In this document: piece after piece, positions 1-45,785 of the stretch
How the letters are laid out: every line of letters starts with the position of its first letter
How positions within the stretch are numbered: position 1 is the first letter of the stretch
Source of the DNA: Alistipes sp.
GTDB lineage: Bacteria; Bacteroidota; Bacteroidia; Bacteroidales; Rikenellaceae
Reading direction: 5' to 3'
Length of the DNA: 45,785 nt
Assembly (NCBI GenBank): GCA_017483225.1
Contig: JAFULF010000003.1
Coordinates: forward strand, 1-45,785
The notes under the pieces: model-generated
Told to the model about the DNA's origin: nothing
The model's database searches: none
Seen by the model: only the letters and a program-made list of their open reading frames with translations
Translations under genes and position numbers: made by a program

Positions 1-44
1 GTACAAAATATATTTAAAATTGAGTTCATATACCCACAAAAAAA

Positions 45-67
45 CTGTCGAAATAATCTCTCGACAG
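45..67 (-). terminator. Putative rho-independent terminator
   Basis: CTGTCGA (45-51) pairs with TCGACAG (61-67) around a 9-base loop. Read on the minus strand the stem is followed by seven T residues, from the A-run at 38-44. It would stop leftward transcription. No gene lies within 340 bases upstream on that strand, so its client is uncertain. Confidence 0.6.
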
Positions 68-74
68 TCTGTTT

Positions 75-137
75 AGGTCTCATTTTTGACCATTAAACAA
101 TTTTATCCCCTTTCGCAGGTCTCTTTTTGACCATTAA
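75..137 (+). repeat. Imperfect direct repeat, about 21 bases, two copies
   Basis: AGGTCTC, one optional A, TTTTTGACCATTAA occurs at 75-96 and again at 117-137, differing by a single-base indel. Each copy is followed by a T-rich tract. Function unknown. It could be a leftover of an insertion footprint or a repeated binding site. Confidence 0.5.
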
Positions 138-363
138 GCCGTTTTTTCTCATAGTGTGGTTGCTTTTTTATTATGTTAGTATAGGTTTCGGTGTTATGTT
201 TGCAGCAATATGCAGGGCGTATGTTACTCGTAGCAACAGACTGAACCAATTTACTTTACAAAGATATATAAAGTTGCAGAGTATGCAATAAAGTGAACGT
301 AACCAACACGAAAAAAGGGTTTAACGGGATGACGAGTTGTCGCCCGTCACAAAAAGAGAGGGA

Positions 364-379
364 GGCAAGTCCCCTTGCC
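364..379 (-). terminator. Weak hairpin beyond the mntP/pseudokinase transcript
   Basis: GGCAAG (364-369) and CTTGCC (374-379) form a 6-bp stem with a 4-base loop. On the minus strand it is followed by TCCCTCTC and then five T residues. It lies about 30 bases past the stop codon of the gene ending at 410. The spacing to the T-run is long, so this is a tentative call. Confidence 0.3.
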
Positions 380-409
380 ACGGGCCCCGCTTAACGCAGA
401 ATCGAGGCA

Positions 410-1348
410 TCACTCTATGGGACGACCGCAATAGTCATATCGCTGCACGCTGTCGCCAAAGCGGGCAAAGAAGATGCCCAGACAGTTGTCGAACTCTATA
501 TCGTGATAGGTGTTCGGGATAAGGTAACTGCCATCGGCGGTAATCACGCCGACACCCTCCTCCGTCTCGACAATGGCTCGCCCCTCGTAGAAGTCGGTAG
601 CCCACAGGTACTCTCCGGGCAGCCGCTCACCGCTATACACATCGACAAAGAAGTAGCGTTCATCCGCCAGCACCCGCATTATGCCATCCTGCGGAGTGTA
701 GCTCTCGAATGGCCCCGACACCCCTACAAGCGAGCGGTAGTCCGGCTCCGGCACCCTGACATCATCCGGCACAACCATATCGTGCAGCAGCGAGAAGTCA
801 TCCTTGCACCCCTCGCCGAAGCGGGCGTAGTAGTATCGCAGAGGGTGGAGGTGGCCATCATCCCCGACGATGAGGTTCTCCGGCCGCAGGTTGCCATGGG
901 TAACGCCCACACGCTCCATCTCCTGCCATAGCTCATCCAGCAGGCGGTGTTGCTCCGTGGCGGGATAGGTACACTCACGGCCAAACCTCTCCCCCGAAGG
1001 CAGCGGTTGCACAACCACATCGGCGAAGCACTCACGTCCGAGGCTGTCGATATAGCGCAGCTCGCCTCGCAACACTTTTATACTGCCCAGAATCGGTGAC
1101 GAGAGAGACTTCAATCGCTCCTCAATCTTGGCAGGCGTATCTATATACTCACTACGCAGCGGCACAGCGACAAGCAGACGCTCACCACCATCCCGCACCG
1201 CTATCGCCTCCGCAAAGCGGGATGTACGAGAGAGCTTTATCCGAGAGTCGGCACCTCGCTCGGCAACGATACCCCGCAGATGGTCAAACGACGAGCCGGG
1301 GCTTCGCATTGCTGCCGCCAAGGCTGTGATAGGAAAGTAGTTAGCCAT
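410..1348 (-). CDS. Pseudokinase-like protein with C-terminal WG-type repeats
   Basis: 312 residues. The N-terminal two thirds look like a degraded protein-kinase fold. The catalytic-loop segment reads HGNLRPEN (residues 151-158), keeping the shape of HRDLKPEN but with the catalytic Asp replaced by Asn. The segment after it has no DFG, and the expected VAIK lysine region reads VAVP (60-63). From about residue 230 the sequence resembles WG/KWG repeats (for example DGSYLIPNTYHDIEF), which usually mediate protein contacts. No signal peptide or membrane segment is seen. It begins 2 bases after mntP stops, so the two are almost certainly co-transcribed. A role in manganese homeostasis would be pure context inference. 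Substrate and partner are unknown. The fold call rests on motif reading only. Confidence 0.6.
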   Translation of the reverse strand: MANYFPITALAAAMRSPGSSFDHLRGIVAERGADSRIKLSRTSRFAEAIAVRDGGERLLVAVPLRSEYIDTPAKIEERLKSLSSPILGSIKVLRGELRYIDSLGRECFADVVVQPLPSGERFGRECTYPATEQHRLLDELWQEMERVGVTHGNLRPENLIVGDDGHLHPLRYYYARFGEGCKDDFSLLHDMVVPDDVRVPEPDYRSLVGVSGPFESYTPQDGIMRVLADERYFFVDVYSGERLPGEYLWATDFYEGRAIVETEEGVGVITADGSYLIPNTYHDIEFDNCLGIFFARFGDSVQRYDYCGRPIE

Positions 1349-1350
1349 AT

Positions 1351-1911
1351 CTACGCCAACAATGTATGCTCCACGAGGATTTTCAGACCCATAAGTACAA
1401 GCACCACACCACCGACAAACTCCGCCTTCGCCTTATAGCGACAGCCGAAGAGGTTGCCTATTTTCAAGCCTATGACCGAGAGTATGGCGGTGATGATGCC
1501 GATGGTTGCCACCGCCTGAAAGATATTGACACCAAGGAAAGCGAAAGAGATACCCACCGCCAGCGCATCAATGCTGGTGGCCACCGCCATCAGAAACATA
1601 CTCTTTGCCGAGAAGTCGGGGCTATGGCACACATCCCCCTTCGAGAGCGACTCCCGCACCATATTGGCACCTATGGCACCAAGCAGCAGGAAGGCTATCC
1701 AGTGGTCGATACTCGCCACCACGTCGGCAAAACTGATACCAAGGGCGTAGCCCAGCAGCGGCATCAACGCCTGAAAGCCTCCAAACCAGAGGCCCACACT
1801 TGCGGCGTGCTTCGGACGGATACGCCCGACCGAGAGCCCCTTACAGACCGACACCGCAAAGGCATCCATCGCAAGCCCTATGGCAATGATTACAATCTCC
1901 AAGTATGTCAT
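1351..1911 (-). CDS. mntP: Manganese efflux pump MntP
   Basis: 186 residues, the usual MntP size. The protein exports Mn2+ across the inner membrane. About six hydrophobic segments are visible. The two family motifs with acidic residues in membrane helices are present: AIGLAMDAFAVSVCKG (residues 11-26) near the N-terminus and AVATSIDALAVGISFAF in the second half, with the Asp residues important for transport in characterised homologues. It lies 59 bases downstream of the peptide transporter gene with a terminator hairpin between them, and 2 bases upstream of the pseudokinase gene. No yybP-ykoY riboswitch is recognisable in the short leader. Confidence 0.9.
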   Translation of the reverse strand: MTYLEIVIIAIGLAMDAFAVSVCKGLSVGRIRPKHAASVGLWFGGFQALMPLLGYALGISFADVVASIDHWIAFLLLGAIGANMVRESLSKGDVCHSPDFSAKSMFLMAVATSIDALAVGISFAFLGVNIFQAVATIGIITAILSVIGLKIGNLFGCRYKAKAEFVGGVVLVLMGLKILVEHTLLA

Positions 1912-1935
1912 AATTTCTCCTCGCTGTTAAATAAA

Positions 1936-1963
1936 CAGAGGCTGTCCGCTCGGGCAGCCTCTG
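1936..1963 (-). terminator. Rho-independent terminator of the POT transporter gene
   Basis: CAGAGGCTG (1936-1944) pairs perfectly with CAGCCTCTG (1955-1963). On the minus strand the stem is followed by TTTATTT. It sits 7 bases after the transporter stop codon and separates that gene from mntP, so mntP may rely on readthrough or on a promoter inside the 3' end of the transporter gene. Confidence 0.8.
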
Positions 1964-1970
1964 CAATTTC

Positions 1971-3521
1971 CTATTTTGTTGCGGCCTCCAACCTCTTCAT
2001 CATCACAAACATAAACAATGCTGAGAGAAGACAGAGGACAATAAATACCGACCAAACGACCGTCAGCGAGATGCCACCCCAGAGGAATCCGCCGACAGAT
2101 ACCAGAGCGTTACCGATAGCGGTGGCAACAAACCATCCACCCATCATCATACCCTTGTACTTCGGAGGTGCAACCTTCGATACGAAAGAGATACCCATTG
2201 GCGAGAGCAACAACTCGGCGAAGGTCAGGACGAGGTAGGTCATAATCAACCAATTTGCCGATACGAGCGGTGCTGCTGCGCCGGTCCGAACAGCCTCAGC
2301 CTGCGCATCCGGAGTAAGCAAGCCCTGCGAACCAAATGCCATAACCGCAAAACCCACCGCCGCAACGAGCATACCGTAAGCAATCTTACGTGGAGCAGAA
2401 GGCTCCTTGCCACGCTTTGCGAGCGCACCGAAGATAGCCAACGACACCGGAGTCAAAGCCACAACGTAGAATGGGTTAAACTGCTGGAAGATTGGAGCGT
2501 TCACCTCAACAGATGCATCGCCCACGTTCATTCCTTTACAAATAAGGTAGCCGACCGAAGCAGCAAGAGCTACGCCCGATATCGCCTTACCCTTTGCACT
2601 CTCGCTCTGAACCAACGAGAAGCCGGCATAAACAGCCACGATAACAAGAACGAGGTTCCAAACGCTGAACGCCATGCTCTGCAAGCCAAACGCCTCCTTA
2701 ACGGTGAACTCGTCAGCGAAGTATGTGAGGGTCAAACCGTTCTGGTGGAATGCCATCCAGAAGAAGATAACCACCGCAAATACAAGGCAGAGAGCCACGA
2801 TGCGAGCCTTGGTCTCGGCAGGAGTGAGGGTATCCTCAACCTGTGCAGCAGCGTTATTGGCACCCTTCTTACCGCCCTCAACGTGAGCGTACCAGTTGCG
2901 GCAAGCGAAGTAGATTAACATCGACACAATCAACGCCACGCAAGCAACTGCAAACGAGAAGTGGTAGGCATCGTTGCCCGAAAAGCCGAGCGAATCCTCC
3001 GCCCAACGCTTAATCTCAACAGCAGCCGTAGGTGCGAACAAAGCACCGATGTTGATTGCCATATAGAAGAGCGAGAATGCAGAGTCACGCTTATCGGCAT
3101 ATTTAGGGTCGTCGTAGAGGTTACCAACCATAACCTGCAAGTTACCCTTGAACAAGCCTGTACCGAGAGCGATAAAGAGCAAAGCACCGAGCATTGCAAC
3201 CATCGCCAAAGTTGTGGTCTCAGGGGTATCAACACCACCGAGCGGCAACGAGAGAAGAAGGTAGCCGACAAACATAATCGAGATACCGAGCTTAACCATC
3301 TTGCCGTAACCGAACTTGTCAGCCAAGATACCACCAAGAAGCGGCATAAAGTAAACAAGACCGAGGAATGTGCTGTAAATAGCACCTGCTACACCTGCGT
3401 CCAGACCGAAGTTAGCACGAAGGAAGAGGGCAAATACCGCCAACATTGTGTAGTAGCCGAAACGCTCGCCGGTATTGGCGAGGGCCAGCGCATAAAGGGC
3501 TTTTGGATGTCCTTTGAACAT
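1971..3521 (-). CDS. Proton-dependent oligopeptide transporter (POT/PTR family)
   Basis: 516 residues. Imports di- and tripeptides into the cytoplasm, coupled to protons. The start MFKGHPKALYALALANTGERFGYY carries the POT signature ExxERFxYY-type motif (here NTGERFGYY, residues 16-24) in the first membrane helix. About 12-14 hydrophobic helices follow, with a polar central loop near residues 215-230 and the conserved helix with FxxAINIGA (YMAINIGALF). Length is normal for the family. A well-formed promoter lies upstream (3588-3619). Its own terminator follows (1936-1963). Exact substrate range cannot be told from sequence. Confidence 0.92.
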   Translation of the reverse strand: MFKGHPKALYALALANTGERFGYYTMLAVFALFLRANFGLDAGVAGAIYSTFLGLVYFMPLLGGILADKFGYGKMVKLGISIMFVGYLLLSLPLGGVDTPETTTLAMVAMLGALLFIALGTGLFKGNLQVMVGNLYDDPKYADKRDSAFSLFYMAINIGALFAPTAAVEIKRWAEDSLGFSGNDAYHFSFAVACVALIVSMLIYFACRNWYAHVEGGKKGANNAAAQVEDTLTPAETKARIVALCLVFAVVIFFWMAFHQNGLTLTYFADEFTVKEAFGLQSMAFSVWNLVLVIVAVYAGFSLVQSESAKGKAISGVALAASVGYLICKGMNVGDASVEVNAPIFQQFNPFYVVALTPVSLAIFGALAKRGKEPSAPRKIAYGMLVAAVGFAVMAFGSQGLLTPDAQAEAVRTGAAAPLVSANWLIMTYLVLTFAELLLSPMGISFVSKVAPPKYKGMMMGGWFVATAIGNALVSVGGFLWGGISLTVVWSVFIVLCLLSALFMFVMMKRLEAATK

Positions 3522-3587
3522 AATTGTTTATAGGTTTTAGTTAAAAATTAAATCTCTTTTTGTCTTATTGTTACCACAAAAGACTTT

Positions 3588-3619
3588 CAAAGGTAGAAAT
3601 AAAAACCGAGAATCACAAA
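3588..3619 (-). promoter_or_regulatory. Bacteroidota-type promoter of the POT gene
   Basis: On the minus strand the -33 element TTTG (3616-3619) is separated by 20 bases from the -7 element TACCTTTG (3588-3595). This matches the Bacteroidota consensus closely. The transporter start codon is 67 bases downstream. Confidence 0.75.
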
Positions 3620-3866
3620 CTTCGATACCATACTTATATTTTACCGCCACCCGCTCCGCAACGGCAAGCCCTCACAACCACAACACGCAATGCGCTGATA
3701 ATTAAGGTGTTGCAAATAACAATCCGATATAATAAGAAGATGATGCACGATTTTTGTTGTAAAAATTTTGATTTTGAGGGAGATTTTTTTCGACAAATGT
3801 TTGCACAAATAAAATTTTGCCCTTATCTTTGCACCTGCAAACGAGACGGAAACGTCGCAATGCAAT
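3620..3866. other. Divergent intergenic region between POT gene and tRNA-Lys
   Basis: No gene is supported. It carries the upstream flank of the minus-strand POT promoter and the plus-strand tRNA promoter, with an AT-rich tract (3760-3820). Confidence 0.5.
3800..3831 (+). promoter_or_regulatory. Promoter of tRNA-Lys
   Basis: TTTG (3800-3803), 20 bases, then TATCTTTG (3824-3831): a near-perfect Bacteroidota promoter. It ends 35 bases before the mature tRNA. Confidence 0.8.
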
Positions 3867-3939
3867 GCCTCTTTAGCTCAGTTGGTAGAGCACGACACTC
3901 TTAATGTTGGGGTCCAGGGTTCGAGCCCCTGAGGGGGTA
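3867..3939 (+). tRNA. tRNA-Lys (anticodon CTT)
   Basis: A full cloverleaf can be drawn. The acceptor stem is GCCTCTT (3867-3873) with AGGGGGT (3932-3938). The D arm is GCTC/GAGC. The anticodon stem is CGACA/TGTTG with loop CTCTTAA, giving anticodon CTT at 3900-3902. The variable loop is 5 bases. The T arm is CAGGG-TTCGAGC-CCCTG (3915-3931). A3939 is the discriminator, and no CCA is encoded. Several G-U pairs occur in the acceptor stem. Its 3' end (CCTGAGGGGGTAC, 3928-3940) is repeated twice further right and is the likely integration target of the RM cassettes. Confidence 0.93.
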
Positions 3940-4101
3940 CTGAAAGCGAAAATCGAAAGGTTTTCGCTTTTTTGTTTCTGTGTGCTTGGCAATATGCCAA
4001 ATTTTCCCTAATTTTGAGGCAGGTTTTAGGGTATCTTAGTTTCGATGCAGAAACCGATACGAAACCAAGAGATAGATTGCGAAAACCAAATTTTGTATTT
4101 T
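3928..4101 (+). repeat. Left-end repeat A, copy 1 (cassette RM1)
   Basis: This block begins with the tRNA 3' end and runs through the terminator hairpin, a small palindrome TTGGCA-ATA-TGCCAA (3986-4000) and a tail ending near the EcoRI-like gene. A second copy lies at 6123-6295 with clear but imperfect identity. The palindrome is kept in copy 2 as TTGGTA-ATA-TGCCAA, where the changed base still allows a G-U pair. The two copies precede two unrelated RM systems, so they mark a shared element end rather than a gene duplication. Confidence 0.8.
3943..3973 (+). terminator. tRNA-Lys terminator
   Basis: AAAGCGAAAA (3943-3952) pairs with TTTTCGCTTT (3961-3970), and T residues continue to 3973. It lies directly after the tRNA and is part of repeat A, so the integrated element supplies or restores the tRNA terminator. 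Confidence 0.88.
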
Positions 4102-4143
4102 TTTGAGAGGTTAATAGATTATTTATGATTAGGATAAATATAT

Positions 4144-4986
4144 ATGGCTAAAAAGAATCAATCTAGACGATTAACTAATCAACACAAAGAATCACAAGGT
4201 GTTGTTGGTATATTTGGCGAAGAAGCTAAGTTACATGATACTGCTGTCGGAGAAGTTGCGCTATCCGTCATGGTTTCGCTAAAGAAAAAATATACTCAAC
4301 TAAAATTTAGGCATAGAGATAGTATTACAAAAAAAGAGATAAATAGCGCACTGAAAAATATAGATCCAACACTAGGTCAAACACTTTATGTGTCTAATGC
4401 TAGTATAATTCCTGATGGCGGAATTATTGAAGTCAAAGATGATAACGATAATTGGCGAATTGTATTAGTTACAGAGGCAAAACATCAAGGTAAGGATATA
4501 GAGAACATAAAAGCGGGAAAACTTGTAGGGAAAAATAATGATCAAGATTTGATGGCTGCAGGAAATGCAATTGAAAGATCTCATAAGAATATTTCAGAGA
4601 TTGCAAATTATATATTATCAGAATCGCATTTTCCATACATCCTTTTTCTAGAGGGATCTAATTTTTTAACTGAAACAATATCAGTAGTAAGGCCTGATGG
4701 CAGAGTTGTAAAGCTCGAGTATAATTCAGGGATGCTCAATAGGTTAGATAGACTTACTTCCGCAAACTACGGCATGCCGATAAATACCAACTTGTGTGAA
4801 AACAAATTTGTAAAGCACAAGGATAAGTCAATAATGCTTCAAGCTACATCAATATATACACAGGGAAAGGGTGGTAAATGGAGCGCTGAGGATATGACTA
4901 AAATTATGCTAGAAGTAGCAGAAACCTCTTTGCGTCTTTTAGGAAGTGATTTATTTAAACAATTAACAGCACAAACTAAAGATTAG
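4144..4986 (+). CDS. ecoRIR: Type II restriction endonuclease, EcoRI homologue (GAATTC)
   Basis: 280 residues. The sequence follows EcoRI along its whole length and keeps EcoRI residue numbering. Catalytic Pro90-Asp91 (IIPDGG), Glu111 and Lys113 (TEAKHQGKDI) are all present. The recognition segment MAAGNAIERSHKNI includes Glu144 and Arg145, and Arg200 is at the expected place. These are the residues known to cut and to read GAATTC, so an EcoRI isoschizomer is the natural call. The ATG start has an AGGA 8 bases upstream. The gene is very AT-rich and precedes its methyltransferase by 8 bases, the same order as in the E. coli plasmid system. The protein acts in the cytoplasm on unmodified incoming DNA. 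Confidence 0.95.
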   Translation: MAKKNQSRRLTNQHKESQGVVGIFGEEAKLHDTAVGEVALSVMVSLKKKYTQLKFRHRDSITKKEINSALKNIDPTLGQTLYVSNASIIPDGGIIEVKDDNDNWRIVLVTEAKHQGKDIENIKAGKLVGKNNDQDLMAAGNAIERSHKNISEIANYILSESHFPYILFLEGSNFLTETISVVRPDGRVVKLEYNSGMLNRLDRLTSANYGMPINTNLCENKFVKHKDKSIMLQATSIYTQGKGGKWSAEDMTKIMLEVAETSLRLLGSDLFKQLTAQTKD

Positions 4987-4994
4987 AATTTAGT

Positions 4995-5981
4995 ATGCCA
5001 AGGAGTGCAAATAACATACTATTGCAAAAAGCAAAAAAATCTAAGAGTGATGAATTTTATACATTACTTGAAGATATTGAAAGCGAATTGATTCATTACC
5101 CAAAATTTCAGTTCTCTGGAAAAGTTGTTTATTGTAACTGCGATGATCCTCGTAAAAGTAATTTTTATAAATATTTTGCGGTAAACTTTCATAAGCTCGG
5201 ACTTAGAAAGTTAATAGCTTCATGTTATAGCGAATCAAAAGAATCCAACTTGTTTAGTTCAAATGTTATGAGCAGGGGTGTATATTATGAATATACAGGT
5301 TTGGAAGGGGAAAAGGTTATCCCTGATACTTGCGATCTAACAAATTTTCAAGGAGATGGTGATTTTCGTAGTTTAGAAAGCATTGCACTATTAAAACAGG
5401 CAGATATTGTTGTTACTAATCCCCCATTTTCTTTATTTAGAGAATATATTTCTCAGTTAATAAGATATAACAAACAATTTTTAGTTATAGGAAACATTAA
5501 TGCAATAACATATAAGGAAATTTTTGGATTAATCCGAGAAAATAAGGTGTGGCTAGGTGTTAATTTAGGCAGAGGCATTTCGGGTTTTATAGTGCCACAA
5601 CATTATGAATTATATGGTACGGAGACAAAACTCGATACATTAGGCAATAGAATCATATCTCCCAATAATTGCCTTTGGTTAACTAATTTATATACTCCAA
5701 AACAAAATGAGTTTATAGCGTTAACAAAGCAATATGCAGGAAATGAATCGTTGTATCAACGGTACGACAACTATGATGGAATAAATGTGAATAGAACTCA
5801 AGATATTCCATCGGATTATGTCGGATATATGGGGGTCCCTATTACATTTCTACATAAATTTAACCCAGCACAATTTGAGATAGTAGGTTTTAGGAAAGGT
5901 GACGACGGTAAGGACCTCTCAATTAATGGGCGATGCCCATATTTCAGGATTCTAATTAGGCATAAGCAGAAGTATATATAA
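4995..5981 (+). CDS. ecoRIM: Adenine-specific DNA methyltransferase, M.EcoRI homologue
   Basis: 328 residues, close to M.EcoRI in length and colinear with it. It protects host GAATTC sites by N6-methylation of the inner adenine, using S-adenosylmethionine. Visible family segments are KKSKSDEFYT (residues 14-23), KVVYCNCDDPR (43-53), GDGDFRSLESI (120-130) and the catalytic motif TNPPFSLFRE (141-150), which has NPPF rather than DPPY as in M.EcoRI. ISPNNCLWLTNL and DLSINGRCPYFRILI near the C-terminus are also conserved. It starts 8 bases after the endonuclease stop. Its transcript ends at the terminator within repeat A copy 2 (6139-6169). Confidence 0.95.
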   Translation: MPRSANNILLQKAKKSKSDEFYTLLEDIESELIHYPKFQFSGKVVYCNCDDPRKSNFYKYFAVNFHKLGLRKLIASCYSESKESNLFSSNVMSRGVYYEYTGLEGEKVIPDTCDLTNFQGDGDFRSLESIALLKQADIVVTNPPFSLFREYISQLIRYNKQFLVIGNINAITYKEIFGLIRENKVWLGVNLGRGISGFIVPQHYELYGTETKLDTLGNRIISPNNCLWLTNLYTPKQNEFIALTKQYAGNESLYQRYDNYDGINVNRTQDIPSDYVGYMGVPITFLHKFNPAQFEIVGFRKGDDGKDLSINGRCPYFRILIRHKQKYI

Positions 5982-6014
5982 CACTATAAAGTTGCCATTA
6001 TTAACTCCGTTCTA

Positions 6015-6135
6015 TTTGGTTTCAAAACTTAGATACGATTTAGACAAAATTGACAAACCTATTTCAAACCATTATGGCAAAATCCTTGCTGTGTGCGCCT
6101 CTGGGCGGGTTTAATGCCACGACCTGAGGGGGTAC
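6015..6135 (+). repeat. Right-end repeat B, copy 1 (cassette RM1)
   Basis: Runs from TATTTGGTTTCAAAACTTAG to the core ending at 6135. It matches 8511-8636 almost base for base, with only a few substitutions and a longer G-run in the second copy. The last 39 bases (GCCTCT at 6097-6102, TTAATG at 6111-6116, then the core CCTGAGGGGGTAC) carry, in the same order, short pieces of tRNA-Lys: its 5' end, its anticodon-loop region and its 3' end. This may be a decayed or minimal tRNA copy, or chance. Confidence 0.8.
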
Positions 6136-6295
6136 TGAAAAGCGAAAATCGAAAGGTTTTCGCTTTTTTGTTTTTGCAAGCTTGGTAATATGCCAAATTT
6201 TCCCTAATTTTGAGGCAAGGTTTAGAGTGTTTTGTTGCAGCCCCGAACCTATACGAAACCAAGAGAGAAATTGTGAAAACCAAATTTCTGTATTG
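6123..6295 (+). repeat. Left-end repeat A, copy 2 (cassette RM2)
   Basis: Second copy of the 3928-4101 block. It starts at the core shared with repeat B copy 1 and ends just before the RM2 methyltransferase. The terminator hairpin and the palindrome are retained, while the tail (6235-6260) has diverged most. Confidence 0.8.
6139..6169 (+). terminator. Terminator within repeat A copy 2
   Basis: AAAGCGAAAA (6139-6148) pairs with TTTTCGCTTT (6157-6166), and T residues run on to 6169. It is the same hairpin as the tRNA-Lys terminator. Here it insulates RM2 from transcription coming out of RM1. Confidence 0.85.
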
Positions 6296-6321
6296 TGACT
6301 GATACATTTTTGGGAGAATAT

Positions 6322-7305
6322 ATGGAAGTACTGAAAAAAAATAGAGCGAGAAGAAATAGAACACTTACCATATCTTCAGAAGAAGTTATGGAATTGCAAT
6401 CACATGTACTATACCCGAAGAACATAAATAACCAAACTAATTTTATAAATCAGTTAGTTAATGCTGATATATTTGATATTATTGATTGTATCCCAGATGG
6501 CTCTGCAAATTTAATAATAATTGACCCTCCATATAATCTTACAAAAAACTTTAATTCTTCATCATTTACAGCTATATCAGATGATAGATACGAAGAGTAT
6601 CTAAGATCGTGGTTCCCAAAGGTGTGTGCTAAACTTGCCCCCAATGGATCTCTGTATATGTGCGGAGATTGGAAATGCTCATATATCCAACAGAGAGTAA
6701 TATCAGAGTATCTCACGATATTAAACAGAATTACTTGGCAAAGAGAAAAAGGACGTGGGGCTAGTGCAAATTGGAAAAATGGCATGGAAGATATTTGGTT
6801 TGCTGTAAAGTCTCCAAAAGACTATTATTTCAATGTTGATGCGGTTAAGATGAAGCGAAGAGTAATTGCACCTTACAAAGAAAATGGTAAACCTAAAGAT
6901 TGGCAAACAACGTCGGAAGGTAATATAAGGATAACATTTCCTTCAAACTTTTGGGATGATATAAGTATCCCTTTTTGGTCTATGCCTGAGAATACGGACC
7001 ACCCGACACAGAAGTCTGAAAAGTTAATTGCTAAACTTATTTTAGCCTCTTCAAAACCAGGCGATTTAGTTTTTGATCCTTTTGCCGGTAGTGGAACGAC
7101 ATGTGTTGTATCAAAAAAACTAGGAAGAAAATATCTTGGAGTGGAGATTGATGAAGAGTATTGTATATGGGGTGCAAAGAGATTGTTGCAAGCAAACAAT
7201 GACTCCGAGATACAAGGATATAGCGGAGGTTATTTTTGGGAACGTAACTCTCTAAATCTTCAAAAACAAGAAAACAGTATTAGAACTCAAACTTTATTTG
7301 AATAA
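6322..7305 (+). CDS. DNA amino-methyltransferase, beta class (RM2)
   Basis: 327 residues from the ATG at 6322, which has GGGAG 6-10 bases upstream; a GTG at 6295 would add 9 residues. The catalytic motif IDPPYN (residues 67-72) precedes the SAM-binding motif DPFAGSGTT near residue 250, with HPTQKSEKLI before it. This order defines beta-class N6-adenine or N4-cytosine methyltransferases, and DPPY favours adenine. Such enzymes modify the target of a partner endonuclease. The gene downstream starts 4 bases after this stop and is the presumed partner. The recognition sequence cannot be read from the protein. The gene is AT-rich, like its neighbours. Confidence 0.88.
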   Translation: MEVLKKNRARRNRTLTISSEEVMELQSHVLYPKNINNQTNFINQLVNADIFDIIDCIPDGSANLIIIDPPYNLTKNFNSSSFTAISDDRYEEYLRSWFPKVCAKLAPNGSLYMCGDWKCSYIQQRVISEYLTILNRITWQREKGRGASANWKNGMEDIWFAVKSPKDYYFNVDAVKMKRRVIAPYKENGKPKDWQTTSEGNIRITFPSNFWDDISIPFWSMPENTDHPTQKSEKLIAKLILASSKPGDLVFDPFAGSGTTCVVSKKLGRKYLGVEIDEEYCIWGAKRLLQANNDSEIQGYSGGYFWERNSLNLQKQENSIRTQTLFE

Positions 7306-7309
7306 ATGT

Positions 7310-8476
7310 ATGAACAAGAAAGCAAAAGAATTTGTTGAGTATATAATATCTAACAAAGCCCCTTACGGGGATAAATCTACAGTCATAACAGAATGTCAAG
7401 AGAAATTTCAACTAACGAAAGACAGATCTGTGTATGCATGTAAGGCTTTTGCTGTAAGGTTTAGTTGGTCTAAATCAGGTTCTTTTTCAAACACTATTCT
7501 TTCTTTATCGCATTTGCAGAAATACGATGACAGACCGTTTTTTGTAGTGTTAATACAACCTAATAAATCAAATACGATATATTTAGCAAACTCAACTTTT
7601 TTGTCCAAGGTTAGTCATAGTTCCAAGACCCTTGCTGTAGATAACATTCGTGGTAGTTTTAATGGAAGTGATATACTTAAAGTATTTGACGAAATTTCAA
7701 ATACTTCCGAAAACTTTACAAAATTATATACTATACATGAAGGTTTAGAATGGAATGACAATCTGCTTCGCTTAGTTGAAGCTTCATCTGCTATTCAACC
7801 AAAATCACAAAAGTTCCATCCAACAGGTGAACAGAGATTGAATATTTATAAGTCTATTGATAGAGCAAAGTCTTTTATTACATCAAAGAATTTTAGTGTT
7901 CTTGATGAGGATCTACAGCAAAGATGCAATGCTTGTAAAGAGGCGATATGGGTTGCTTCTAGAATAGACAATGTTAATATTAGAGGGCGTATAATTGAAG
8001 CCATGATTACGGCAAATGGCGATGAACGAGAGTCAATTATAAAAGCATTAAAAGCTGTAGAAATGGAATTGCCATTGTATGACACAAAGAATGAATTAGG
8101 AGACTATAATAGGAGTTTCGATAATGGGGATACTTATACTGATATCAAAACAAAGGTGATATATTTAGATTCTGCTCCTAAAGCATATAATGTCGATAAG
8201 TTTTTGGCTAAGATGTCAGAGGAAAACTCGTCATTTTTCTTCTTCTTTATTGGAATTGATGAGAATGGTATTTGCAGCACGAAACTTTGTTCAGTATATC
8301 ACAGCGAACTCATTGACAGTTGTATTGTACAGCATCATTGGGCAGGGCGTTCAACAAGGGGTGTTGTGCAGTTTGATGGAAAAGTAATCAATGCGATACT
8401 CAACGCTAAAGACTTTAAGAATAATATAAACAATAAAACCGCACAAGAGTACTTGGATGAGTTGTTGGCTAAATAA
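7310..8476 (+). CDS. Putative type II restriction endonuclease of RM2, family not recognised
   Basis: 388 residues from the ATG at 7310; a TTG at 7298 would overlap the methyltransferase. I do not recognise the family. It is called an endonuclease because it directly follows a solitary amino-methyltransferase inside the same cassette. The only nuclease-like motif is GDTYTDIKTKVIYLD (about residues 273-287), where D278-x-K280 could be the end of a PD-(D/E)XK site. The N-terminal half is conserved-looking (AFAVRFSWSKSGSFSNTILSLS; NIRGSFNGSD). No membrane segments or signal peptide are present. It is AT-rich and ends 35 bases before repeat B copy 2. Confidence 0.6.
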   Translation: MNKKAKEFVEYIISNKAPYGDKSTVITECQEKFQLTKDRSVYACKAFAVRFSWSKSGSFSNTILSLSHLQKYDDRPFFVVLIQPNKSNTIYLANSTFLSKVSHSSKTLAVDNIRGSFNGSDILKVFDEISNTSENFTKLYTIHEGLEWNDNLLRLVEASSAIQPKSQKFHPTGEQRLNIYKSIDRAKSFITSKNFSVLDEDLQQRCNACKEAIWVASRIDNVNIRGRIIEAMITANGDERESIIKALKAVEMELPLYDTKNELGDYNRSFDNGDTYTDIKTKVIYLDSAPKAYNVDKFLAKMSEENSSFFFFFIGIDENGICSTKLCSVYHSELIDSCIVQHHWAGRSTRGVVQFDGKVINAILNAKDFKNNINNKTAQEYLDELLAK

Positions 8477-8510
8477 ATTGGCTAAATAAAGTAGTATATT
8501 ACGACTAATC

Positions 8511-8636
8511 ATTTGGTTTTGAAAGTTAGACACGATTTAGACAAAATTGACAAACCTATTTCAAACCATTATAGCAAAATCCTTGCTGTGTGCGCCTCTG
8601 GGCGGGCTTAATGCCACGACCTGAGGGGGGGGGTAC
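8511..8636 (+). repeat. Right-end repeat B, copy 2 (cassette RM2)
   Basis: Second copy of 6015-6135. The core here reads CCTGA, nine G residues, TAC (8620-8636) instead of five G residues. Repeat A does not follow: the bases after the core (GGAAAGGTGATGG) do not match the A sequence. This is the right-hand limit of the recognisable array. Confidence 0.8.
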
Positions 8637-8826
8637 GGAAAGGTGATGGTTACCAGCAACCTTCGCCCCCCCCACAAGGCAGCAAAATCCATACAGGACA
8701 AAAAGAAATTTGCGAAGGAGCGACTTTGCGCATTGCTGTTTGATATTTTTTTGTACCTTTACTCCACCTTATACGGGCATAAGTCATAAGGACAACCCAC
8801 ATTAGCACAACTAAATAGGAGGATAT
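8637..8826 (+). promoter_or_regulatory. Leader and likely promoter of the RM3 endonuclease
   Basis: No gene is seen. A C-run at 8667-8674 lies near the start. TACCTTTA (8754-8761) is an imperfect -7 element, with a possible TTG at 8733-8735. A full Shine-Dalgarno sequence AGGAGG (8817-8822) stands just before the start codon at 8827. Strong Shine-Dalgarno sites are unusual in Bacteroidota and may reflect a foreign origin. Confidence 0.45.
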
Positions 8827-9702
8827 ATGACAACGGTTAATGATTTTCTATTTGCTTATTTTTACCAATTGGAGTGTGAGATAAATGCAGATTGCAGAGG
8901 CCTGGCCTCATTGAGGTTTCAGTCGGAGGAAGCAAACACCGATGAGGAGGTCAAGGCGTTCTTCAAGGCCTACATCACCTCGAACAATAGGCTGAAAGCG
9001 AGTGAGGTAGAGAGGCTTGTCATAAATCGGGGCAACAGCACCTTGGAGGTCAGTATGAACGACCTTGCACAATTTAGCATTTCGAGAGTTCTTTTGCCGA
9101 GCGAGCTGACCGACGAGATGAGGGCCGAGATTGCGGCTACAAAGAGGTCGGTATATACCAACCCCGACCTATATTTGCAGGTGAACGATGGCGACAGCCA
9201 TATCGACTACATATCCGTTGAGTTAAAAACCACCAAGACAAACCAAATCCCGGGGTCAAGCATCCAGCAGGTCAATCCCTCCGAGTGGGTGATATTCGTA
9301 AGGCACACCGACCGAGGGGTTATTGAGGTTGCTTGCGGCTTTTACATCAACTCCATCACAGAGCGATTGCCATTTCCGGACAGAAGTCCCAGACCCATCA
9401 TCGCATTCGACACGCTCAAAAAGTGGAACAGAGAGAGTCGCTGCGTGGATAATGGCACCCTGAGATACACTATCGACACCGAGGCGGAGGAGAGTCGTAT
9501 CAAGATTCTTAACAATTGGGAGCAAGTGCTGTGCGATGAGTGGTTAGAGACCATACAGAAGAGGCCTCACGCAGCAGAGAAGTGGTTTAACAATACGATT
9601 AGGATGTACACCCTGCAACTATTGAAGAGAGTCAAGGCCAACCCTCAACTGGCTGACGAGTTGATTAGCAGCTTGTCCGACAGCACAACACACTCCTGCT
9701 AA
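8827..9702 (+). CDS. Putative PD-(D/E)XK restriction endonuclease (RM3)
   Basis: 291 residues. The segment from TNPDLYLQV (residues 111-119) through DYISVELKTTKTNQIPGSS fits a PD...ELK nuclease site, with Asp114, Glu132 and Lys134 as candidate metal-binding and catalytic residues. The IPGSSIQQ stretch after the ELK occurs in several type II endonucleases, but I cannot name the specificity. It is convergent with a C5-cytosine methyltransferase 67 bases away, which makes it the likely partner enzyme. Codon use is richer in GC than RM1, RM2 and RM4. Start chosen at the ATG after AGGAGG. Confidence 0.7.
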   Translation: MTTVNDFLFAYFYQLECEINADCRGLASLRFQSEEANTDEEVKAFFKAYITSNNRLKASEVERLVINRGNSTLEVSMNDLAQFSISRVLLPSELTDEMRAEIAATKRSVYTNPDLYLQVNDGDSHIDYISVELKTTKTNQIPGSSIQQVNPSEWVIFVRHTDRGVIEVACGFYINSITERLPFPDRSPRPIIAFDTLKKWNRESRCVDNGTLRYTIDTEAEESRIKILNNWEQVLCDEWLETIQKRPHAAEKWFNNTIRMYTLQLLKRVKANPQLADELISSLSDSTTHSC

Positions 9703-9769
9703 GAGCCCCCCCTATCGGCTCCACCCCTCCAAAGAGAGGGTTTAATGCGAAGGGCAGGACATTGCGGGG

Positions 9770-11005
9770 CTACTTCTCGCTTCGGAAATAGTAATCCCAA
9801 TTCTGCTCTATCCGCTTGGCGATATGGTATGCCAACAGCGGAGGAACGGCATTTCCCACAAGTTTGTATCCGCACGACGGGCTGACGGCATACCTCCTGC
9901 CGCTCTGAATCACCAACTCATAGTCATCCGGAAAGGATTGGATTCTGGCACACTCCCGCACCGTCAGTCGCCTCTCGCATAGTCCGGCGGCAATCTCTGC
10001 ACAATGTCCGCCACCGTGCTCCGGCGACAGCCGCCTAAACTCAATGTTGCCGTGGTGTTCGGACCTGATGGTCGGGCCAACCGAATCCAACCGCACCTCG
10101 GTCTGCCCCTGACAGTGTGTGCCCATAAATTTAGCCTTCGAGTAGTATCTCTGCGAAGGGTCCTCGGTCATCTCCGGCTCACTCAGCCCGATAAAAGCAT
10201 CTGCGCACGTCACGTATGGCATACCCTCGATGCCGTGCGTCTTGTCGGGATAGGGGTTATATCTCGGCGGTATAACGTCACCGGTCAGTGCTTTGAGGGC
10301 ACGTTTCTTCAATGCGCTCTTCTTGAAGCCGAAGAATATAACACGGGCTCTGGATTGTGGCACTCCGTAATCGGCGGCATAGAGTACCTGCGCCGGCACG
10401 ACGACATACCCACCGTTGCAGGCATCTGCAAAATCCCTCTCAATAACCTCTTTCACATCGGCCAAATCCATCAATCCCTTCACATTCTCGGCAACAAACA
10501 GTTTGGGCTTGGTTATGGAGATGACATCACGCATCCACATATATAGCTGCCCCCTGCTCTCAATGGAGGGTTCACCCGCCTCCAAGACACCGCCGTCGTG
10601 GCTCCGTCGGGAGTCAAAGCCCTGACGTTTGCCCGCAATTGAGAAGTCCTGACAAGGGAATCCTCCGGTTACGACATCGACACCCTCGGGGAATATATCC
10701 TCGCCGGCACGGGCCCGCTTGACCAAATCGACAATGCTCCCCAAGCGGTACATATCGGAGATATCCCTCCCTCGTTTGTTTGAGAAGTAGGTTGTCCACG
10801 CACACTTTGCATCGCTCCGGATATCGTTTGCGAATATGGTATCAAATCCCGTCGGGGAGAGCAATGCCCAATCGCCATAATCCTCCTCTATCCAATCCGG
10901 ATGCATCGCTGTATTGATGGATTTTTTTAGGCAGGAGAAGCTGCCCTCAAAACCAATATCCATTCCTCCACAGCCGGAAAAGAGCGATATTACCCTGCGT
11001 GTCAT
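9770..11005 (-). CDS. DNA (cytosine-5-)-methyltransferase (RM3)
   Basis: 411 residues. Transfers a methyl group to C5 of cytosine in a specific DNA site. All main motifs are in order: motif I VISLFSGCGGMDIGF (residues 5-19); motif IV VTGGFPCQDFSIAGKRQGF with catalytic Cys118; motif VI AENVKGL (172-178); motif VIII GVPQSRARVIFFGF; and C-terminal motifs IX-X (RRLTVRECARIQSFPDDYE, YKLVGNAVPP). The variable region between VIII and IX, which sets the target, includes about 90 residues. It is convergent with the endonuclease ending at 9702. A TATCTTTG element on the minus strand (11031-11038) is a likely -7 box. Confidence 0.94.
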   Translation of the reverse strand: MTRRVISLFSGCGGMDIGFEGSFSCLKKSINTAMHPDWIEEDYGDWALLSPTGFDTIFANDIRSDAKCAWTTYFSNKRGRDISDMYRLGSIVDLVKRARAGEDIFPEGVDVVTGGFPCQDFSIAGKRQGFDSRRSHDGGVLEAGEPSIESRGQLYMWMRDVISITKPKLFVAENVKGLMDLADVKEVIERDFADACNGGYVVVPAQVLYAADYGVPQSRARVIFFGFKKSALKKRALKALTGDVIPPRYNPYPDKTHGIEGMPYVTCADAFIGLSEPEMTEDPSQRYYSKAKFMGTHCQGQTEVRLDSVGPTIRSEHHGNIEFRRLSPEHGGGHCAEIAAGLCERRLTVRECARIQSFPDDYELVIQSGRRYAVSPSCGYKLVGNAVPPLLAYHIAKRIEQNWDYYFRSEK

Positions 11006-11030
11006 AAACCGTTAAAATAGAAACTCGTGA

Positions 11031-11038
11031 CAAAGATA
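11031..11038 (-). promoter_or_regulatory. -7 element of the C5 methyltransferase gene
   Basis: CAAAGATA on the plus strand reads TATCTTTG on the minus strand, 26 bases before the start codon. I found no good TTTG at the usual distance, so only the -7 part is supported. Confidence 0.5.
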
Positions 11039-11079
11039 GTAAAAAAGAGCAAATCTCATCTCTTATTCTTGGAGAACAC

Positions 11080-11174
11080 GGGAATTTAAGAAGGCTGCAA
11101 GGATTAGGGAAATTAGAGAGTTTAGGGAATTTAGAGAATCTTGATTCATCCAAACTCCTCCTTAAATTCCCTAA
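11080..11174. repeat. AT-rich inverted-repeat block with TTAGGGA units
   Basis: GGGAATTTAAG (11080-11090) is the exact reverse complement of CTTAAATTCCC (11161-11171). Inside it, TTAGGGAATTTA (11122-11133) is the exact reverse complement of TAAATTCCCTAA (11163-11174). The right arm can therefore pair with either of two left partners. Variants of TTAGGGA occur several times on each side. Confidence 0.7.
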
Positions 11175-11206
11175 TATCCTTAAACTCCCTAAAAAACAGA
11201 TTTAAT

Positions 11207-11254
11207 CGACAAAAATAGGCGGGAGTCTTCACGACTGCCGCCTACCTTCGGGGT
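11207..11254 (-). repeat. Terminator-like hairpin repeat, copy 1
   Basis: AGGCGGGAGTC (11217-11227) pairs with GACTGCCGCCT (11233-11243) apart from one G-G mismatch, with loop TTCAC. On the minus strand the stem is followed by TTTTT. The whole block from CGAC to GGGGTC recurs at 11581-11630, identical except for one extra A in the A-run. Confidence 0.75.
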
Positions 11255-11374
11255 CAAAAACCCCAAAAATAACTATTGCGCAGCAAACAACAGCCACTCG
11301 CAGACAAGTCTGCCGAGGCGCACAAGCTGACAGCAGGTTATCAACCAACATTCCCAAGACAAAAACACACTACA

Positions 11375-11527
11375 TAAACTACTAACGACCGCAGGAGCAG
11401 GACAAACGCTCCGAGTGTAAGGGCAAAGAGTACTACAAAGTAGTATGACGCTATTGGCGAGTGGCTATCGGGCTTGCACGAATAGCTATTCGCCAATAGC
11501 GACACAGGCTCGCAGGGCCCTTTGCCC
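11375..11527. repeat. Nested hairpins between the two terminator-like repeats
   Basis: GGGCAAAG (11421-11428) pairs with CTTTGCCC (11520-11527). Inside it, TACTAC-AAA-GTAGTA (11431-11445) forms a small hairpin and CGCTATTGGCGA (11449-11460) pairs perfectly with TCGCCAATAGCG (11490-11501). TAAACTACT (11375-11383) is complementary to AGTAGTTTA (11565-11573). This is far more ordered than intergenic DNA elsewhere in the window. It could be an RNA or a DNA-level structure. Confidence 0.65.
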
Positions 11528-11564
11528 AAACACGAGCAGAGGGTTGCTGCGTAAGCAGGTTGAA

Positions 11565-11647
11565 AGTAGTTTAGGGGTTTCGACAAAAAATAGGCGGGAG
11601 TCTTCACGACTGCCGCCTACCTTCGGGGTCGAAACCCCTAAACTACT
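11565..11647 (-). terminator. Long palindrome with inner hairpin copy 2; probable ndk terminator
   Basis: The arm at 11565-11584 (AGTAGTTTAGGGGTTTCGAC) is the perfect 20-base reverse complement of 11628-11647. It encloses the second copy of the AGGCGG/CCGCCT hairpin (11592-11618), which on the minus strand is followed by six T residues. It lies about 150 bases past the ndk stop codon and fits a leftward terminator. TAAACTACTAAC at 11639-11650 is repeated at 11375-11386, so the left arm has two competing partners. Confidence 0.65.
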
Positions 11648-11678
11648 AACCCAAACTTAAATAAATGAAGAAACCTCA

Positions 11679-11704
11679 CTGCGGTGTGCAGTTGATCACC
11701 GCAG
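11679..11704. repeat. Small hairpin between palindrome and ndk
   Basis: CTGCGGTG (11679-11686) pairs with CACCGCAG (11697-11704) around a 10-base loop. It has no T-tract on the minus strand near enough for a convincing terminator. Confidence 0.5.
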
Positions 11705-11795
11705 CTGTCCGATTGAAGTACAATCTTCATACCATTAACGCTTGGTTCGGGTTAAAATTGTACGATATACCCCTATTGGATATTTTATCGCCCAA

Positions 11796-12218
11796 TTACA
11801 ACATAATATCCTTCTCGCAGAAGTGCAGCTGCCACTCGATGCGTGCATTCTCGTCGCTATCCGAGGCGTGGATGGCATTCTGCTGTACGCTGCTGCCATA
11901 GAGGCGGCGCACGGTACCCTCCTCTGCCACCTCAGGGTTTGTTGCACCCACGGCCTTGCGCAGCTCTGCCACGGCATCCTCCTTTTCCAGCACGGCGGCG
12001 ATGATAGGGCCCGAGGTCATAAAGTCGATAAGACCATCGAAGAATGGCTTGCCGGTATGTACGGCATAGAAGCGCTTGGCATCGTTGCGGGACATACACC
12101 ACATTCTCAGTGCCACGATGCGGAAACCCGCATCCACGAGGTGTTTGAGTATGGCGGCGTGGTTTCCGGCACGTACCGCATCCGGCTTAATCATTGTAAA
12201 AGTACAATTGTTACTCAT
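11796..12218 (-). CDS. ndk: Nucleoside diphosphate kinase
   Basis: 140 residues, the usual size. It moves the terminal phosphate from ATP to other nucleoside diphosphates in the cytoplasm, through a phosphohistidine. The active-site segment NAIHASDS (residues 114-121) carries catalytic His117, and TMIKPDAV (8-15) and RRLYGSS (104-110) are conserved. It is the last gene of a likely operon with the lipoprotein and outer-membrane genes upstream (gap 35 bases). Palindromic terminator-like DNA lies downstream. Confidence 0.95.
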   Translation of the reverse strand: MSNNCTFTMIKPDAVRAGNHAAILKHLVDAGFRIVALRMWCMSRNDAKRFYAVHTGKPFFDGLIDFMTSGPIIAAVLEKEDAVAELRKAVGATNPEVAEEGTVRRLYGSSVQQNAIHASDSDENARIEWQLHFCEKDIML

Positions 12219-12253
12219 AATACGAATTGTTTTAAGGTGTTTGTTCTATCGGT

Positions 12254-13021
12254 TTATCTCTGCGGCTCGTTGTCGAGGTACTGCATAAGCAGCGGCTTCA
12301 ACACCTCAACCCAGAGGGCGTAGCCCTTCTCGTTCACGTGGAGGCGGTCCTTGTCAAAGAGGCTCTCATTCACGCTGCCGTCGTCATTCAGCAGCGGAGT
12401 GTTCACATCCACGAAGTAGAATCCGGGGCGGTGGAGCGAGTAGTCCGTCATCAGCGCATTGAAGGTCTGCTGCTGCGCCCGCACGGTGGCACGGCGCTCG
12501 CTAAACTTCATCGAGAGGCCATATACCGGCACGCCTGGGTAGTCCTTCGCCAAGCGGTCCAGAAGCAGTCGGTAGTGGTCGAACAGCTCTCCCACGTGAA
12601 GGTTATTTGCCCCCTTGGAGCTCTTGATGTCGTTGTCGCAGTAGAGGACAAAGGCCTTCGGGCGATAGGTATCCATCACCGTTGCGTAGTTATAGTGCAG
12701 GTCACGCAGCGTTGCGCCACCATAGCCTCTATTGACAACACGCAGTGGTGCCATATCCTCCTGCAACGAGGTCCAGCGACGTATCGACGAGCTGCCGAAG
12801 AAGAGCACGTCGCACTCCTTCGCCTCGGTGGCGGCACGCTCCTTCAACACGGCGATATCGGTCTGCTCGTATCGGCGAATCCACTCCATATCGGAGCTGC
12901 TCTCCACCGTGATTGTGCCGTGAATATTGTACTCCGTCGGCAGACTCTCCGCCGAGGTTTTGCCTTTACAGCCCGTCAGCACAAAACAGAGCGACAGGGC
13001 AAGATACAGCATCTTTGTCAT
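12254..13021 (-). CDS. SGNH/GDSL-family hydrolase, lipoprotein
   Basis: 255 residues. The N-terminus MTKMLYLALSLCFVLTGCKG has a lipobox (LTGC, Cys18), so the protein is exported and lipid-anchored. The four SGNH blocks are visible: block I FFGSSSIRRW with the nucleophile Ser, block II VNRGYGGA with Gly, block III LYCDNDIK with Asn, and block V FDKDRLHVNEKGY with the Asp-x-x-His pair. Enzymes of this fold are esterases or acetyl-hydrolases acting on sugars, lipids or cell-wall material; the substrate here is unknown. Its ATG overlaps the stop of the outer-membrane gene by four bases (ATGA), which supports co-translation. Confidence 0.82.
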   Translation of the reverse strand: MTKMLYLALSLCFVLTGCKGKTSAESLPTEYNIHGTITVESSSDMEWIRRYEQTDIAVLKERAATEAKECDVLFFGSSSIRRWTSLQEDMAPLRVVNRGYGGATLRDLHYNYATVMDTYRPKAFVLYCDNDIKSSKGANNLHVGELFDHYRLLLDRLAKDYPGVPVYGLSMKFSERRATVRAQQQTFNALMTDYSLHRPGFYFVDVNTPLLNDDGSVNESLFDKDRLHVNEKGYALWVEVLKPLLMQYLDNEPQR

Positions 13022-13710
13022 TGTTTTACCTCCCTATTATTTGGTTTATGCAATTTATCGCCGGTCTGTCGGTAGCGTTGCGTGCGGCCGAAGTAGTATC
13101 GGAAGCTTACCGAGGCGTTGGTCAGCAGGTTGAACGAGAGCGTGCTGCTCTGGGTGTCATACTTTGGAGCGCCGAGGTATGTATAGCTGAAATTTGCCAG
13201 GCTGACGTTGAAGGCAAATCGCTCAACGGGGCGATACTCCAAGGCAAAGAGCTTGATGTCGGTTTGCAGGCCGACGGCCATATACTTGAACTTGTCGAGC
13301 GTGGTCACATCCTGCACGTAGGCACCCATTGCCACATACAGCGCCACCTCCGGCGTGTAGTAAAAGTTGTTTGCCAGACGCACATAGTACGACACGCCTG
13401 CACCCAGCAGTGCCACGTGGGCCTGATTTCTGAGCCAGCCACTGCTCGCCTTCTCAATCTTCTGCGACTGCCATCCGTAGCCGAGGTAGCCGCTCAGGCG
13501 GAGCCTGTTTTTGAGGAAGTAGCCAAACTCGGGCATTATGGTCAGGGCATCGCCCCCCGGGGTGTCGCTCTTGCCCACACCGGTAACCTTTGTCACGGAG
13601 TTACCCGTCTTATATCCGAGCGAACCGCCTATATAGTATTCGCCCTGCAACTGTGCCAGCGCCGTACCACTCACGGCAAGCACCAAAAACAAAGTCAAAA
13701 GTCTCTTCAT
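13018..13710 (-). CDS. Outer-membrane beta-barrel protein
   Basis: 230 residues. A signal peptide is clear (MKRLLTLFLVLAVSGTALAQ, cleavage after ALA). The mature part alternates polar and hydrophobic or aromatic residues as in small 8-stranded barrels (EYYIGGSLGYKTG, LRLSGYLGYGW, ALEYRPVERFAFNVSLANFSYTYLG), with FRYYFG near the end and a polar tail after it. It looks like the porin-family/OmpW-size group. Function unknown, perhaps a structural or small-solute barrel. Only 21 bases separate it from the RM4 methyltransferase stop, so its promoter must lie within RM4 or it is transcribed by readthrough. Confidence 0.75.
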   Translation of the reverse strand: MKRLLTLFLVLAVSGTALAQLQGEYYIGGSLGYKTGNSVTKVTGVGKSDTPGGDALTIMPEFGYFLKNRLRLSGYLGYGWQSQKIEKASSGWLRNQAHVALLGAGVSYYVRLANNFYYTPEVALYVAMGAYVQDVTTLDKFKYMAVGLQTDIKLFALEYRPVERFAFNVSLANFSYTYLGAPKYDTQSSTLSFNLLTNASVSFRYYFGRTQRYRQTGDKLHKPNNREVKQ

Positions 13711-13731
13711 ATTACACCGCTTTAAGAAGAT

Positions 13732-14736
13732 CTACTCTTTTGTTAGGACATGTAAATATTCTGTTGTTGTATCTGCCAGATGATTACGGTTTTCCTTCTT
13801 GTCTGCCCGAAATCTCTGGTACTCTCTTTGAAATACTTGATATGAGCCGTATTTACTCATAATCTGTTCTATAACATCCAGTGACATTAACCCCTCATTA
13901 TTGTAGGAGAGCACAATATACCTAAATTTAGCATCACGAACCAAGTTTTCAAAAGATTGTTGCACCAATGCCTTACTACAATAGCTCGATTTTTTATATT
14001 CTCGCAACCCTGTCTTACCTTTGGGTGTAAATGGAATATATTCGGCAATAGTATTCAATAAGTGGTAGTTTGCACCATATTGACGAGCATTATATGGCGG
14101 GTCAAGATACAACACATCTCCGCTAATTCGTTTTATCAAAGTATTAGCATCTTCTTGATATACCTCATGTTCGTTGCTGTTCAACTGATAATTAGCAGGG
14201 GTTAAAACCAGATCCTTTTGTGCTGATTTTTTGAGTTGTTTTAAGAATGCACCATAAACAGATGCTGTATTTGCAAGTTTGTCAGCAGACTCTATCAGAC
14301 TACACAAAAGAAAATAATACATATCATCAGATATGATATCTTCCTTCTTCCAAGATTCGATAGTCGCTCTGACGGCATCTATTCTCCGACCATTACTATC
14401 AGAGAAATATTGTCTACCATTACCGCCACCAGAGCAATATTGAGTAAAGATAAAACCATCATCAACACCTTCAAGGGCGTTCAGTTTCTCAATATAACTA
14501 TCTTTATCCCCAATCTCCCTATGATTACCTATATAGTTTCGATTTAGCACATAACTATAATACTCCAAGTCATTCGATATAACCTTGCACACTTGTGTTT
14601 TGAAGTGACGACCGACAATACCGGTCCCAGCAAATATGTCACAGAATATAAGTTGCGACATATCTTCGCCGACAATTCCTTTTATAGTCTTGTCTATAAA
14701 ATCAAGCAATGAATATTTGGAGCCAATATAGTTCAT
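13732..14736 (-). CDS. D12-class N6-adenine DNA methyltransferase (RM4)
   Basis: 334 residues from the ATG at 14736. Upstream in-frame codons exist, but MNYIGSK is the family N-terminus and follows the endonuclease stop by only 5 bases. Motif X NYIGSKYSLLDFI (2-14), motif I CDIFAGTGIVGRHF (32-45) and motif IV LYLDPPYNARQYGANYHLLN (209-228) are in the order X-I-IV of alpha-class D12 enzymes such as M.NlaIII and M.FokI. DPPY and class point to adenine methylation. Since the adjacent nuclease resembles NlaIII/IceA, the target is probably CATG. AT-rich. Confidence 0.88.
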   Translation of the reverse strand: MNYIGSKYSLLDFIDKTIKGIVGEDMSQLIFCDIFAGTGIVGRHFKTQVCKVISNDLEYYSYVLNRNYIGNHREIGDKDSYIEKLNALEGVDDGFIFTQYCSGGGNGRQYFSDSNGRRIDAVRATIESWKKEDIISDDMYYFLLCSLIESADKLANTASVYGAFLKQLKKSAQKDLVLTPANYQLNSNEHEVYQEDANTLIKRISGDVLYLDPPYNARQYGANYHLLNTIAEYIPFTPKGKTGLREYKKSSYCSKALVQQSFENLVRDAKFRYIVLSYNNEGLMSLDVIEQIMSKYGSYQVFQREYQRFRADKKENRNHLADTTTEYLHVLTKE

Positions 14737-14741
14737 TATAA

Positions 14742-15410
14742 TTATTCCGCAGGATACAACTTCTTCATTATATACTCTGATGCCTCTTTTGATACTCTGG
14801 CAACACAACTTTTTCTATATGCAACAGGGTCGTATTGATAGCAACCCACACATCCTAACTCTTCGGTATAATTGCCATCTCCTTCATAAAAAGGGTATGG
14901 ATTGCCTTTGATATTTTGAGCATCCCATCTTTGACCTGTCATCTTACACTCTTTGCATATTTGACGCTTTGCATCATTTGCAGCTTTGCAAAGTGGCTGA
15001 AAATCCTCTAATAATTGTGTTGCAGGATTAGACACTCGCCAATCCTCTTTACGCCCATCTTTGTGGTCAATCTCTATTTTTGTATTTTCAGAAAAACCAC
15101 AAACTCCAAGCATTACACAACGTTGGGTCTTATAATAATCCCTAATATCCTTGCGGATATTTTGATTAAAAGTCTCCCCACTTCTAAAACCAACCACCCT
15201 TACAGCATCAATAGAATTGCCCTTTGTCCGTGATTTGTCGAACTCTAAAATATATTTCTTTGCCAAAGACGAACTTGCACGACACCAACTACCACCATTG
15301 CCCAATTGCAAATCCGCATACTCTCCAACAAACTCTGTCGAATATACCCATCGGCTCTCACCTCTCTCATTTGGACTTGCCAATTTGAGAAACAATTCAG
15401 TCTTTGTCAT
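14742..15410 (-). CDS. HNH restriction endonuclease, NlaIII/IceA-like (RM4)
   Basis: 222 residues. The central segment IEIDHKDGRK (113-122), followed by DFQPLCKAANDAKRQICKEC, gives an HNH-type metal-finger nuclease with His116 and Asn145. It has two CxxC pairs (Cys152/Cys155 and Cys187/Cys190) likely to hold zinc. The N-terminus TKTELFLKLASPNERGESRW, the SWCRASSSLAKKY block and GCVGCYQYDP resemble NlaIII and the Helicobacter IceA1 protein as I recall them. That family cuts CATG. The partner D12 methyltransferase is of the same kind as M.NlaIII. It starts 3 bases after the upstream methyltransferase stop, so the three RM4 genes form one transcription unit. Confidence 0.78.
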   Translation of the reverse strand: MTKTELFLKLASPNERGESRWVYSTEFVGEYADLQLGNGGSWCRASSSLAKKYILEFDKSRTKGNSIDAVRVVGFRSGETFNQNIRKDIRDYYKTQRCVMLGVCGFSENTKIEIDHKDGRKEDWRVSNPATQLLEDFQPLCKAANDAKRQICKECKMTGQRWDAQNIKGNPYPFYEGDGNYTEELGCVGCYQYDPVAYRKSCVARVSKEASEYIMKKLYPAE

Positions 15411-15413
15411 ATG

Positions 15414-16190
15414 TCACATCTTTTTGAATACAAATATATATTCGTGCTTAAACAAAAAATAATCACTCTTCAATGCTCGATATTTCCATATATCTTGTGC
15501 CCCCAGCTTCCCTCTATTACCTTCTATATTTTTAATAATAATACCCTTCATCTTTACTTTTAGATTTTGTTTGATGGCATTCATTATCAAGAAAGCTAAC
15601 GGAACAACTTCGCTCTTTTTATACACATCGCCTGCGACTATTGCAAAATAACCATTCTTTTTCAAGTATCTAAAACCATTGGTTATTGCAGCAACCAACT
15701 TCTCAATAAACAACCCGATATCGGATAGTCTCGACAAATCTCTATCATCCTCCGTAAACTTAACGATATCTAAATATGGAGGATGGGCAATCATAAAATC
15801 AACTTGCTGCTTATCGACTCTCTCCAAGCACTCTTCTATTGCTTCTGTAAACTCTTTCTTATTCGTAACATCTGTATTCTTTATTGTATAGTTAATCACA
15901 GAGCAATCTTTCATTTGGTCATTGACATAATCAATAATCTTCTCGTTAATATCAAATCCAATATAGTTTCGACACAACGCCTCGCACTCAAAAAGAGTCG
16001 TTCCGCTTCCCGAGAATAGCTCCAACACGACATCTCCGACATTCGTATATCGTCGAATCAACTGATTGGGAATCTGCGGCACGAAATTACCGTGGTAGAT
16101 ATTCTTATGTTTGCCATCTTTTGCCCGTTCCGGTATAAGCCATAAACTATCTACATTCAGGTCTATTTGCTTCCAATCTTCCATATCCAC
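15414..16190 (-). CDS. Additional DNA methyltransferase with HPPY motif (RM4)
   Basis: 258 residues. NFVPQIPNQLIRRYTNVGDVVLELFSGSGTT carries the SAM-binding motif I at residues 59-65 (FSGSGTT), and the catalytic motif IV reads AHPPYLD (135-141). The order I then IV and the His in place of Asp or Ser differ from the beta-class enzyme of RM2. It is the first gene of the RM4 unit, 3 bases before the HNH endonuclease. NlaIII-like systems usually need only the one adenine methyltransferase, so the job of this gene is open: a second strand or second site, or an independent epigenetic methylase. AT-rich. Confidence 0.75.
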   Translation of the reverse strand: MDMEDWKQIDLNVDSLWLIPERAKDGKHKNIYHGNFVPQIPNQLIRRYTNVGDVVLELFSGSGTTLFECEALCRNYIGFDINEKIIDYVNDQMKDCSVINYTIKNTDVTNKKEFTEAIEECLERVDKQQVDFMIAHPPYLDIVKFTEDDRDLSRLSDIGLFIEKLVAAITNGFRYLKKNGYFAIVAGDVYKKSEVVPLAFLIMNAIKQNLKVKMKGIIIKNIEGNRGKLGAQDIWKYRALKSDYFLFKHEYIFVFKKM

Positions 16191-16331
16191 ATCAGTCCCA
16201 TATTTAGCACAAATTTACAAAAAATAAAACAAACCACAATACACTTATTTCAATTGCCCCCATTTTTCTTTTTGTTTTCGCTTCTGCATAATAAATCTAC
16301 ATCTGTGAGTAGCCCTGTTTTTGGACACAAA

Positions 16332-16362
16332 ATAGGCGAAAGTCTCTTCAACTCTCGCCTAT
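16332..16362 (-). terminator. Terminator of the ftsY-rimO-GNAT-gcvT unit
   Basis: ATAGGCGA (16332-16339) pairs with TCGCCTAT (16355-16362), with AGT/ACT extending the stem. On the minus strand it is followed by TTTTGTG. It lies 24 bases after the gcvT stop and isolates RM4 from upstream leftward transcription. Its layout resembles the repeated hairpins at 11.2 and 11.6 kb. Confidence 0.75.
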
Positions 16363-16386
16363 CAACTCCTTAATCTCTCAAAGGCC

Positions 16387-17481
16387 TTACACAAACGGCA
16401 GCTTAACCACCTCGGCCTTGATGAGGCGTTCACGGATGACAACAGCTATCTGTGTGCCCACCTTGGCGAACTCGCTCTTGACGTAGCCCATACCGACACC
16501 CACCTTCAAGCAAGGCGACATAGTGCCCGAGGTGACAACGCCAATCTCGTTACCCTCCAAGTCGGCCAACTTATACTCGTGGCGAGGGATGCCTCGGTCT
16601 ATGAGCTTGAAGCCCACAAGCTTGCGGCTAACACCCTCGGCCTTCTGCGCTGCAAGCAGCTCTCTGTCGATAAACTCCTTGCCCTCGGCGAACTTGGTAA
16701 TCCAGCCCAGACCCGCCTCGATAGGCGATGTGGTGTCGTCGATATCGTTGCCATAGAGGCAGAATCCCTTCTCCAAGCGGAGGGTATCACGTGCGCCAAG
16801 GCCGATATTTTTCAATCCATACTCCTCGCCTGCACTCCACAGAGCCTTCCACATACGCTCGGCATCCTCGTTGTGCATATATATCTCACAGCCGCCCGAG
16901 CCGGTATATCCCGTGATGGAGAGGATGACGTTACAGCCCGCCACATCGGTCTGGCAGAAGGTGTAGTACTCCATATCCTCGACAGGCTGCTCGCACATCT
17001 TCTGCACGATTTTCATCGCCAGAGGGCCCTGAATAGCGAGTTGGCAGATGCGGTCGGAGGCGTTCTCCAACTCAACGCCCGCCTTCATACCGAATGCCTC
17101 ACCCTCACGACAGATGTGCGCCCAATCCTTATCCACGTTGGCTGCATTCACGCACAGCATATACTTCGTCTCGCTGAAACGATAGACCAACACATCGTCC
17201 ACGATGCCGCCACGGCCGTTAGGCATTGCCGAGTAGAGCACCTTACCGTCGTAGAGCTTCGAGCAGTCATTCGACATAATGCGCTGCAACAGCGGCAGAG
17301 CATTCTCGCCCTTAACCCAAATCTCGCCCATATGGCTCACGTCGAAGACGCCGGCACCATTGCGCACCGTCATATGTTCGTCGTTAATGCCCGAGAACTC
17401 GATAGGCATATTGTAGCCCGCAAACTCCGCCATCTTGGCACCTGCGGCAATGTGATAGTTGGTAAAAGGTGTAGTTTTCAT
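16387..17481 (-). CDS. gcvT: Aminomethyltransferase (glycine cleavage T protein)
   Basis: 364 residues from the ATG at 17481; a TTG at 17493 would add four. It takes the aminomethyl group from the H protein and passes one carbon to tetrahydrofolate, releasing ammonia. Family segments are visible: [25 protein letters not shown] at the N-terminus, [35 protein letters not shown] and [19 protein letters not shown], the last forming part of the folate site. Length is normal. It is 54 bases after the GNAT-like gene (42 from the TTG) on the same strand and is followed by a terminator. The other glycine cleavage genes are not in the window. Confidence 0.95.
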
Positions 17482-17535
17482 ATTCTGTTTCAAGGTTTTT
17501 TGTTATTTTCTTACATAGAGGGTTGCAAGTCGTCG

Positions 17536-18741
17536 TTAGTCACGCTTCTTGAATCCCACACGAGGGCAGCGGGTAAACTCCTTGGTGCGGTCGAACAAGT
17601 AACGATACGTCGTGTGCATCTTATGGCGTGTGGCGCAGACGTAGCGCTCAATCATTCGGTTCATCACCGGATTGAAGTCGCCAATCCACGCAAACTCGAT
17701 AGTCTTATAGAGGTTCTTGTCCGTGCGCACGTAGGTTTCGAGGATATACTTCATCATTCCGCTCTCGATACCCTTGCCCTGAAACTCCGGCGTGATGGCG
17801 AAGATGATACCAAAGAGGCGGTCACACGCCTTGCGCACCTTCAAGTCCCACATCAGGCGCAACTTCTGCCACCAGCCGAACTTGCCTCCGAACTTACCGA
17901 TAAGGCGGTTCAGGTCGGGCACCATCACGAAGAAGCCGATAGGCTCGTCGTTAAAGTAGGCGAAGAAGATTACGTTAGGGTCGATGATAGGCTTCAACGT
18001 GCGCATAAGCTTCTGCGCCTCCTCCTTGGTCATAGGGTTTACGCCCGTGAAGAGTGCCCACGCCTTATTATATATCACACGCAGGTTCTCGGCAGCATCC
18101 TCCAAGCTGATTTTGCTCACATTCTCGAAGCGGTAGCCGGGGTTTGCCATCACACGCTTCGCCTTCTCCAAGACCACCTCGTTCACGTCGTCGTCATAGA
18201 CACGCCACAGGTAAGTGTTCTGGTTAAAGTAGTTCTGGAAGCCGTAGTTCTCGAACAAATCCTTATAGTACGGCGGGTTGTAAGGGTTGGCATAGAGCGG
18301 CTGGAACTCGTAGCCCTGCACGAGCAGTCCCCACCACGAATCTCTCGGGCCGAAGTTTATCGGGCCATCCATAGCCTCCATACCTCGCTCCTTCAACCAC
18401 TCACGGGCCGCATCGAACATCATATTGGCAATCTCCTGCGAGTCGGGACACTCGAAGAATCCGCAACCTCCCGTAGGCTGCTCGTAGCCATTGGCCGTCT
18501 CGTTGTCGTAGAAGGCGGCGATACGTGCCACAGCCTCGCCCGTGGTCGCATCCTCCACATACCAGCGGATAGCCTCGCCATCCTTGAACTTCTTGTTGCG
18601 CCCCTTATCGAACACACCCAAAATGTCGCCATCCAGCGGACACACCCAGTTGCGGTTGCCCTTATAGATAGCACGGTCAACATAGAGCCACTTATGCTCA
18701 TCTGCCTTTGTCTTTACCTCACGAAGAATGTAATTGCTCAT
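17536..18741 (-). CDS. GNAT-fold protein, YghO-like
   Basis: 401 residues, cytoplasmic, no signal or membrane segments. The N-terminal half contains GDILGVFDKGRN and a block rich in GPINFGPRDSWWGLLVQGYE that I associate with the conserved YghO-like family. The C-terminal half has a GNAT-like fold with GIIFAITPEFQGKGIESGMM, where QGKGIES resembles the acetyl-CoA binding Q/RxxGxG/A motif. The substrate is unknown. It sits between rimO (14-base gap) and gcvT (54 bases) in a likely four-gene unit. The end KEFTRCPRVGFKKRD is basic. Confidence 0.65.
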   Translation of the reverse strand: MSNYILREVKTKADEHKWLYVDRAIYKGNRNWVCPLDGDILGVFDKGRNKKFKDGEAIRWYVEDATTGEAVARIAAFYDNETANGYEQPTGGCGFFECPDSQEIANMMFDAAREWLKERGMEAMDGPINFGPRDSWWGLLVQGYEFQPLYANPYNPPYYKDLFENYGFQNYFNQNTYLWRVYDDDVNEVVLEKAKRVMANPGYRFENVSKISLEDAAENLRVIYNKAWALFTGVNPMTKEEAQKLMRTLKPIIDPNVIFFAYFNDEPIGFFVMVPDLNRLIGKFGGKFGWWQKLRLMWDLKVRKACDRLFGIIFAITPEFQGKGIESGMMKYILETYVRTDKNLYKTIEFAWIGDFNPVMNRMIERYVCATRHKMHTTYRYLFDRTKEFTRCPRVGFKKRD

Positions 18742-18755
18742 ATCGTATAGTTTTA

Positions 18756-20054
18756 TTATTTTGTCACAATCGTTGCATACAGGTCGTAGTCATCCGCATC
18801 GGTGATGCGTACCGTATAGAATCTGCCACGCAGGAGTCGGCGCTTGGCGGCAGGAATCAGAATCTCGCAATCCACCTCGGGCGAGTCGTACTGCGAGCGT
18901 GCCACGTAGTAGTCGCCCTGACGGCCATCCACAATCACCCGCTCGATGCGACCCACACGGGCCTCGTTCTTGCGGCGGGAGATGCCGCTCTGCACGTGCA
19001 TAAGGTGCTCGGCACGATACTCCTTGACCCTCTGGGGCACATTGTCCGACAGCTTCGTCGCCGAGAACGTACCCTCCTCCTCCGAGTAAGGGAATACGCC
19101 GAGGCGGTCAAACTCCAACGAGCGCACAGCCTCGCACAGCTCCTCGAAGTCCTCCGCACTCTCGTTGGGATAGCCCACGAGCATCGTGGTACGGATAGCC
19201 ATATCCGGCATCGCCTCACGCAGGCGGGCAATGAGGGAGAGGGCCTCCGCCTTGGTATGGCGGCGGTGCATCAGCGAAAGCTGGTTGTCGCTCAGGTGTT
19301 GCAGCGGGATGTCTAAGTATTTGCATATCTTGGGTTCACGAGCCATCACCTCGACCACATCCTGCGGGAAGTCGGTCGGATAGGCGTAGTGCAGACGAAT
19401 CCACTCTATACCCTCCACACGGCACAACTTTTCGAGCAGCTCTGCCAGAGCACGTCTGCCATAGAGGTCCACGCCGTAGTATGTCGTATCTTGCGCTATG
19501 ACCATCAACTCCTTGACCCCCTTCGCCGCAAGCGACTCTGCCTCACGGAGCAGCTCCTCCATAGGCACGGAGATATGTTTCCCGCGAATCAGGGGTATTG
19601 CGCAGTAGCCACAGCGCCAGTTGCACCCCTCCGAGATTTTGAGATATGCATAGTGTTTAGGTGTGGAGAGCAGTCGCTCGGTGGCACGCTCGGCGGAGAA
19701 CTCTGCACCCAAAGCCTCAACCACACCCGTAAGGTCACGTGCGCCAAAGTAGTCGTCCACCTCCGGAATCTCCTCCCGCAACTCATCGGCATATCGCTCC
19801 GAGAGGCAACCTATGACGAACAACTTCTCGATTGCTCCCGCCTGCTTCGCCGCCACGGCATTCAGTATCGTGTCGATACTCTCCTGCTTGGCATCGCCAA
19901 TGAAGCCACAGGTATTGACCACCACAACCTTGGCATCGGTGCTGTCGCTATCGAAGCATATCCGGTAGCCATACGCCGCCACTTGTGCGGCCAAGTGCTC
20001 CGAATCCACACGATTCTTGGCACATCCGAGCGTTATGACGTTTATCTTCTTCAT
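18756..20054 (-). CDS. rimO: Ribosomal protein S12 methylthiotransferase RimO
   Basis: 432 residues. A radical-SAM enzyme that adds a methylthio group to an aspartate of ribosomal protein S12, using two iron-sulfur clusters. The N-terminal UPF0004 domain begins INVITLGCAKNRVDSE and has VNTCGFIGDAKQES. The radical-SAM triad is EGCNWRCGYCAIPLIRGKH (Cys-x3-Cys-x2-Cys). The C-terminal TRAM-like domain ends in RGRFYTVRITDADDYDLYA. The RimO-type reading rather than MiaB rests on the N-terminal motif and the S12-type ending. It follows ftsY by 15 bases on the same strand. Confidence 0.93.
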   Translation of the reverse strand: MKKINVITLGCAKNRVDSEHLAAQVAAYGYRICFDSDSTDAKVVVVNTCGFIGDAKQESIDTILNAVAAKQAGAIEKLFVIGCLSERYADELREEIPEVDDYFGARDLTGVVEALGAEFSAERATERLLSTPKHYAYLKISEGCNWRCGYCAIPLIRGKHISVPMEELLREAESLAAKGVKELMVIAQDTTYYGVDLYGRRALAELLEKLCRVEGIEWIRLHYAYPTDFPQDVVEVMAREPKICKYLDIPLQHLSDNQLSLMHRRHTKAEALSLIARLREAMPDMAIRTTMLVGYPNESAEDFEELCEAVRSLEFDRLGVFPYSEEEGTFSATKLSDNVPQRVKEYRAEHLMHVQSGISRRKNEARVGRIERVIVDGRQGDYYVARSQYDSPEVDCEILIPAAKRRLLRGRFYTVRITDADDYDLYATIVTK

Positions 20055-20069
20055 ACCCCCCCCCGCTCT

Positions 20070-21101
20070 TTATTCGGTTGCTCCCTTGCCGAACAACGCC
20101 TTGACAAAGTCGTGGCGGTCGAAGATGCGCAGTTGGTCGATACCCTCGCCGATGCCGATGTATCGTACCGGAATATGGAAGCGGTCGCTGATGCCGATTA
20201 CCACGCCGCCCTTTGCCGTGCCGTCGAGTTTGGTGATGGCGAGCGAGGTGACCTTCGTTGCCTGCGTGAACTGGCGAGCCTGCTCAAAGGCGTTCTGTCC
20301 CGTGGAGCCATCCAGCACGAGCATAACCTCGTGCGGTGCCGAGCCCACGACCTTACTCATCACATTGCGTATCTTGGTCAACTCGTTCATCAATCCGATT
20401 TTGTTGTGCAGACGGCCCGCCGTGTCGATAAGCACCACGTCGGCATTGTTTGCCACCGCCGATTTCAGCGTGTCGTATGCCACGGATGCGGGGTCGGAGC
20501 CCATCTCCTGACGAATCATCGTCGCTCCGGCTCGCTCTGCCCACACTGCTAACTGGTCTATCGCCGCAGCACGGAAGGTGTCGGCAGCACCGATATAGAC
20601 CTTCTTGCCCGCCTTCGTGAGCTGTGCCGCCAGCTTACCTATCGTGGTGGTCTTGCCTGCGCCATTCACACCCACGACCATCAACACATACGGCTCGCCC
20701 TCCTTGACATCGAGGCCGAAGTTTTCGACAGAGCCCTCTGCCTTCTCCATAAGTTGCGCTATCTCGTCCTGCAAGATGCTCTGCAACTCTGCCGTATTGA
20801 TATACTTATCACGAGCCACACGGGCCTCGATGCGCTCGATAATCTTGACAGTGGTCTCAACGCCCACATCCGACGTGATAAGCACCTCCTCCAAGTCATC
20901 CAGCACCTCGGCATCCACCGTAGAGCGGCCTGCCACGGCCCTCGCCAGCTTGGAGAAGAGGCCCTGCTTCGTCTTTTCCAGACCGGCATTCAGCTCTCGC
21001 TCCTCACGCTCTCGCACCTCCGCCTGCGGGGTCTGCTCCGCACCTTGCTCCACGCTCTGTGGCTCCGATTTCTTGCTCTTGAATATGTCGAAAAATCCCA
21101 T
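20070..21101 (-). CDS. ftsY: Signal recognition particle receptor FtsY
   Basis: 343 residues from MGFFDIFKSKK at 21101. It is the membrane-associated GTPase that docks SRP-bound ribosomes for co-translational insertion. A short acidic/charged A region (to about residue 40) precedes the N domain and the G domain. GTPase motifs are G1 VGVNGAGKTTTIGKLAAQL, DTFRAAAIDQL, DTAGRLHNK, and TKLDGTAKGG. No long acidic A domain is present, as is common outside Proteobacteria. First gene of the likely ftsY-rimO-GNAT-gcvT unit. Confidence 0.95.
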   Translation of the reverse strand: MGFFDIFKSKKSEPQSVEQGAEQTPQAEVREREERELNAGLEKTKQGLFSKLARAVAGRSTVDAEVLDDLEEVLITSDVGVETTVKIIERIEARVARDKYINTAELQSILQDEIAQLMEKAEGSVENFGLDVKEGEPYVLMVVGVNGAGKTTTIGKLAAQLTKAGKKVYIGAADTFRAAAIDQLAVWAERAGATMIRQEMGSDPASVAYDTLKSAVANNADVVLIDTAGRLHNKIGLMNELTKIRNVMSKVVGSAPHEVMLVLDGSTGQNAFEQARQFTQATKVTSLAITKLDGTAKGGVVIGISDRFHIPVRYIGIGEGIDQLRIFDRHDFVKALFGKGATE

Positions 21102-21192
21102 AATATCTCTGTTTTTTGGACTTTTGCAGAGATTATCTATCCGATAATTCCGCAACAGTCGTGTTAAATTATGCAAATATAGTTAATTTTCC

Positions 21193-21200
21193 TATATTTG
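21193..21200 (+). promoter_or_regulatory. -7 element of the secreted-protein gene at 21233
   Basis: TATATTTG on the plus strand, 32 bases before the start codon. No clear TTTG lies 20 bases upstream. Confidence 0.5.
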
Positions 21201-21232
21201 TAGCAACAAAACGACAACAAAAGCCCTCAAAA

Positions 21233-22123
21233 ATGAAACATTTTTTAACATCGCTGTTGATAGTGCTCTGCACGGGTAGCAGCGTATATGCACAAGATAT
21301 TCTCACAAAAACCAACGGAGAGCAACTCAAAGTTGTAATCACGGAGGTATCGAAGAAAAAGGTGAAGTATGTCCGCCCCGGCACGCAGATACCGGTATAT
21401 ACCCTCTCGACCAAGGAGATTTCGCACATCGACTACCTGAACGGCGACCGTGACACGTTCAACCAAGAGGCGACAGCCAAGGCAACGGAGGCGGCAGAGG
21501 CGCAGCCAAAACAAGAGTCAAAGGCGGCACAAAAGGGGTCACAGCCGCTACAATTCACAGTCCCTGCCGGCGACCTCTACTGCATCGGCGACATATACGA
21601 CAAGAATGGCGTTAAGGGGCTGGTAATCACCACATCCGACAATGGCACCCACGGCACGATAGTATCGCTCGACGAGGCGTGTCTGGCGTGGTGCTCCCTG
21701 CCTCGCAAGGCGATGAAGAGCATAGGCACAGACGACCGAAACGACGGCCGTGTGAATATGGCTCTGCTCCGCTCCCGCATCGCCGACGAGGGGTTGTCGT
21801 GGAGCGACTTTCCTGCGGCGGCGTGGTGCAAAGAGCACGGCGAGGGGTGGTACCTGCCCGCCGTGAACGAGGTGTGGCTGCTGGGCACCGTATTCTGCGG
21901 CGGCTCACGCTCAAACATCAAGAAGCGCATAAGCAAGAGCCTGAACTCCATAATCCGCAACCAAGGCGGCGAGCCGCTCAACCGCATTATGTACTACCTC
22001 TCCTCGACCGAGGCGGCAGAGCGTCGCAGTGCCCTCTTCTCGCACCTGAACGGCGACCTCCCGTACATAGGCGACTGCGGCAAGGAGGAGCAGCTGTTCG
22101 TCAGGGCATTTTACAGATTTTAG
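21233..22123 (+). CDS. Secreted protein with C-terminal DUF1566-like region
   Basis: 296 residues from MKHFLTSLL; earlier in-frame starts are ignored because this one opens a signal peptide (MKHFLTSLLIVLCTGSSVYAQ). Residues about 22-80 (DILTKTNGEQLKVVITEVSKKKVKYV) look like the small beta domain often found at the start of Bacteroidota exported proteins. A charged Ala/Glu/Gln-rich linker follows. The rest, with GWYLPAVNEVWLL and YYLSSTEAAERR, resembles DUF1566/Lcl-type domains of surface proteins. Function unknown. It is divergent from ftsY and 29 bases upstream of the flippase gene. Confidence 0.65.
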   Translation: MKHFLTSLLIVLCTGSSVYAQDILTKTNGEQLKVVITEVSKKKVKYVRPGTQIPVYTLSTKEISHIDYLNGDRDTFNQEATAKATEAAEAQPKQESKAAQKGSQPLQFTVPAGDLYCIGDIYDKNGVKGLVITTSDNGTHGTIVSLDEACLAWCSLPRKAMKSIGTDDRNDGRVNMALLRSRIADEGLSWSDFPAAAWCKEHGEGWYLPAVNEVWLLGTVFCGGSRSNIKKRISKSLNSIIRNQGGEPLNRIMYYLSSTEAAERRSALFSHLNGDLPYIGDCGKEEQLFVRAFYRF

Positions 22124-22152
22124 AGATTTTCAACTGCGCTATCATAACCATT

Positions 22153-23562
22153 ATGGCAACCCCGTCTGTTCGCAACAACTTCTTGTATAAGAGCATATTG
22201 ACACTCTCGTCGTACCTCATATCGCTCGCCACCTTCCCATACGTATCACGTGTGCTCGGTGTCGAGGGTATCGGCGCCGTCAACTTTGCCGACAACACGG
22301 CGGGATACTTCATCCTCTTTGCGATGATGGGCGTGACGAGCATCGGCACACGTGAGATAGCCTCGGCCGGCAGCGACAGAGAGCGACGCTCTCGCATCTT
22401 CTCACGCATCTTCGGCATCAACCTCACGTTCACCCTCGCAACACTGCTGCTATACTTCGGGGCGATACTGCTCGTGCCACGATTTAGCCAGAACGCCGAC
22501 CTCTTCTACATCGGCAGTGCCAAGATTGTCGGCACGGTATTTCTCGTCGAGTGGCTCTTCACGGGGTTGGAGGAGTTTCGCTATATCACCCTGCGCTCGA
22601 TGCTCATCAAGCTGCTCTATGTCATCGCCGTCTATCTCCTTGTCAATGAGAGCGATGACGCTATGCTATACCTCTCGCTCACGGTCGGCACCGTCGTCGT
22701 AAATGCCGTGGTAAACATCCTCTACGCACGGCGATTCGTCACCCTCCGACTGTGTGAGCTATTCTCACTGCACTACCTCAAAGAAAACCTCACGCTGGGC
22801 GTGCACGGCATAATGACCTCGATGTACATCACCTTCAACGTGGTGTGGCTCGGCCTTGTCGCCAACGATGTGCAGGTGGGACTCTATACCACCGCCTTCA
22901 AACTATACACTATCGTTCTCGGGCTGTTTACCGCCTTCACGAGCGTTATGATGCCGAGGATGAGCGCACTGCTGGCCGAGGGCGACCGTACAAGCTTCGA
23001 GGAGGCAATAGGCAGGTCATTCAGCGGGATGATGCGCCTTATCGTGCCGCTCGTCGTATGCAGCGTAATCCTCGCACCGCAGATTATCCGAGTGGTAGCA
23101 GGCGAGGGCTACGAGGGGGCTATTCTGCCGATGCGTATCATTATGCCTGCGGCACTGGCCGTGGGCGTGGCACAAGTGCTCTCCGTGCAGGTGCTGCTGC
23201 CTCTGCGCCACGACAAGGTGCTGCTCGCAGCCTCCATCGTCGGGGCGACGGCGAGCCTCATAATAAACCTGCTCGTGGTGCCCCACCTGCAAAGTGTCGG
23301 CTCGGCCATCGTGACCTTCGTGGCGGAGTACCTCGTCACGACCACATACGTTATATACATCGCATATCGCCGCCTGATAGCAGTTCCGTGGCACTCCCTC
23401 CTCGTGAGCGCACTCCACACCATACCCCCTGCGGCGGTGTCGCTGCTCTGCTGCCACCTTATCGACAACCCACTGTTCTGCATCACCGCAGCCCTGCTGC
23501 TCGGCGGAGGCATCTGGGCTCTGCTCAACCGCAAAATCCTCGCAGGGATGCTAAAACGATAG
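22153..23562 (+). CDS. Wzx-like polysaccharide flippase (MOP superfamily)
   Basis: 469 residues, with about 14 hydrophobic helices spread evenly. The N-terminus NNFLYKSILTLSSYLISLATFPYVSRVLGVEGIGAVNFADNTAGYF is typical for O-antigen/teichoic-type flippases, which move lipid-linked sugars across the inner membrane. The start was chosen at MATPSVRNN because the family begins with such a run; an upstream extension overlaps the previous gene. There is no glycosyltransferase cluster nearby, so the substrate cannot be inferred. A stop follows LAGMLKR, 62 bases before mnmA. Confidence 0.88.
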   Translation: MATPSVRNNFLYKSILTLSSYLISLATFPYVSRVLGVEGIGAVNFADNTAGYFILFAMMGVTSIGTREIASAGSDRERRSRIFSRIFGINLTFTLATLLLYFGAILLVPRFSQNADLFYIGSAKIVGTVFLVEWLFTGLEEFRYITLRSMLIKLLYVIAVYLLVNESDDAMLYLSLTVGTVVVNAVVNILYARRFVTLRLCELFSLHYLKENLTLGVHGIMTSMYITFNVVWLGLVANDVQVGLYTTAFKLYTIVLGLFTAFTSVMMPRMSALLAEGDRTSFEEAIGRSFSGMMRLIVPLVVCSVILAPQIIRVVAGEGYEGAILPMRIIMPAALAVGVAQVLSVQVLLPLRHDKVLLAASIVGATASLIINLLVVPHLQSVGSAIVTFVAEYLVTTTYVIYIAYRRLIAVPWHSLLVSALHTIPPAAVSLLCCHLIDNPLFCITAALLLGGGIWALLNRKILAGMLKR

Positions 23563-23591
23563 GCGACGGGCGTGGCGATTAAAAAAATCAC

Positions 23592-23599
23592 TATCTTTG
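23592..23599 (+). promoter_or_regulatory. -7 element of mnmA
   Basis: TATCTTTG, 25 bases before the mnmA start. A matching TTTG upstream is not evident. Confidence 0.5.
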
Positions 23600-23624
23600 T
23601 ACCGATTCCCAAGAGTATTGATTT

Positions 23625-24803
23625 ATGGCAAGAGTTGTAGTCGGATTATCCGGAGGTGTTGATTCATCGGTGGCGGCCTACCTGCTGAAAGAGCAGGGGC
23701 ACGAAGTCATCGGTATGTTTATGCGCAATTGGCACGACACGACAGGCACTCTCGAAGGGGATTGTCCGTGGCACGACGACCAAGTCTTTGCGGAGCTCGT
23801 CGCCAAGCGTCTTGACATAGCCTTCCGACAGGTCGATTTGTCGGAGCAGTATCGTGAGCGTGTGGTGGAGTATATGTTCTCCGAGTACGAGAAGGGGCGC
23901 ACACCAAACCCCGACGTGCTGTGTAACAGAGAGATAAAGTTCGACGTGTTCCTCAAAGAGGCGCTGAAACTCGGTGCCGACTTTGTCGCTACGGGGCACT
24001 ACTGCCGCAAGGCGGAACATAGGGCCGAGGATGGCACGGTGACATACTCTCTGCTGGCGGGTGCCGACCCCAACAAAGACCAGAGCTACTTCCTCTGCCA
24101 GCTCTCGCAGGAGCAACTCAAATATGCCCTCTTCCCCATCGGTGACCTGCTCAAACCCGAGGTGCGCAAGATTGCCGAGGAGCAGAAACTCGCCACGGCA
24201 AAGCGCAAGGACTCACAGGGCATCTGCTTCGTCGGCAAGGTCGATTTGCCGGTATTTTTACAGCAGAAATTGGTCTTACGAGAGGGTAATATCCACGAAA
24301 TCTTGCCTTCGTGGCCGAAGTTCGCCAAGTATGCCGAGCGGACCGAACTCTCAGAGGCGGCCGAGCCATACAACTTCACGGTGCGTGACGGCAAGAAGAT
24401 TGGCACGCACAACGGCGCACACTTCTACACCATCGGGCAACGCAAGGGCCTCGGCATCGGAGGTCGCAAGGAGTCGCTCTTTATCATCGGCACGGATGTT
24501 GATAGCAACACCATCTACGTCGGCGAGGGGGATGCGCATCCCGGCCTCTATCGTCAGGTGCTGCGCATAGAGCACTCCGAACTCCACTGGGTCGAGCCGA
24601 AGCAGGCTGTCAAGGTGGGTGAGAGCCGTCGCTTTCAGGTGAGAATCCGCTACCGCCAGCCTCTGCAAGGTGCTGAGTTATACGTGCGTGAGGATGCCGC
24701 CTACCTGCGCTTCGACGAGCCTCAACGAGGTGTGGCTGCGGGGCAATTTGCGGCGTGGTACGATGCGGAGCGTGTCATCGGCTCCGGCGTAATTTCGAGG
24801 TAA
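23625..24803 (+). CDS. mnmA: tRNA-specific 2-thiouridylase MnmA
   Basis: 392 residues. It thiolates U34 of tRNA for Lys, Glu and Gln, using ATP and relayed sulfur. The PP-loop GLSGGVDSSVAAYLL (8-22) binds ATP. The first catalytic Cys is in NPDVLCNREIKF (Cys105), and the second in SQGICFVGK. The beta-barrel domain follows (GAHFYTIGQRKGLGIGG). The protein is slightly longer than the E. coli enzyme. A substrate tRNA-type (Lys) is also encoded in this window, but with anticodon CTT, which MnmA does not act on. Confidence 0.95.
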   Translation: MARVVVGLSGGVDSSVAAYLLKEQGHEVIGMFMRNWHDTTGTLEGDCPWHDDQVFAELVAKRLDIAFRQVDLSEQYRERVVEYMFSEYEKGRTPNPDVLCNREIKFDVFLKEALKLGADFVATGHYCRKAEHRAEDGTVTYSLLAGADPNKDQSYFLCQLSQEQLKYALFPIGDLLKPEVRKIAEEQKLATAKRKDSQGICFVGKVDLPVFLQQKLVLREGNIHEILPSWPKFAKYAERTELSEAAEPYNFTVRDGKKIGTHNGAHFYTIGQRKGLGIGGRKESLFIIGTDVDSNTIYVGEGDAHPGLYRQVLRIEHSELHWVEPKQAVKVGESRRFQVRIRYRQPLQGAELYVREDAAYLRFDEPQRGVAAGQFAAWYDAERVIGSGVISR

Positions 24804-24820
24804 TCTACACCTTATTTCGG

Positions 24821-24840
24821 GGGCATAAAGCCCACTTTTT
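24821..24840 (+). terminator. Short hairpin after mnmA
   Basis: GGGC (24821-24824) pairs with GCCC (24830-24833), followed by ACTTTTT. The stem is short. A second hairpin CGCATTT/AAATGCG lies at 24854-24874 between it and the ppdK promoter. Confidence 0.45.
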
Positions 24841-24884
24841 CCCTTACCATTTGCGCATTTGTATAAAAAATGCGTAAAATAGGC

Positions 24885-24913
24885 TTTGAATTGTAAAAAA
24901 ATCTCTATATTTG
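24885..24913 (+). promoter_or_regulatory. Promoter of ppdK
   Basis: TTTG (24885-24888), 17 bases, then TATATTTG (24906-24913). The spacing is slightly short. A 60-base leader, rich in A, leads to the ATG at 24974. Confidence 0.6.
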
Positions 24914-24973
24914 TTGTTTGGAAACAGGAAACAAACTAAAAATATATATTTTTAACTAAACAAATTTAATTTT

Positions 24974-27703
24974 ATGGCAAATGTAAAACGTGTCTATTTC
25001 TTCGGTAACAAAGAGGCCGAGGGTAATGGCAAGATGAGAGAGTTGCTCGGTGGTAAGGGTGCCAACCTCGCCGAGATGAACCTTATCGGTATTCCGGTTC
25101 CTCCGGGATTCACTATCACAACCGATGTTTGTACAGAGTACTACCAGCACGGTCAGGCAGCAGTTATCGAGATGCTCCGTCCGGAGGTGGAGGCTTCTAT
25201 CAAGCGTGTAGAGGCTCTGACCGGCCGTAAGTTCGGCGACAAGGAGTTGCCGTTGCTCGTATCGGTGCGCTCGGGTGCTCGTGCGTCGATGCCGGGTATG
25301 ATGGATACCATCCTCAACCTCGGTATGAACGACGAGGCTGTTGAGGCTGTTGCAAAGTTGTCGGGCAACCCACGCTTCGCTTGGGACTCGTACCGCCGTT
25401 TCGTACAGATGTACGGTGACGTTGTTCTCGGTATGAAGCCTGTATCGAAAGAGGACCACGACCCATTTGAGGTTATCATCGAGGAGATGAAAGAGGCTCG
25501 TGGCGTTAAGATGGATACCGACCTTACAACCGAGGATTTGAAGGAGCTCGTTACCAAGTTCAAGGCTGCCGTTAAGGAGCAGACCGGTGGTGACTTCCCT
25601 GTAAACCCTTGGGAGCAGTTGTGGGGTGCTATCTGCGCTGTGTTCGGCTCTTGGATGAACGAGCGTGCTATCCTCTACCGTAAGCTCAACAACATTCCGG
25701 CAGAGTGGGGTACCGCTGTAAACGTACAGGCAATGGTATTCGGTAATATGGGCGACAGCTCGGCTACCGGTGTTGCCTTCTCTCGTGACGCCGCTACGGG
25801 TGAGAACATCTTCAACGGTGAGTACCTCATCAATGCACAGGGTGAGGACGTTGTGGCAGGTATCCGTACCCCACAGCAGATTACCATCGAGGGTTCCCGT
25901 CGTTGGGCAAAGGCACAGAACATCTCCGAGGAGGAGCGTGCTTCGAAGTACCCATCTTTGGAGGAGGTTATGCCTGAGGTTTACAAGGAGCTCAACGAGA
26001 TTCAGCACCACTTGGAGGAGTACTTTACCGATATGCAGGATATCGAGTTCACCATCCAGGACGGTAAGTTGTGGATGTTGCAGTGCCGTAACGGTAAGCG
26101 TACCGGTGCCGCAATGGTGAAGATTGCTATGGATATGCTGGCAGAGGGCCTTATCGACGAGAAGACCGCCGTTTTGCGTTGCGAGCCTGAGAAGCTCGAT
26201 GAGCTGCTCCACCCTGTATTCGATAAGACAGCTATCAAGAACGCCAAGGTTGTAGTTAAGGGTCTTCCTGCTTCGCCGGGTGCCGCTACCGGTCCGGTTG
26301 TATTCTTCGCAGACGATGCCGAGAAGGTTTTGGCAGAGACCGGCCAGAAGGCTATCCTTGTTCGTATCGAGACCTCGCCTGAGGACTTGAAGGGTATGCT
26401 CGATGCAGCAGGTATCCTCACCGCTCGTGGCGGTATGACCTCTCACGCAGCCGTTGTGGCTCGTGGTATGGGTAAGTGCTGCGTATCGGGCGCCGGCGAG
26501 TTGGAGATTGACTACAAGGCTCGTACAATTCAGATTAACGGCTTGACCATCAAGGAGGGCGATTGGATTTCGCTCAACGGTTCTACCGGTGAGGTTTACC
26601 TCGGCCAGGTGGCAACCAAGGAGGCTGCCCTCGACGGCGACTTCGGCAAGTTGATGGATTTGGCCGGCAAGTACTCCGTATTGAAGGTTCGTGCTAACGC
26701 TGATACTCCACGTGATGCCGAGCAGGCATTCGCATTCGGTGCAGAGGGTATCGGTCTTTGCCGTACAGAGCATATGTTCTTCGAGGGTGACCGTATCAAG
26801 GCTATCCGTGAGATGATTCTCTCGGACGACGAGGATGGTCGCCGTGTAGCACTCAACAAGTTGCTCCCTATGCAGCGTGGCGACTTCGAGGGTCTGTTCA
26901 AGGTTATGAAGGGCTACCCTGTTATCGTGCGTCTGCTCGACCCACCATTGCACGAGTTCGCTCCTAACACGGAGAAGGACCAGCGTGAGATGGCAGAGGT
27001 TATGGGTATTCCATTCGAGAAGGTTGTAGCGAAGGTAGAGGCTCTGCACGAGGTTAACCCTATGCTCGGTCACCGTGGTTGCCGTCTGGGTAACACCTAT
27101 CCGGAGATTACCGAGATGCAGGCACGTGCCATCATCGAGGCTGCTATGAACGTTAAGGCTTCGGGCACACCTGTACAGGTAGAGATTATGGTTCCGCTGG
27201 TAGGTAACCACAAGGAGTTGCGCTACCAGAAGAACATCATCGACCGTGTTGCTAACGAGGTATTCGCAGAGCGTAACGACAAGATTGACTACTTGGTAGG
27301 TACTATGATTGAGGTTCCACGTGCTGCCGTTACCGCAAACCAGATTGCAGAGGTTGCAGAGTTCTTCTCGTTCGGTACCAACGACCTTACCCAGATGACT
27401 CTCGGCTTCTCTCGTGACGATATCGCCAAGTTCCTCCCTGTATATTTGGAGAAGAACATCTTGAAGGCTGACCCATTCAAGATTCTCGACCGCAACGGCG
27501 TAGGCCAGCTGGTTCGTGAGGCTGTATTGAAGGGTCGTTCAACCCGCCTCGACCTCAAATGCGGTATCTGCGGCGAGCACGGTGGCGAGCCATCAAGCGT
27601 TGAGTTCTGCCACTACGCAGGTCTGAACTATGTAAGCTGCTCACCATTCCGTGTGCCTATCGCACGTTTGGCAGCGGCTCACGCAGCACTCAGCCAGAAA
27701 TAG
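24974..27703 (+). CDS. ppdK: Pyruvate, phosphate dikinase
   Basis: 909 residues, a normal length. It interconverts phosphoenolpyruvate, AMP and diphosphate with pyruvate, ATP and phosphate, and in anaerobic Bacteroidota helps glycolysis run with diphosphate. Domains in order are: the N-terminal ATP-grasp part (LLGGKGANLAEM, VSVRSGARASMPGMMDTILNLG); the swivelling phospho-His domain, GGMTSHAAVVARGMGKCCVSG, with the catalytic His; and the C-terminal PEP/pyruvate barrel (GLCRTEHMFF, GTNDLTQMTLGFSRDD, CGICGEHGG with the catalytic Cys). Codon use is narrow (GGT, CGT, GCT, GTT, AAG), as in highly expressed genes. Own promoter and strong terminator. Confidence 0.97.
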   Translation: MANVKRVYFFGNKEAEGNGKMRELLGGKGANLAEMNLIGIPVPPGFTITTDVCTEYYQHGQAAVIEMLRPEVEASIKRVEALTGRKFGDKELPLLVSVRSGARASMPGMMDTILNLGMNDEAVEAVAKLSGNPRFAWDSYRRFVQMYGDVVLGMKPVSKEDHDPFEVIIEEMKEARGVKMDTDLTTEDLKELVTKFKAAVKEQTGGDFPVNPWEQLWGAICAVFGSWMNERAILYRKLNNIPAEWGTAVNVQAMVFGNMGDSSATGVAFSRDAATGENIFNGEYLINAQGEDVVAGIRTPQQITIEGSRRWAKAQNISEEERASKYPSLEEVMPEVYKELNEIQHHLEEYFTDMQDIEFTIQDGKLWMLQCRNGKRTGAAMVKIAMDMLAEGLIDEKTAVLRCEPEKLDELLHPVFDKTAIKNAKVVVKGLPASPGAATGPVVFFADDAEKVLAETGQKAILVRIETSPEDLKGMLDAAGILTARGGMTSHAAVVARGMGKCCVSGAGELEIDYKARTIQINGLTIKEGDWISLNGSTGEVYLGQVATKEAALDGDFGKLMDLAGKYSVLKVRANADTPRDAEQAFAFGAEGIGLCRTEHMFFEGDRIKAIREMILSDDEDGRRVALNKLLPMQRGDFEGLFKVMKGYPVIVRLLDPPLHEFAPNTEKDQREMAEVMGIPFEKVVAKVEALHEVNPMLGHRGCRLGNTYPEITEMQARAIIEAAMNVKASGTPVQVEIMVPLVGNHKELRYQKNIIDRVANEVFAERNDKIDYLVGTMIEVPRAAVTANQIAEVAEFFSFGTNDLTQMTLGFSRDDIAKFLPVYLEKNILKADPFKILDRNGVGQLVREAVLKGRSTRLDLKCGICGEHGGEPSSVEFCHYAGLNYVSCSPFRVPIARLAAAHAALSQK

Positions 27704-27728
27704 TCCGGTTTTCGGAGAGATATAACAA

Positions 27729-27772
27729 GAGAGAGGTTGTCCGCCGCCGAGGCGTGGCAACCTCTCTTTTTT
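27729..27772 (+). terminator. Terminator of ppdK
   Basis: GAGAGGTTG (27729-27737) pairs perfectly with CAACCTCTC (27758-27766), followed by six T residues to 27772. It lies 26 bases after the stop codon. Confidence 0.88.
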
Positions 27773-27812
27773 GTAGAAAAAGAGGCTGCCGATACTTTTT
27801 TTTGTGTCGGGA

Positions 27813-27845
27813 TTGTCGAGGTATCAGAAATATTTGTTAAATTTG
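27813..27845 (+). promoter_or_regulatory. Probable promoter of pgk
   Basis: TTG at 27813-27815, 22 bases, and TAAATTTG (27838-27845). The -7 element fits well and the -33 element is weak. The ATG is 75 bases downstream. Confidence 0.5.
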
Positions 27846-27919
27846 CACGATGTACGGGCTTTCTGTACTCGGATAGAAGAGAAACAAAAAACATATAAAC
27901 CAATAAAATTTTAAGAGTT

Positions 27920-29182
27920 ATGTTCGCTATTGACAATTACGACTTCACCGGTAAGCGTGCGATTATTCGTGTGGATTTCAACGTGCCTCTCAACGCAGAG
28001 GGACAGGTTACTGACGATACCCGTATCCGTGCGGCTATCCCTACCATTAAGAAGGTGCTCGAAAAGGGCGGCGCAGTGATTCTGATGTCGCACCTCGGTC
28101 GTCCAAAGAAGAATCCGGATCCAAAGTTCTCGTTGGAGCAGATTATCCCTGCTATCGAGGCTCGTCTGGGTGTTAAGGTTCAGTTTGCAGGCGACTGTAT
28201 GGGCGAGAAGGCTGCCGAGATGGCAAAGAACTTGAAGGCCGGCGAGGTAATGTTGCTCGAAAACCTCCGCTTCTATGCCGAGGAGGAGGGCAAGCCACGT
28301 GGTTTGGCAGAGGATGCTACCGACGAGGAGAAGAAAGCTGCAAAGAAGGCTCTGAAAGAGGGTCCGCAGAAGGAGTTCGTGAAGAAGCTCGCTTCGTATG
28401 CCGACTGCTACATCAACGATGCCTTCGGTACTGCTCACCGTGCACACTCTTCGACGGCTCTCATCGCCGACTACTTCCCACAGGATAAGATGTTCGGCTA
28501 CGTTATGGAGAACGAGTTGAAGGCTATCGACGGCGTTATGCAGAACCCACAGCGCCCATTCGTTGCCATCGTAGGTGGCTCGAAGGTCTCGACCAAGATT
28601 ACCATCATCGAGAAGTTGATGGAGAAGGTCGATAAGATTATCATCGGCGGTGGTATGACCTACACCTTTGCAGGTGCTTTGGGCGGCCACGTAGGTAAGT
28701 CTATCTGCGAGCCTGATATGTTCCCTGTTGCTTTGGAGATTCTCGAAAAGGCTAAGGCTAAGGGTATCAAGATTGTGATGTCGCCGGATGCACTCATCGC
28801 AGACGACTTCTCGCAGGATGCCAACACACAGAGCGCACCTGTCGGCGAGATTCCTGCCGAGTGGGAGGGTGTCGATATCGCAGAGGGCGGTAAGGAGCTC
28901 TTCCGCAATGAGATTTTGGAGTGTAAGACCATCCTGTGGAACGGTCCGGTAGGCGTATTCGAGATTGACAAGTTCTCGACCGGTTCTCGTGCCGTTGCCG
29001 AGGCTATCGCCGAGGCTACACAGCAGGGTGCTTACTCGCTCATCGGCGGTGGCGACTCTGTTGCCTGCATAAACAAGTTCGGCTTGGCTGACAAGGTTTC
29101 GTATGTTTCGACCGGTGGTGGTGCACTGCTCGAATATATGGAGGGCAAGGAGCTGCCGGGCGTTGCTGCAATCCGCAAGTAG
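27920..29182 (+). CDS. pgk: Phosphoglycerate kinase
   Basis: 420 residues. It moves phosphate from 1,3-bisphosphoglycerate to ADP in glycolysis. The N-domain substrate motifs are VDFNVPLN (residues 15-22) and SHLGRPK (55-61), and [15 protein letters not shown] and [10 protein letters not shown] mark the middle. The C-domain nucleotide motif is [13 protein letters not shown], with [18 protein letters not shown] near the end. Codon use is of the same highly expressed type as ppdK. It has its own promoter and terminator. Confidence 0.97.
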
Positions 29183-29201
29183 TAATATACATTATATAAA
29201 T

Positions 29202-29239
29202 AATACCCAAGGCCGCTTTTTATGGAGGCCTTGGGTATT
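29202..29239 (+). terminator. Terminator of pgk
   Basis: AATACCCAAGGCC (29202-29214) pairs perfectly over 13 bases with GGCCTTGGGTATT (29227-29239), followed by TTCTTTG. The stem is strong and the T-tract is short. Confidence 0.75.
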
Positions 29240-29258
29240 TTCTTTGAATTAAATTTCT

Positions 29259-29266
29259 TACCTTTG
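29259..29266 (+). promoter_or_regulatory. -7 element of nadB
   Basis: TACCTTTG, 24 bases before the start codon and just after the pgk terminator. Confidence 0.5.
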
Positions 29267-29290
29267 TGGCACAAGCACAAATTTCTGAAA

Positions 29291-30853
29291 ATGAAAAGTG
29301 ATTTTTTGGTCATTGGTTCCGGTTCGGCGGGTTTGAGTTTTGCGCTCAAAGCATCACGAATGGGACACGTCACTCTCGTCACAAAGGGAGAGTTGGCAGA
29401 GTGTAACACAAACTATGCGCAGGGCGGCATCTGCTCTGTAACCTACCTCCCCGACACATTCGAGAAGCACATCGAGGATACGCTTATCTGCGGTGCGGGC
29501 AGATGTGACCGCAAGGCGGTGGAGCTGGTTGTGCGCCGTGCTCCCGATGTTATGGAGGACCTCGTTAGGTGGGGCACACGATTTGACAAGACGGAGGATG
29601 GTCGCTACGACCTGCATCGTGAGGGCGGCCACTCGGAGCACCGCATTCTGCACCACGCAGACCTCACCGGTGCCGAGATTGAGCGTGCGCTGATTGAGCA
29701 GGTGCGCAACAACCCCAACATCACCGTCTTGGAGCACCACTTCGCCATCGACCTGCTCACGCAGCACCATCTGGGCGAGATTGTCACACGCCACACACGA
29801 GGCCTCGCCTGCTTTGGCGCATACGTGCTCGACACCAAGACCGACGAGATTCTAACCATCCTTGCCAAGTTTACAATCGTGGCTGCGGGCGGATGTGGAA
29901 ACATATACAACACCACGACCAACCCTACGGTAGCGACGGGCGACGGCATCGCAATATGCCACAGAGCCAAGGCCAAGACCAAGAATATGCAGTACATACA
30001 GTTCCACCCTACCGCCCTCTATCATCCGGGCGAGAAACCGTCGTTCCTCATCACCGAGGCGATGCGAGGCTATGGAGCCATACTGCGCCTGCAAAACGGC
30101 AAGGAGTTTATGGATAAGTATCATCCGATGAAGTCGTTGGCCCCACGTGATGTGGTAGCCCGCTCGATAGACCACGAGTTGAAGATTCGAGGCGAGGAGT
30201 TCGTATATCTGGATGTTACGCATATGCCTGCCGAGCAGACACGCACCCACTTCCCGAACATCTACGAGAAGTGCCTCTCCATCGGCATCGATATCACCAA
30301 GGATATGATTCCCGTATGCCCTGCGGCGCACTACTGCTGCGGAGGCGTGGAGGTGGACAGCAACGGCGAGAGCTCCATCCGTCGCCTCTATGTTCTGGGC
30401 GAGAGCTCCTGCACGGGGTTGCACGGCGCAAACCGTCTGGCATCCAACTCCCTGACCGAGGCCTTCGTGTATTCCGACCAGGCGGCACGCCACATAGCCA
30501 CGCTGCTGGATAAGGCGGAGTTTCAGGAGGGTATTCCCGACTGGGATTTCGAGGGCACGGCCGAGGCCGAGGAGATGGTACTCGTATTGCAGAACCGCAA
30601 GGAGTTGCAGAGCATTATGTCGAACTACGTGGGCATCGTGCGCTCAAACCTCCGCTTGGAGCGTGCAATGAAGCGTTTGGCCATCATCTGGCAGGAGACC
30701 GAAGAGTTGTACAACCGCACCAAGCCGTGTCAGGAGTTGTGCGAGTTACGCAATATGACCGCCGTGGCATACCTGACCATCAAGCAGGCAAAGGAGTGTC
30801 GTGAGTCGGTAGGCCTGCACTACACAATCGACTACCCGCCACAGGCAAAGTAA
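29291..30853 (+). CDS. nadB: L-aspartate oxidase
   Basis: 520 residues from MKSDFLVIGSGSAGL; an earlier in-frame ATG at 29222 lies inside the pgk terminator and is rejected. A flavoprotein that oxidises aspartate to iminoaspartate, the first step of NAD synthesis; in anaerobes fumarate can take the electrons. The FAD-binding dinucleotide fold is IGSGSAGLSFALKA (7-20). REGGHSEHRILHHADLTGAEIE is the family block, and QFHPTALYHPGEKPSFLITEAMRG and the C-terminal helical domain follow. No nadA or nadC is adjacent. It precedes prfC by 35 bases on the same strand. Confidence 0.93.
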   Translation: MKSDFLVIGSGSAGLSFALKASRMGHVTLVTKGELAECNTNYAQGGICSVTYLPDTFEKHIEDTLICGAGRCDRKAVELVVRRAPDVMEDLVRWGTRFDKTEDGRYDLHREGGHSEHRILHHADLTGAEIERALIEQVRNNPNITVLEHHFAIDLLTQHHLGEIVTRHTRGLACFGAYVLDTKTDEILTILAKFTIVAAGGCGNIYNTTTNPTVATGDGIAICHRAKAKTKNMQYIQFHPTALYHPGEKPSFLITEAMRGYGAILRLQNGKEFMDKYHPMKSLAPRDVVARSIDHELKIRGEEFVYLDVTHMPAEQTRTHFPNIYEKCLSIGIDITKDMIPVCPAAHYCCGGVEVDSNGESSIRRLYVLGESSCTGLHGANRLASNSLTEAFVYSDQAARHIATLLDKAEFQEGIPDWDFEGTAEAEEMVLVLQNRKELQSIMSNYVGIVRSNLRLERAMKRLAIIWQETEELYNRTKPCQELCELRNMTAVAYLTIKQAKECRESVGLHYTIDYPPQAK

Positions 30854-30888
30854 AAAGATTCCAAACAGATACACCTATATAAAATACG

Positions 30889-32472
30889 ATGACTTTAAGA
30901 GAGGAGATAGCGAGAAGACGAACATTTGCAGTTATTGCACACCCTGACGCAGGTAAGACGACCCTTACGGAGAAACTGTTGCTCTTCGGTGGTGCAATCC
31001 ACATCGCCGGCGCAGTAAAGAGCAACAAGATTAAGAAGGGAGCAACATCCGACTTTATGGAGATTGAGCGACAGAGAGGTATCTCTGTGGCTACATCCGT
31101 GATGGGCTTCGAGTATGGCGGTATGAAAATCAACATCCTCGACACGCCGGGTCACGAGGACTTTGCGGAGGATACCTACCGCACGCTGACCGCCGTAGAT
31201 GCCGTAATCATCGTCATCGACGGTGCGAAGGGTGTCGAGTCACAGACCCGTAAGTTGATGAATGTCTGCCGTATGCGCAACACCCCCGTCATCGTATATA
31301 TCAACAAGCTCGACCGTCCGTGCAAGGACCCGTTTGACCTGCTCGACGAGGTGGAGCGAGAGCTGCAAATCAAGGTGCGCCCGCTGGCCTTCCCGATATC
31401 GAGTGGCCCGACATTCAAGGGCGTATATAACCTCTACGAGCACAATATCAACCTCTTCACCACCGACGAGCGACAGACCGCCGATGCGCAGAGCGTGCAG
31501 TTCGACGACATCTCCTCGCCGGAGTTGGATGCACTCATTGGCGAGAGTTACGCCAACCAGCTTCGTAGCGACATCGAGCTGGTCGAGGGTGTCTATGAGG
31601 AGTTCGACAGGGAGGAGTACCTCAAAGGTCGGCTGGCACCCATCTTCTTCGGCTCGGCAGTCAATAACTTCGGCGTGAGGGAGCTCTTGGAGTGCTTTAT
31701 CCGCATCGCTCCGTCGCCTCGCAACTCCACGACAGAGAGTCGTATCGTAGAGCCTGACGAAGCCAAACTCACGGGCTTTATCTTCAAGATACACGCCAAT
31801 ATGGACCCGAACCATCGTGACCGCCTCGCATTTATGAAGATATGCTCGGGCACCTTCGAGCGCAACAAGAACTACCTGCACATACCAAGCGGCAAGCAGA
31901 TGAAGTTCTCGTCGCCAACGGCCTTTATGGCGGAGAAGAAATCGGTCATCGACTTCGCATATCCGGGCGATATCGTGGGTCTGCACGACTCCGGAAACTT
32001 CAAGATTGGCGACACCTTCACCGAGGGCGAAAAGTTGAAGTTCACGGGCATACCATCCTTCTCGCCGGAGCTGTTCCGCTATATCGAGAATGCCGACCCG
32101 ATGAAGTTCAAGCAGCTGGCAAAGGGTATCGACCAGCTGATGGACGAGGGTGTGGCTCAGCTCTTTACCTCGTCGCTGAATGGCCGCAAGATTATCGGCA
32201 CGGTGGGCCAGTTGCAGTTTGAGGTTATCGAGTACCGTCTGGAACACGAGTACGGAGCAAAGTGCCGCTGGGAGCCTATATCAATACACAAGGCGTGCTG
32301 GATTGAGAGCGACAACAGCGAGCAGCTCGCCGACTTCAAGCGTCGCAAGCATACCAATATGGCGATAGATAAGCACGGCCGTGACGTATTCCTCGCCGAT
32401 ACGAGCTACGCTCTGGCCTTAGCGCAGGAGAAGTTCCCCGATATCCGTTTCCACTTCACATCGGAGTTTTAG
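30889..32472 (+). CDS. prfC: Peptide chain release factor 3
   Basis: 527 residues. A GTPase that recycles RF1/RF2 from the ribosome after termination. GTP-binding motifs are G1 [13 protein letters not shown] (residues 18-30), G3 DTPGHEDF, and G4 NKLDR. The RF3-specific [19 protein letters not shown] switch region distinguishes it from EF-G. Domains II and III follow ([41 protein letters not shown]). Full family length. A hairpin follows the stop codon. Confidence 0.96.
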
Positions 32473-32494
32473 AACGAGGGAGGGGTAAAGTATG

Positions 32495-32525
32495 GGGCGT
32501 GTCCGATAGGTTTGCGGACACGCCC
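32495..32525. terminator. Hairpin between convergent prfC and prmA
   Basis: GGGCGTGTCCG (32495-32505) pairs perfectly over 11 bases with CGGACACGCCC (32515-32525). It lies between the 3' ends of two convergent genes, so it probably serves both. No clean T-tract is present on either strand. Confidence 0.55.
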
Positions 32526-32552
32526 TCCGTTTATCAGAAGTTGTCGAAAAAG

Positions 32553-33401
32553 TTAGACGGATTCGCCTACCGCCCTCTTTATAAAGGATAGCGCCGCCCA
32601 ACCCCCTACGTGCTTCTCGTGGTGGAGCGTCAGCCCTCTCGACTCGACGGCACGGCACATAGCCTCCACGTCGGCATCGAGGAAGCCGCTGACGAAGAGC
32701 TCTCCGCCATCATTGAGCGTGCGCAGGTAGCTATCCATATCCCCCAACAAGATGTTGCGGTTGATGTTTGCAAGGATAAAGTCGTAGCGTCGCCCCTCTA
32801 TCGCCCGCACATCGCCCAGCATCGGCACAACACGCTCCGAGACGGAGTTTGTTGCCAGATTCTCGATACAGTTTTCGTAGGCGAAGTCATCAATATCCAC
32901 AGCATCAAGCGAGGCGGCACCGCACTTGCAGGCTGCGATGGCAAGAACGCCCGTACCGCTACCCATATCCAGGCCGTGAAGCCCCTCCAAGTGCGAGTCA
33001 AGAATCATCTGCACCATCATCTTGGTTGTGGCGTGGTGGCCCGTGCCGAAGGACATCTTCGGCATTATGACGACCTCGAACTCGGCAGTTGTGCTCGGAG
33101 CGTGAAATGGCGCACGTATCAGCACCCGACCATCTACATCCACAGGCTCGAAGTTGCTCTCCCACAGCGCATTCCAATTCTGCGCCTCAATCTGCACATA
33201 GCGAGCATCCGTGACCCCGTAGCGAGATAGAATCTCGTCGGCCTCCTCCTTGCAATCGACAAGAGCCGCCTGCGGGATATAGGCTTTGAGCACTCCCCTC
33301 TCCGTCACGAAGCTATCAAACGGCAACTCCGACAACTCGGCAGTAAGAATCTCCGCCTGCTCCGACCCCTCAACTGAAATATTAAGTTCGATATAATCCA
33401 T
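32553..33401 (-). CDS. prmA: Ribosomal protein L11 methyltransferase
   Basis: 282 residues from MDYIELN at 33401; the longer frame would run into xerD. It methylates lysines and the N-terminus of ribosomal protein L11. The N-terminal substrate domain (to about 100) is followed by the SAM domain with KMSFGTGHHATTKMM, motif I GLDMGSGTGVLAIAA, DAVDIDDFAYENC, and ILANINRNILL, the block equivalent to the catalytic NIL region. Convergent with prfC and divergent from xerD. Confidence 0.92.
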   Translation of the reverse strand: MDYIELNISVEGSEQAEILTAELSELPFDSFVTERGVLKAYIPQAALVDCKEEADEILSRYGVTDARYVQIEAQNWNALWESNFEPVDVDGRVLIRAPFHAPSTTAEFEVVIMPKMSFGTGHHATTKMMVQMILDSHLEGLHGLDMGSGTGVLAIAACKCGAASLDAVDIDDFAYENCIENLATNSVSERVVPMLGDVRAIEGRRYDFILANINRNILLGDMDSYLRTLNDGGELFVSGFLDADVEAMCRAVESRGLTLHHEKHVGGWAALSFIKRAVGESV

Positions 33402-33448
33402 TATTATGTAAAATTTACTATATTTGCTTTCACAAATGTAGTGATAAA
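33402..33448. promoter_or_regulatory. Divergent promoter region of prmA and xerD
   Basis: In 47 bases two opposing -7 elements are seen: TATATTTG on the plus strand (33419-33426) towards xerD, and TACATTTG on the minus strand (complement of 33433-33440) towards prmA. The -33 elements would fall within the opposite gene and are not clear. Confidence 0.5.
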
Positions 33449-34345
33449 ATGGTAGAAAATAGCGAAAAATGGAATAAAACGATTGCATCGTACCGCACGT
33501 ACATTCGTTTGGAGAAGCATCTGGCAGAGAACAGCGTCGAGGCCTATATGCACGATATCGTTGATTTCGAGCACTTTATCCTGCGACAGTTCGACGTGCC
33601 GCCGACAAAGGTCGAGTCCTATATGATTGAGCGGTACCTGACATATCTCTTCGACAACGACCGCAAGAAATCCTCGCAGGCTCGCATCCTGAGCGGCATA
33701 AAGAGCTTCTACAACTACCTGCTGCTCAACGACAAAATCGAGAGTTCGCCGACGGAGTTTGTCGTAGCACCAAAGGTGGGTCGCCACCTGCCCGACGTGC
33801 TCACGGTGGACGAGATAGACCTGATAATCAACAGCATAGACCCCTCCAAGCCAAAGGGTCGCCGAGATAGGGCGATGCTCGAACTGCTCTACTCGTGCGG
33901 CTTGCGAGTGACGGAGCTCACGACGTTGCGACTCAGTGACCTTTTCTTCGGCGAGGGGTACATCCGTGTTGTCGGCAAGGGCAGCAAGCAACGACTTGTC
34001 CCCGTGAATGCCACGGCGAGGGAGCGTGTGATGCTCTACCTCGACGACCGTCGTGAGCAGTACCAAGGCAACGAGCAGACCCTCTTCCTCAACAACCGAG
34101 GAGGCAAACTGACCCGCATAATGATATTTACCATCATCCGTGAGGCGGTCAAGCGCACCGGCATACAGAAGCAGGTGAGCCCGCACACCTTCCGCCACTC
34201 CTTCGCCACACATCTGCTCGCCGGAGGTGCCAGCATACGACAGATTCAGGAGATGCTCGGACACGAGAGCATATCCACGACCGAGATATACACACACCTT
34301 GATGCAGAGCGTCTGCGAAACACCATCGAGAAACTCTCTATCTGA
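33449..34345 (+). CDS. xerD: Tyrosine recombinase XerD
   Basis: 298 residues, the standard Xer size. With XerC it resolves chromosome dimers at dif. The SAM-like N-terminal core-binding domain (to about 105) precedes the catalytic domain with all residues: Arg153 (SCGLRVTEL), the beta-hairpin Lys in VVGKGSKQR, His246 and Arg249 (HTFRHSF), His272 (GHESISTTEIYTH) and nucleophile Tyr281. The XerD rather than XerC assignment rests on resemblance and the lack of phage-like arm domains. It sits next to recO and prmA, away from any mobile element, so it reads as the housekeeping enzyme. It remains a candidate trans-acting recombinase for the RM cassettes. Confidence 0.9.
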   Translation: MVENSEKWNKTIASYRTYIRLEKHLAENSVEAYMHDIVDFEHFILRQFDVPPTKVESYMIERYLTYLFDNDRKKSSQARILSGIKSFYNYLLLNDKIESSPTEFVVAPKVGRHLPDVLTVDEIDLIINSIDPSKPKGRRDRAMLELLYSCGLRVTELTTLRLSDLFFGEGYIRVVGKGSKQRLVPVNATARERVMLYLDDRREQYQGNEQTLFLNNRGGKLTRIMIFTIIREAVKRTGIQKQVSPHTFRHSFATHLLAGGASIRQIQEMLGHESISTTEIYTHLDAERLRNTIEKLSI

Positions 34346-34352
34346 TTCGGCA

Positions 34353-35078
34353 ATGAAAAGTTATAAGGCCCGTGGCATAGTCCTCAACACCATAAAATAT
34401 GGCGATACCTCGATGGTAGCGCAGCTGCTCACGGACCGCTACGGTCGCCAGAGTTATATGATACAGGGGGTGCGCTCCTCCCGTGGCAAGGGGTCGAAGA
34501 TGGCCCACTTTCAGCCTATGTTTGCACTTGACTTCGAGGGCCTTACCTCCTCCAAGTCGGAGTTGCACCGTATGCGGGAGATTCACAACGGCATACTGCT
34601 CCGCTCAACCCCTTACGACGTGCGCAAATCGACCATCGCCCTCTTTATGGCGGAGGTGCTCTACCGCCTTATCGGGGAGAGTGAGGAGAATCCCGAGCTC
34701 TTCGAGTTCGTATGGGGGTCGGTCGAGGCTCTGGATATGCTCGAAGAGGGCGTTGCCAACTTCCACCTATGGTTTCTGGCCAATATAAGCCGCTTTCTGG
34801 GTTTCTCGCCGGGCAATGAGTATCAGGCGGGGTGTTGGTTCGATATGCGGGAGGGATTGTTCACGCAGATTATGCCCCTGCACGACGAGGTATGCCCTCC
34901 GGAGGCGGCGCATCTGCTTGCACGTCTGCTCGCCTGCCGTGTCGAGTCGCTGGGCGAGATTGCCCTCAACCGCTCGCAGAGGGTCGAGATGCTCACCCTT
35001 CTGGTAAGCTACTACTCCATCCACCTCGACTCCATTCGTCGTGTGGAGTCCATCCGCATCCTCCAAGAGGTCTTTTAG
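34353..35078 (+). CDS. recO: DNA repair protein RecO
   Basis: 241 residues from MKSYKARGIVLNTIKYGDTS, 7 bases after xerD. RecO loads RecA at gaps with RecR and anneals SSB-coated DNA. The N-terminal OB-fold runs over residues 1-80 (ARGIVLNTIKYGDTSMVAQLLTDRYG, YMIQGVRSSRGK), followed by a helical domain. The zinc-binding cysteines of some RecO proteins are not obvious, as is usual in this phylum. It may be co-transcribed with xerD. Confidence 0.9.
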   Translation: MKSYKARGIVLNTIKYGDTSMVAQLLTDRYGRQSYMIQGVRSSRGKGSKMAHFQPMFALDFEGLTSSKSELHRMREIHNGILLRSTPYDVRKSTIALFMAEVLYRLIGESEENPELFEFVWGSVEALDMLEEGVANFHLWFLANISRFLGFSPGNEYQAGCWFDMREGLFTQIMPLHDEVCPPEAAHLLARLLACRVESLGEIALNRSQRVEMLTLLVSYYSIHLDSIRRVESIRILQEVF

Positions 35079-35126
35079 ACACCCTCACGGACCTATATGC
35101 CGTGTGTAGGGCGAGAGGGAGCGGGG

Positions 35127-35918
35127 TTATAACGAGGCGAGTATCTTCTTGATAATAGGTATTTTAAGCACCGGAAGCAGGGCGTGTGTCGGAAGCAGCC
35201 AACAGATGACCACCACGAGTTTGGTAAAGAGCCCCGGGATGCAGGTGCGACAGCCCCAAAACATAGCACGCAGGCCTCGACGAGCCAGCCCCTTTGCCGA
35301 CATCATAACGCCCAACGAGCGCAGCAGGCGACGCTTCCCTTGCGGGAGGTTGTAGAGCGGAGTATCCACCGCACCCGGAAATACCGTGGTGACACTCACG
35401 CCATAGGGACGAAACTCGTACCATAGCGACTGTGCAAAACTCTTCAAGGCGACCTTCGTAGAGCCATAGAGCGACATTGTCGGGAAGGGGGTCCACGCCG
35501 TCATCGACGACATTATGAGTATCCGACCCTCTCGGCGGCGGCACATATCGCCACCTATCAGACGGCACAGCTTCATCGGCGTTGTGCAGTGCAGGGCCGT
35601 GATGAAGTCTATATACTTATCCGTCGTCTTGGCAAAGTGACCGCAGTGCAGAACGCCGGCATTGCTTATCAGGATATCTACCTCGGCTTGGAGTCGCCGA
35701 CACTCGTCATATATCTGTTGGGCGGCATCCGCTGCCGAGAGGTCGGCATACAGCGGCAGAGCCGTCACCCCGTACTGCTCGGACAACTCCGTAGCAACCT
35801 GCTCGTTAGCCTGCGCCTGATTGCTGACAACAATGACGTTATGCCCCTTGGCTGCGAGTTGTCGGGCATACTCGGCACCGATTCCTGACGATGCCCCTGT
35901 GATTAGTGCAAATTTCAT
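35127..35918 (-). CDS. Short-chain dehydrogenase/reductase
   Basis: 263 residues from MKFALITGASSGIG at 35918. The classic SDR layout is present: the cofactor loop TGASSGIG (residues 7-14), NAG motif ISNAGVLHCG, catalytic Ser in ILIMSSMTAWTPF, and YGSTKVALKSFA with Tyr and Lys of YxxxK. Residue VVSNQAQ after the second strand does not clearly decide between NAD and NADP. A hydrophobic C-terminus (KLVVVICWLLPTHALLPVL) suggests membrane association. The substrate is unknown. Convergent with recO. Confidence 0.88.
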   Translation of the reverse strand: MKFALITGASSGIGAEYARQLAAKGHNVIVVSNQAQANEQVATELSEQYGVTALPLYADLSAADAAQQIYDECRRLQAEVDILISNAGVLHCGHFAKTTDKYIDFITALHCTTPMKLCRLIGGDMCRRREGRILIMSSMTAWTPFPTMSLYGSTKVALKSFAQSLWYEFRPYGVSVTTVFPGAVDTPLYNLPQGKRRLLRSLGVMMSAKGLARRGLRAMFWGCRTCIPGLFTKLVVVICWLLPTHALLPVLKIPIIKKILASL

Positions 35919-35990
35919 AATGCGAAGGTACCAATTTCTGATTAAAATCACTAACTTCGCACCCAAATTTAACATTTTAAGAGGATTTTT

Positions 35991-36359
35991 ATGCTTACCC
36001 GTGGTATTGGAGCCGTTGCTCTGCTTATCTGTTCCAACGTATTTATGACACTCGCCTGGTACGGTCAGGTGATGTTCAAGTCACGTTTCGAGCGCATCGG
36101 CATCTTCGCCGTGATACTTATCAGCTGGCTTGTCGCCTTCTTCGAGTATTGCTTTATGGTGCCCGCAAACCGCCTCGGCAGTGCAGAGTATGGTGGGCCG
36201 TTCTCAATCTGGGAGTTGAAGGTTATACAGGAGGCTGTGTCGCTCACCGTCTTTGCCGTCATCGTGCAGATGATTATGAAAAACGAGGCGTTGCGCTGGA
36301 ACCATATCGCAGGCTTCATCTGCCTGATACTCGCCGTATTCTTTATATTTAAGAAGTAG
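35991..36359 (+). CDS. DUF486 (DMT-type) small membrane protein
   Basis: 122 residues, four hydrophobic helices. The sequence NVFMTLAWYGQVMFK, WLVAFFEYCFMVPANRLG and IQEAVSLTVFA is typical of DUF486, a small multidrug-transporter-like family with unknown substrate. GAGGA lies upstream of the ATG. It is divergent from the SDR gene and 76 bases before argS. Confidence 0.88.
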   Translation: MLTRGIGAVALLICSNVFMTLAWYGQVMFKSRFERIGIFAVILISWLVAFFEYCFMVPANRLGSAEYGGPFSIWELKVIQEAVSLTVFAVIVQMIMKNEALRWNHIAGFICLILAVFFIFKK

Positions 36360-36383
36360 TAGAGTTGTTACAGAGTAACATTT

Positions 36384-36415
36384 TTTGTTAAAATGCGCTA
36401 AAAAGAGTATCTTTG
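36384..36415 (+). promoter_or_regulatory. Promoter of argS
   Basis: TTTG (36384-36387), 20 bases, TATCTTTG (36408-36415). It matches the Bacteroidota consensus. The argS start codon is 20 bases further on. Confidence 0.8.
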
Positions 36416-36435
36416 CGCAAATTATTGGATTGGAT

Positions 36436-38217
36436 ATGAATATCGAACAACACATTTCGGATGTAGTTTTACGCACGGTATCCGGCCTCTACGGAGAGGT
36501 TGCGCCGGCACAGATTCAGATACAGAAGACCCGCAAGGAGTTTGCCGGCGACTATACGCTGGTGACCTTCCCTCTGCTGAAACTCTCCCGCAAGTCGCCG
36601 GAGGCCACAGCCACGGAGATTGGAGAGCGTATCGTTGCGGAGAACAAGGAGTTCGGTGCCTTCAATGTCATCAAGGGTTTTCTCAATCTCTCGCTCGATG
36701 CCGCCTTCTGGCGTGAGCGATTTGCCGAGATTGCAGCCTCGGAGAGTTACGGCGTTGCAGCACCTACGGGTCGCAACATTATGATTGAGTACTCGTCGCC
36801 GAACACCAACAAGCCGCTCCACCTCGGACACATCCGCAACAACCTGCTCGGATACTCCGTAGCACAGATTCTCAAAGCCAACGGACACAATGTCATCAAG
36901 GCAAATCTGGTGAACGACCGTGGTATTCATATCTGCAAGTCGATGGTTGCGTGGCTGCTCTACGGCAATGGCGCAACACCTGAATCCACAGGCAAGAAGG
37001 GCGACCATCTGGTGGGCGACTACTACGTGGAGTTCGACAAGCACTACAAGGCGGAGATTAAGGAGCTCGTAGCCGGCGGTATGGAGGAAGAGGAGGCCAA
37101 GAAGAGGGCTCCGATTATGCTCCAAGCGCAGGAGATGCTCCGCAAGTGGGAGGCGAAAGACGAGGAGGTTCGTGCCCTGTGGGAGAAGATGAACGGCTGG
37201 GTATATGACGGCTTCGACGTGACCTACAAGGCTCTGGGCGTGGACTTCGACAAGGTATATTACGAGTCGCAGACCTACCTGCTCGGCAAGTCAATCGTGC
37301 AGGAGGGGCTGGACAAGGGTATCTTCTTCCGCAAGGAGGATGGCTCCGTATGGATTGACCTGGCGGAGGATGGCCTCGACCAGAAGTTGCTCCTGCGTGG
37401 CGACGGCACCTCGGTATATATGACTCAGGATTTGGGCACTGCGCTCAAACGCTTCGAGGAGAACTCGCTCGACGATATGATTTACGTGGTGGGCAACGAG
37501 CAGAACTACCACTTCCAAGTGCTGAAACTAATCCTCAAAAAGCTCGGCTACGAGTGGAGCGACAACATCTATCACCTCTCATACGGTATGGTCGAGTTGC
37601 CGGAGGGCAAGATGAAGTCACGTGAGGGCACGGTAGTTGATGCCGACGACCTCGTGGCGGATATGATATCTACGGCACGTGATATGTCGGCGGAGTTAGG
37701 CAAGCTCGACGGCTGCTCGGAGCAGGAGGCTACCGAGATATGCTCGATGGTGGGCCTCGGCGCACTCAAATACTTCATCTTGAAGGTGGACCCGAAGAAG
37801 ACGATGCTCTTCGACCCGCGTGAGTCCATCGACTTCAACGGCAACACGGGCCCATTCATCCAGTACACCCACGCCCGCATCTGCTCGGTGCTGCGCAAGG
37901 CCGACGAGCAGGGCATCGACTACGGCGGCGAGGCTGTCGTGGCGGAGTATCTGCCGGAGGAGGTCGAGTTGGTAAAGGCTCTGTGCGACTATCCGTCGGT
38001 GGTGGCAGCCGCAGGCGAGGCTTTTGCCCCTTCGATGATTGCGGCATACACGTATGACCTCTGCAAGGCCTTCAACGGCTACTATCACGACCACTCGATA
38101 CTGCGTGAGGAGTGTCAGACCACGAAGCGTATGCGCTTGCAGCTGGCGGCACAGGTGGCTCGTGTGATATCCCGCTCGATGGCATTGCTTGGAATTAAGG
38201 TACCTGAAAGAATGTAG
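36436..38217 (+). CDS. argS: Arginyl-tRNA synthetase
   Basis: 593 residues from [11 protein letters not shown]; an in-frame ATG at 36385 lies upstream of the promoter and is rejected. Charges tRNA-Arg. The N-terminal Add-1 domain (to about 115) recognises the D-loop. The class I HIGH motif is [16 protein letters not shown] and the KMSK-like motif is [16 protein letters not shown], with the altered Lys usual in ArgS. The C-terminal anticodon-binding domain ends [12 protein letters not shown], a typical ArgS ending. It lies 2 bases upstream of obgE, so the two and the next gene form a unit. Confidence 0.96.
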
Positions 38218-38219
38218 TT

Positions 38220-39212
38220 ATGGCAGGCTCGAATTTCGTCGATTATGTAAAGATTTTTGCCCGCTCCGGTCACGGAGGAGCCGGCTCGGCACACTTCCGT
38301 CGTGAGAAGTTTGTCGCCTTCGGAGGTCCCGACGGCGGCGACGGCGGCAAGGGTGGCAGCATCATCCTGCGTGGCGACAGGCAATATTGGACCCTTATAC
38401 ACTTGAAGTATCAGCGTCACCAGTTCGCCGAGGATGGCGAGTGTGGCTCCGGCGCACGCTCTTCGGGCAAGGATGCCAAAGATATCATCATCCCCGTACC
38501 CCTCGGCACCGTGGCTCGTAACGCCGAGACCGGCGAGGTTGTCGGCGAGGTTACCGAGGATGGCGAGCAGCTGGTGCTGCTCAAAGGTGGTCGTGGAGGT
38601 CTGGGCAACTGGCACTTCAAGACCCCGACAAATCAGGCACCACGCTACGCACAGCCGGGCGAGGAGGGTGCCGAGGGTGCCTTCATCCTCGAATTGAAGG
38701 TCTTGGCAGACGTCGGTCTAGTAGGCTTCCCTAACGCCGGCAAGAGCACCCTGCTCTCGGTCGTTTCGGCGGCAAAGCCGAAGATTGCCAACTACGCCTT
38801 CACCACATTGGAGCCTAATCTCGGCATCGTGGAGGCACGTGACGGACACTCGTTTGTTATGGCCGATATCCCCGGCATCATCGAGGGTGCGCACGAGGGT
38901 CGAGGTCTTGGCACACGCTTCCTGCGCCATATCGAGCGAAACTCTATCCTGCTCTTTATGATTCCTGCCGACAGTGACGACATCCAACACGACTACGATG
39001 TGCTGCTGGGCGAATTGACCCAATACAACCCCGAGCTGCTCGACAAGCAGCGACTGCTGGCAATCACCAAGTGCGATATGCTCGACGACGAGCTTATCGA
39101 GCAGATGAAGGCCCACCTGCCCGAGGGCATCGAGGCTGTCTTCATCTCGTCGGTAACAGGCCTGAACATTGCACGACTCAAAGATATGATTTGGGCGGCT
39201 CTGCAAGCGTAA
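38220..39212 (+). CDS. obgE: GTPase ObgE
   Basis: 330 residues. Essential ribosome-associated GTPase involved in large-subunit assembly. The glycine-rich Obg domain (residues 1-155) has [27 protein letters not shown] and [14 protein letters not shown]. The G domain has [12 protein letters not shown], the switch region [31 protein letters not shown] and TKCDM. The C-terminal OCT domain of Gram-positive Obg is absent, as is normal outside Firmicutes. Its stop overlaps the next start (TAATG). Confidence 0.95.
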
Positions 39213-41641
39213 TGCGCAACAGCATCAAATATATTATAGCACTGCTGATGATTCTATCGTGCGACTCTCTCCGAGCAGACGAGTTGCACGATTATCATTA
39301 TTATAAACTCTTTGCCGAGGAGGCAACCCCTGCGAAGGAGAGTGACGACGAGGCGACAGCGAAGTTCGCTACTCCCTATTTCGGTCGGGTTATCAATCGT
39401 GGTCGAGGCGGCGTGCTGAACGGCATCCGCATAGAGCGGATGACCCGCTCGGAGGCCCGCCGACTGCAACTATCACTGCGTCAGGTGGCCGGCACGACGC
39501 TCGCCGAGAGCGGCACCGCCCCATATCTGGGCAGAGAGTACTCCACCCCGGCACTCCAACGTCACAACACCACGATAAAGGCCGCCCTCTCGACACGCTA
39601 CGCCCTCGGCAGCGCAGGTGCCACGACGGCGCACTCGCTTGGCAAGGGGTGGGAGATGGTTGCCGACCTTGTCGCCAATGCTGGTAACGACCTGCATATC
39701 AAGGGTGTATCTACCTATGAGGTACGTCTGGGCATCTCCCTGCTATGGAGGCCCGACTCACTCAACAGCCTCTCGATTGTGGCACGTATGGCCCCATCAT
39801 CACGAGCCTCTCACGGCGCAAGCAGCAGCGAGGCCCTCCGCCTCATCGGCAACAACCTCTACAACCCGCTGTGGGGCTACGACAAGGGGCGTGTGCGCAA
39901 CTCCGCCATACGGAGGGAGTTTATGCCGTCGCTGGTCGCCTCCTTCGAGCGTATCCTTTCGCCCAAGAGCCGTGTGCGGGCATCGCTGGGCATCACGGCG
40001 GGCGAGAGCCGTTATAGCGGGATGGATTACTTCGGCGTGACCACGCCTCTGCCCGACAACCACCGCTACCTGCCGAGCAACTTCGACAACGAGCAGGTGG
40101 CGAGCGTTGTGGAGGCTGCGTGGCGCAACGGAGACAGCCGATATACACAGATAAATTTCGACGAGCTGCGCTACCGCAACCGCTTCGCCTCCGGCGCACT
40201 ATATGCCATCTCAGAGCGTGTCGATAGGAGAACACACCTACAACTTCACGTTGCGGCACAGAGCCAAATATCGGACAACATGGAGCTTCACTACGGCGTG
40301 GAGGGCGACGTGGAGCGCAGTCGCAACTTCAAGCAGATGGCAGACCTTCTGGACGGTGGCCGCATCGCCGACCAAGACTTCTATCTGGTCGATAACGGCA
40401 CCCTCTCGCACTCGACGGCAAACGACCTGAACAACCCCACCCGCACGGTGGACGAGGGCGAGCGGTTCAGTTACGATTATGCCCTCACGCAGAGCCGTCT
40501 GTCGCTCTTTGCGTCGCTACGCTACACACGGTCAAAGTGGAGCGTCGAGGCAGGGGCGAAGGTGGGCTACTCCTCCGTCGTGCGTCGGGGATTCTTCCGC
40601 AAGGCGATATTTTCCTCCAACTCCTACGGCCGCTCCCGCACCCTCTCATTTGCGCCCTTTACGCTTCACGCTGTCGGCAGCTACGCCCTCAACGAGCGGC
40701 ACAGCCTCTGCGTGGCGATGAACATCTCGGCCGATAGCGATGCGCCACACAACTACTTCCTCCAAAGCCGATACAACAACCGCATCATAGACACCCCCGG
40801 CCAGCACCTCCTCTACGCCTTCGAGGCGGGGTATCGTCTGCGCAGCGGCAGGGTCTCGCTCAACGCCTCGCTCTTCGCACGCTACCGAGCCAACGAGAGG
40901 CAATCCCGACAACTCTTCGATGATATAACCTACGAGTATTGCGACTTCGTAACGAGTGGCATCAACACCCTGCACGTAGGCATTGAGGCGGAGGCGGGTT
41001 GGAGGATAAACAAGATGTGGCGGCTCTACGGCGCAGCACTGCTTGGGCGGCACCTCTACACCGACAATGCCGTGGTGAGTGCCTACCGTGATACGGACAA
41101 TGTTATCGTAGCGGACTGCGTACCTGCCTACATCAAGGGGTTGAGCGTGGGAAACACTCCCCAGATAGAGATTCGTGCGGGAGGCTCCCTCTACAAACGA
41201 GGGTGGAGTGCGGGCGTGGATGTCGAGTATGATGCCCTGCGGTATGTCGCCCCTTCGCTTACACGTCGCACGATGCGGGTGCTCAACTACGCCATATCTC
41301 CGGAGGAGCGTGCCACGCTCACAAGTCAGGAGCGTCTCTCGGATATATTTCGGCTGAATCTGTCGCTCTCAAAGAGGTTCTACCTGCGCAAGTACGACCA
41401 TCGGATATACACCACCACGGCGGCTCCTCGCTTTATCGACCGCCACCCTCAATCGCATATCGTGGTGTCGCTCTACGTCGATAACCTACTCGGCAGTCGC
41501 AACCACGTCGCCTATGGTTACGAGTCATCACGCACACCTCGCCGCTACATCGCCGACGGATATACGATACGACCACACGCAAACCTATACCGATACGACT
41601 GCCCTCGTACCTACTATCTGCAAGTGCGATTTATCTTCTAA
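39212..41641 (+). CDS. Large outer-membrane beta-barrel protein, TonB-receptor-like
   Basis: 809 residues from [22 protein letters not shown], a signal peptide. The start overlaps the obgE stop by one base. The protein has many alternating amphipathic strands with Tyr/Arg-rich ends (for example SRLSLFASLRYTRSKWSVEAGAKVGYSS) and ends YYLQVRFIF with a terminal Phe, the outer-membrane barrel signature. The length suits a TonB-dependent receptor barrel, but no plug domain or TonB box is evident near the N-terminus. It could be a receptor-like barrel that lost or never had the plug. The ligand is unknown and no SusD partner is nearby. Confidence 0.65.
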   Translation: MRNSIKYIIALLMILSCDSLRADELHDYHYYKLFAEEATPAKESDDEATAKFATPYFGRVINRGRGGVLNGIRIERMTRSEARRLQLSLRQVAGTTLAESGTAPYLGREYSTPALQRHNTTIKAALSTRYALGSAGATTAHSLGKGWEMVADLVANAGNDLHIKGVSTYEVRLGISLLWRPDSLNSLSIVARMAPSSRASHGASSSEALRLIGNNLYNPLWGYDKGRVRNSAIRREFMPSLVASFERILSPKSRVRASLGITAGESRYSGMDYFGVTTPLPDNHRYLPSNFDNEQVASVVEAAWRNGDSRYTQINFDELRYRNRFASGALYAISERVDRRTHLQLHVAAQSQISDNMELHYGVEGDVERSRNFKQMADLLDGGRIADQDFYLVDNGTLSHSTANDLNNPTRTVDEGERFSYDYALTQSRLSLFASLRYTRSKWSVEAGAKVGYSSVVRRGFFRKAIFSSNSYGRSRTLSFAPFTLHAVGSYALNERHSLCVAMNISADSDAPHNYFLQSRYNNRIIDTPGQHLLYAFEAGYRLRSGRVSLNASLFARYRANERQSRQLFDDITYEYCDFVTSGINTLHVGIEAEAGWRINKMWRLYGAALLGRHLYTDNAVVSAYRDTDNVIVADCVPAYIKGLSVGNTPQIEIRAGGSLYKRGWSAGVDVEYDALRYVAPSLTRRTMRVLNYAISPEERATLTSQERLSDIFRLNLSLSKRFYLRKYDHRIYTTTAAPRFIDRHPQSHIVVSLYVDNLLGSRNHVAYGYESSRTPRRYIADGYTIRPHANLYRYDCPRTYYLQVRFIF

Positions 41642-41649
41642 CCCTGCGA

Positions 41650-42264
41650 CTACCTCACCACAACCCTCTTCAAGAGGTCACGGGTCGAGGGGCCCTCGCT
41701 CATCAGCAGGTCAAGAATCGAGAGGTTGGGCACAAAGGGCATCCTGTCCGAGAAGAGTTGAAAATACTCCGGCACGACGACCTCGCCGCCGAAGTGCTTG
41801 GGACGAAAGTCCGTGTCGGCATCCGTCGCCGCAACATAACTACCTGATACAGAGAAGCGTTTTTCGACACCCATCAGGCGCAGAAGCGTTTCGAGAATCT
41901 CCATATTATACTCGACCAAAGAGTCATAGCGACGGGTGTAGAAGGGCTCTATGCTTGGTGCATAGAGGTCAAAATAGGGCGACGAGCGGTAGGCCGAGAG
42001 TATCGCCACCCAATGTTGATGTTGCCAACGCTTCGAGTAGTCGATACGCAGGTCGCACATCGGCGTCTGCGGTCGGTTGGCCCGACACAGATGCACCGAG
42101 AGCGGCATCACCCCGTTGGCGGTCATTATCTCCGTGCGGTTACGCATCGAGCGTTTGATATAGTGCTCGTGAGGGTCGATGATGCACGCCTCGTCCGACT
42201 GCACCAACCTCGCCCAATACTCAATATTTCCCCAATATACCGAGGGTAGGATTGTTCTGCTCAT
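41650..42264 (-). CDS. WbqC-like family protein
   Basis: 204 residues from MSRTILPSVYWGNIEYW at 42264, the normal opening of this family; an upstream ATG would overlap ispG. Conserved-looking blocks are NRTEIMTANGVMPLSVHL, DLRIDYSKRWQHQHWVAILSAYRSSPYFDLY and a C-terminal LSILDLLMSEGPSTRDLL. WbqC-like proteins are found in surface-polysaccharide loci and elsewhere. Their activity is not established. It starts 4 bases after ispG stops, so the two are co-transcribed. Convergent with the large barrel gene. Confidence 0.75.
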   Translation of the reverse strand: MSRTILPSVYWGNIEYWARLVQSDEACIIDPHEHYIKRSMRNRTEIMTANGVMPLSVHLCRANRPQTPMCDLRIDYSKRWQHQHWVAILSAYRSSPYFDLYAPSIEPFYTRRYDSLVEYNMEILETLLRLMGVEKRFSVSGSYVAATDADTDFRPKHFGGEVVVPEYFQLFSDRMPFVPNLSILDLLMSEGPSTRDLLKRVVVR

Positions 42265-42268
42265 ACCA

Positions 42269-43753
42269 TTATCGAGGCTCCTGCCAATCTCCATTCTCCT
42301 TTATCAACTCTATCAGGCGGTCGAGTGCCTCCTCCTGCGGAATGTTGCGACACACCACCTCACGACCCTTGTAGAGCGTGATGCGACCTGCCGCTGCACC
42401 CACATATCCGTAGTCGGCATCCGCCATCTCGCCCGGGCCGTTCACGATGCACCCCATAACGCCTATCTTCAACCCTTTCAGGTGCGAGGTGCGGGCCTTA
42501 ATCTGCGCCAGAGCACCCTCGATATCGTAGAGTGTGCGACCGCAACTCGGGCAGGCGATATACTCGGTGTGCGAGATGCGCACACGTGCCGCCTGCAAAA
42601 TGAGCAGCTCTATCTCACGAATCCTCTCCGCCTCGTGCTGCGGAGCATCAATCCATACTCCGTCGGCAAGGCCGTCGAGCAGGAGCTGTCCCATATCTGC
42701 CGCAGCCTTGACGGCAAGGGTCTCCAAGTCCGCATCCTCATAGCGACGGCGGATGACAATATGCTCCGACGGCTCCGCATCCAGAATGGCGGCACGCCAC
42801 TCGGCCGTAGGGTTGCCCGACACCGCCTCAACGACACGGAAGTCGGCGGTAATCTCATCGTGGGTAATCGGCGTCTGCACATCGCTGCGACGGCGAAACT
42901 CCGTCGGCGAGTACCTCTCGGGGTGTGCCACCGAGAACTCCCCCTCACGCTCGGCGAAGTAATCGACCAGCAGCCTCGCCACGGGCACCTCATTCTCCGG
43001 TGCCTCGGTCAGAGATACTCGGATGGTATCGCCTATGCCATCGGCCAGCAGGGCCCCTATGCCCACGGCACTCTTCACACGCCCTTCGATGCCGTTTCCC
43101 GCCTCGGTCACGCCCAGATGAATCGGGTAGTGCATCTGCTCGGCATCCATAGCCTCCACAAGCAGGCGGTAGGCGTGCACCATAACCCGTGTGTTGCTCG
43201 ACTTCATCGACACAACCACTTGCGAGAACTCCGCCGCACGACAGCGGCGCAGAAACTCCATCGCCGAGGCAACCATACCCTTCGGCGTATCTCCGTATGT
43301 ATCAACGATATGACGTGCCAACGAGCCGTGGTTTACGCCTATGCGCAGTGCCACGCCCCGACGGCGACACTTCTCTATGAGCGCCTCCAACTCACCGCCC
43401 TCTGTGCGATAGTTGCCGGGGTTGATGCGCACCTTATCGACATAGTCGGCAGCGATAGAGGCAATCTCCGGAACAAAGTGGATATCCGCCACCACCGCAG
43501 TCTTGAACCCATCCTCTCGCAGGCGAGGCATAATCTCGGCAAAGGCCTCCGCCTCCTTGCGTCCCTGTGCCGTGAGGCGCACGATAGGTGCTCCTGCCGT
43601 GGCGATACGCTCGATTTGAGCCACGCTCGCCTCCACATCCGCCGTGGCGGTATTGGTCATCGACTGAACAGCGATGGGGTGAGAGCCTCCTATAAGGGTC
43701 GTACCTATTTGCACTATTTCGCTCTGTCGGCGAGAGTATTTATGCAGTTCCAT
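42269..43753 (-). CDS. ispG: 4-hydroxy-3-methylbut-2-enyl diphosphate synthase IspG (GcpE)
   Basis: 494 residues from the ATG at 43753; a TTG at 43759 would add two. Makes HMBPP in the non-mevalonate isoprenoid route with a 4Fe-4S cluster. The TIM-barrel part has SMTNTATADVEASVAQI, VRLTAQGRKEA, ADIHF, KVRINPGN, LHLGVTEAG. The C-terminal cluster domain has ACPSCGRT and MGCIVNGPGEMADADYGYVG, giving three Cys and the Glu. An insert between the two parts (about residues 260-390) makes it much longer than the E. coli enzyme and is typical of Bacteroidota and plants. Confidence 0.95.
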   Translation of the reverse strand: MELHKYSRRQSEIVQIGTTLIGGSHPIAVQSMTNTATADVEASVAQIERIATAGAPIVRLTAQGRKEAEAFAEIMPRLREDGFKTAVVADIHFVPEIASIAADYVDKVRINPGNYRTEGGELEALIEKCRRRGVALRIGVNHGSLARHIVDTYGDTPKGMVASAMEFLRRCRAAEFSQVVVSMKSSNTRVMVHAYRLLVEAMDAEQMHYPIHLGVTEAGNGIEGRVKSAVGIGALLADGIGDTIRVSLTEAPENEVPVARLLVDYFAEREGEFSVAHPERYSPTEFRRRSDVQTPITHDEITADFRVVEAVSGNPTAEWRAAILDAEPSEHIVIRRRYEDADLETLAVKAAADMGQLLLDGLADGVWIDAPQHEAERIREIELLILQAARVRISHTEYIACPSCGRTLYDIEGALAQIKARTSHLKGLKIGVMGCIVNGPGEMADADYGYVGAAAGRITLYKGREVVCRNIPQEEALDRLIELIKENGDWQEPR

Positions 43754-43778
43754 AGTCAAAGATTTTGATTCTCACTTA

Positions 43779-43786
43779 CAAAGTTA
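43779..43786 (-). promoter_or_regulatory. -7 element of ispG
   Basis: CAAAGTTA on the plus strand reads TAACTTTG on the minus strand, 26 bases before the ispG start. A clear TTTG at the usual distance is missing. Confidence 0.45.
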
Positions 43787-44128
43787 CATATAATTCGTTG
43801 AATTGAGAAATTTGGGGCAAAATAATTGGCAGACAGGGGTTTTGTGAAATTCTGATTTTTGAAGGAATGCCAGCGAAAACCAACGTAATGCCAAGTTGTT
43901 CCAAAGCTGAGTAACCTATCCGTTACCATATGAAACAGATGGAAGAATACGGAAGTTCAGCAATGTAAACTATTGTATTATAACGGCTTTTGCAAAAGTT
44001 CCTGTAAAAATGATGGGTTACGGTTGAAAATCCCATGTTACCGTTTCTTCTGCGATGTTCCGACATATTTTGCGTAGCGGCTCATAACTCTACTGAAAGT
44101 ATTTTTGAACCTAAAAAAAGTAGCAGTT
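43787..44128. other. Intergenic region between ispG and the integrase gene
   Basis: No gene is supported. It carries several short GTTAC-type motifs (near 43922, 44020 and 44035), the ACGGT/ACCGT pair around 44023-44041, and the palindrome TTTTGCAAAA near 43988. Such spaced repeats in front of a tyrosine integrase gene are where attachment and arm-binding sites usually lie. The exact element boundary cannot be set from this window. Confidence 0.45.
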
Positions 44129-45364
44129 ATGAAGAGTACATTTTCAACTATCTTCTACCTGAAAAGACAGGCAGTAAGAAAAGACGGAACAGTACCCGTA
44201 ATGGGTAGAATCACGGTAGATGGAACGCAAACGCAGTTCAGTTGCAAGATTACCATTGACCCGAAAGTTTGGGATACAAAAAGTGGTCGTGCCACCGGAC
44301 GAAGTGCAGCCGCTATCGAAGCAAACCGTATGCTTGACAATATGCGTGTGAGCATCAACAAGCATTACCGTGAGATTATGGACAGGGATAACTATGTTAC
44401 CGCCGAAAAAGTAAAGAATGCCTTTCTCGGTTTGGAACATCGTTGCCATACACTGATGCAAGTCTTCAAACAGTACAATGAAGACTACAAGAAACAATAT
44501 GAAGCGGGCTTGAAATCGAAGTCCAGCTATATGAAGTATGTGAATGTCTATCAGCATTTGGAAGATTTTCTCTATCAGCGATATCATATCAAAGACATTG
44601 CATTGAAGGAACTGACACCCGCTTTCATTACTGATTTTGATATGTTCCTCAGAACAGAGAAACATTGTTGCAACAACACGGTTTGGATTTATACTTGTCC
44701 ACTCCGCACAATGGTGTCAATAGCCATAAACAACGAATGGCTGACACGAGATCCGTTCCGTGAATATGAAATCAAAAAGGAAGAGACAACACGCGGTTTC
44801 CTTACCAAAGATGAAATCCGCCTCCTTATGGACGGTAAATTAAAGAATGCCAAACAGGAACTATATCGTGATTTGTTCGTGTTCTGCATCTTCACGGGAT
44901 TGAGTTTCTCGGATATGCGTAACTTGTCGGAAGAGAACATCCGCACCTATTTTGATGAACATCTTTGGATAAGTATCAACCGACAAAAGACGGGAGTACA
45001 ATCCAATATCCGCCTGCTGGATATTCCAAAGAAGATTTTGGAAAAGTATCGCGGGCTCCGTGAAGACGGCAAAATTTTCAGCGTTCCTCATTACATGACT
45101 TGTCTGTATGGTATTCGTGCCGTAGCCAAACGATGCGGAATCACCAAACACCTTACATGGCACATGAGCCGCCACACGATGGCAACAGAAATCTGTCTGA
45201 CCAATGGCGTTCCCATTGAAACGGTTAGTTCCATTCTCGGGCACAAGAACATTACCACCACACAGATTTATGCCAAAATCACCAAAGAGAAACTCAATCA
45301 GGATATGGAAAACCTATCTACACGATTGGGAAATATCGAAGAGTATGTTGCTAACACATTATAG
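44129..45364 (+). CDS. Tyrosine integrase of the CTnDOT (IntDOT) type
   Basis: 411 residues from MKSTFSTIFYLKRQ, the same length as CTnDOT integrase. An arm-binding N-terminal domain (1-90) is followed by a SAM-like core-binding domain (about 105-215) and a catalytic domain. The residues are Lys287 (NRQKTG), His345 and Arg348 (HMSRH), His372 (GHKNITTTQIYAK) and Tyr381. The usual first Arg is replaced by Ser259 (TGLSFSDM), with Arg247 nearby. That substitution is known in IntDOT, where it permits crossover between sites with mismatches. It belongs to an element extending to the right; it is unlike the RM cassettes and lies 35 kb from them. Confidence 0.9.
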   Translation: MKSTFSTIFYLKRQAVRKDGTVPVMGRITVDGTQTQFSCKITIDPKVWDTKSGRATGRSAAAIEANRMLDNMRVSINKHYREIMDRDNYVTAEKVKNAFLGLEHRCHTLMQVFKQYNEDYKKQYEAGLKSKSSYMKYVNVYQHLEDFLYQRYHIKDIALKELTPAFITDFDMFLRTEKHCCNNTVWIYTCPLRTMVSIAINNEWLTRDPFREYEIKKEETTRGFLTKDEIRLLMDGKLKNAKQELYRDLFVFCIFTGLSFSDMRNLSEENIRTYFDEHLWISINRQKTGVQSNIRLLDIPKKILEKYRGLREDGKIFSVPHYMTCLYGIRAVAKRCGITKHLTWHMSRHTMATEICLTNGVPIETVSSILGHKNITTTQIYAKITKEKLNQDMENLSTRLGNIEEYVANTL

Positions 45365-45376
45365 AAGGAGGCTGCT

Positions 45377-45775
45377 ATGAAACGAAATATCATAAAAATA
45401 GAAGGTAAAGCGGTAATCGTTACCACTACTCCGACAGGCAATTATAAAGGTAACGAATTAGGTAACGGAATATGGATGACCGTATGGGAAATAGCCGATG
45501 CATTCAATGTAAGCGGCACAGCAGTTGTCAGTGCAATAAAGGCTATCCGCAAGACTGATATACTCAATGATTATGAAGTCTGCAAGTATATCCGTATGGA
45601 CAACGGTAATACAGCTGATGTCTATTCGCTGGAAATGATAATCCCCATTGCTTTCCGACTGAACACCTATTACACAGACATCTTCCGCAAGTGGATTGTG
45701 AGTAAGGTATATGAGAAGAAAACATCGGAACGGCAATTCTACATCCATATTCACAACAGTGGTTATAGTTGTTGA
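45377..45775 (+). CDS. Small RhuM-like protein next to the integrase
   Basis: 132 residues, complete. It has an N-terminal beta-rich start (MKRNIIKIEGKAVIVTTTPTG), a helix-turn-helix-like stretch WMTVWEIADAFNVSGTAVVSAIKAI (33-57) and YSLEMIIPIAFRLNTYYTDIFRKWIVSKVY (83-112). The last stretch resembles the block found in RhuM proteins. It probably binds DNA and may be a regulator or an excision helper for the integrase. It starts 12 bases after the integrase stop, in the same unit. The molecular function is not known. Confidence 0.6.
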   Translation: MKRNIIKIEGKAVIVTTTPTGNYKGNELGNGIWMTVWEIADAFNVSGTAVVSAIKAIRKTDILNDYEVCKYIRMDNGNTADVYSLEMIIPIAFRLNTYYTDIFRKWIVSKVYEKKTSERQFYIHIHNSGYSC

Positions 45776-45785
45776 GTAGCAACCA

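Follow-up and report, generated by a model that had tools for sequence, protein, structure and literature searches.

Directly after a tRNA-Lys(CTT) gene in the stretch of Alistipes DNA analysed here (45,785 nt, hereafter the window), two unrelated restriction-modification (R-M) systems lie in tandem between the same pair of end repeats. In Oliveira et al. 2014 (PMC4176335), R-M systems are stated to turn over fast and yet to be poorly represented in mobile elements, which leaves the question of how they move, and small integration hotspots are pointed to. An earlier note on this DNA had likened the locus to a minimal mobile R-M cassette that is recombinase-free, tRNA-targeted and bounded by defined ends, or else to a fixed scaffold with exchangeable R-M payloads.

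Results

The array in the window

Each of the two units after the tRNA gene runs from a repeat A to a repeat B and closes at a copy of the tRNA 3' core (Table 1). Repeat A (3928-4099 versus 6123-6294) is 85% identical between the units (E 4.5e-50) and repeat B (6014-6132 versus 8511-8629) is 95% identical, while EcoRI/M.EcoRI in the one and a different methyltransferase and endonuclease in the other confirm the earlier description of unrelated payloads between common ends. The three core copies of that description need qualification: the core, CCTGAGGGGGTAC, occurs without mismatch at 3928 and 6123. Its third copy, at 8620-8636, is plain from its location, but its G run is longer and the ungapped pattern misses it; the third match of that pattern in the window (13486, minus strand, two mismatches) is at chance level. 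The G+C content is 33.5% and 34.5% in the two units versus 54.1% in window positions 1-3860 plus 17001-45785. B1, core copy 2 and A2 together read B-core-A, the order expected of a circular cassette.

The EcoRI protein of unit 1 covers the full-length PF02963 domain (positions 1-257 of 257; 477 bits) and aligns with PDB 1ckq over 274 residues (437 bits), and its partner methyltransferase matches PF13651 (412 bits). The N6_N4 methyltransferase of unit 2 is accompanied by a protein that matches the PADLOC REase_II model PDLC03461 with 373 bits, so that the nuclease previously termed unknown is a member of a recognised type II endonuclease family. No tyrosine recombinase match was obtained among the ORFs of the two units. 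Two more R-M loci follow downstream in the window without A/B ends (8827-11005 and 13732-16190), the second of which is 74% identical over 2562 bp to the payload of an A'/B' cassette in genome G153 and, judged by this likeness, is probably a decayed cassette.

Table 1. Features of the tRNA-Lys(CTT) array and of one downstream R-M locus in the window
Feature	Position	Strand	Remarks
tRNA-Lys(CTT), integration target	3867..3940	+	3'-terminal 13 bases (3928-3940) form core copy 1
A1, left end of unit 1	3941..4099	+	hairpin with T run at ~3943-3973 (read as terminator by eye), then left arm, AACCGATACGAAACC at 4052-4066
EcoRI-family restriction endonuclease, 280 aa, unit 1	4144..4986	+	
M.EcoRI-family adenine methyltransferase, 328 aa, unit 1	4995..5981	+	
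B1, right end of unit 1	6014..6122	+	arm motif AACCTATTTCAAACC at 6056-6070
Core copy 2	6123..6135	+	between B1 and A2
A2, left end of unit 2	6136..6294	+	T-run hairpin followed by arm motif AACCTATACGAAACC at 6246-6260
N6_N4 DNA methyltransferase, unit 2	6322..7305	+	
Type II restriction endonuclease, unit 2	7310..8476	+	PADLOC PDLC03461
B2, right end of unit 2	8511..8619	+	arm motif at 8553-8567
Core copy 3	8620..8636	+	longer G run
R-M locus (D12 methyltransferase, ICEA/NlaIII-like protein, N6_N4 methyltransferase)	13732..16190	-	no recognisable ends

A motif, AACCTATN4AACC, recurs in the unit ends. With at most one mismatch it has six matches in the window, four of which are the four unit ends, against an expectation of 0.7, and six matches were reached in 0 of 100 shuffles. 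By eye, GTTGAAC is seen in some arms; it fits GTTRRRY but lies away from the unit boundary.

Cassettes across the genus

Among 180 Alistipes genomes, 18 complete units were found in 15, all of them multi-contig assemblies, the named records with B being MAGs. In 14 additional genomes units occur independently of each other and carry other payloads, which supports the reading of a mobile R-M cassette. Defined ends recur across the genus, although as two related families (A/B and A'/B') and not as one, and the description as an R-M family holds for the 16 of 18 units with a methyltransferase, the remaining two having other cargo. Eleven R-M types are represented (EcoRI, HincII, HaeIII, DpnII, MjaI, ICEA/NlaIII, IIG and others), in units of 0.5 to 3 kb whose payload is read from the left to the right end in every case (18/18). 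In the 17 units measured, with arm positions set by eye, -10 to 124 bp separate the left-arm motif from the first ORF and 8 to 111 bp the last stop from the right-arm motif.

The 18 complete units hold R-M or other small genes between attL/attR-like ends. None of their 45 ORFs of at least 60 aa matches five tyrosine-recombinase queries, which in a control find 13 such proteins in 1026 ORFs (self matches and one duplicate locus counted). No transfer genes were present among the payloads searched, and no phage or ICE genes were recognised in the units.

The same cassette is found at more than one locus. The ICEA/NlaIII cassette of G153, at a non-tRNA site, is 93% identical over two aligned pieces to that of the tRNA-Lys array of G113 (split over two contigs), and the homology starts and stops at the tRNA-like core. 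The DpnII cassette is shared by two non-tRNA sites (92.1% over 2817 bp), and the PDLC03305/PDLC03524 cassette by G159 and G092 (90.7% over 1885 bp). Targeting of the tRNA is borne out by the tRNA-Lys arrays, but it is not exclusive, as cassettes with the same ends lie between unrelated flanks at non-tRNA loci (G127:C12, G153:C34, G088:C11 and G079:C17). A pattern search recovered the right core in all tRNA-Lys units but G105 and G159 (8 of 10). At non-tRNA sites only part of the core is shared. Most tRNA insertions, as well as G127:C12 and G153:C34, have a core on either side, and none is recognisable on the left in G088 and G079:C17. The target of G127:C12 is one arm of an apparent terminator hairpin. 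When the flanks of the non-tRNA insertions in G153 and G127 were sought in 40 other genomes, the left one was found in 16 and 23 of them and the right one in 0 of the 26 relatives' loci retrieved (most ~3.3 kb), so that no clean empty site was recovered there.

That A and B are ordinary tRNA-flanking DNA was rejected: the tRNA query matches 167 of the 180 genomes (the weakest matches may be the TTT isoacceptor), while B is found by BLAST at E<=1e-10 at 13 places in 10 genomes, and a B model matches none of 294 further genomes sampled from the order. A single ancient insertion with local duplication was likewise rejected, as the unrelated payloads and the occurrence of single units elsewhere speak against it. 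Model R1 gave 14 strong B places, 13 of which had built it, and model R2 gave 21 places at E<=1e-6 (11 used in building, 10 new). The B end has no exact match in the viral-contig set by exact pattern and none was found in the plasmid set.

Left out of the 18 as partial were G153:C49, G157:C8, G098, G079:C1, G146, G031, G156:C37, G018, G122, G113 (split as above), G078, G096, G140, G142, G028, G143, G088:C15, G083, G117:C7 and the upstream B copies of G114 and G079. R-M genes adjoining tRNA-Lys in G006 (L111), G174 (L114) and G023 (L039, by eye only) have no recognisable arms and were not counted as cassettes, and G033:C14, a weak 83-bp R1 match among unrelated genes, was dropped as a B place.

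A candidate helper integrase

A prophage at the same tRNA-Lys gene encodes an integrase with Arm-DNA-bind_5, Phage_int_SAM_5 and Phage_integrase domains, the gene starting ~441 bp past the tRNA in G117, G123, G143 and others. Its core is flanked by an arm to which the AACCTATN4AACC-type arm is closely similar. Within the prophage left end, 34 nt match part of B at 91% identity in G117, G123, G080 and G088; for G143, G083 and G110 the identity is 82% over 33 nt. The match of the prophage left end to the cassette left end A is confined to a 33-bp hairpin stretch. A single contig of G096 carries, in order from the tRNA, the left end of this prophage (97.9% identical over 141 bp), a gene resembling PD-T4-5, B and the core. 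In G143, genes of phage O-like and DnaC-like proteins come first, then defence-type genes and finally B and the core, and no further core was detected in between. No ICE or IME with A and B came up among the loci inspected, and the element that shares B has the look of a prophage; since the integrase and B of G143 are on separate contigs, B could end a separate element there.

A complete B is missing from six integrase-bearing genomes, 37 of its bases remaining in G117 and none being found at E<=1e-10 in G033, G123, G194, G110 and G089. No integrase was found with left arm A or A'. In genome G000 (~90% complete) the prophage integrase has no relative at E<=1e-80, and none of the four tyrosine recombinases (PF00589) of that genome adjoins its array. 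The integrase was not found in viral contigs, and phage records gave matches below 60% identity only (best among the matches listed, 37.7%). Lying at the same tRNA, the prophage integrase is a plausible helper for A/B units, and the earlier claim of no recombinase, while correct for the unit, is probably not true of the whole system.

Discussion

Defined ends, exchangeable payloads, one cassette at several sites with homology ending at the core, and the lack of a tyrosine recombinase inside are evident from the sequences; the circles, the identity of the helper, present activity and the route between cells are what we infer from them. We consider it fairly probable that the units are non-autonomous integrative cassettes whose movement depends on a tyrosine integrase acting in trans. 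A unit would consist of a half core, a terminator-like hairpin, the left arm, an R-M operon that often has a promoter-like motif, the right arm and a core; an integrase from another element would recognise the arms, release the unit as a small B-core-A circle and insert it at the 3' end of tRNA-Lys(CTT) or at a look-alike core, and repeated insertion at the restored tRNA end would yield tandem arrays. The helper of A/B units would likely be the prophage integrase using the same tRNA, while A'/B' units may depend on a second helper, and the R-M cargo may both defend the host and help to hold the cassette in place. Blocks of AbiD, B and core without a left end, at three places, count against this explanation, as does the fact that neither a circle nor an excision event nor an empty site within a strain was observed.

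It is unlikely, though worthy of some weight, that each unit is instead a separate prophage or ICE at tRNA-Lys deleted down to its ends and a selected R-M system, and not mobile as such. CIMEs (cis-mobilizable elements of the Streptococcus ICESt1 type), which lack integration genes, keep both att ends and form by tandem accretion at one attachment site, a tRNA end, are described as ICE/IME decay products (PMC5704250). The G096 arrangement resembles a deletion derivative of the tRNA-Lys prophage, defence-type genes adjoin the right end of the G143 element, and the six integrase-bearing genomes without a complete B shift weight towards such decay and away from an integrase acting in trans. Against it stand the uniform compactness of units without recognised phage or ICE genes, the restriction of likeness between A and the prophage left end to the hairpin stretch, and the presence of one payload with the same ends at different loci.

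In transformable bacteria, minimal mobile elements have been suggested to exchange payloads by homologous recombination, and A and B could similarly be a stationary scaffold between which R-M payloads are swapped. The HincII system has A/B ends in G002 and A'/B' ends in G147, homology stopping at the endonuclease stop, and end types are mixed within the G092 array. Recombination within A and B cannot, however, place A and B at the non-tRNA loci with unrelated flanks, and we regard a fixed scaffold as very improbable. We give least credence to the idea that the palindrome-like core (ACCCCCTGAGGGGGT) serves some other recombinase, such as an Xer protein of the host, an integron integrase or a single-strand HUH transposase: the targets include a tRNA acceptor stem and, in G127:C12, an arm of an apparent hairpin, and host tyrosine recombinases are present in G000, but the core on both sides of most tRNA insertions and of G127:C12 and G153:C34 comes with paired direct-repeat arms, which are typical of arm-binding phage integrases.

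CIMEs and integron cassettes are the closest known kinds to the trans-mobilised cassettes favoured here, and neither fits fully. Like CIMEs, the cassettes keep both ends, lack integration or transfer genes (by the tyrosine-recombinase queries) and stack in tandem; unlike them, they are uniform, compact units with mostly R-M cargo, the same unit occurring at several loci. Integron arrays consist of small units in one direction, often with defence genes, the recombinase lying outside the cassette, and attC sites are recombined by IntI at GTTRRRY. The cassettes share the former traits, but their junction is a tRNA-like core, at which the ICEA/NlaIII homology between G153 and G113 starts and stops, each end has unit-owned sequence, the array begins at a tRNA gene and, in G000, no PF00589 protein adjoins it. 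With the tRNA-Lys prophage they have in common the target, the core, a similar arm motif and, on the evidence of G096 and G143, the right end B, whereas the left end differs and none of the 18 complete units has its own integrase, replication, packaging or virion genes. The R-M insertions of Furuta and Kobayashi, as summarised in PMC3031569, also move a complete R-M system flanked by direct repeats, but these are described as long, variable target duplications, whereas the cassette ends are conserved, owned by the unit and recurrent with unrelated payloads and targets. Among the best-ranked matches in the open-access literature, no account of such cassettes was recognised.

More tentatively, and at somewhat less than an even chance, the cassettes may constitute a new class of mobile element, minimal and recombinase-free, with dedicated attachment arms, a built-in terminator and mostly R-M cargo, that uses the integrases of tRNA-targeting prophages and spreads within one genus, the tRNA gene acting as an integron-like platform without an integron. 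Being small and carrying mostly complete R-M systems, the cassettes are a sequence-defined candidate vehicle for the movement of such systems between genomes, to which integrase-based detection methods are blind and through which, if the proposal is true, R-M systems would turn over unnoticed. Their ends provide a probe that makes the question of R-M movement directly testable, and their arms a handle on an integrase system in Alistipes, a gut genus with few genetic tools.

Results

Two units in the window

The earlier note proposed two units downstream of tRNA-Lys(CTT), bounded by repeats A and B, and the coordinates and identities of the repeats bear this out. The G+C content of the units is 33.5% (unit 1) and 34.5% (unit 2) as against 54.1% in most of the remaining window, and the motif AACCTATN4AACC (AACC twice, 11 bp apart) is present in all four unit ends, once with a mismatch. 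The EcoRI of unit 1 was aligned to PDB 1ckq over 274 residues. Judged from sequence, the order B1-core-A2 would be the arrangement expected of a circular cassette.

Features of the window
Feature	Position	Description
tRNA-Lys(CTT)	3867-3940	sole tRNA gene found in the window (ARAGORN)
Repeat A	3928-4099 and 6123-6294	copies 85% identical
Repeat B	6014-6132 and 8511-8629	copies 95% identical
tRNA core, 13 bp	3928, 6123 and 8620-8636	first two exact; G run longer in the third
Third R-M candidate	8827-11005	past core 3; a 291-aa protein lacking hits in Pfam, PADLOC and PDB, faced by a C5 methylase on the minus strand; ends A and B not seen; G+C 51.6%
Fourth R-M locus	13732-16190	minus strand; 74% identical over 2562 bp to the ICEA/NlaIII payload of G153; without ends
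Second arm-type integrase	44105-45364	PF17293, PF13102, PF00589; close to the right end of the window

From its sequence, the fourth R-M locus looks like a decayed cassette.

Occurrence of the ends

A pattern scan of an 84,980-species set located B in 10 stretches on nine contigs, each with an Alistipes or Rikenellaceae MAG title; where a title mentions an animal (five titles), it is a ruminant. By BLAST (E<=1e-10), B was found at 13 places in 10 of 180 genus genomes (next match 3e-6, in genome G002), and the B model matched none of 294 further genomes sampled from the order at E<=1e-4. Inspection of tRNA-Lys loci revealed a second end family, A'/B', with B' at 20 places in 18 of the 180 genomes. 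The tRNA query matched 167 of these genomes; tRNA-Lys(TTT) may account for the weakest matches. As contigs end less than 700 bp downstream of tRNA-Lys in 28 of 96 sites examined, arrays are probably under-counted.

Smaller elements were also observed. Mini-units of approximately 140-160 bp occupy the first 150-300 bases past tRNA-Lys (fetched loci L029, L030, L105 and others), terminate in the last 20-22 tRNA bases and are tandemly repeated in several genomes. An AbiD gene followed by B and the core occurs at three places (L130, L131 and L132; >96% identical) without a left end and with no tRNA-Lys nearby in the fetched stretch. A repeated stretch, CATCACCAGCATCT ... GGGACTGC or GAGACCTGCCGATACGGGCAC, noted by eye near small defence genes (L028, L061, L131), is possibly an RNA element.

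Complete units and their anatomy

Eighteen complete units, defined by both ends on a single contig, were identified in what are multi-contig assemblies; they do not equate to 18 events, since the genomes are not independent and an insertion may have been inherited in common by sister species. R-M names are based on profile hits and homology and denote predicted activity.

Complete units (G, genome; C, contig)
Unit	Ends	Payload
G000 (window) unit 1	A/B	EcoRI, M.EcoRI
G000 (window) unit 2	A/B	methylase unrelated to that of unit 1; REase of PADLOC family PDLC03461
G002	A/B	HincII family
G114	A/B	C5 methylase; 255-aa protein without Pfam or PADLOC hit
G079:C11	A/B	C5 methylase; 255-aa protein (genes 87% and 81% identical to those of G114)
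G147	A'/B'	HincII
G103	A'/B'	HSDR_N/N6_Mtase protein
G105	A'/B'	MmeI-like IIG; right end a 56-bp partial match only, no right core found
G156	A'/B'	HaeIII; C5 methylase
G159	A'/B'	MTase PDLC03305, REase PDLC03524; right end diverged (76% over 67 bp)
G092	A'/B'	as G159, named by 90.7% DNA identity
G127:C12	A'/B'	DpnII
G079:C17	A'/B'	DpnII, named by 92.1% DNA identity; right end diverged (75% over 91 bp)
G153, G088	A'/B'	ICEA/NlaIII type, assigned through homologous genes in the window and in G113
G125	A'/B'	MTase; MjaI
G015	A'/B'	non-R-M: two DUF488 and a DuOB protein
G127:C17	A'/B'	non-R-M: 134 aa, no Pfam hit

An MTase is present in 16 of the 18 units (11 types; five of those 16 named by homology), payloads are oriented from left end to right end in every unit, and none of their 45 ORFs matched tyrosine-recombinase queries. 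Ten units are located at tRNA-Lys or in its array, as read on a single contig, four (G127:C12, G079:C17, G088 and G153) have no tRNA-Lys(CTT) within the 10-11 kb fetched, and for G092, G125, G114 and G079:C11 the contig ends before the site can be read.

From the left, a unit comprises half a core, a hairpin with a T run (by eye), the left arm, the operon, the right arm and the core. The hairpin would terminate transcripts coming from the tRNA gene or from a preceding unit. The A and A' left arms are alignable (consensus GAACCTATACNAAACCAAAAG plus a third AACC). Between left arm and operon, nine of the 18 units, all with A'/B' ends (none of the five A/B units), carry a promoter-like motif of the Bacteroides type (strict match to TTG, 16-20 bases, TAnnTTTG); in 1000 mononucleotide shuffles the average was 0.09 and no shuffle exceeded 2.

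The same cassette at different sites

The ICEA/NlaIII cassette is common to G113, where it lies in a tRNA-Lys array over two contigs, and to G153 and G088, both at non-tRNA sites; homology between G153 and G113 (left 93.6% over 1680 bp, right 93.4% over 333 bp) starts at about AGGGGGTAC and stops at the core past B'. Similarly, the DpnII cassettes of G127:C12 and G079:C17 are 92.1% identical over 2817 bp, stopping at the core, and differ in the outer left part; the G127:C12 insertion interrupts an apparent terminator hairpin, with CCCGAGAGGGAT on either side. HincII R-M is found next to B in one genome (G002) and next to B' in another (G147); identity is 86% for the REase and 79% for the MTase, and homology stops at the REase stop. 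In G153:C49, a relative of the unit 2 MTase of the window (88.6% over 262 aa) follows tRNA-Lys, with an A' arm.

A candidate helper integrase

The integrase of a tRNA-Lys prophage (Arm-DNA-bind_5, Phage_int_SAM_5, Phage_integrase) starts approximately 441 bp past tRNA-Lys in G033, G117, G123, G143, G194 and G089; in G083 and G110 the contig ends early and leaves a short stub of it. Its left end contains a B-like stretch (91% over 34 nt in G117, G123, G080 and G088; 93% over 30 nt in G033 and G194; 82% over 33 nt in G143, G083 and G110). In G096, a single 1.1-kb unit with a PD-T4-5-like gene has the prophage left end (97.9% over 141 bp) at one side and B at the other; in G143, phage replication genes are followed by defence-type genes and B, with no core found between and the integrase on a different contig from B; and in G079:C11, the second B is followed by an 89-bp exact match to the prophage left end. 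These arrangements and the B-like stretch suggest that the prophage has its core, its tRNA and its right end in common with the A/B cassettes. Against this, no B was found at E<=1e-10 in integrase-bearing G033, G123, G194, G110 and G089, and G117 holds just 37 bases of it. G000 encodes four tyrosine recombinases and no relative of this integrase at E<=1e-80, and no integrase paired with left end A or A' was found. A prophage at tRNA-Lys(TTT) in G034:C1 (L149-L150) has an integrase that shares 56% identity with its tRNA-Lys(CTT) counterpart, and apparent Dnd genes toward the right side of the prophage (by eye).

Discussion

From these comparisons we infer mobility, circular forms and helper action for the cassettes. 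R-M insertion with long target duplication is summarised by Takahashi et al. (PMC3031569). No element like these cassettes was recognised in the literature that our searches listed. CIMEs, as presented in PMC5704250, resemble the cassettes in lacking an integrase and in accretion, but differ in their described origin, a uniform design being a feature of the cassettes. The cassettes bear on the open question posed by Oliveira et al. (PMC4176335), namely the fast turnover of R-M systems despite few associations with mobile elements.
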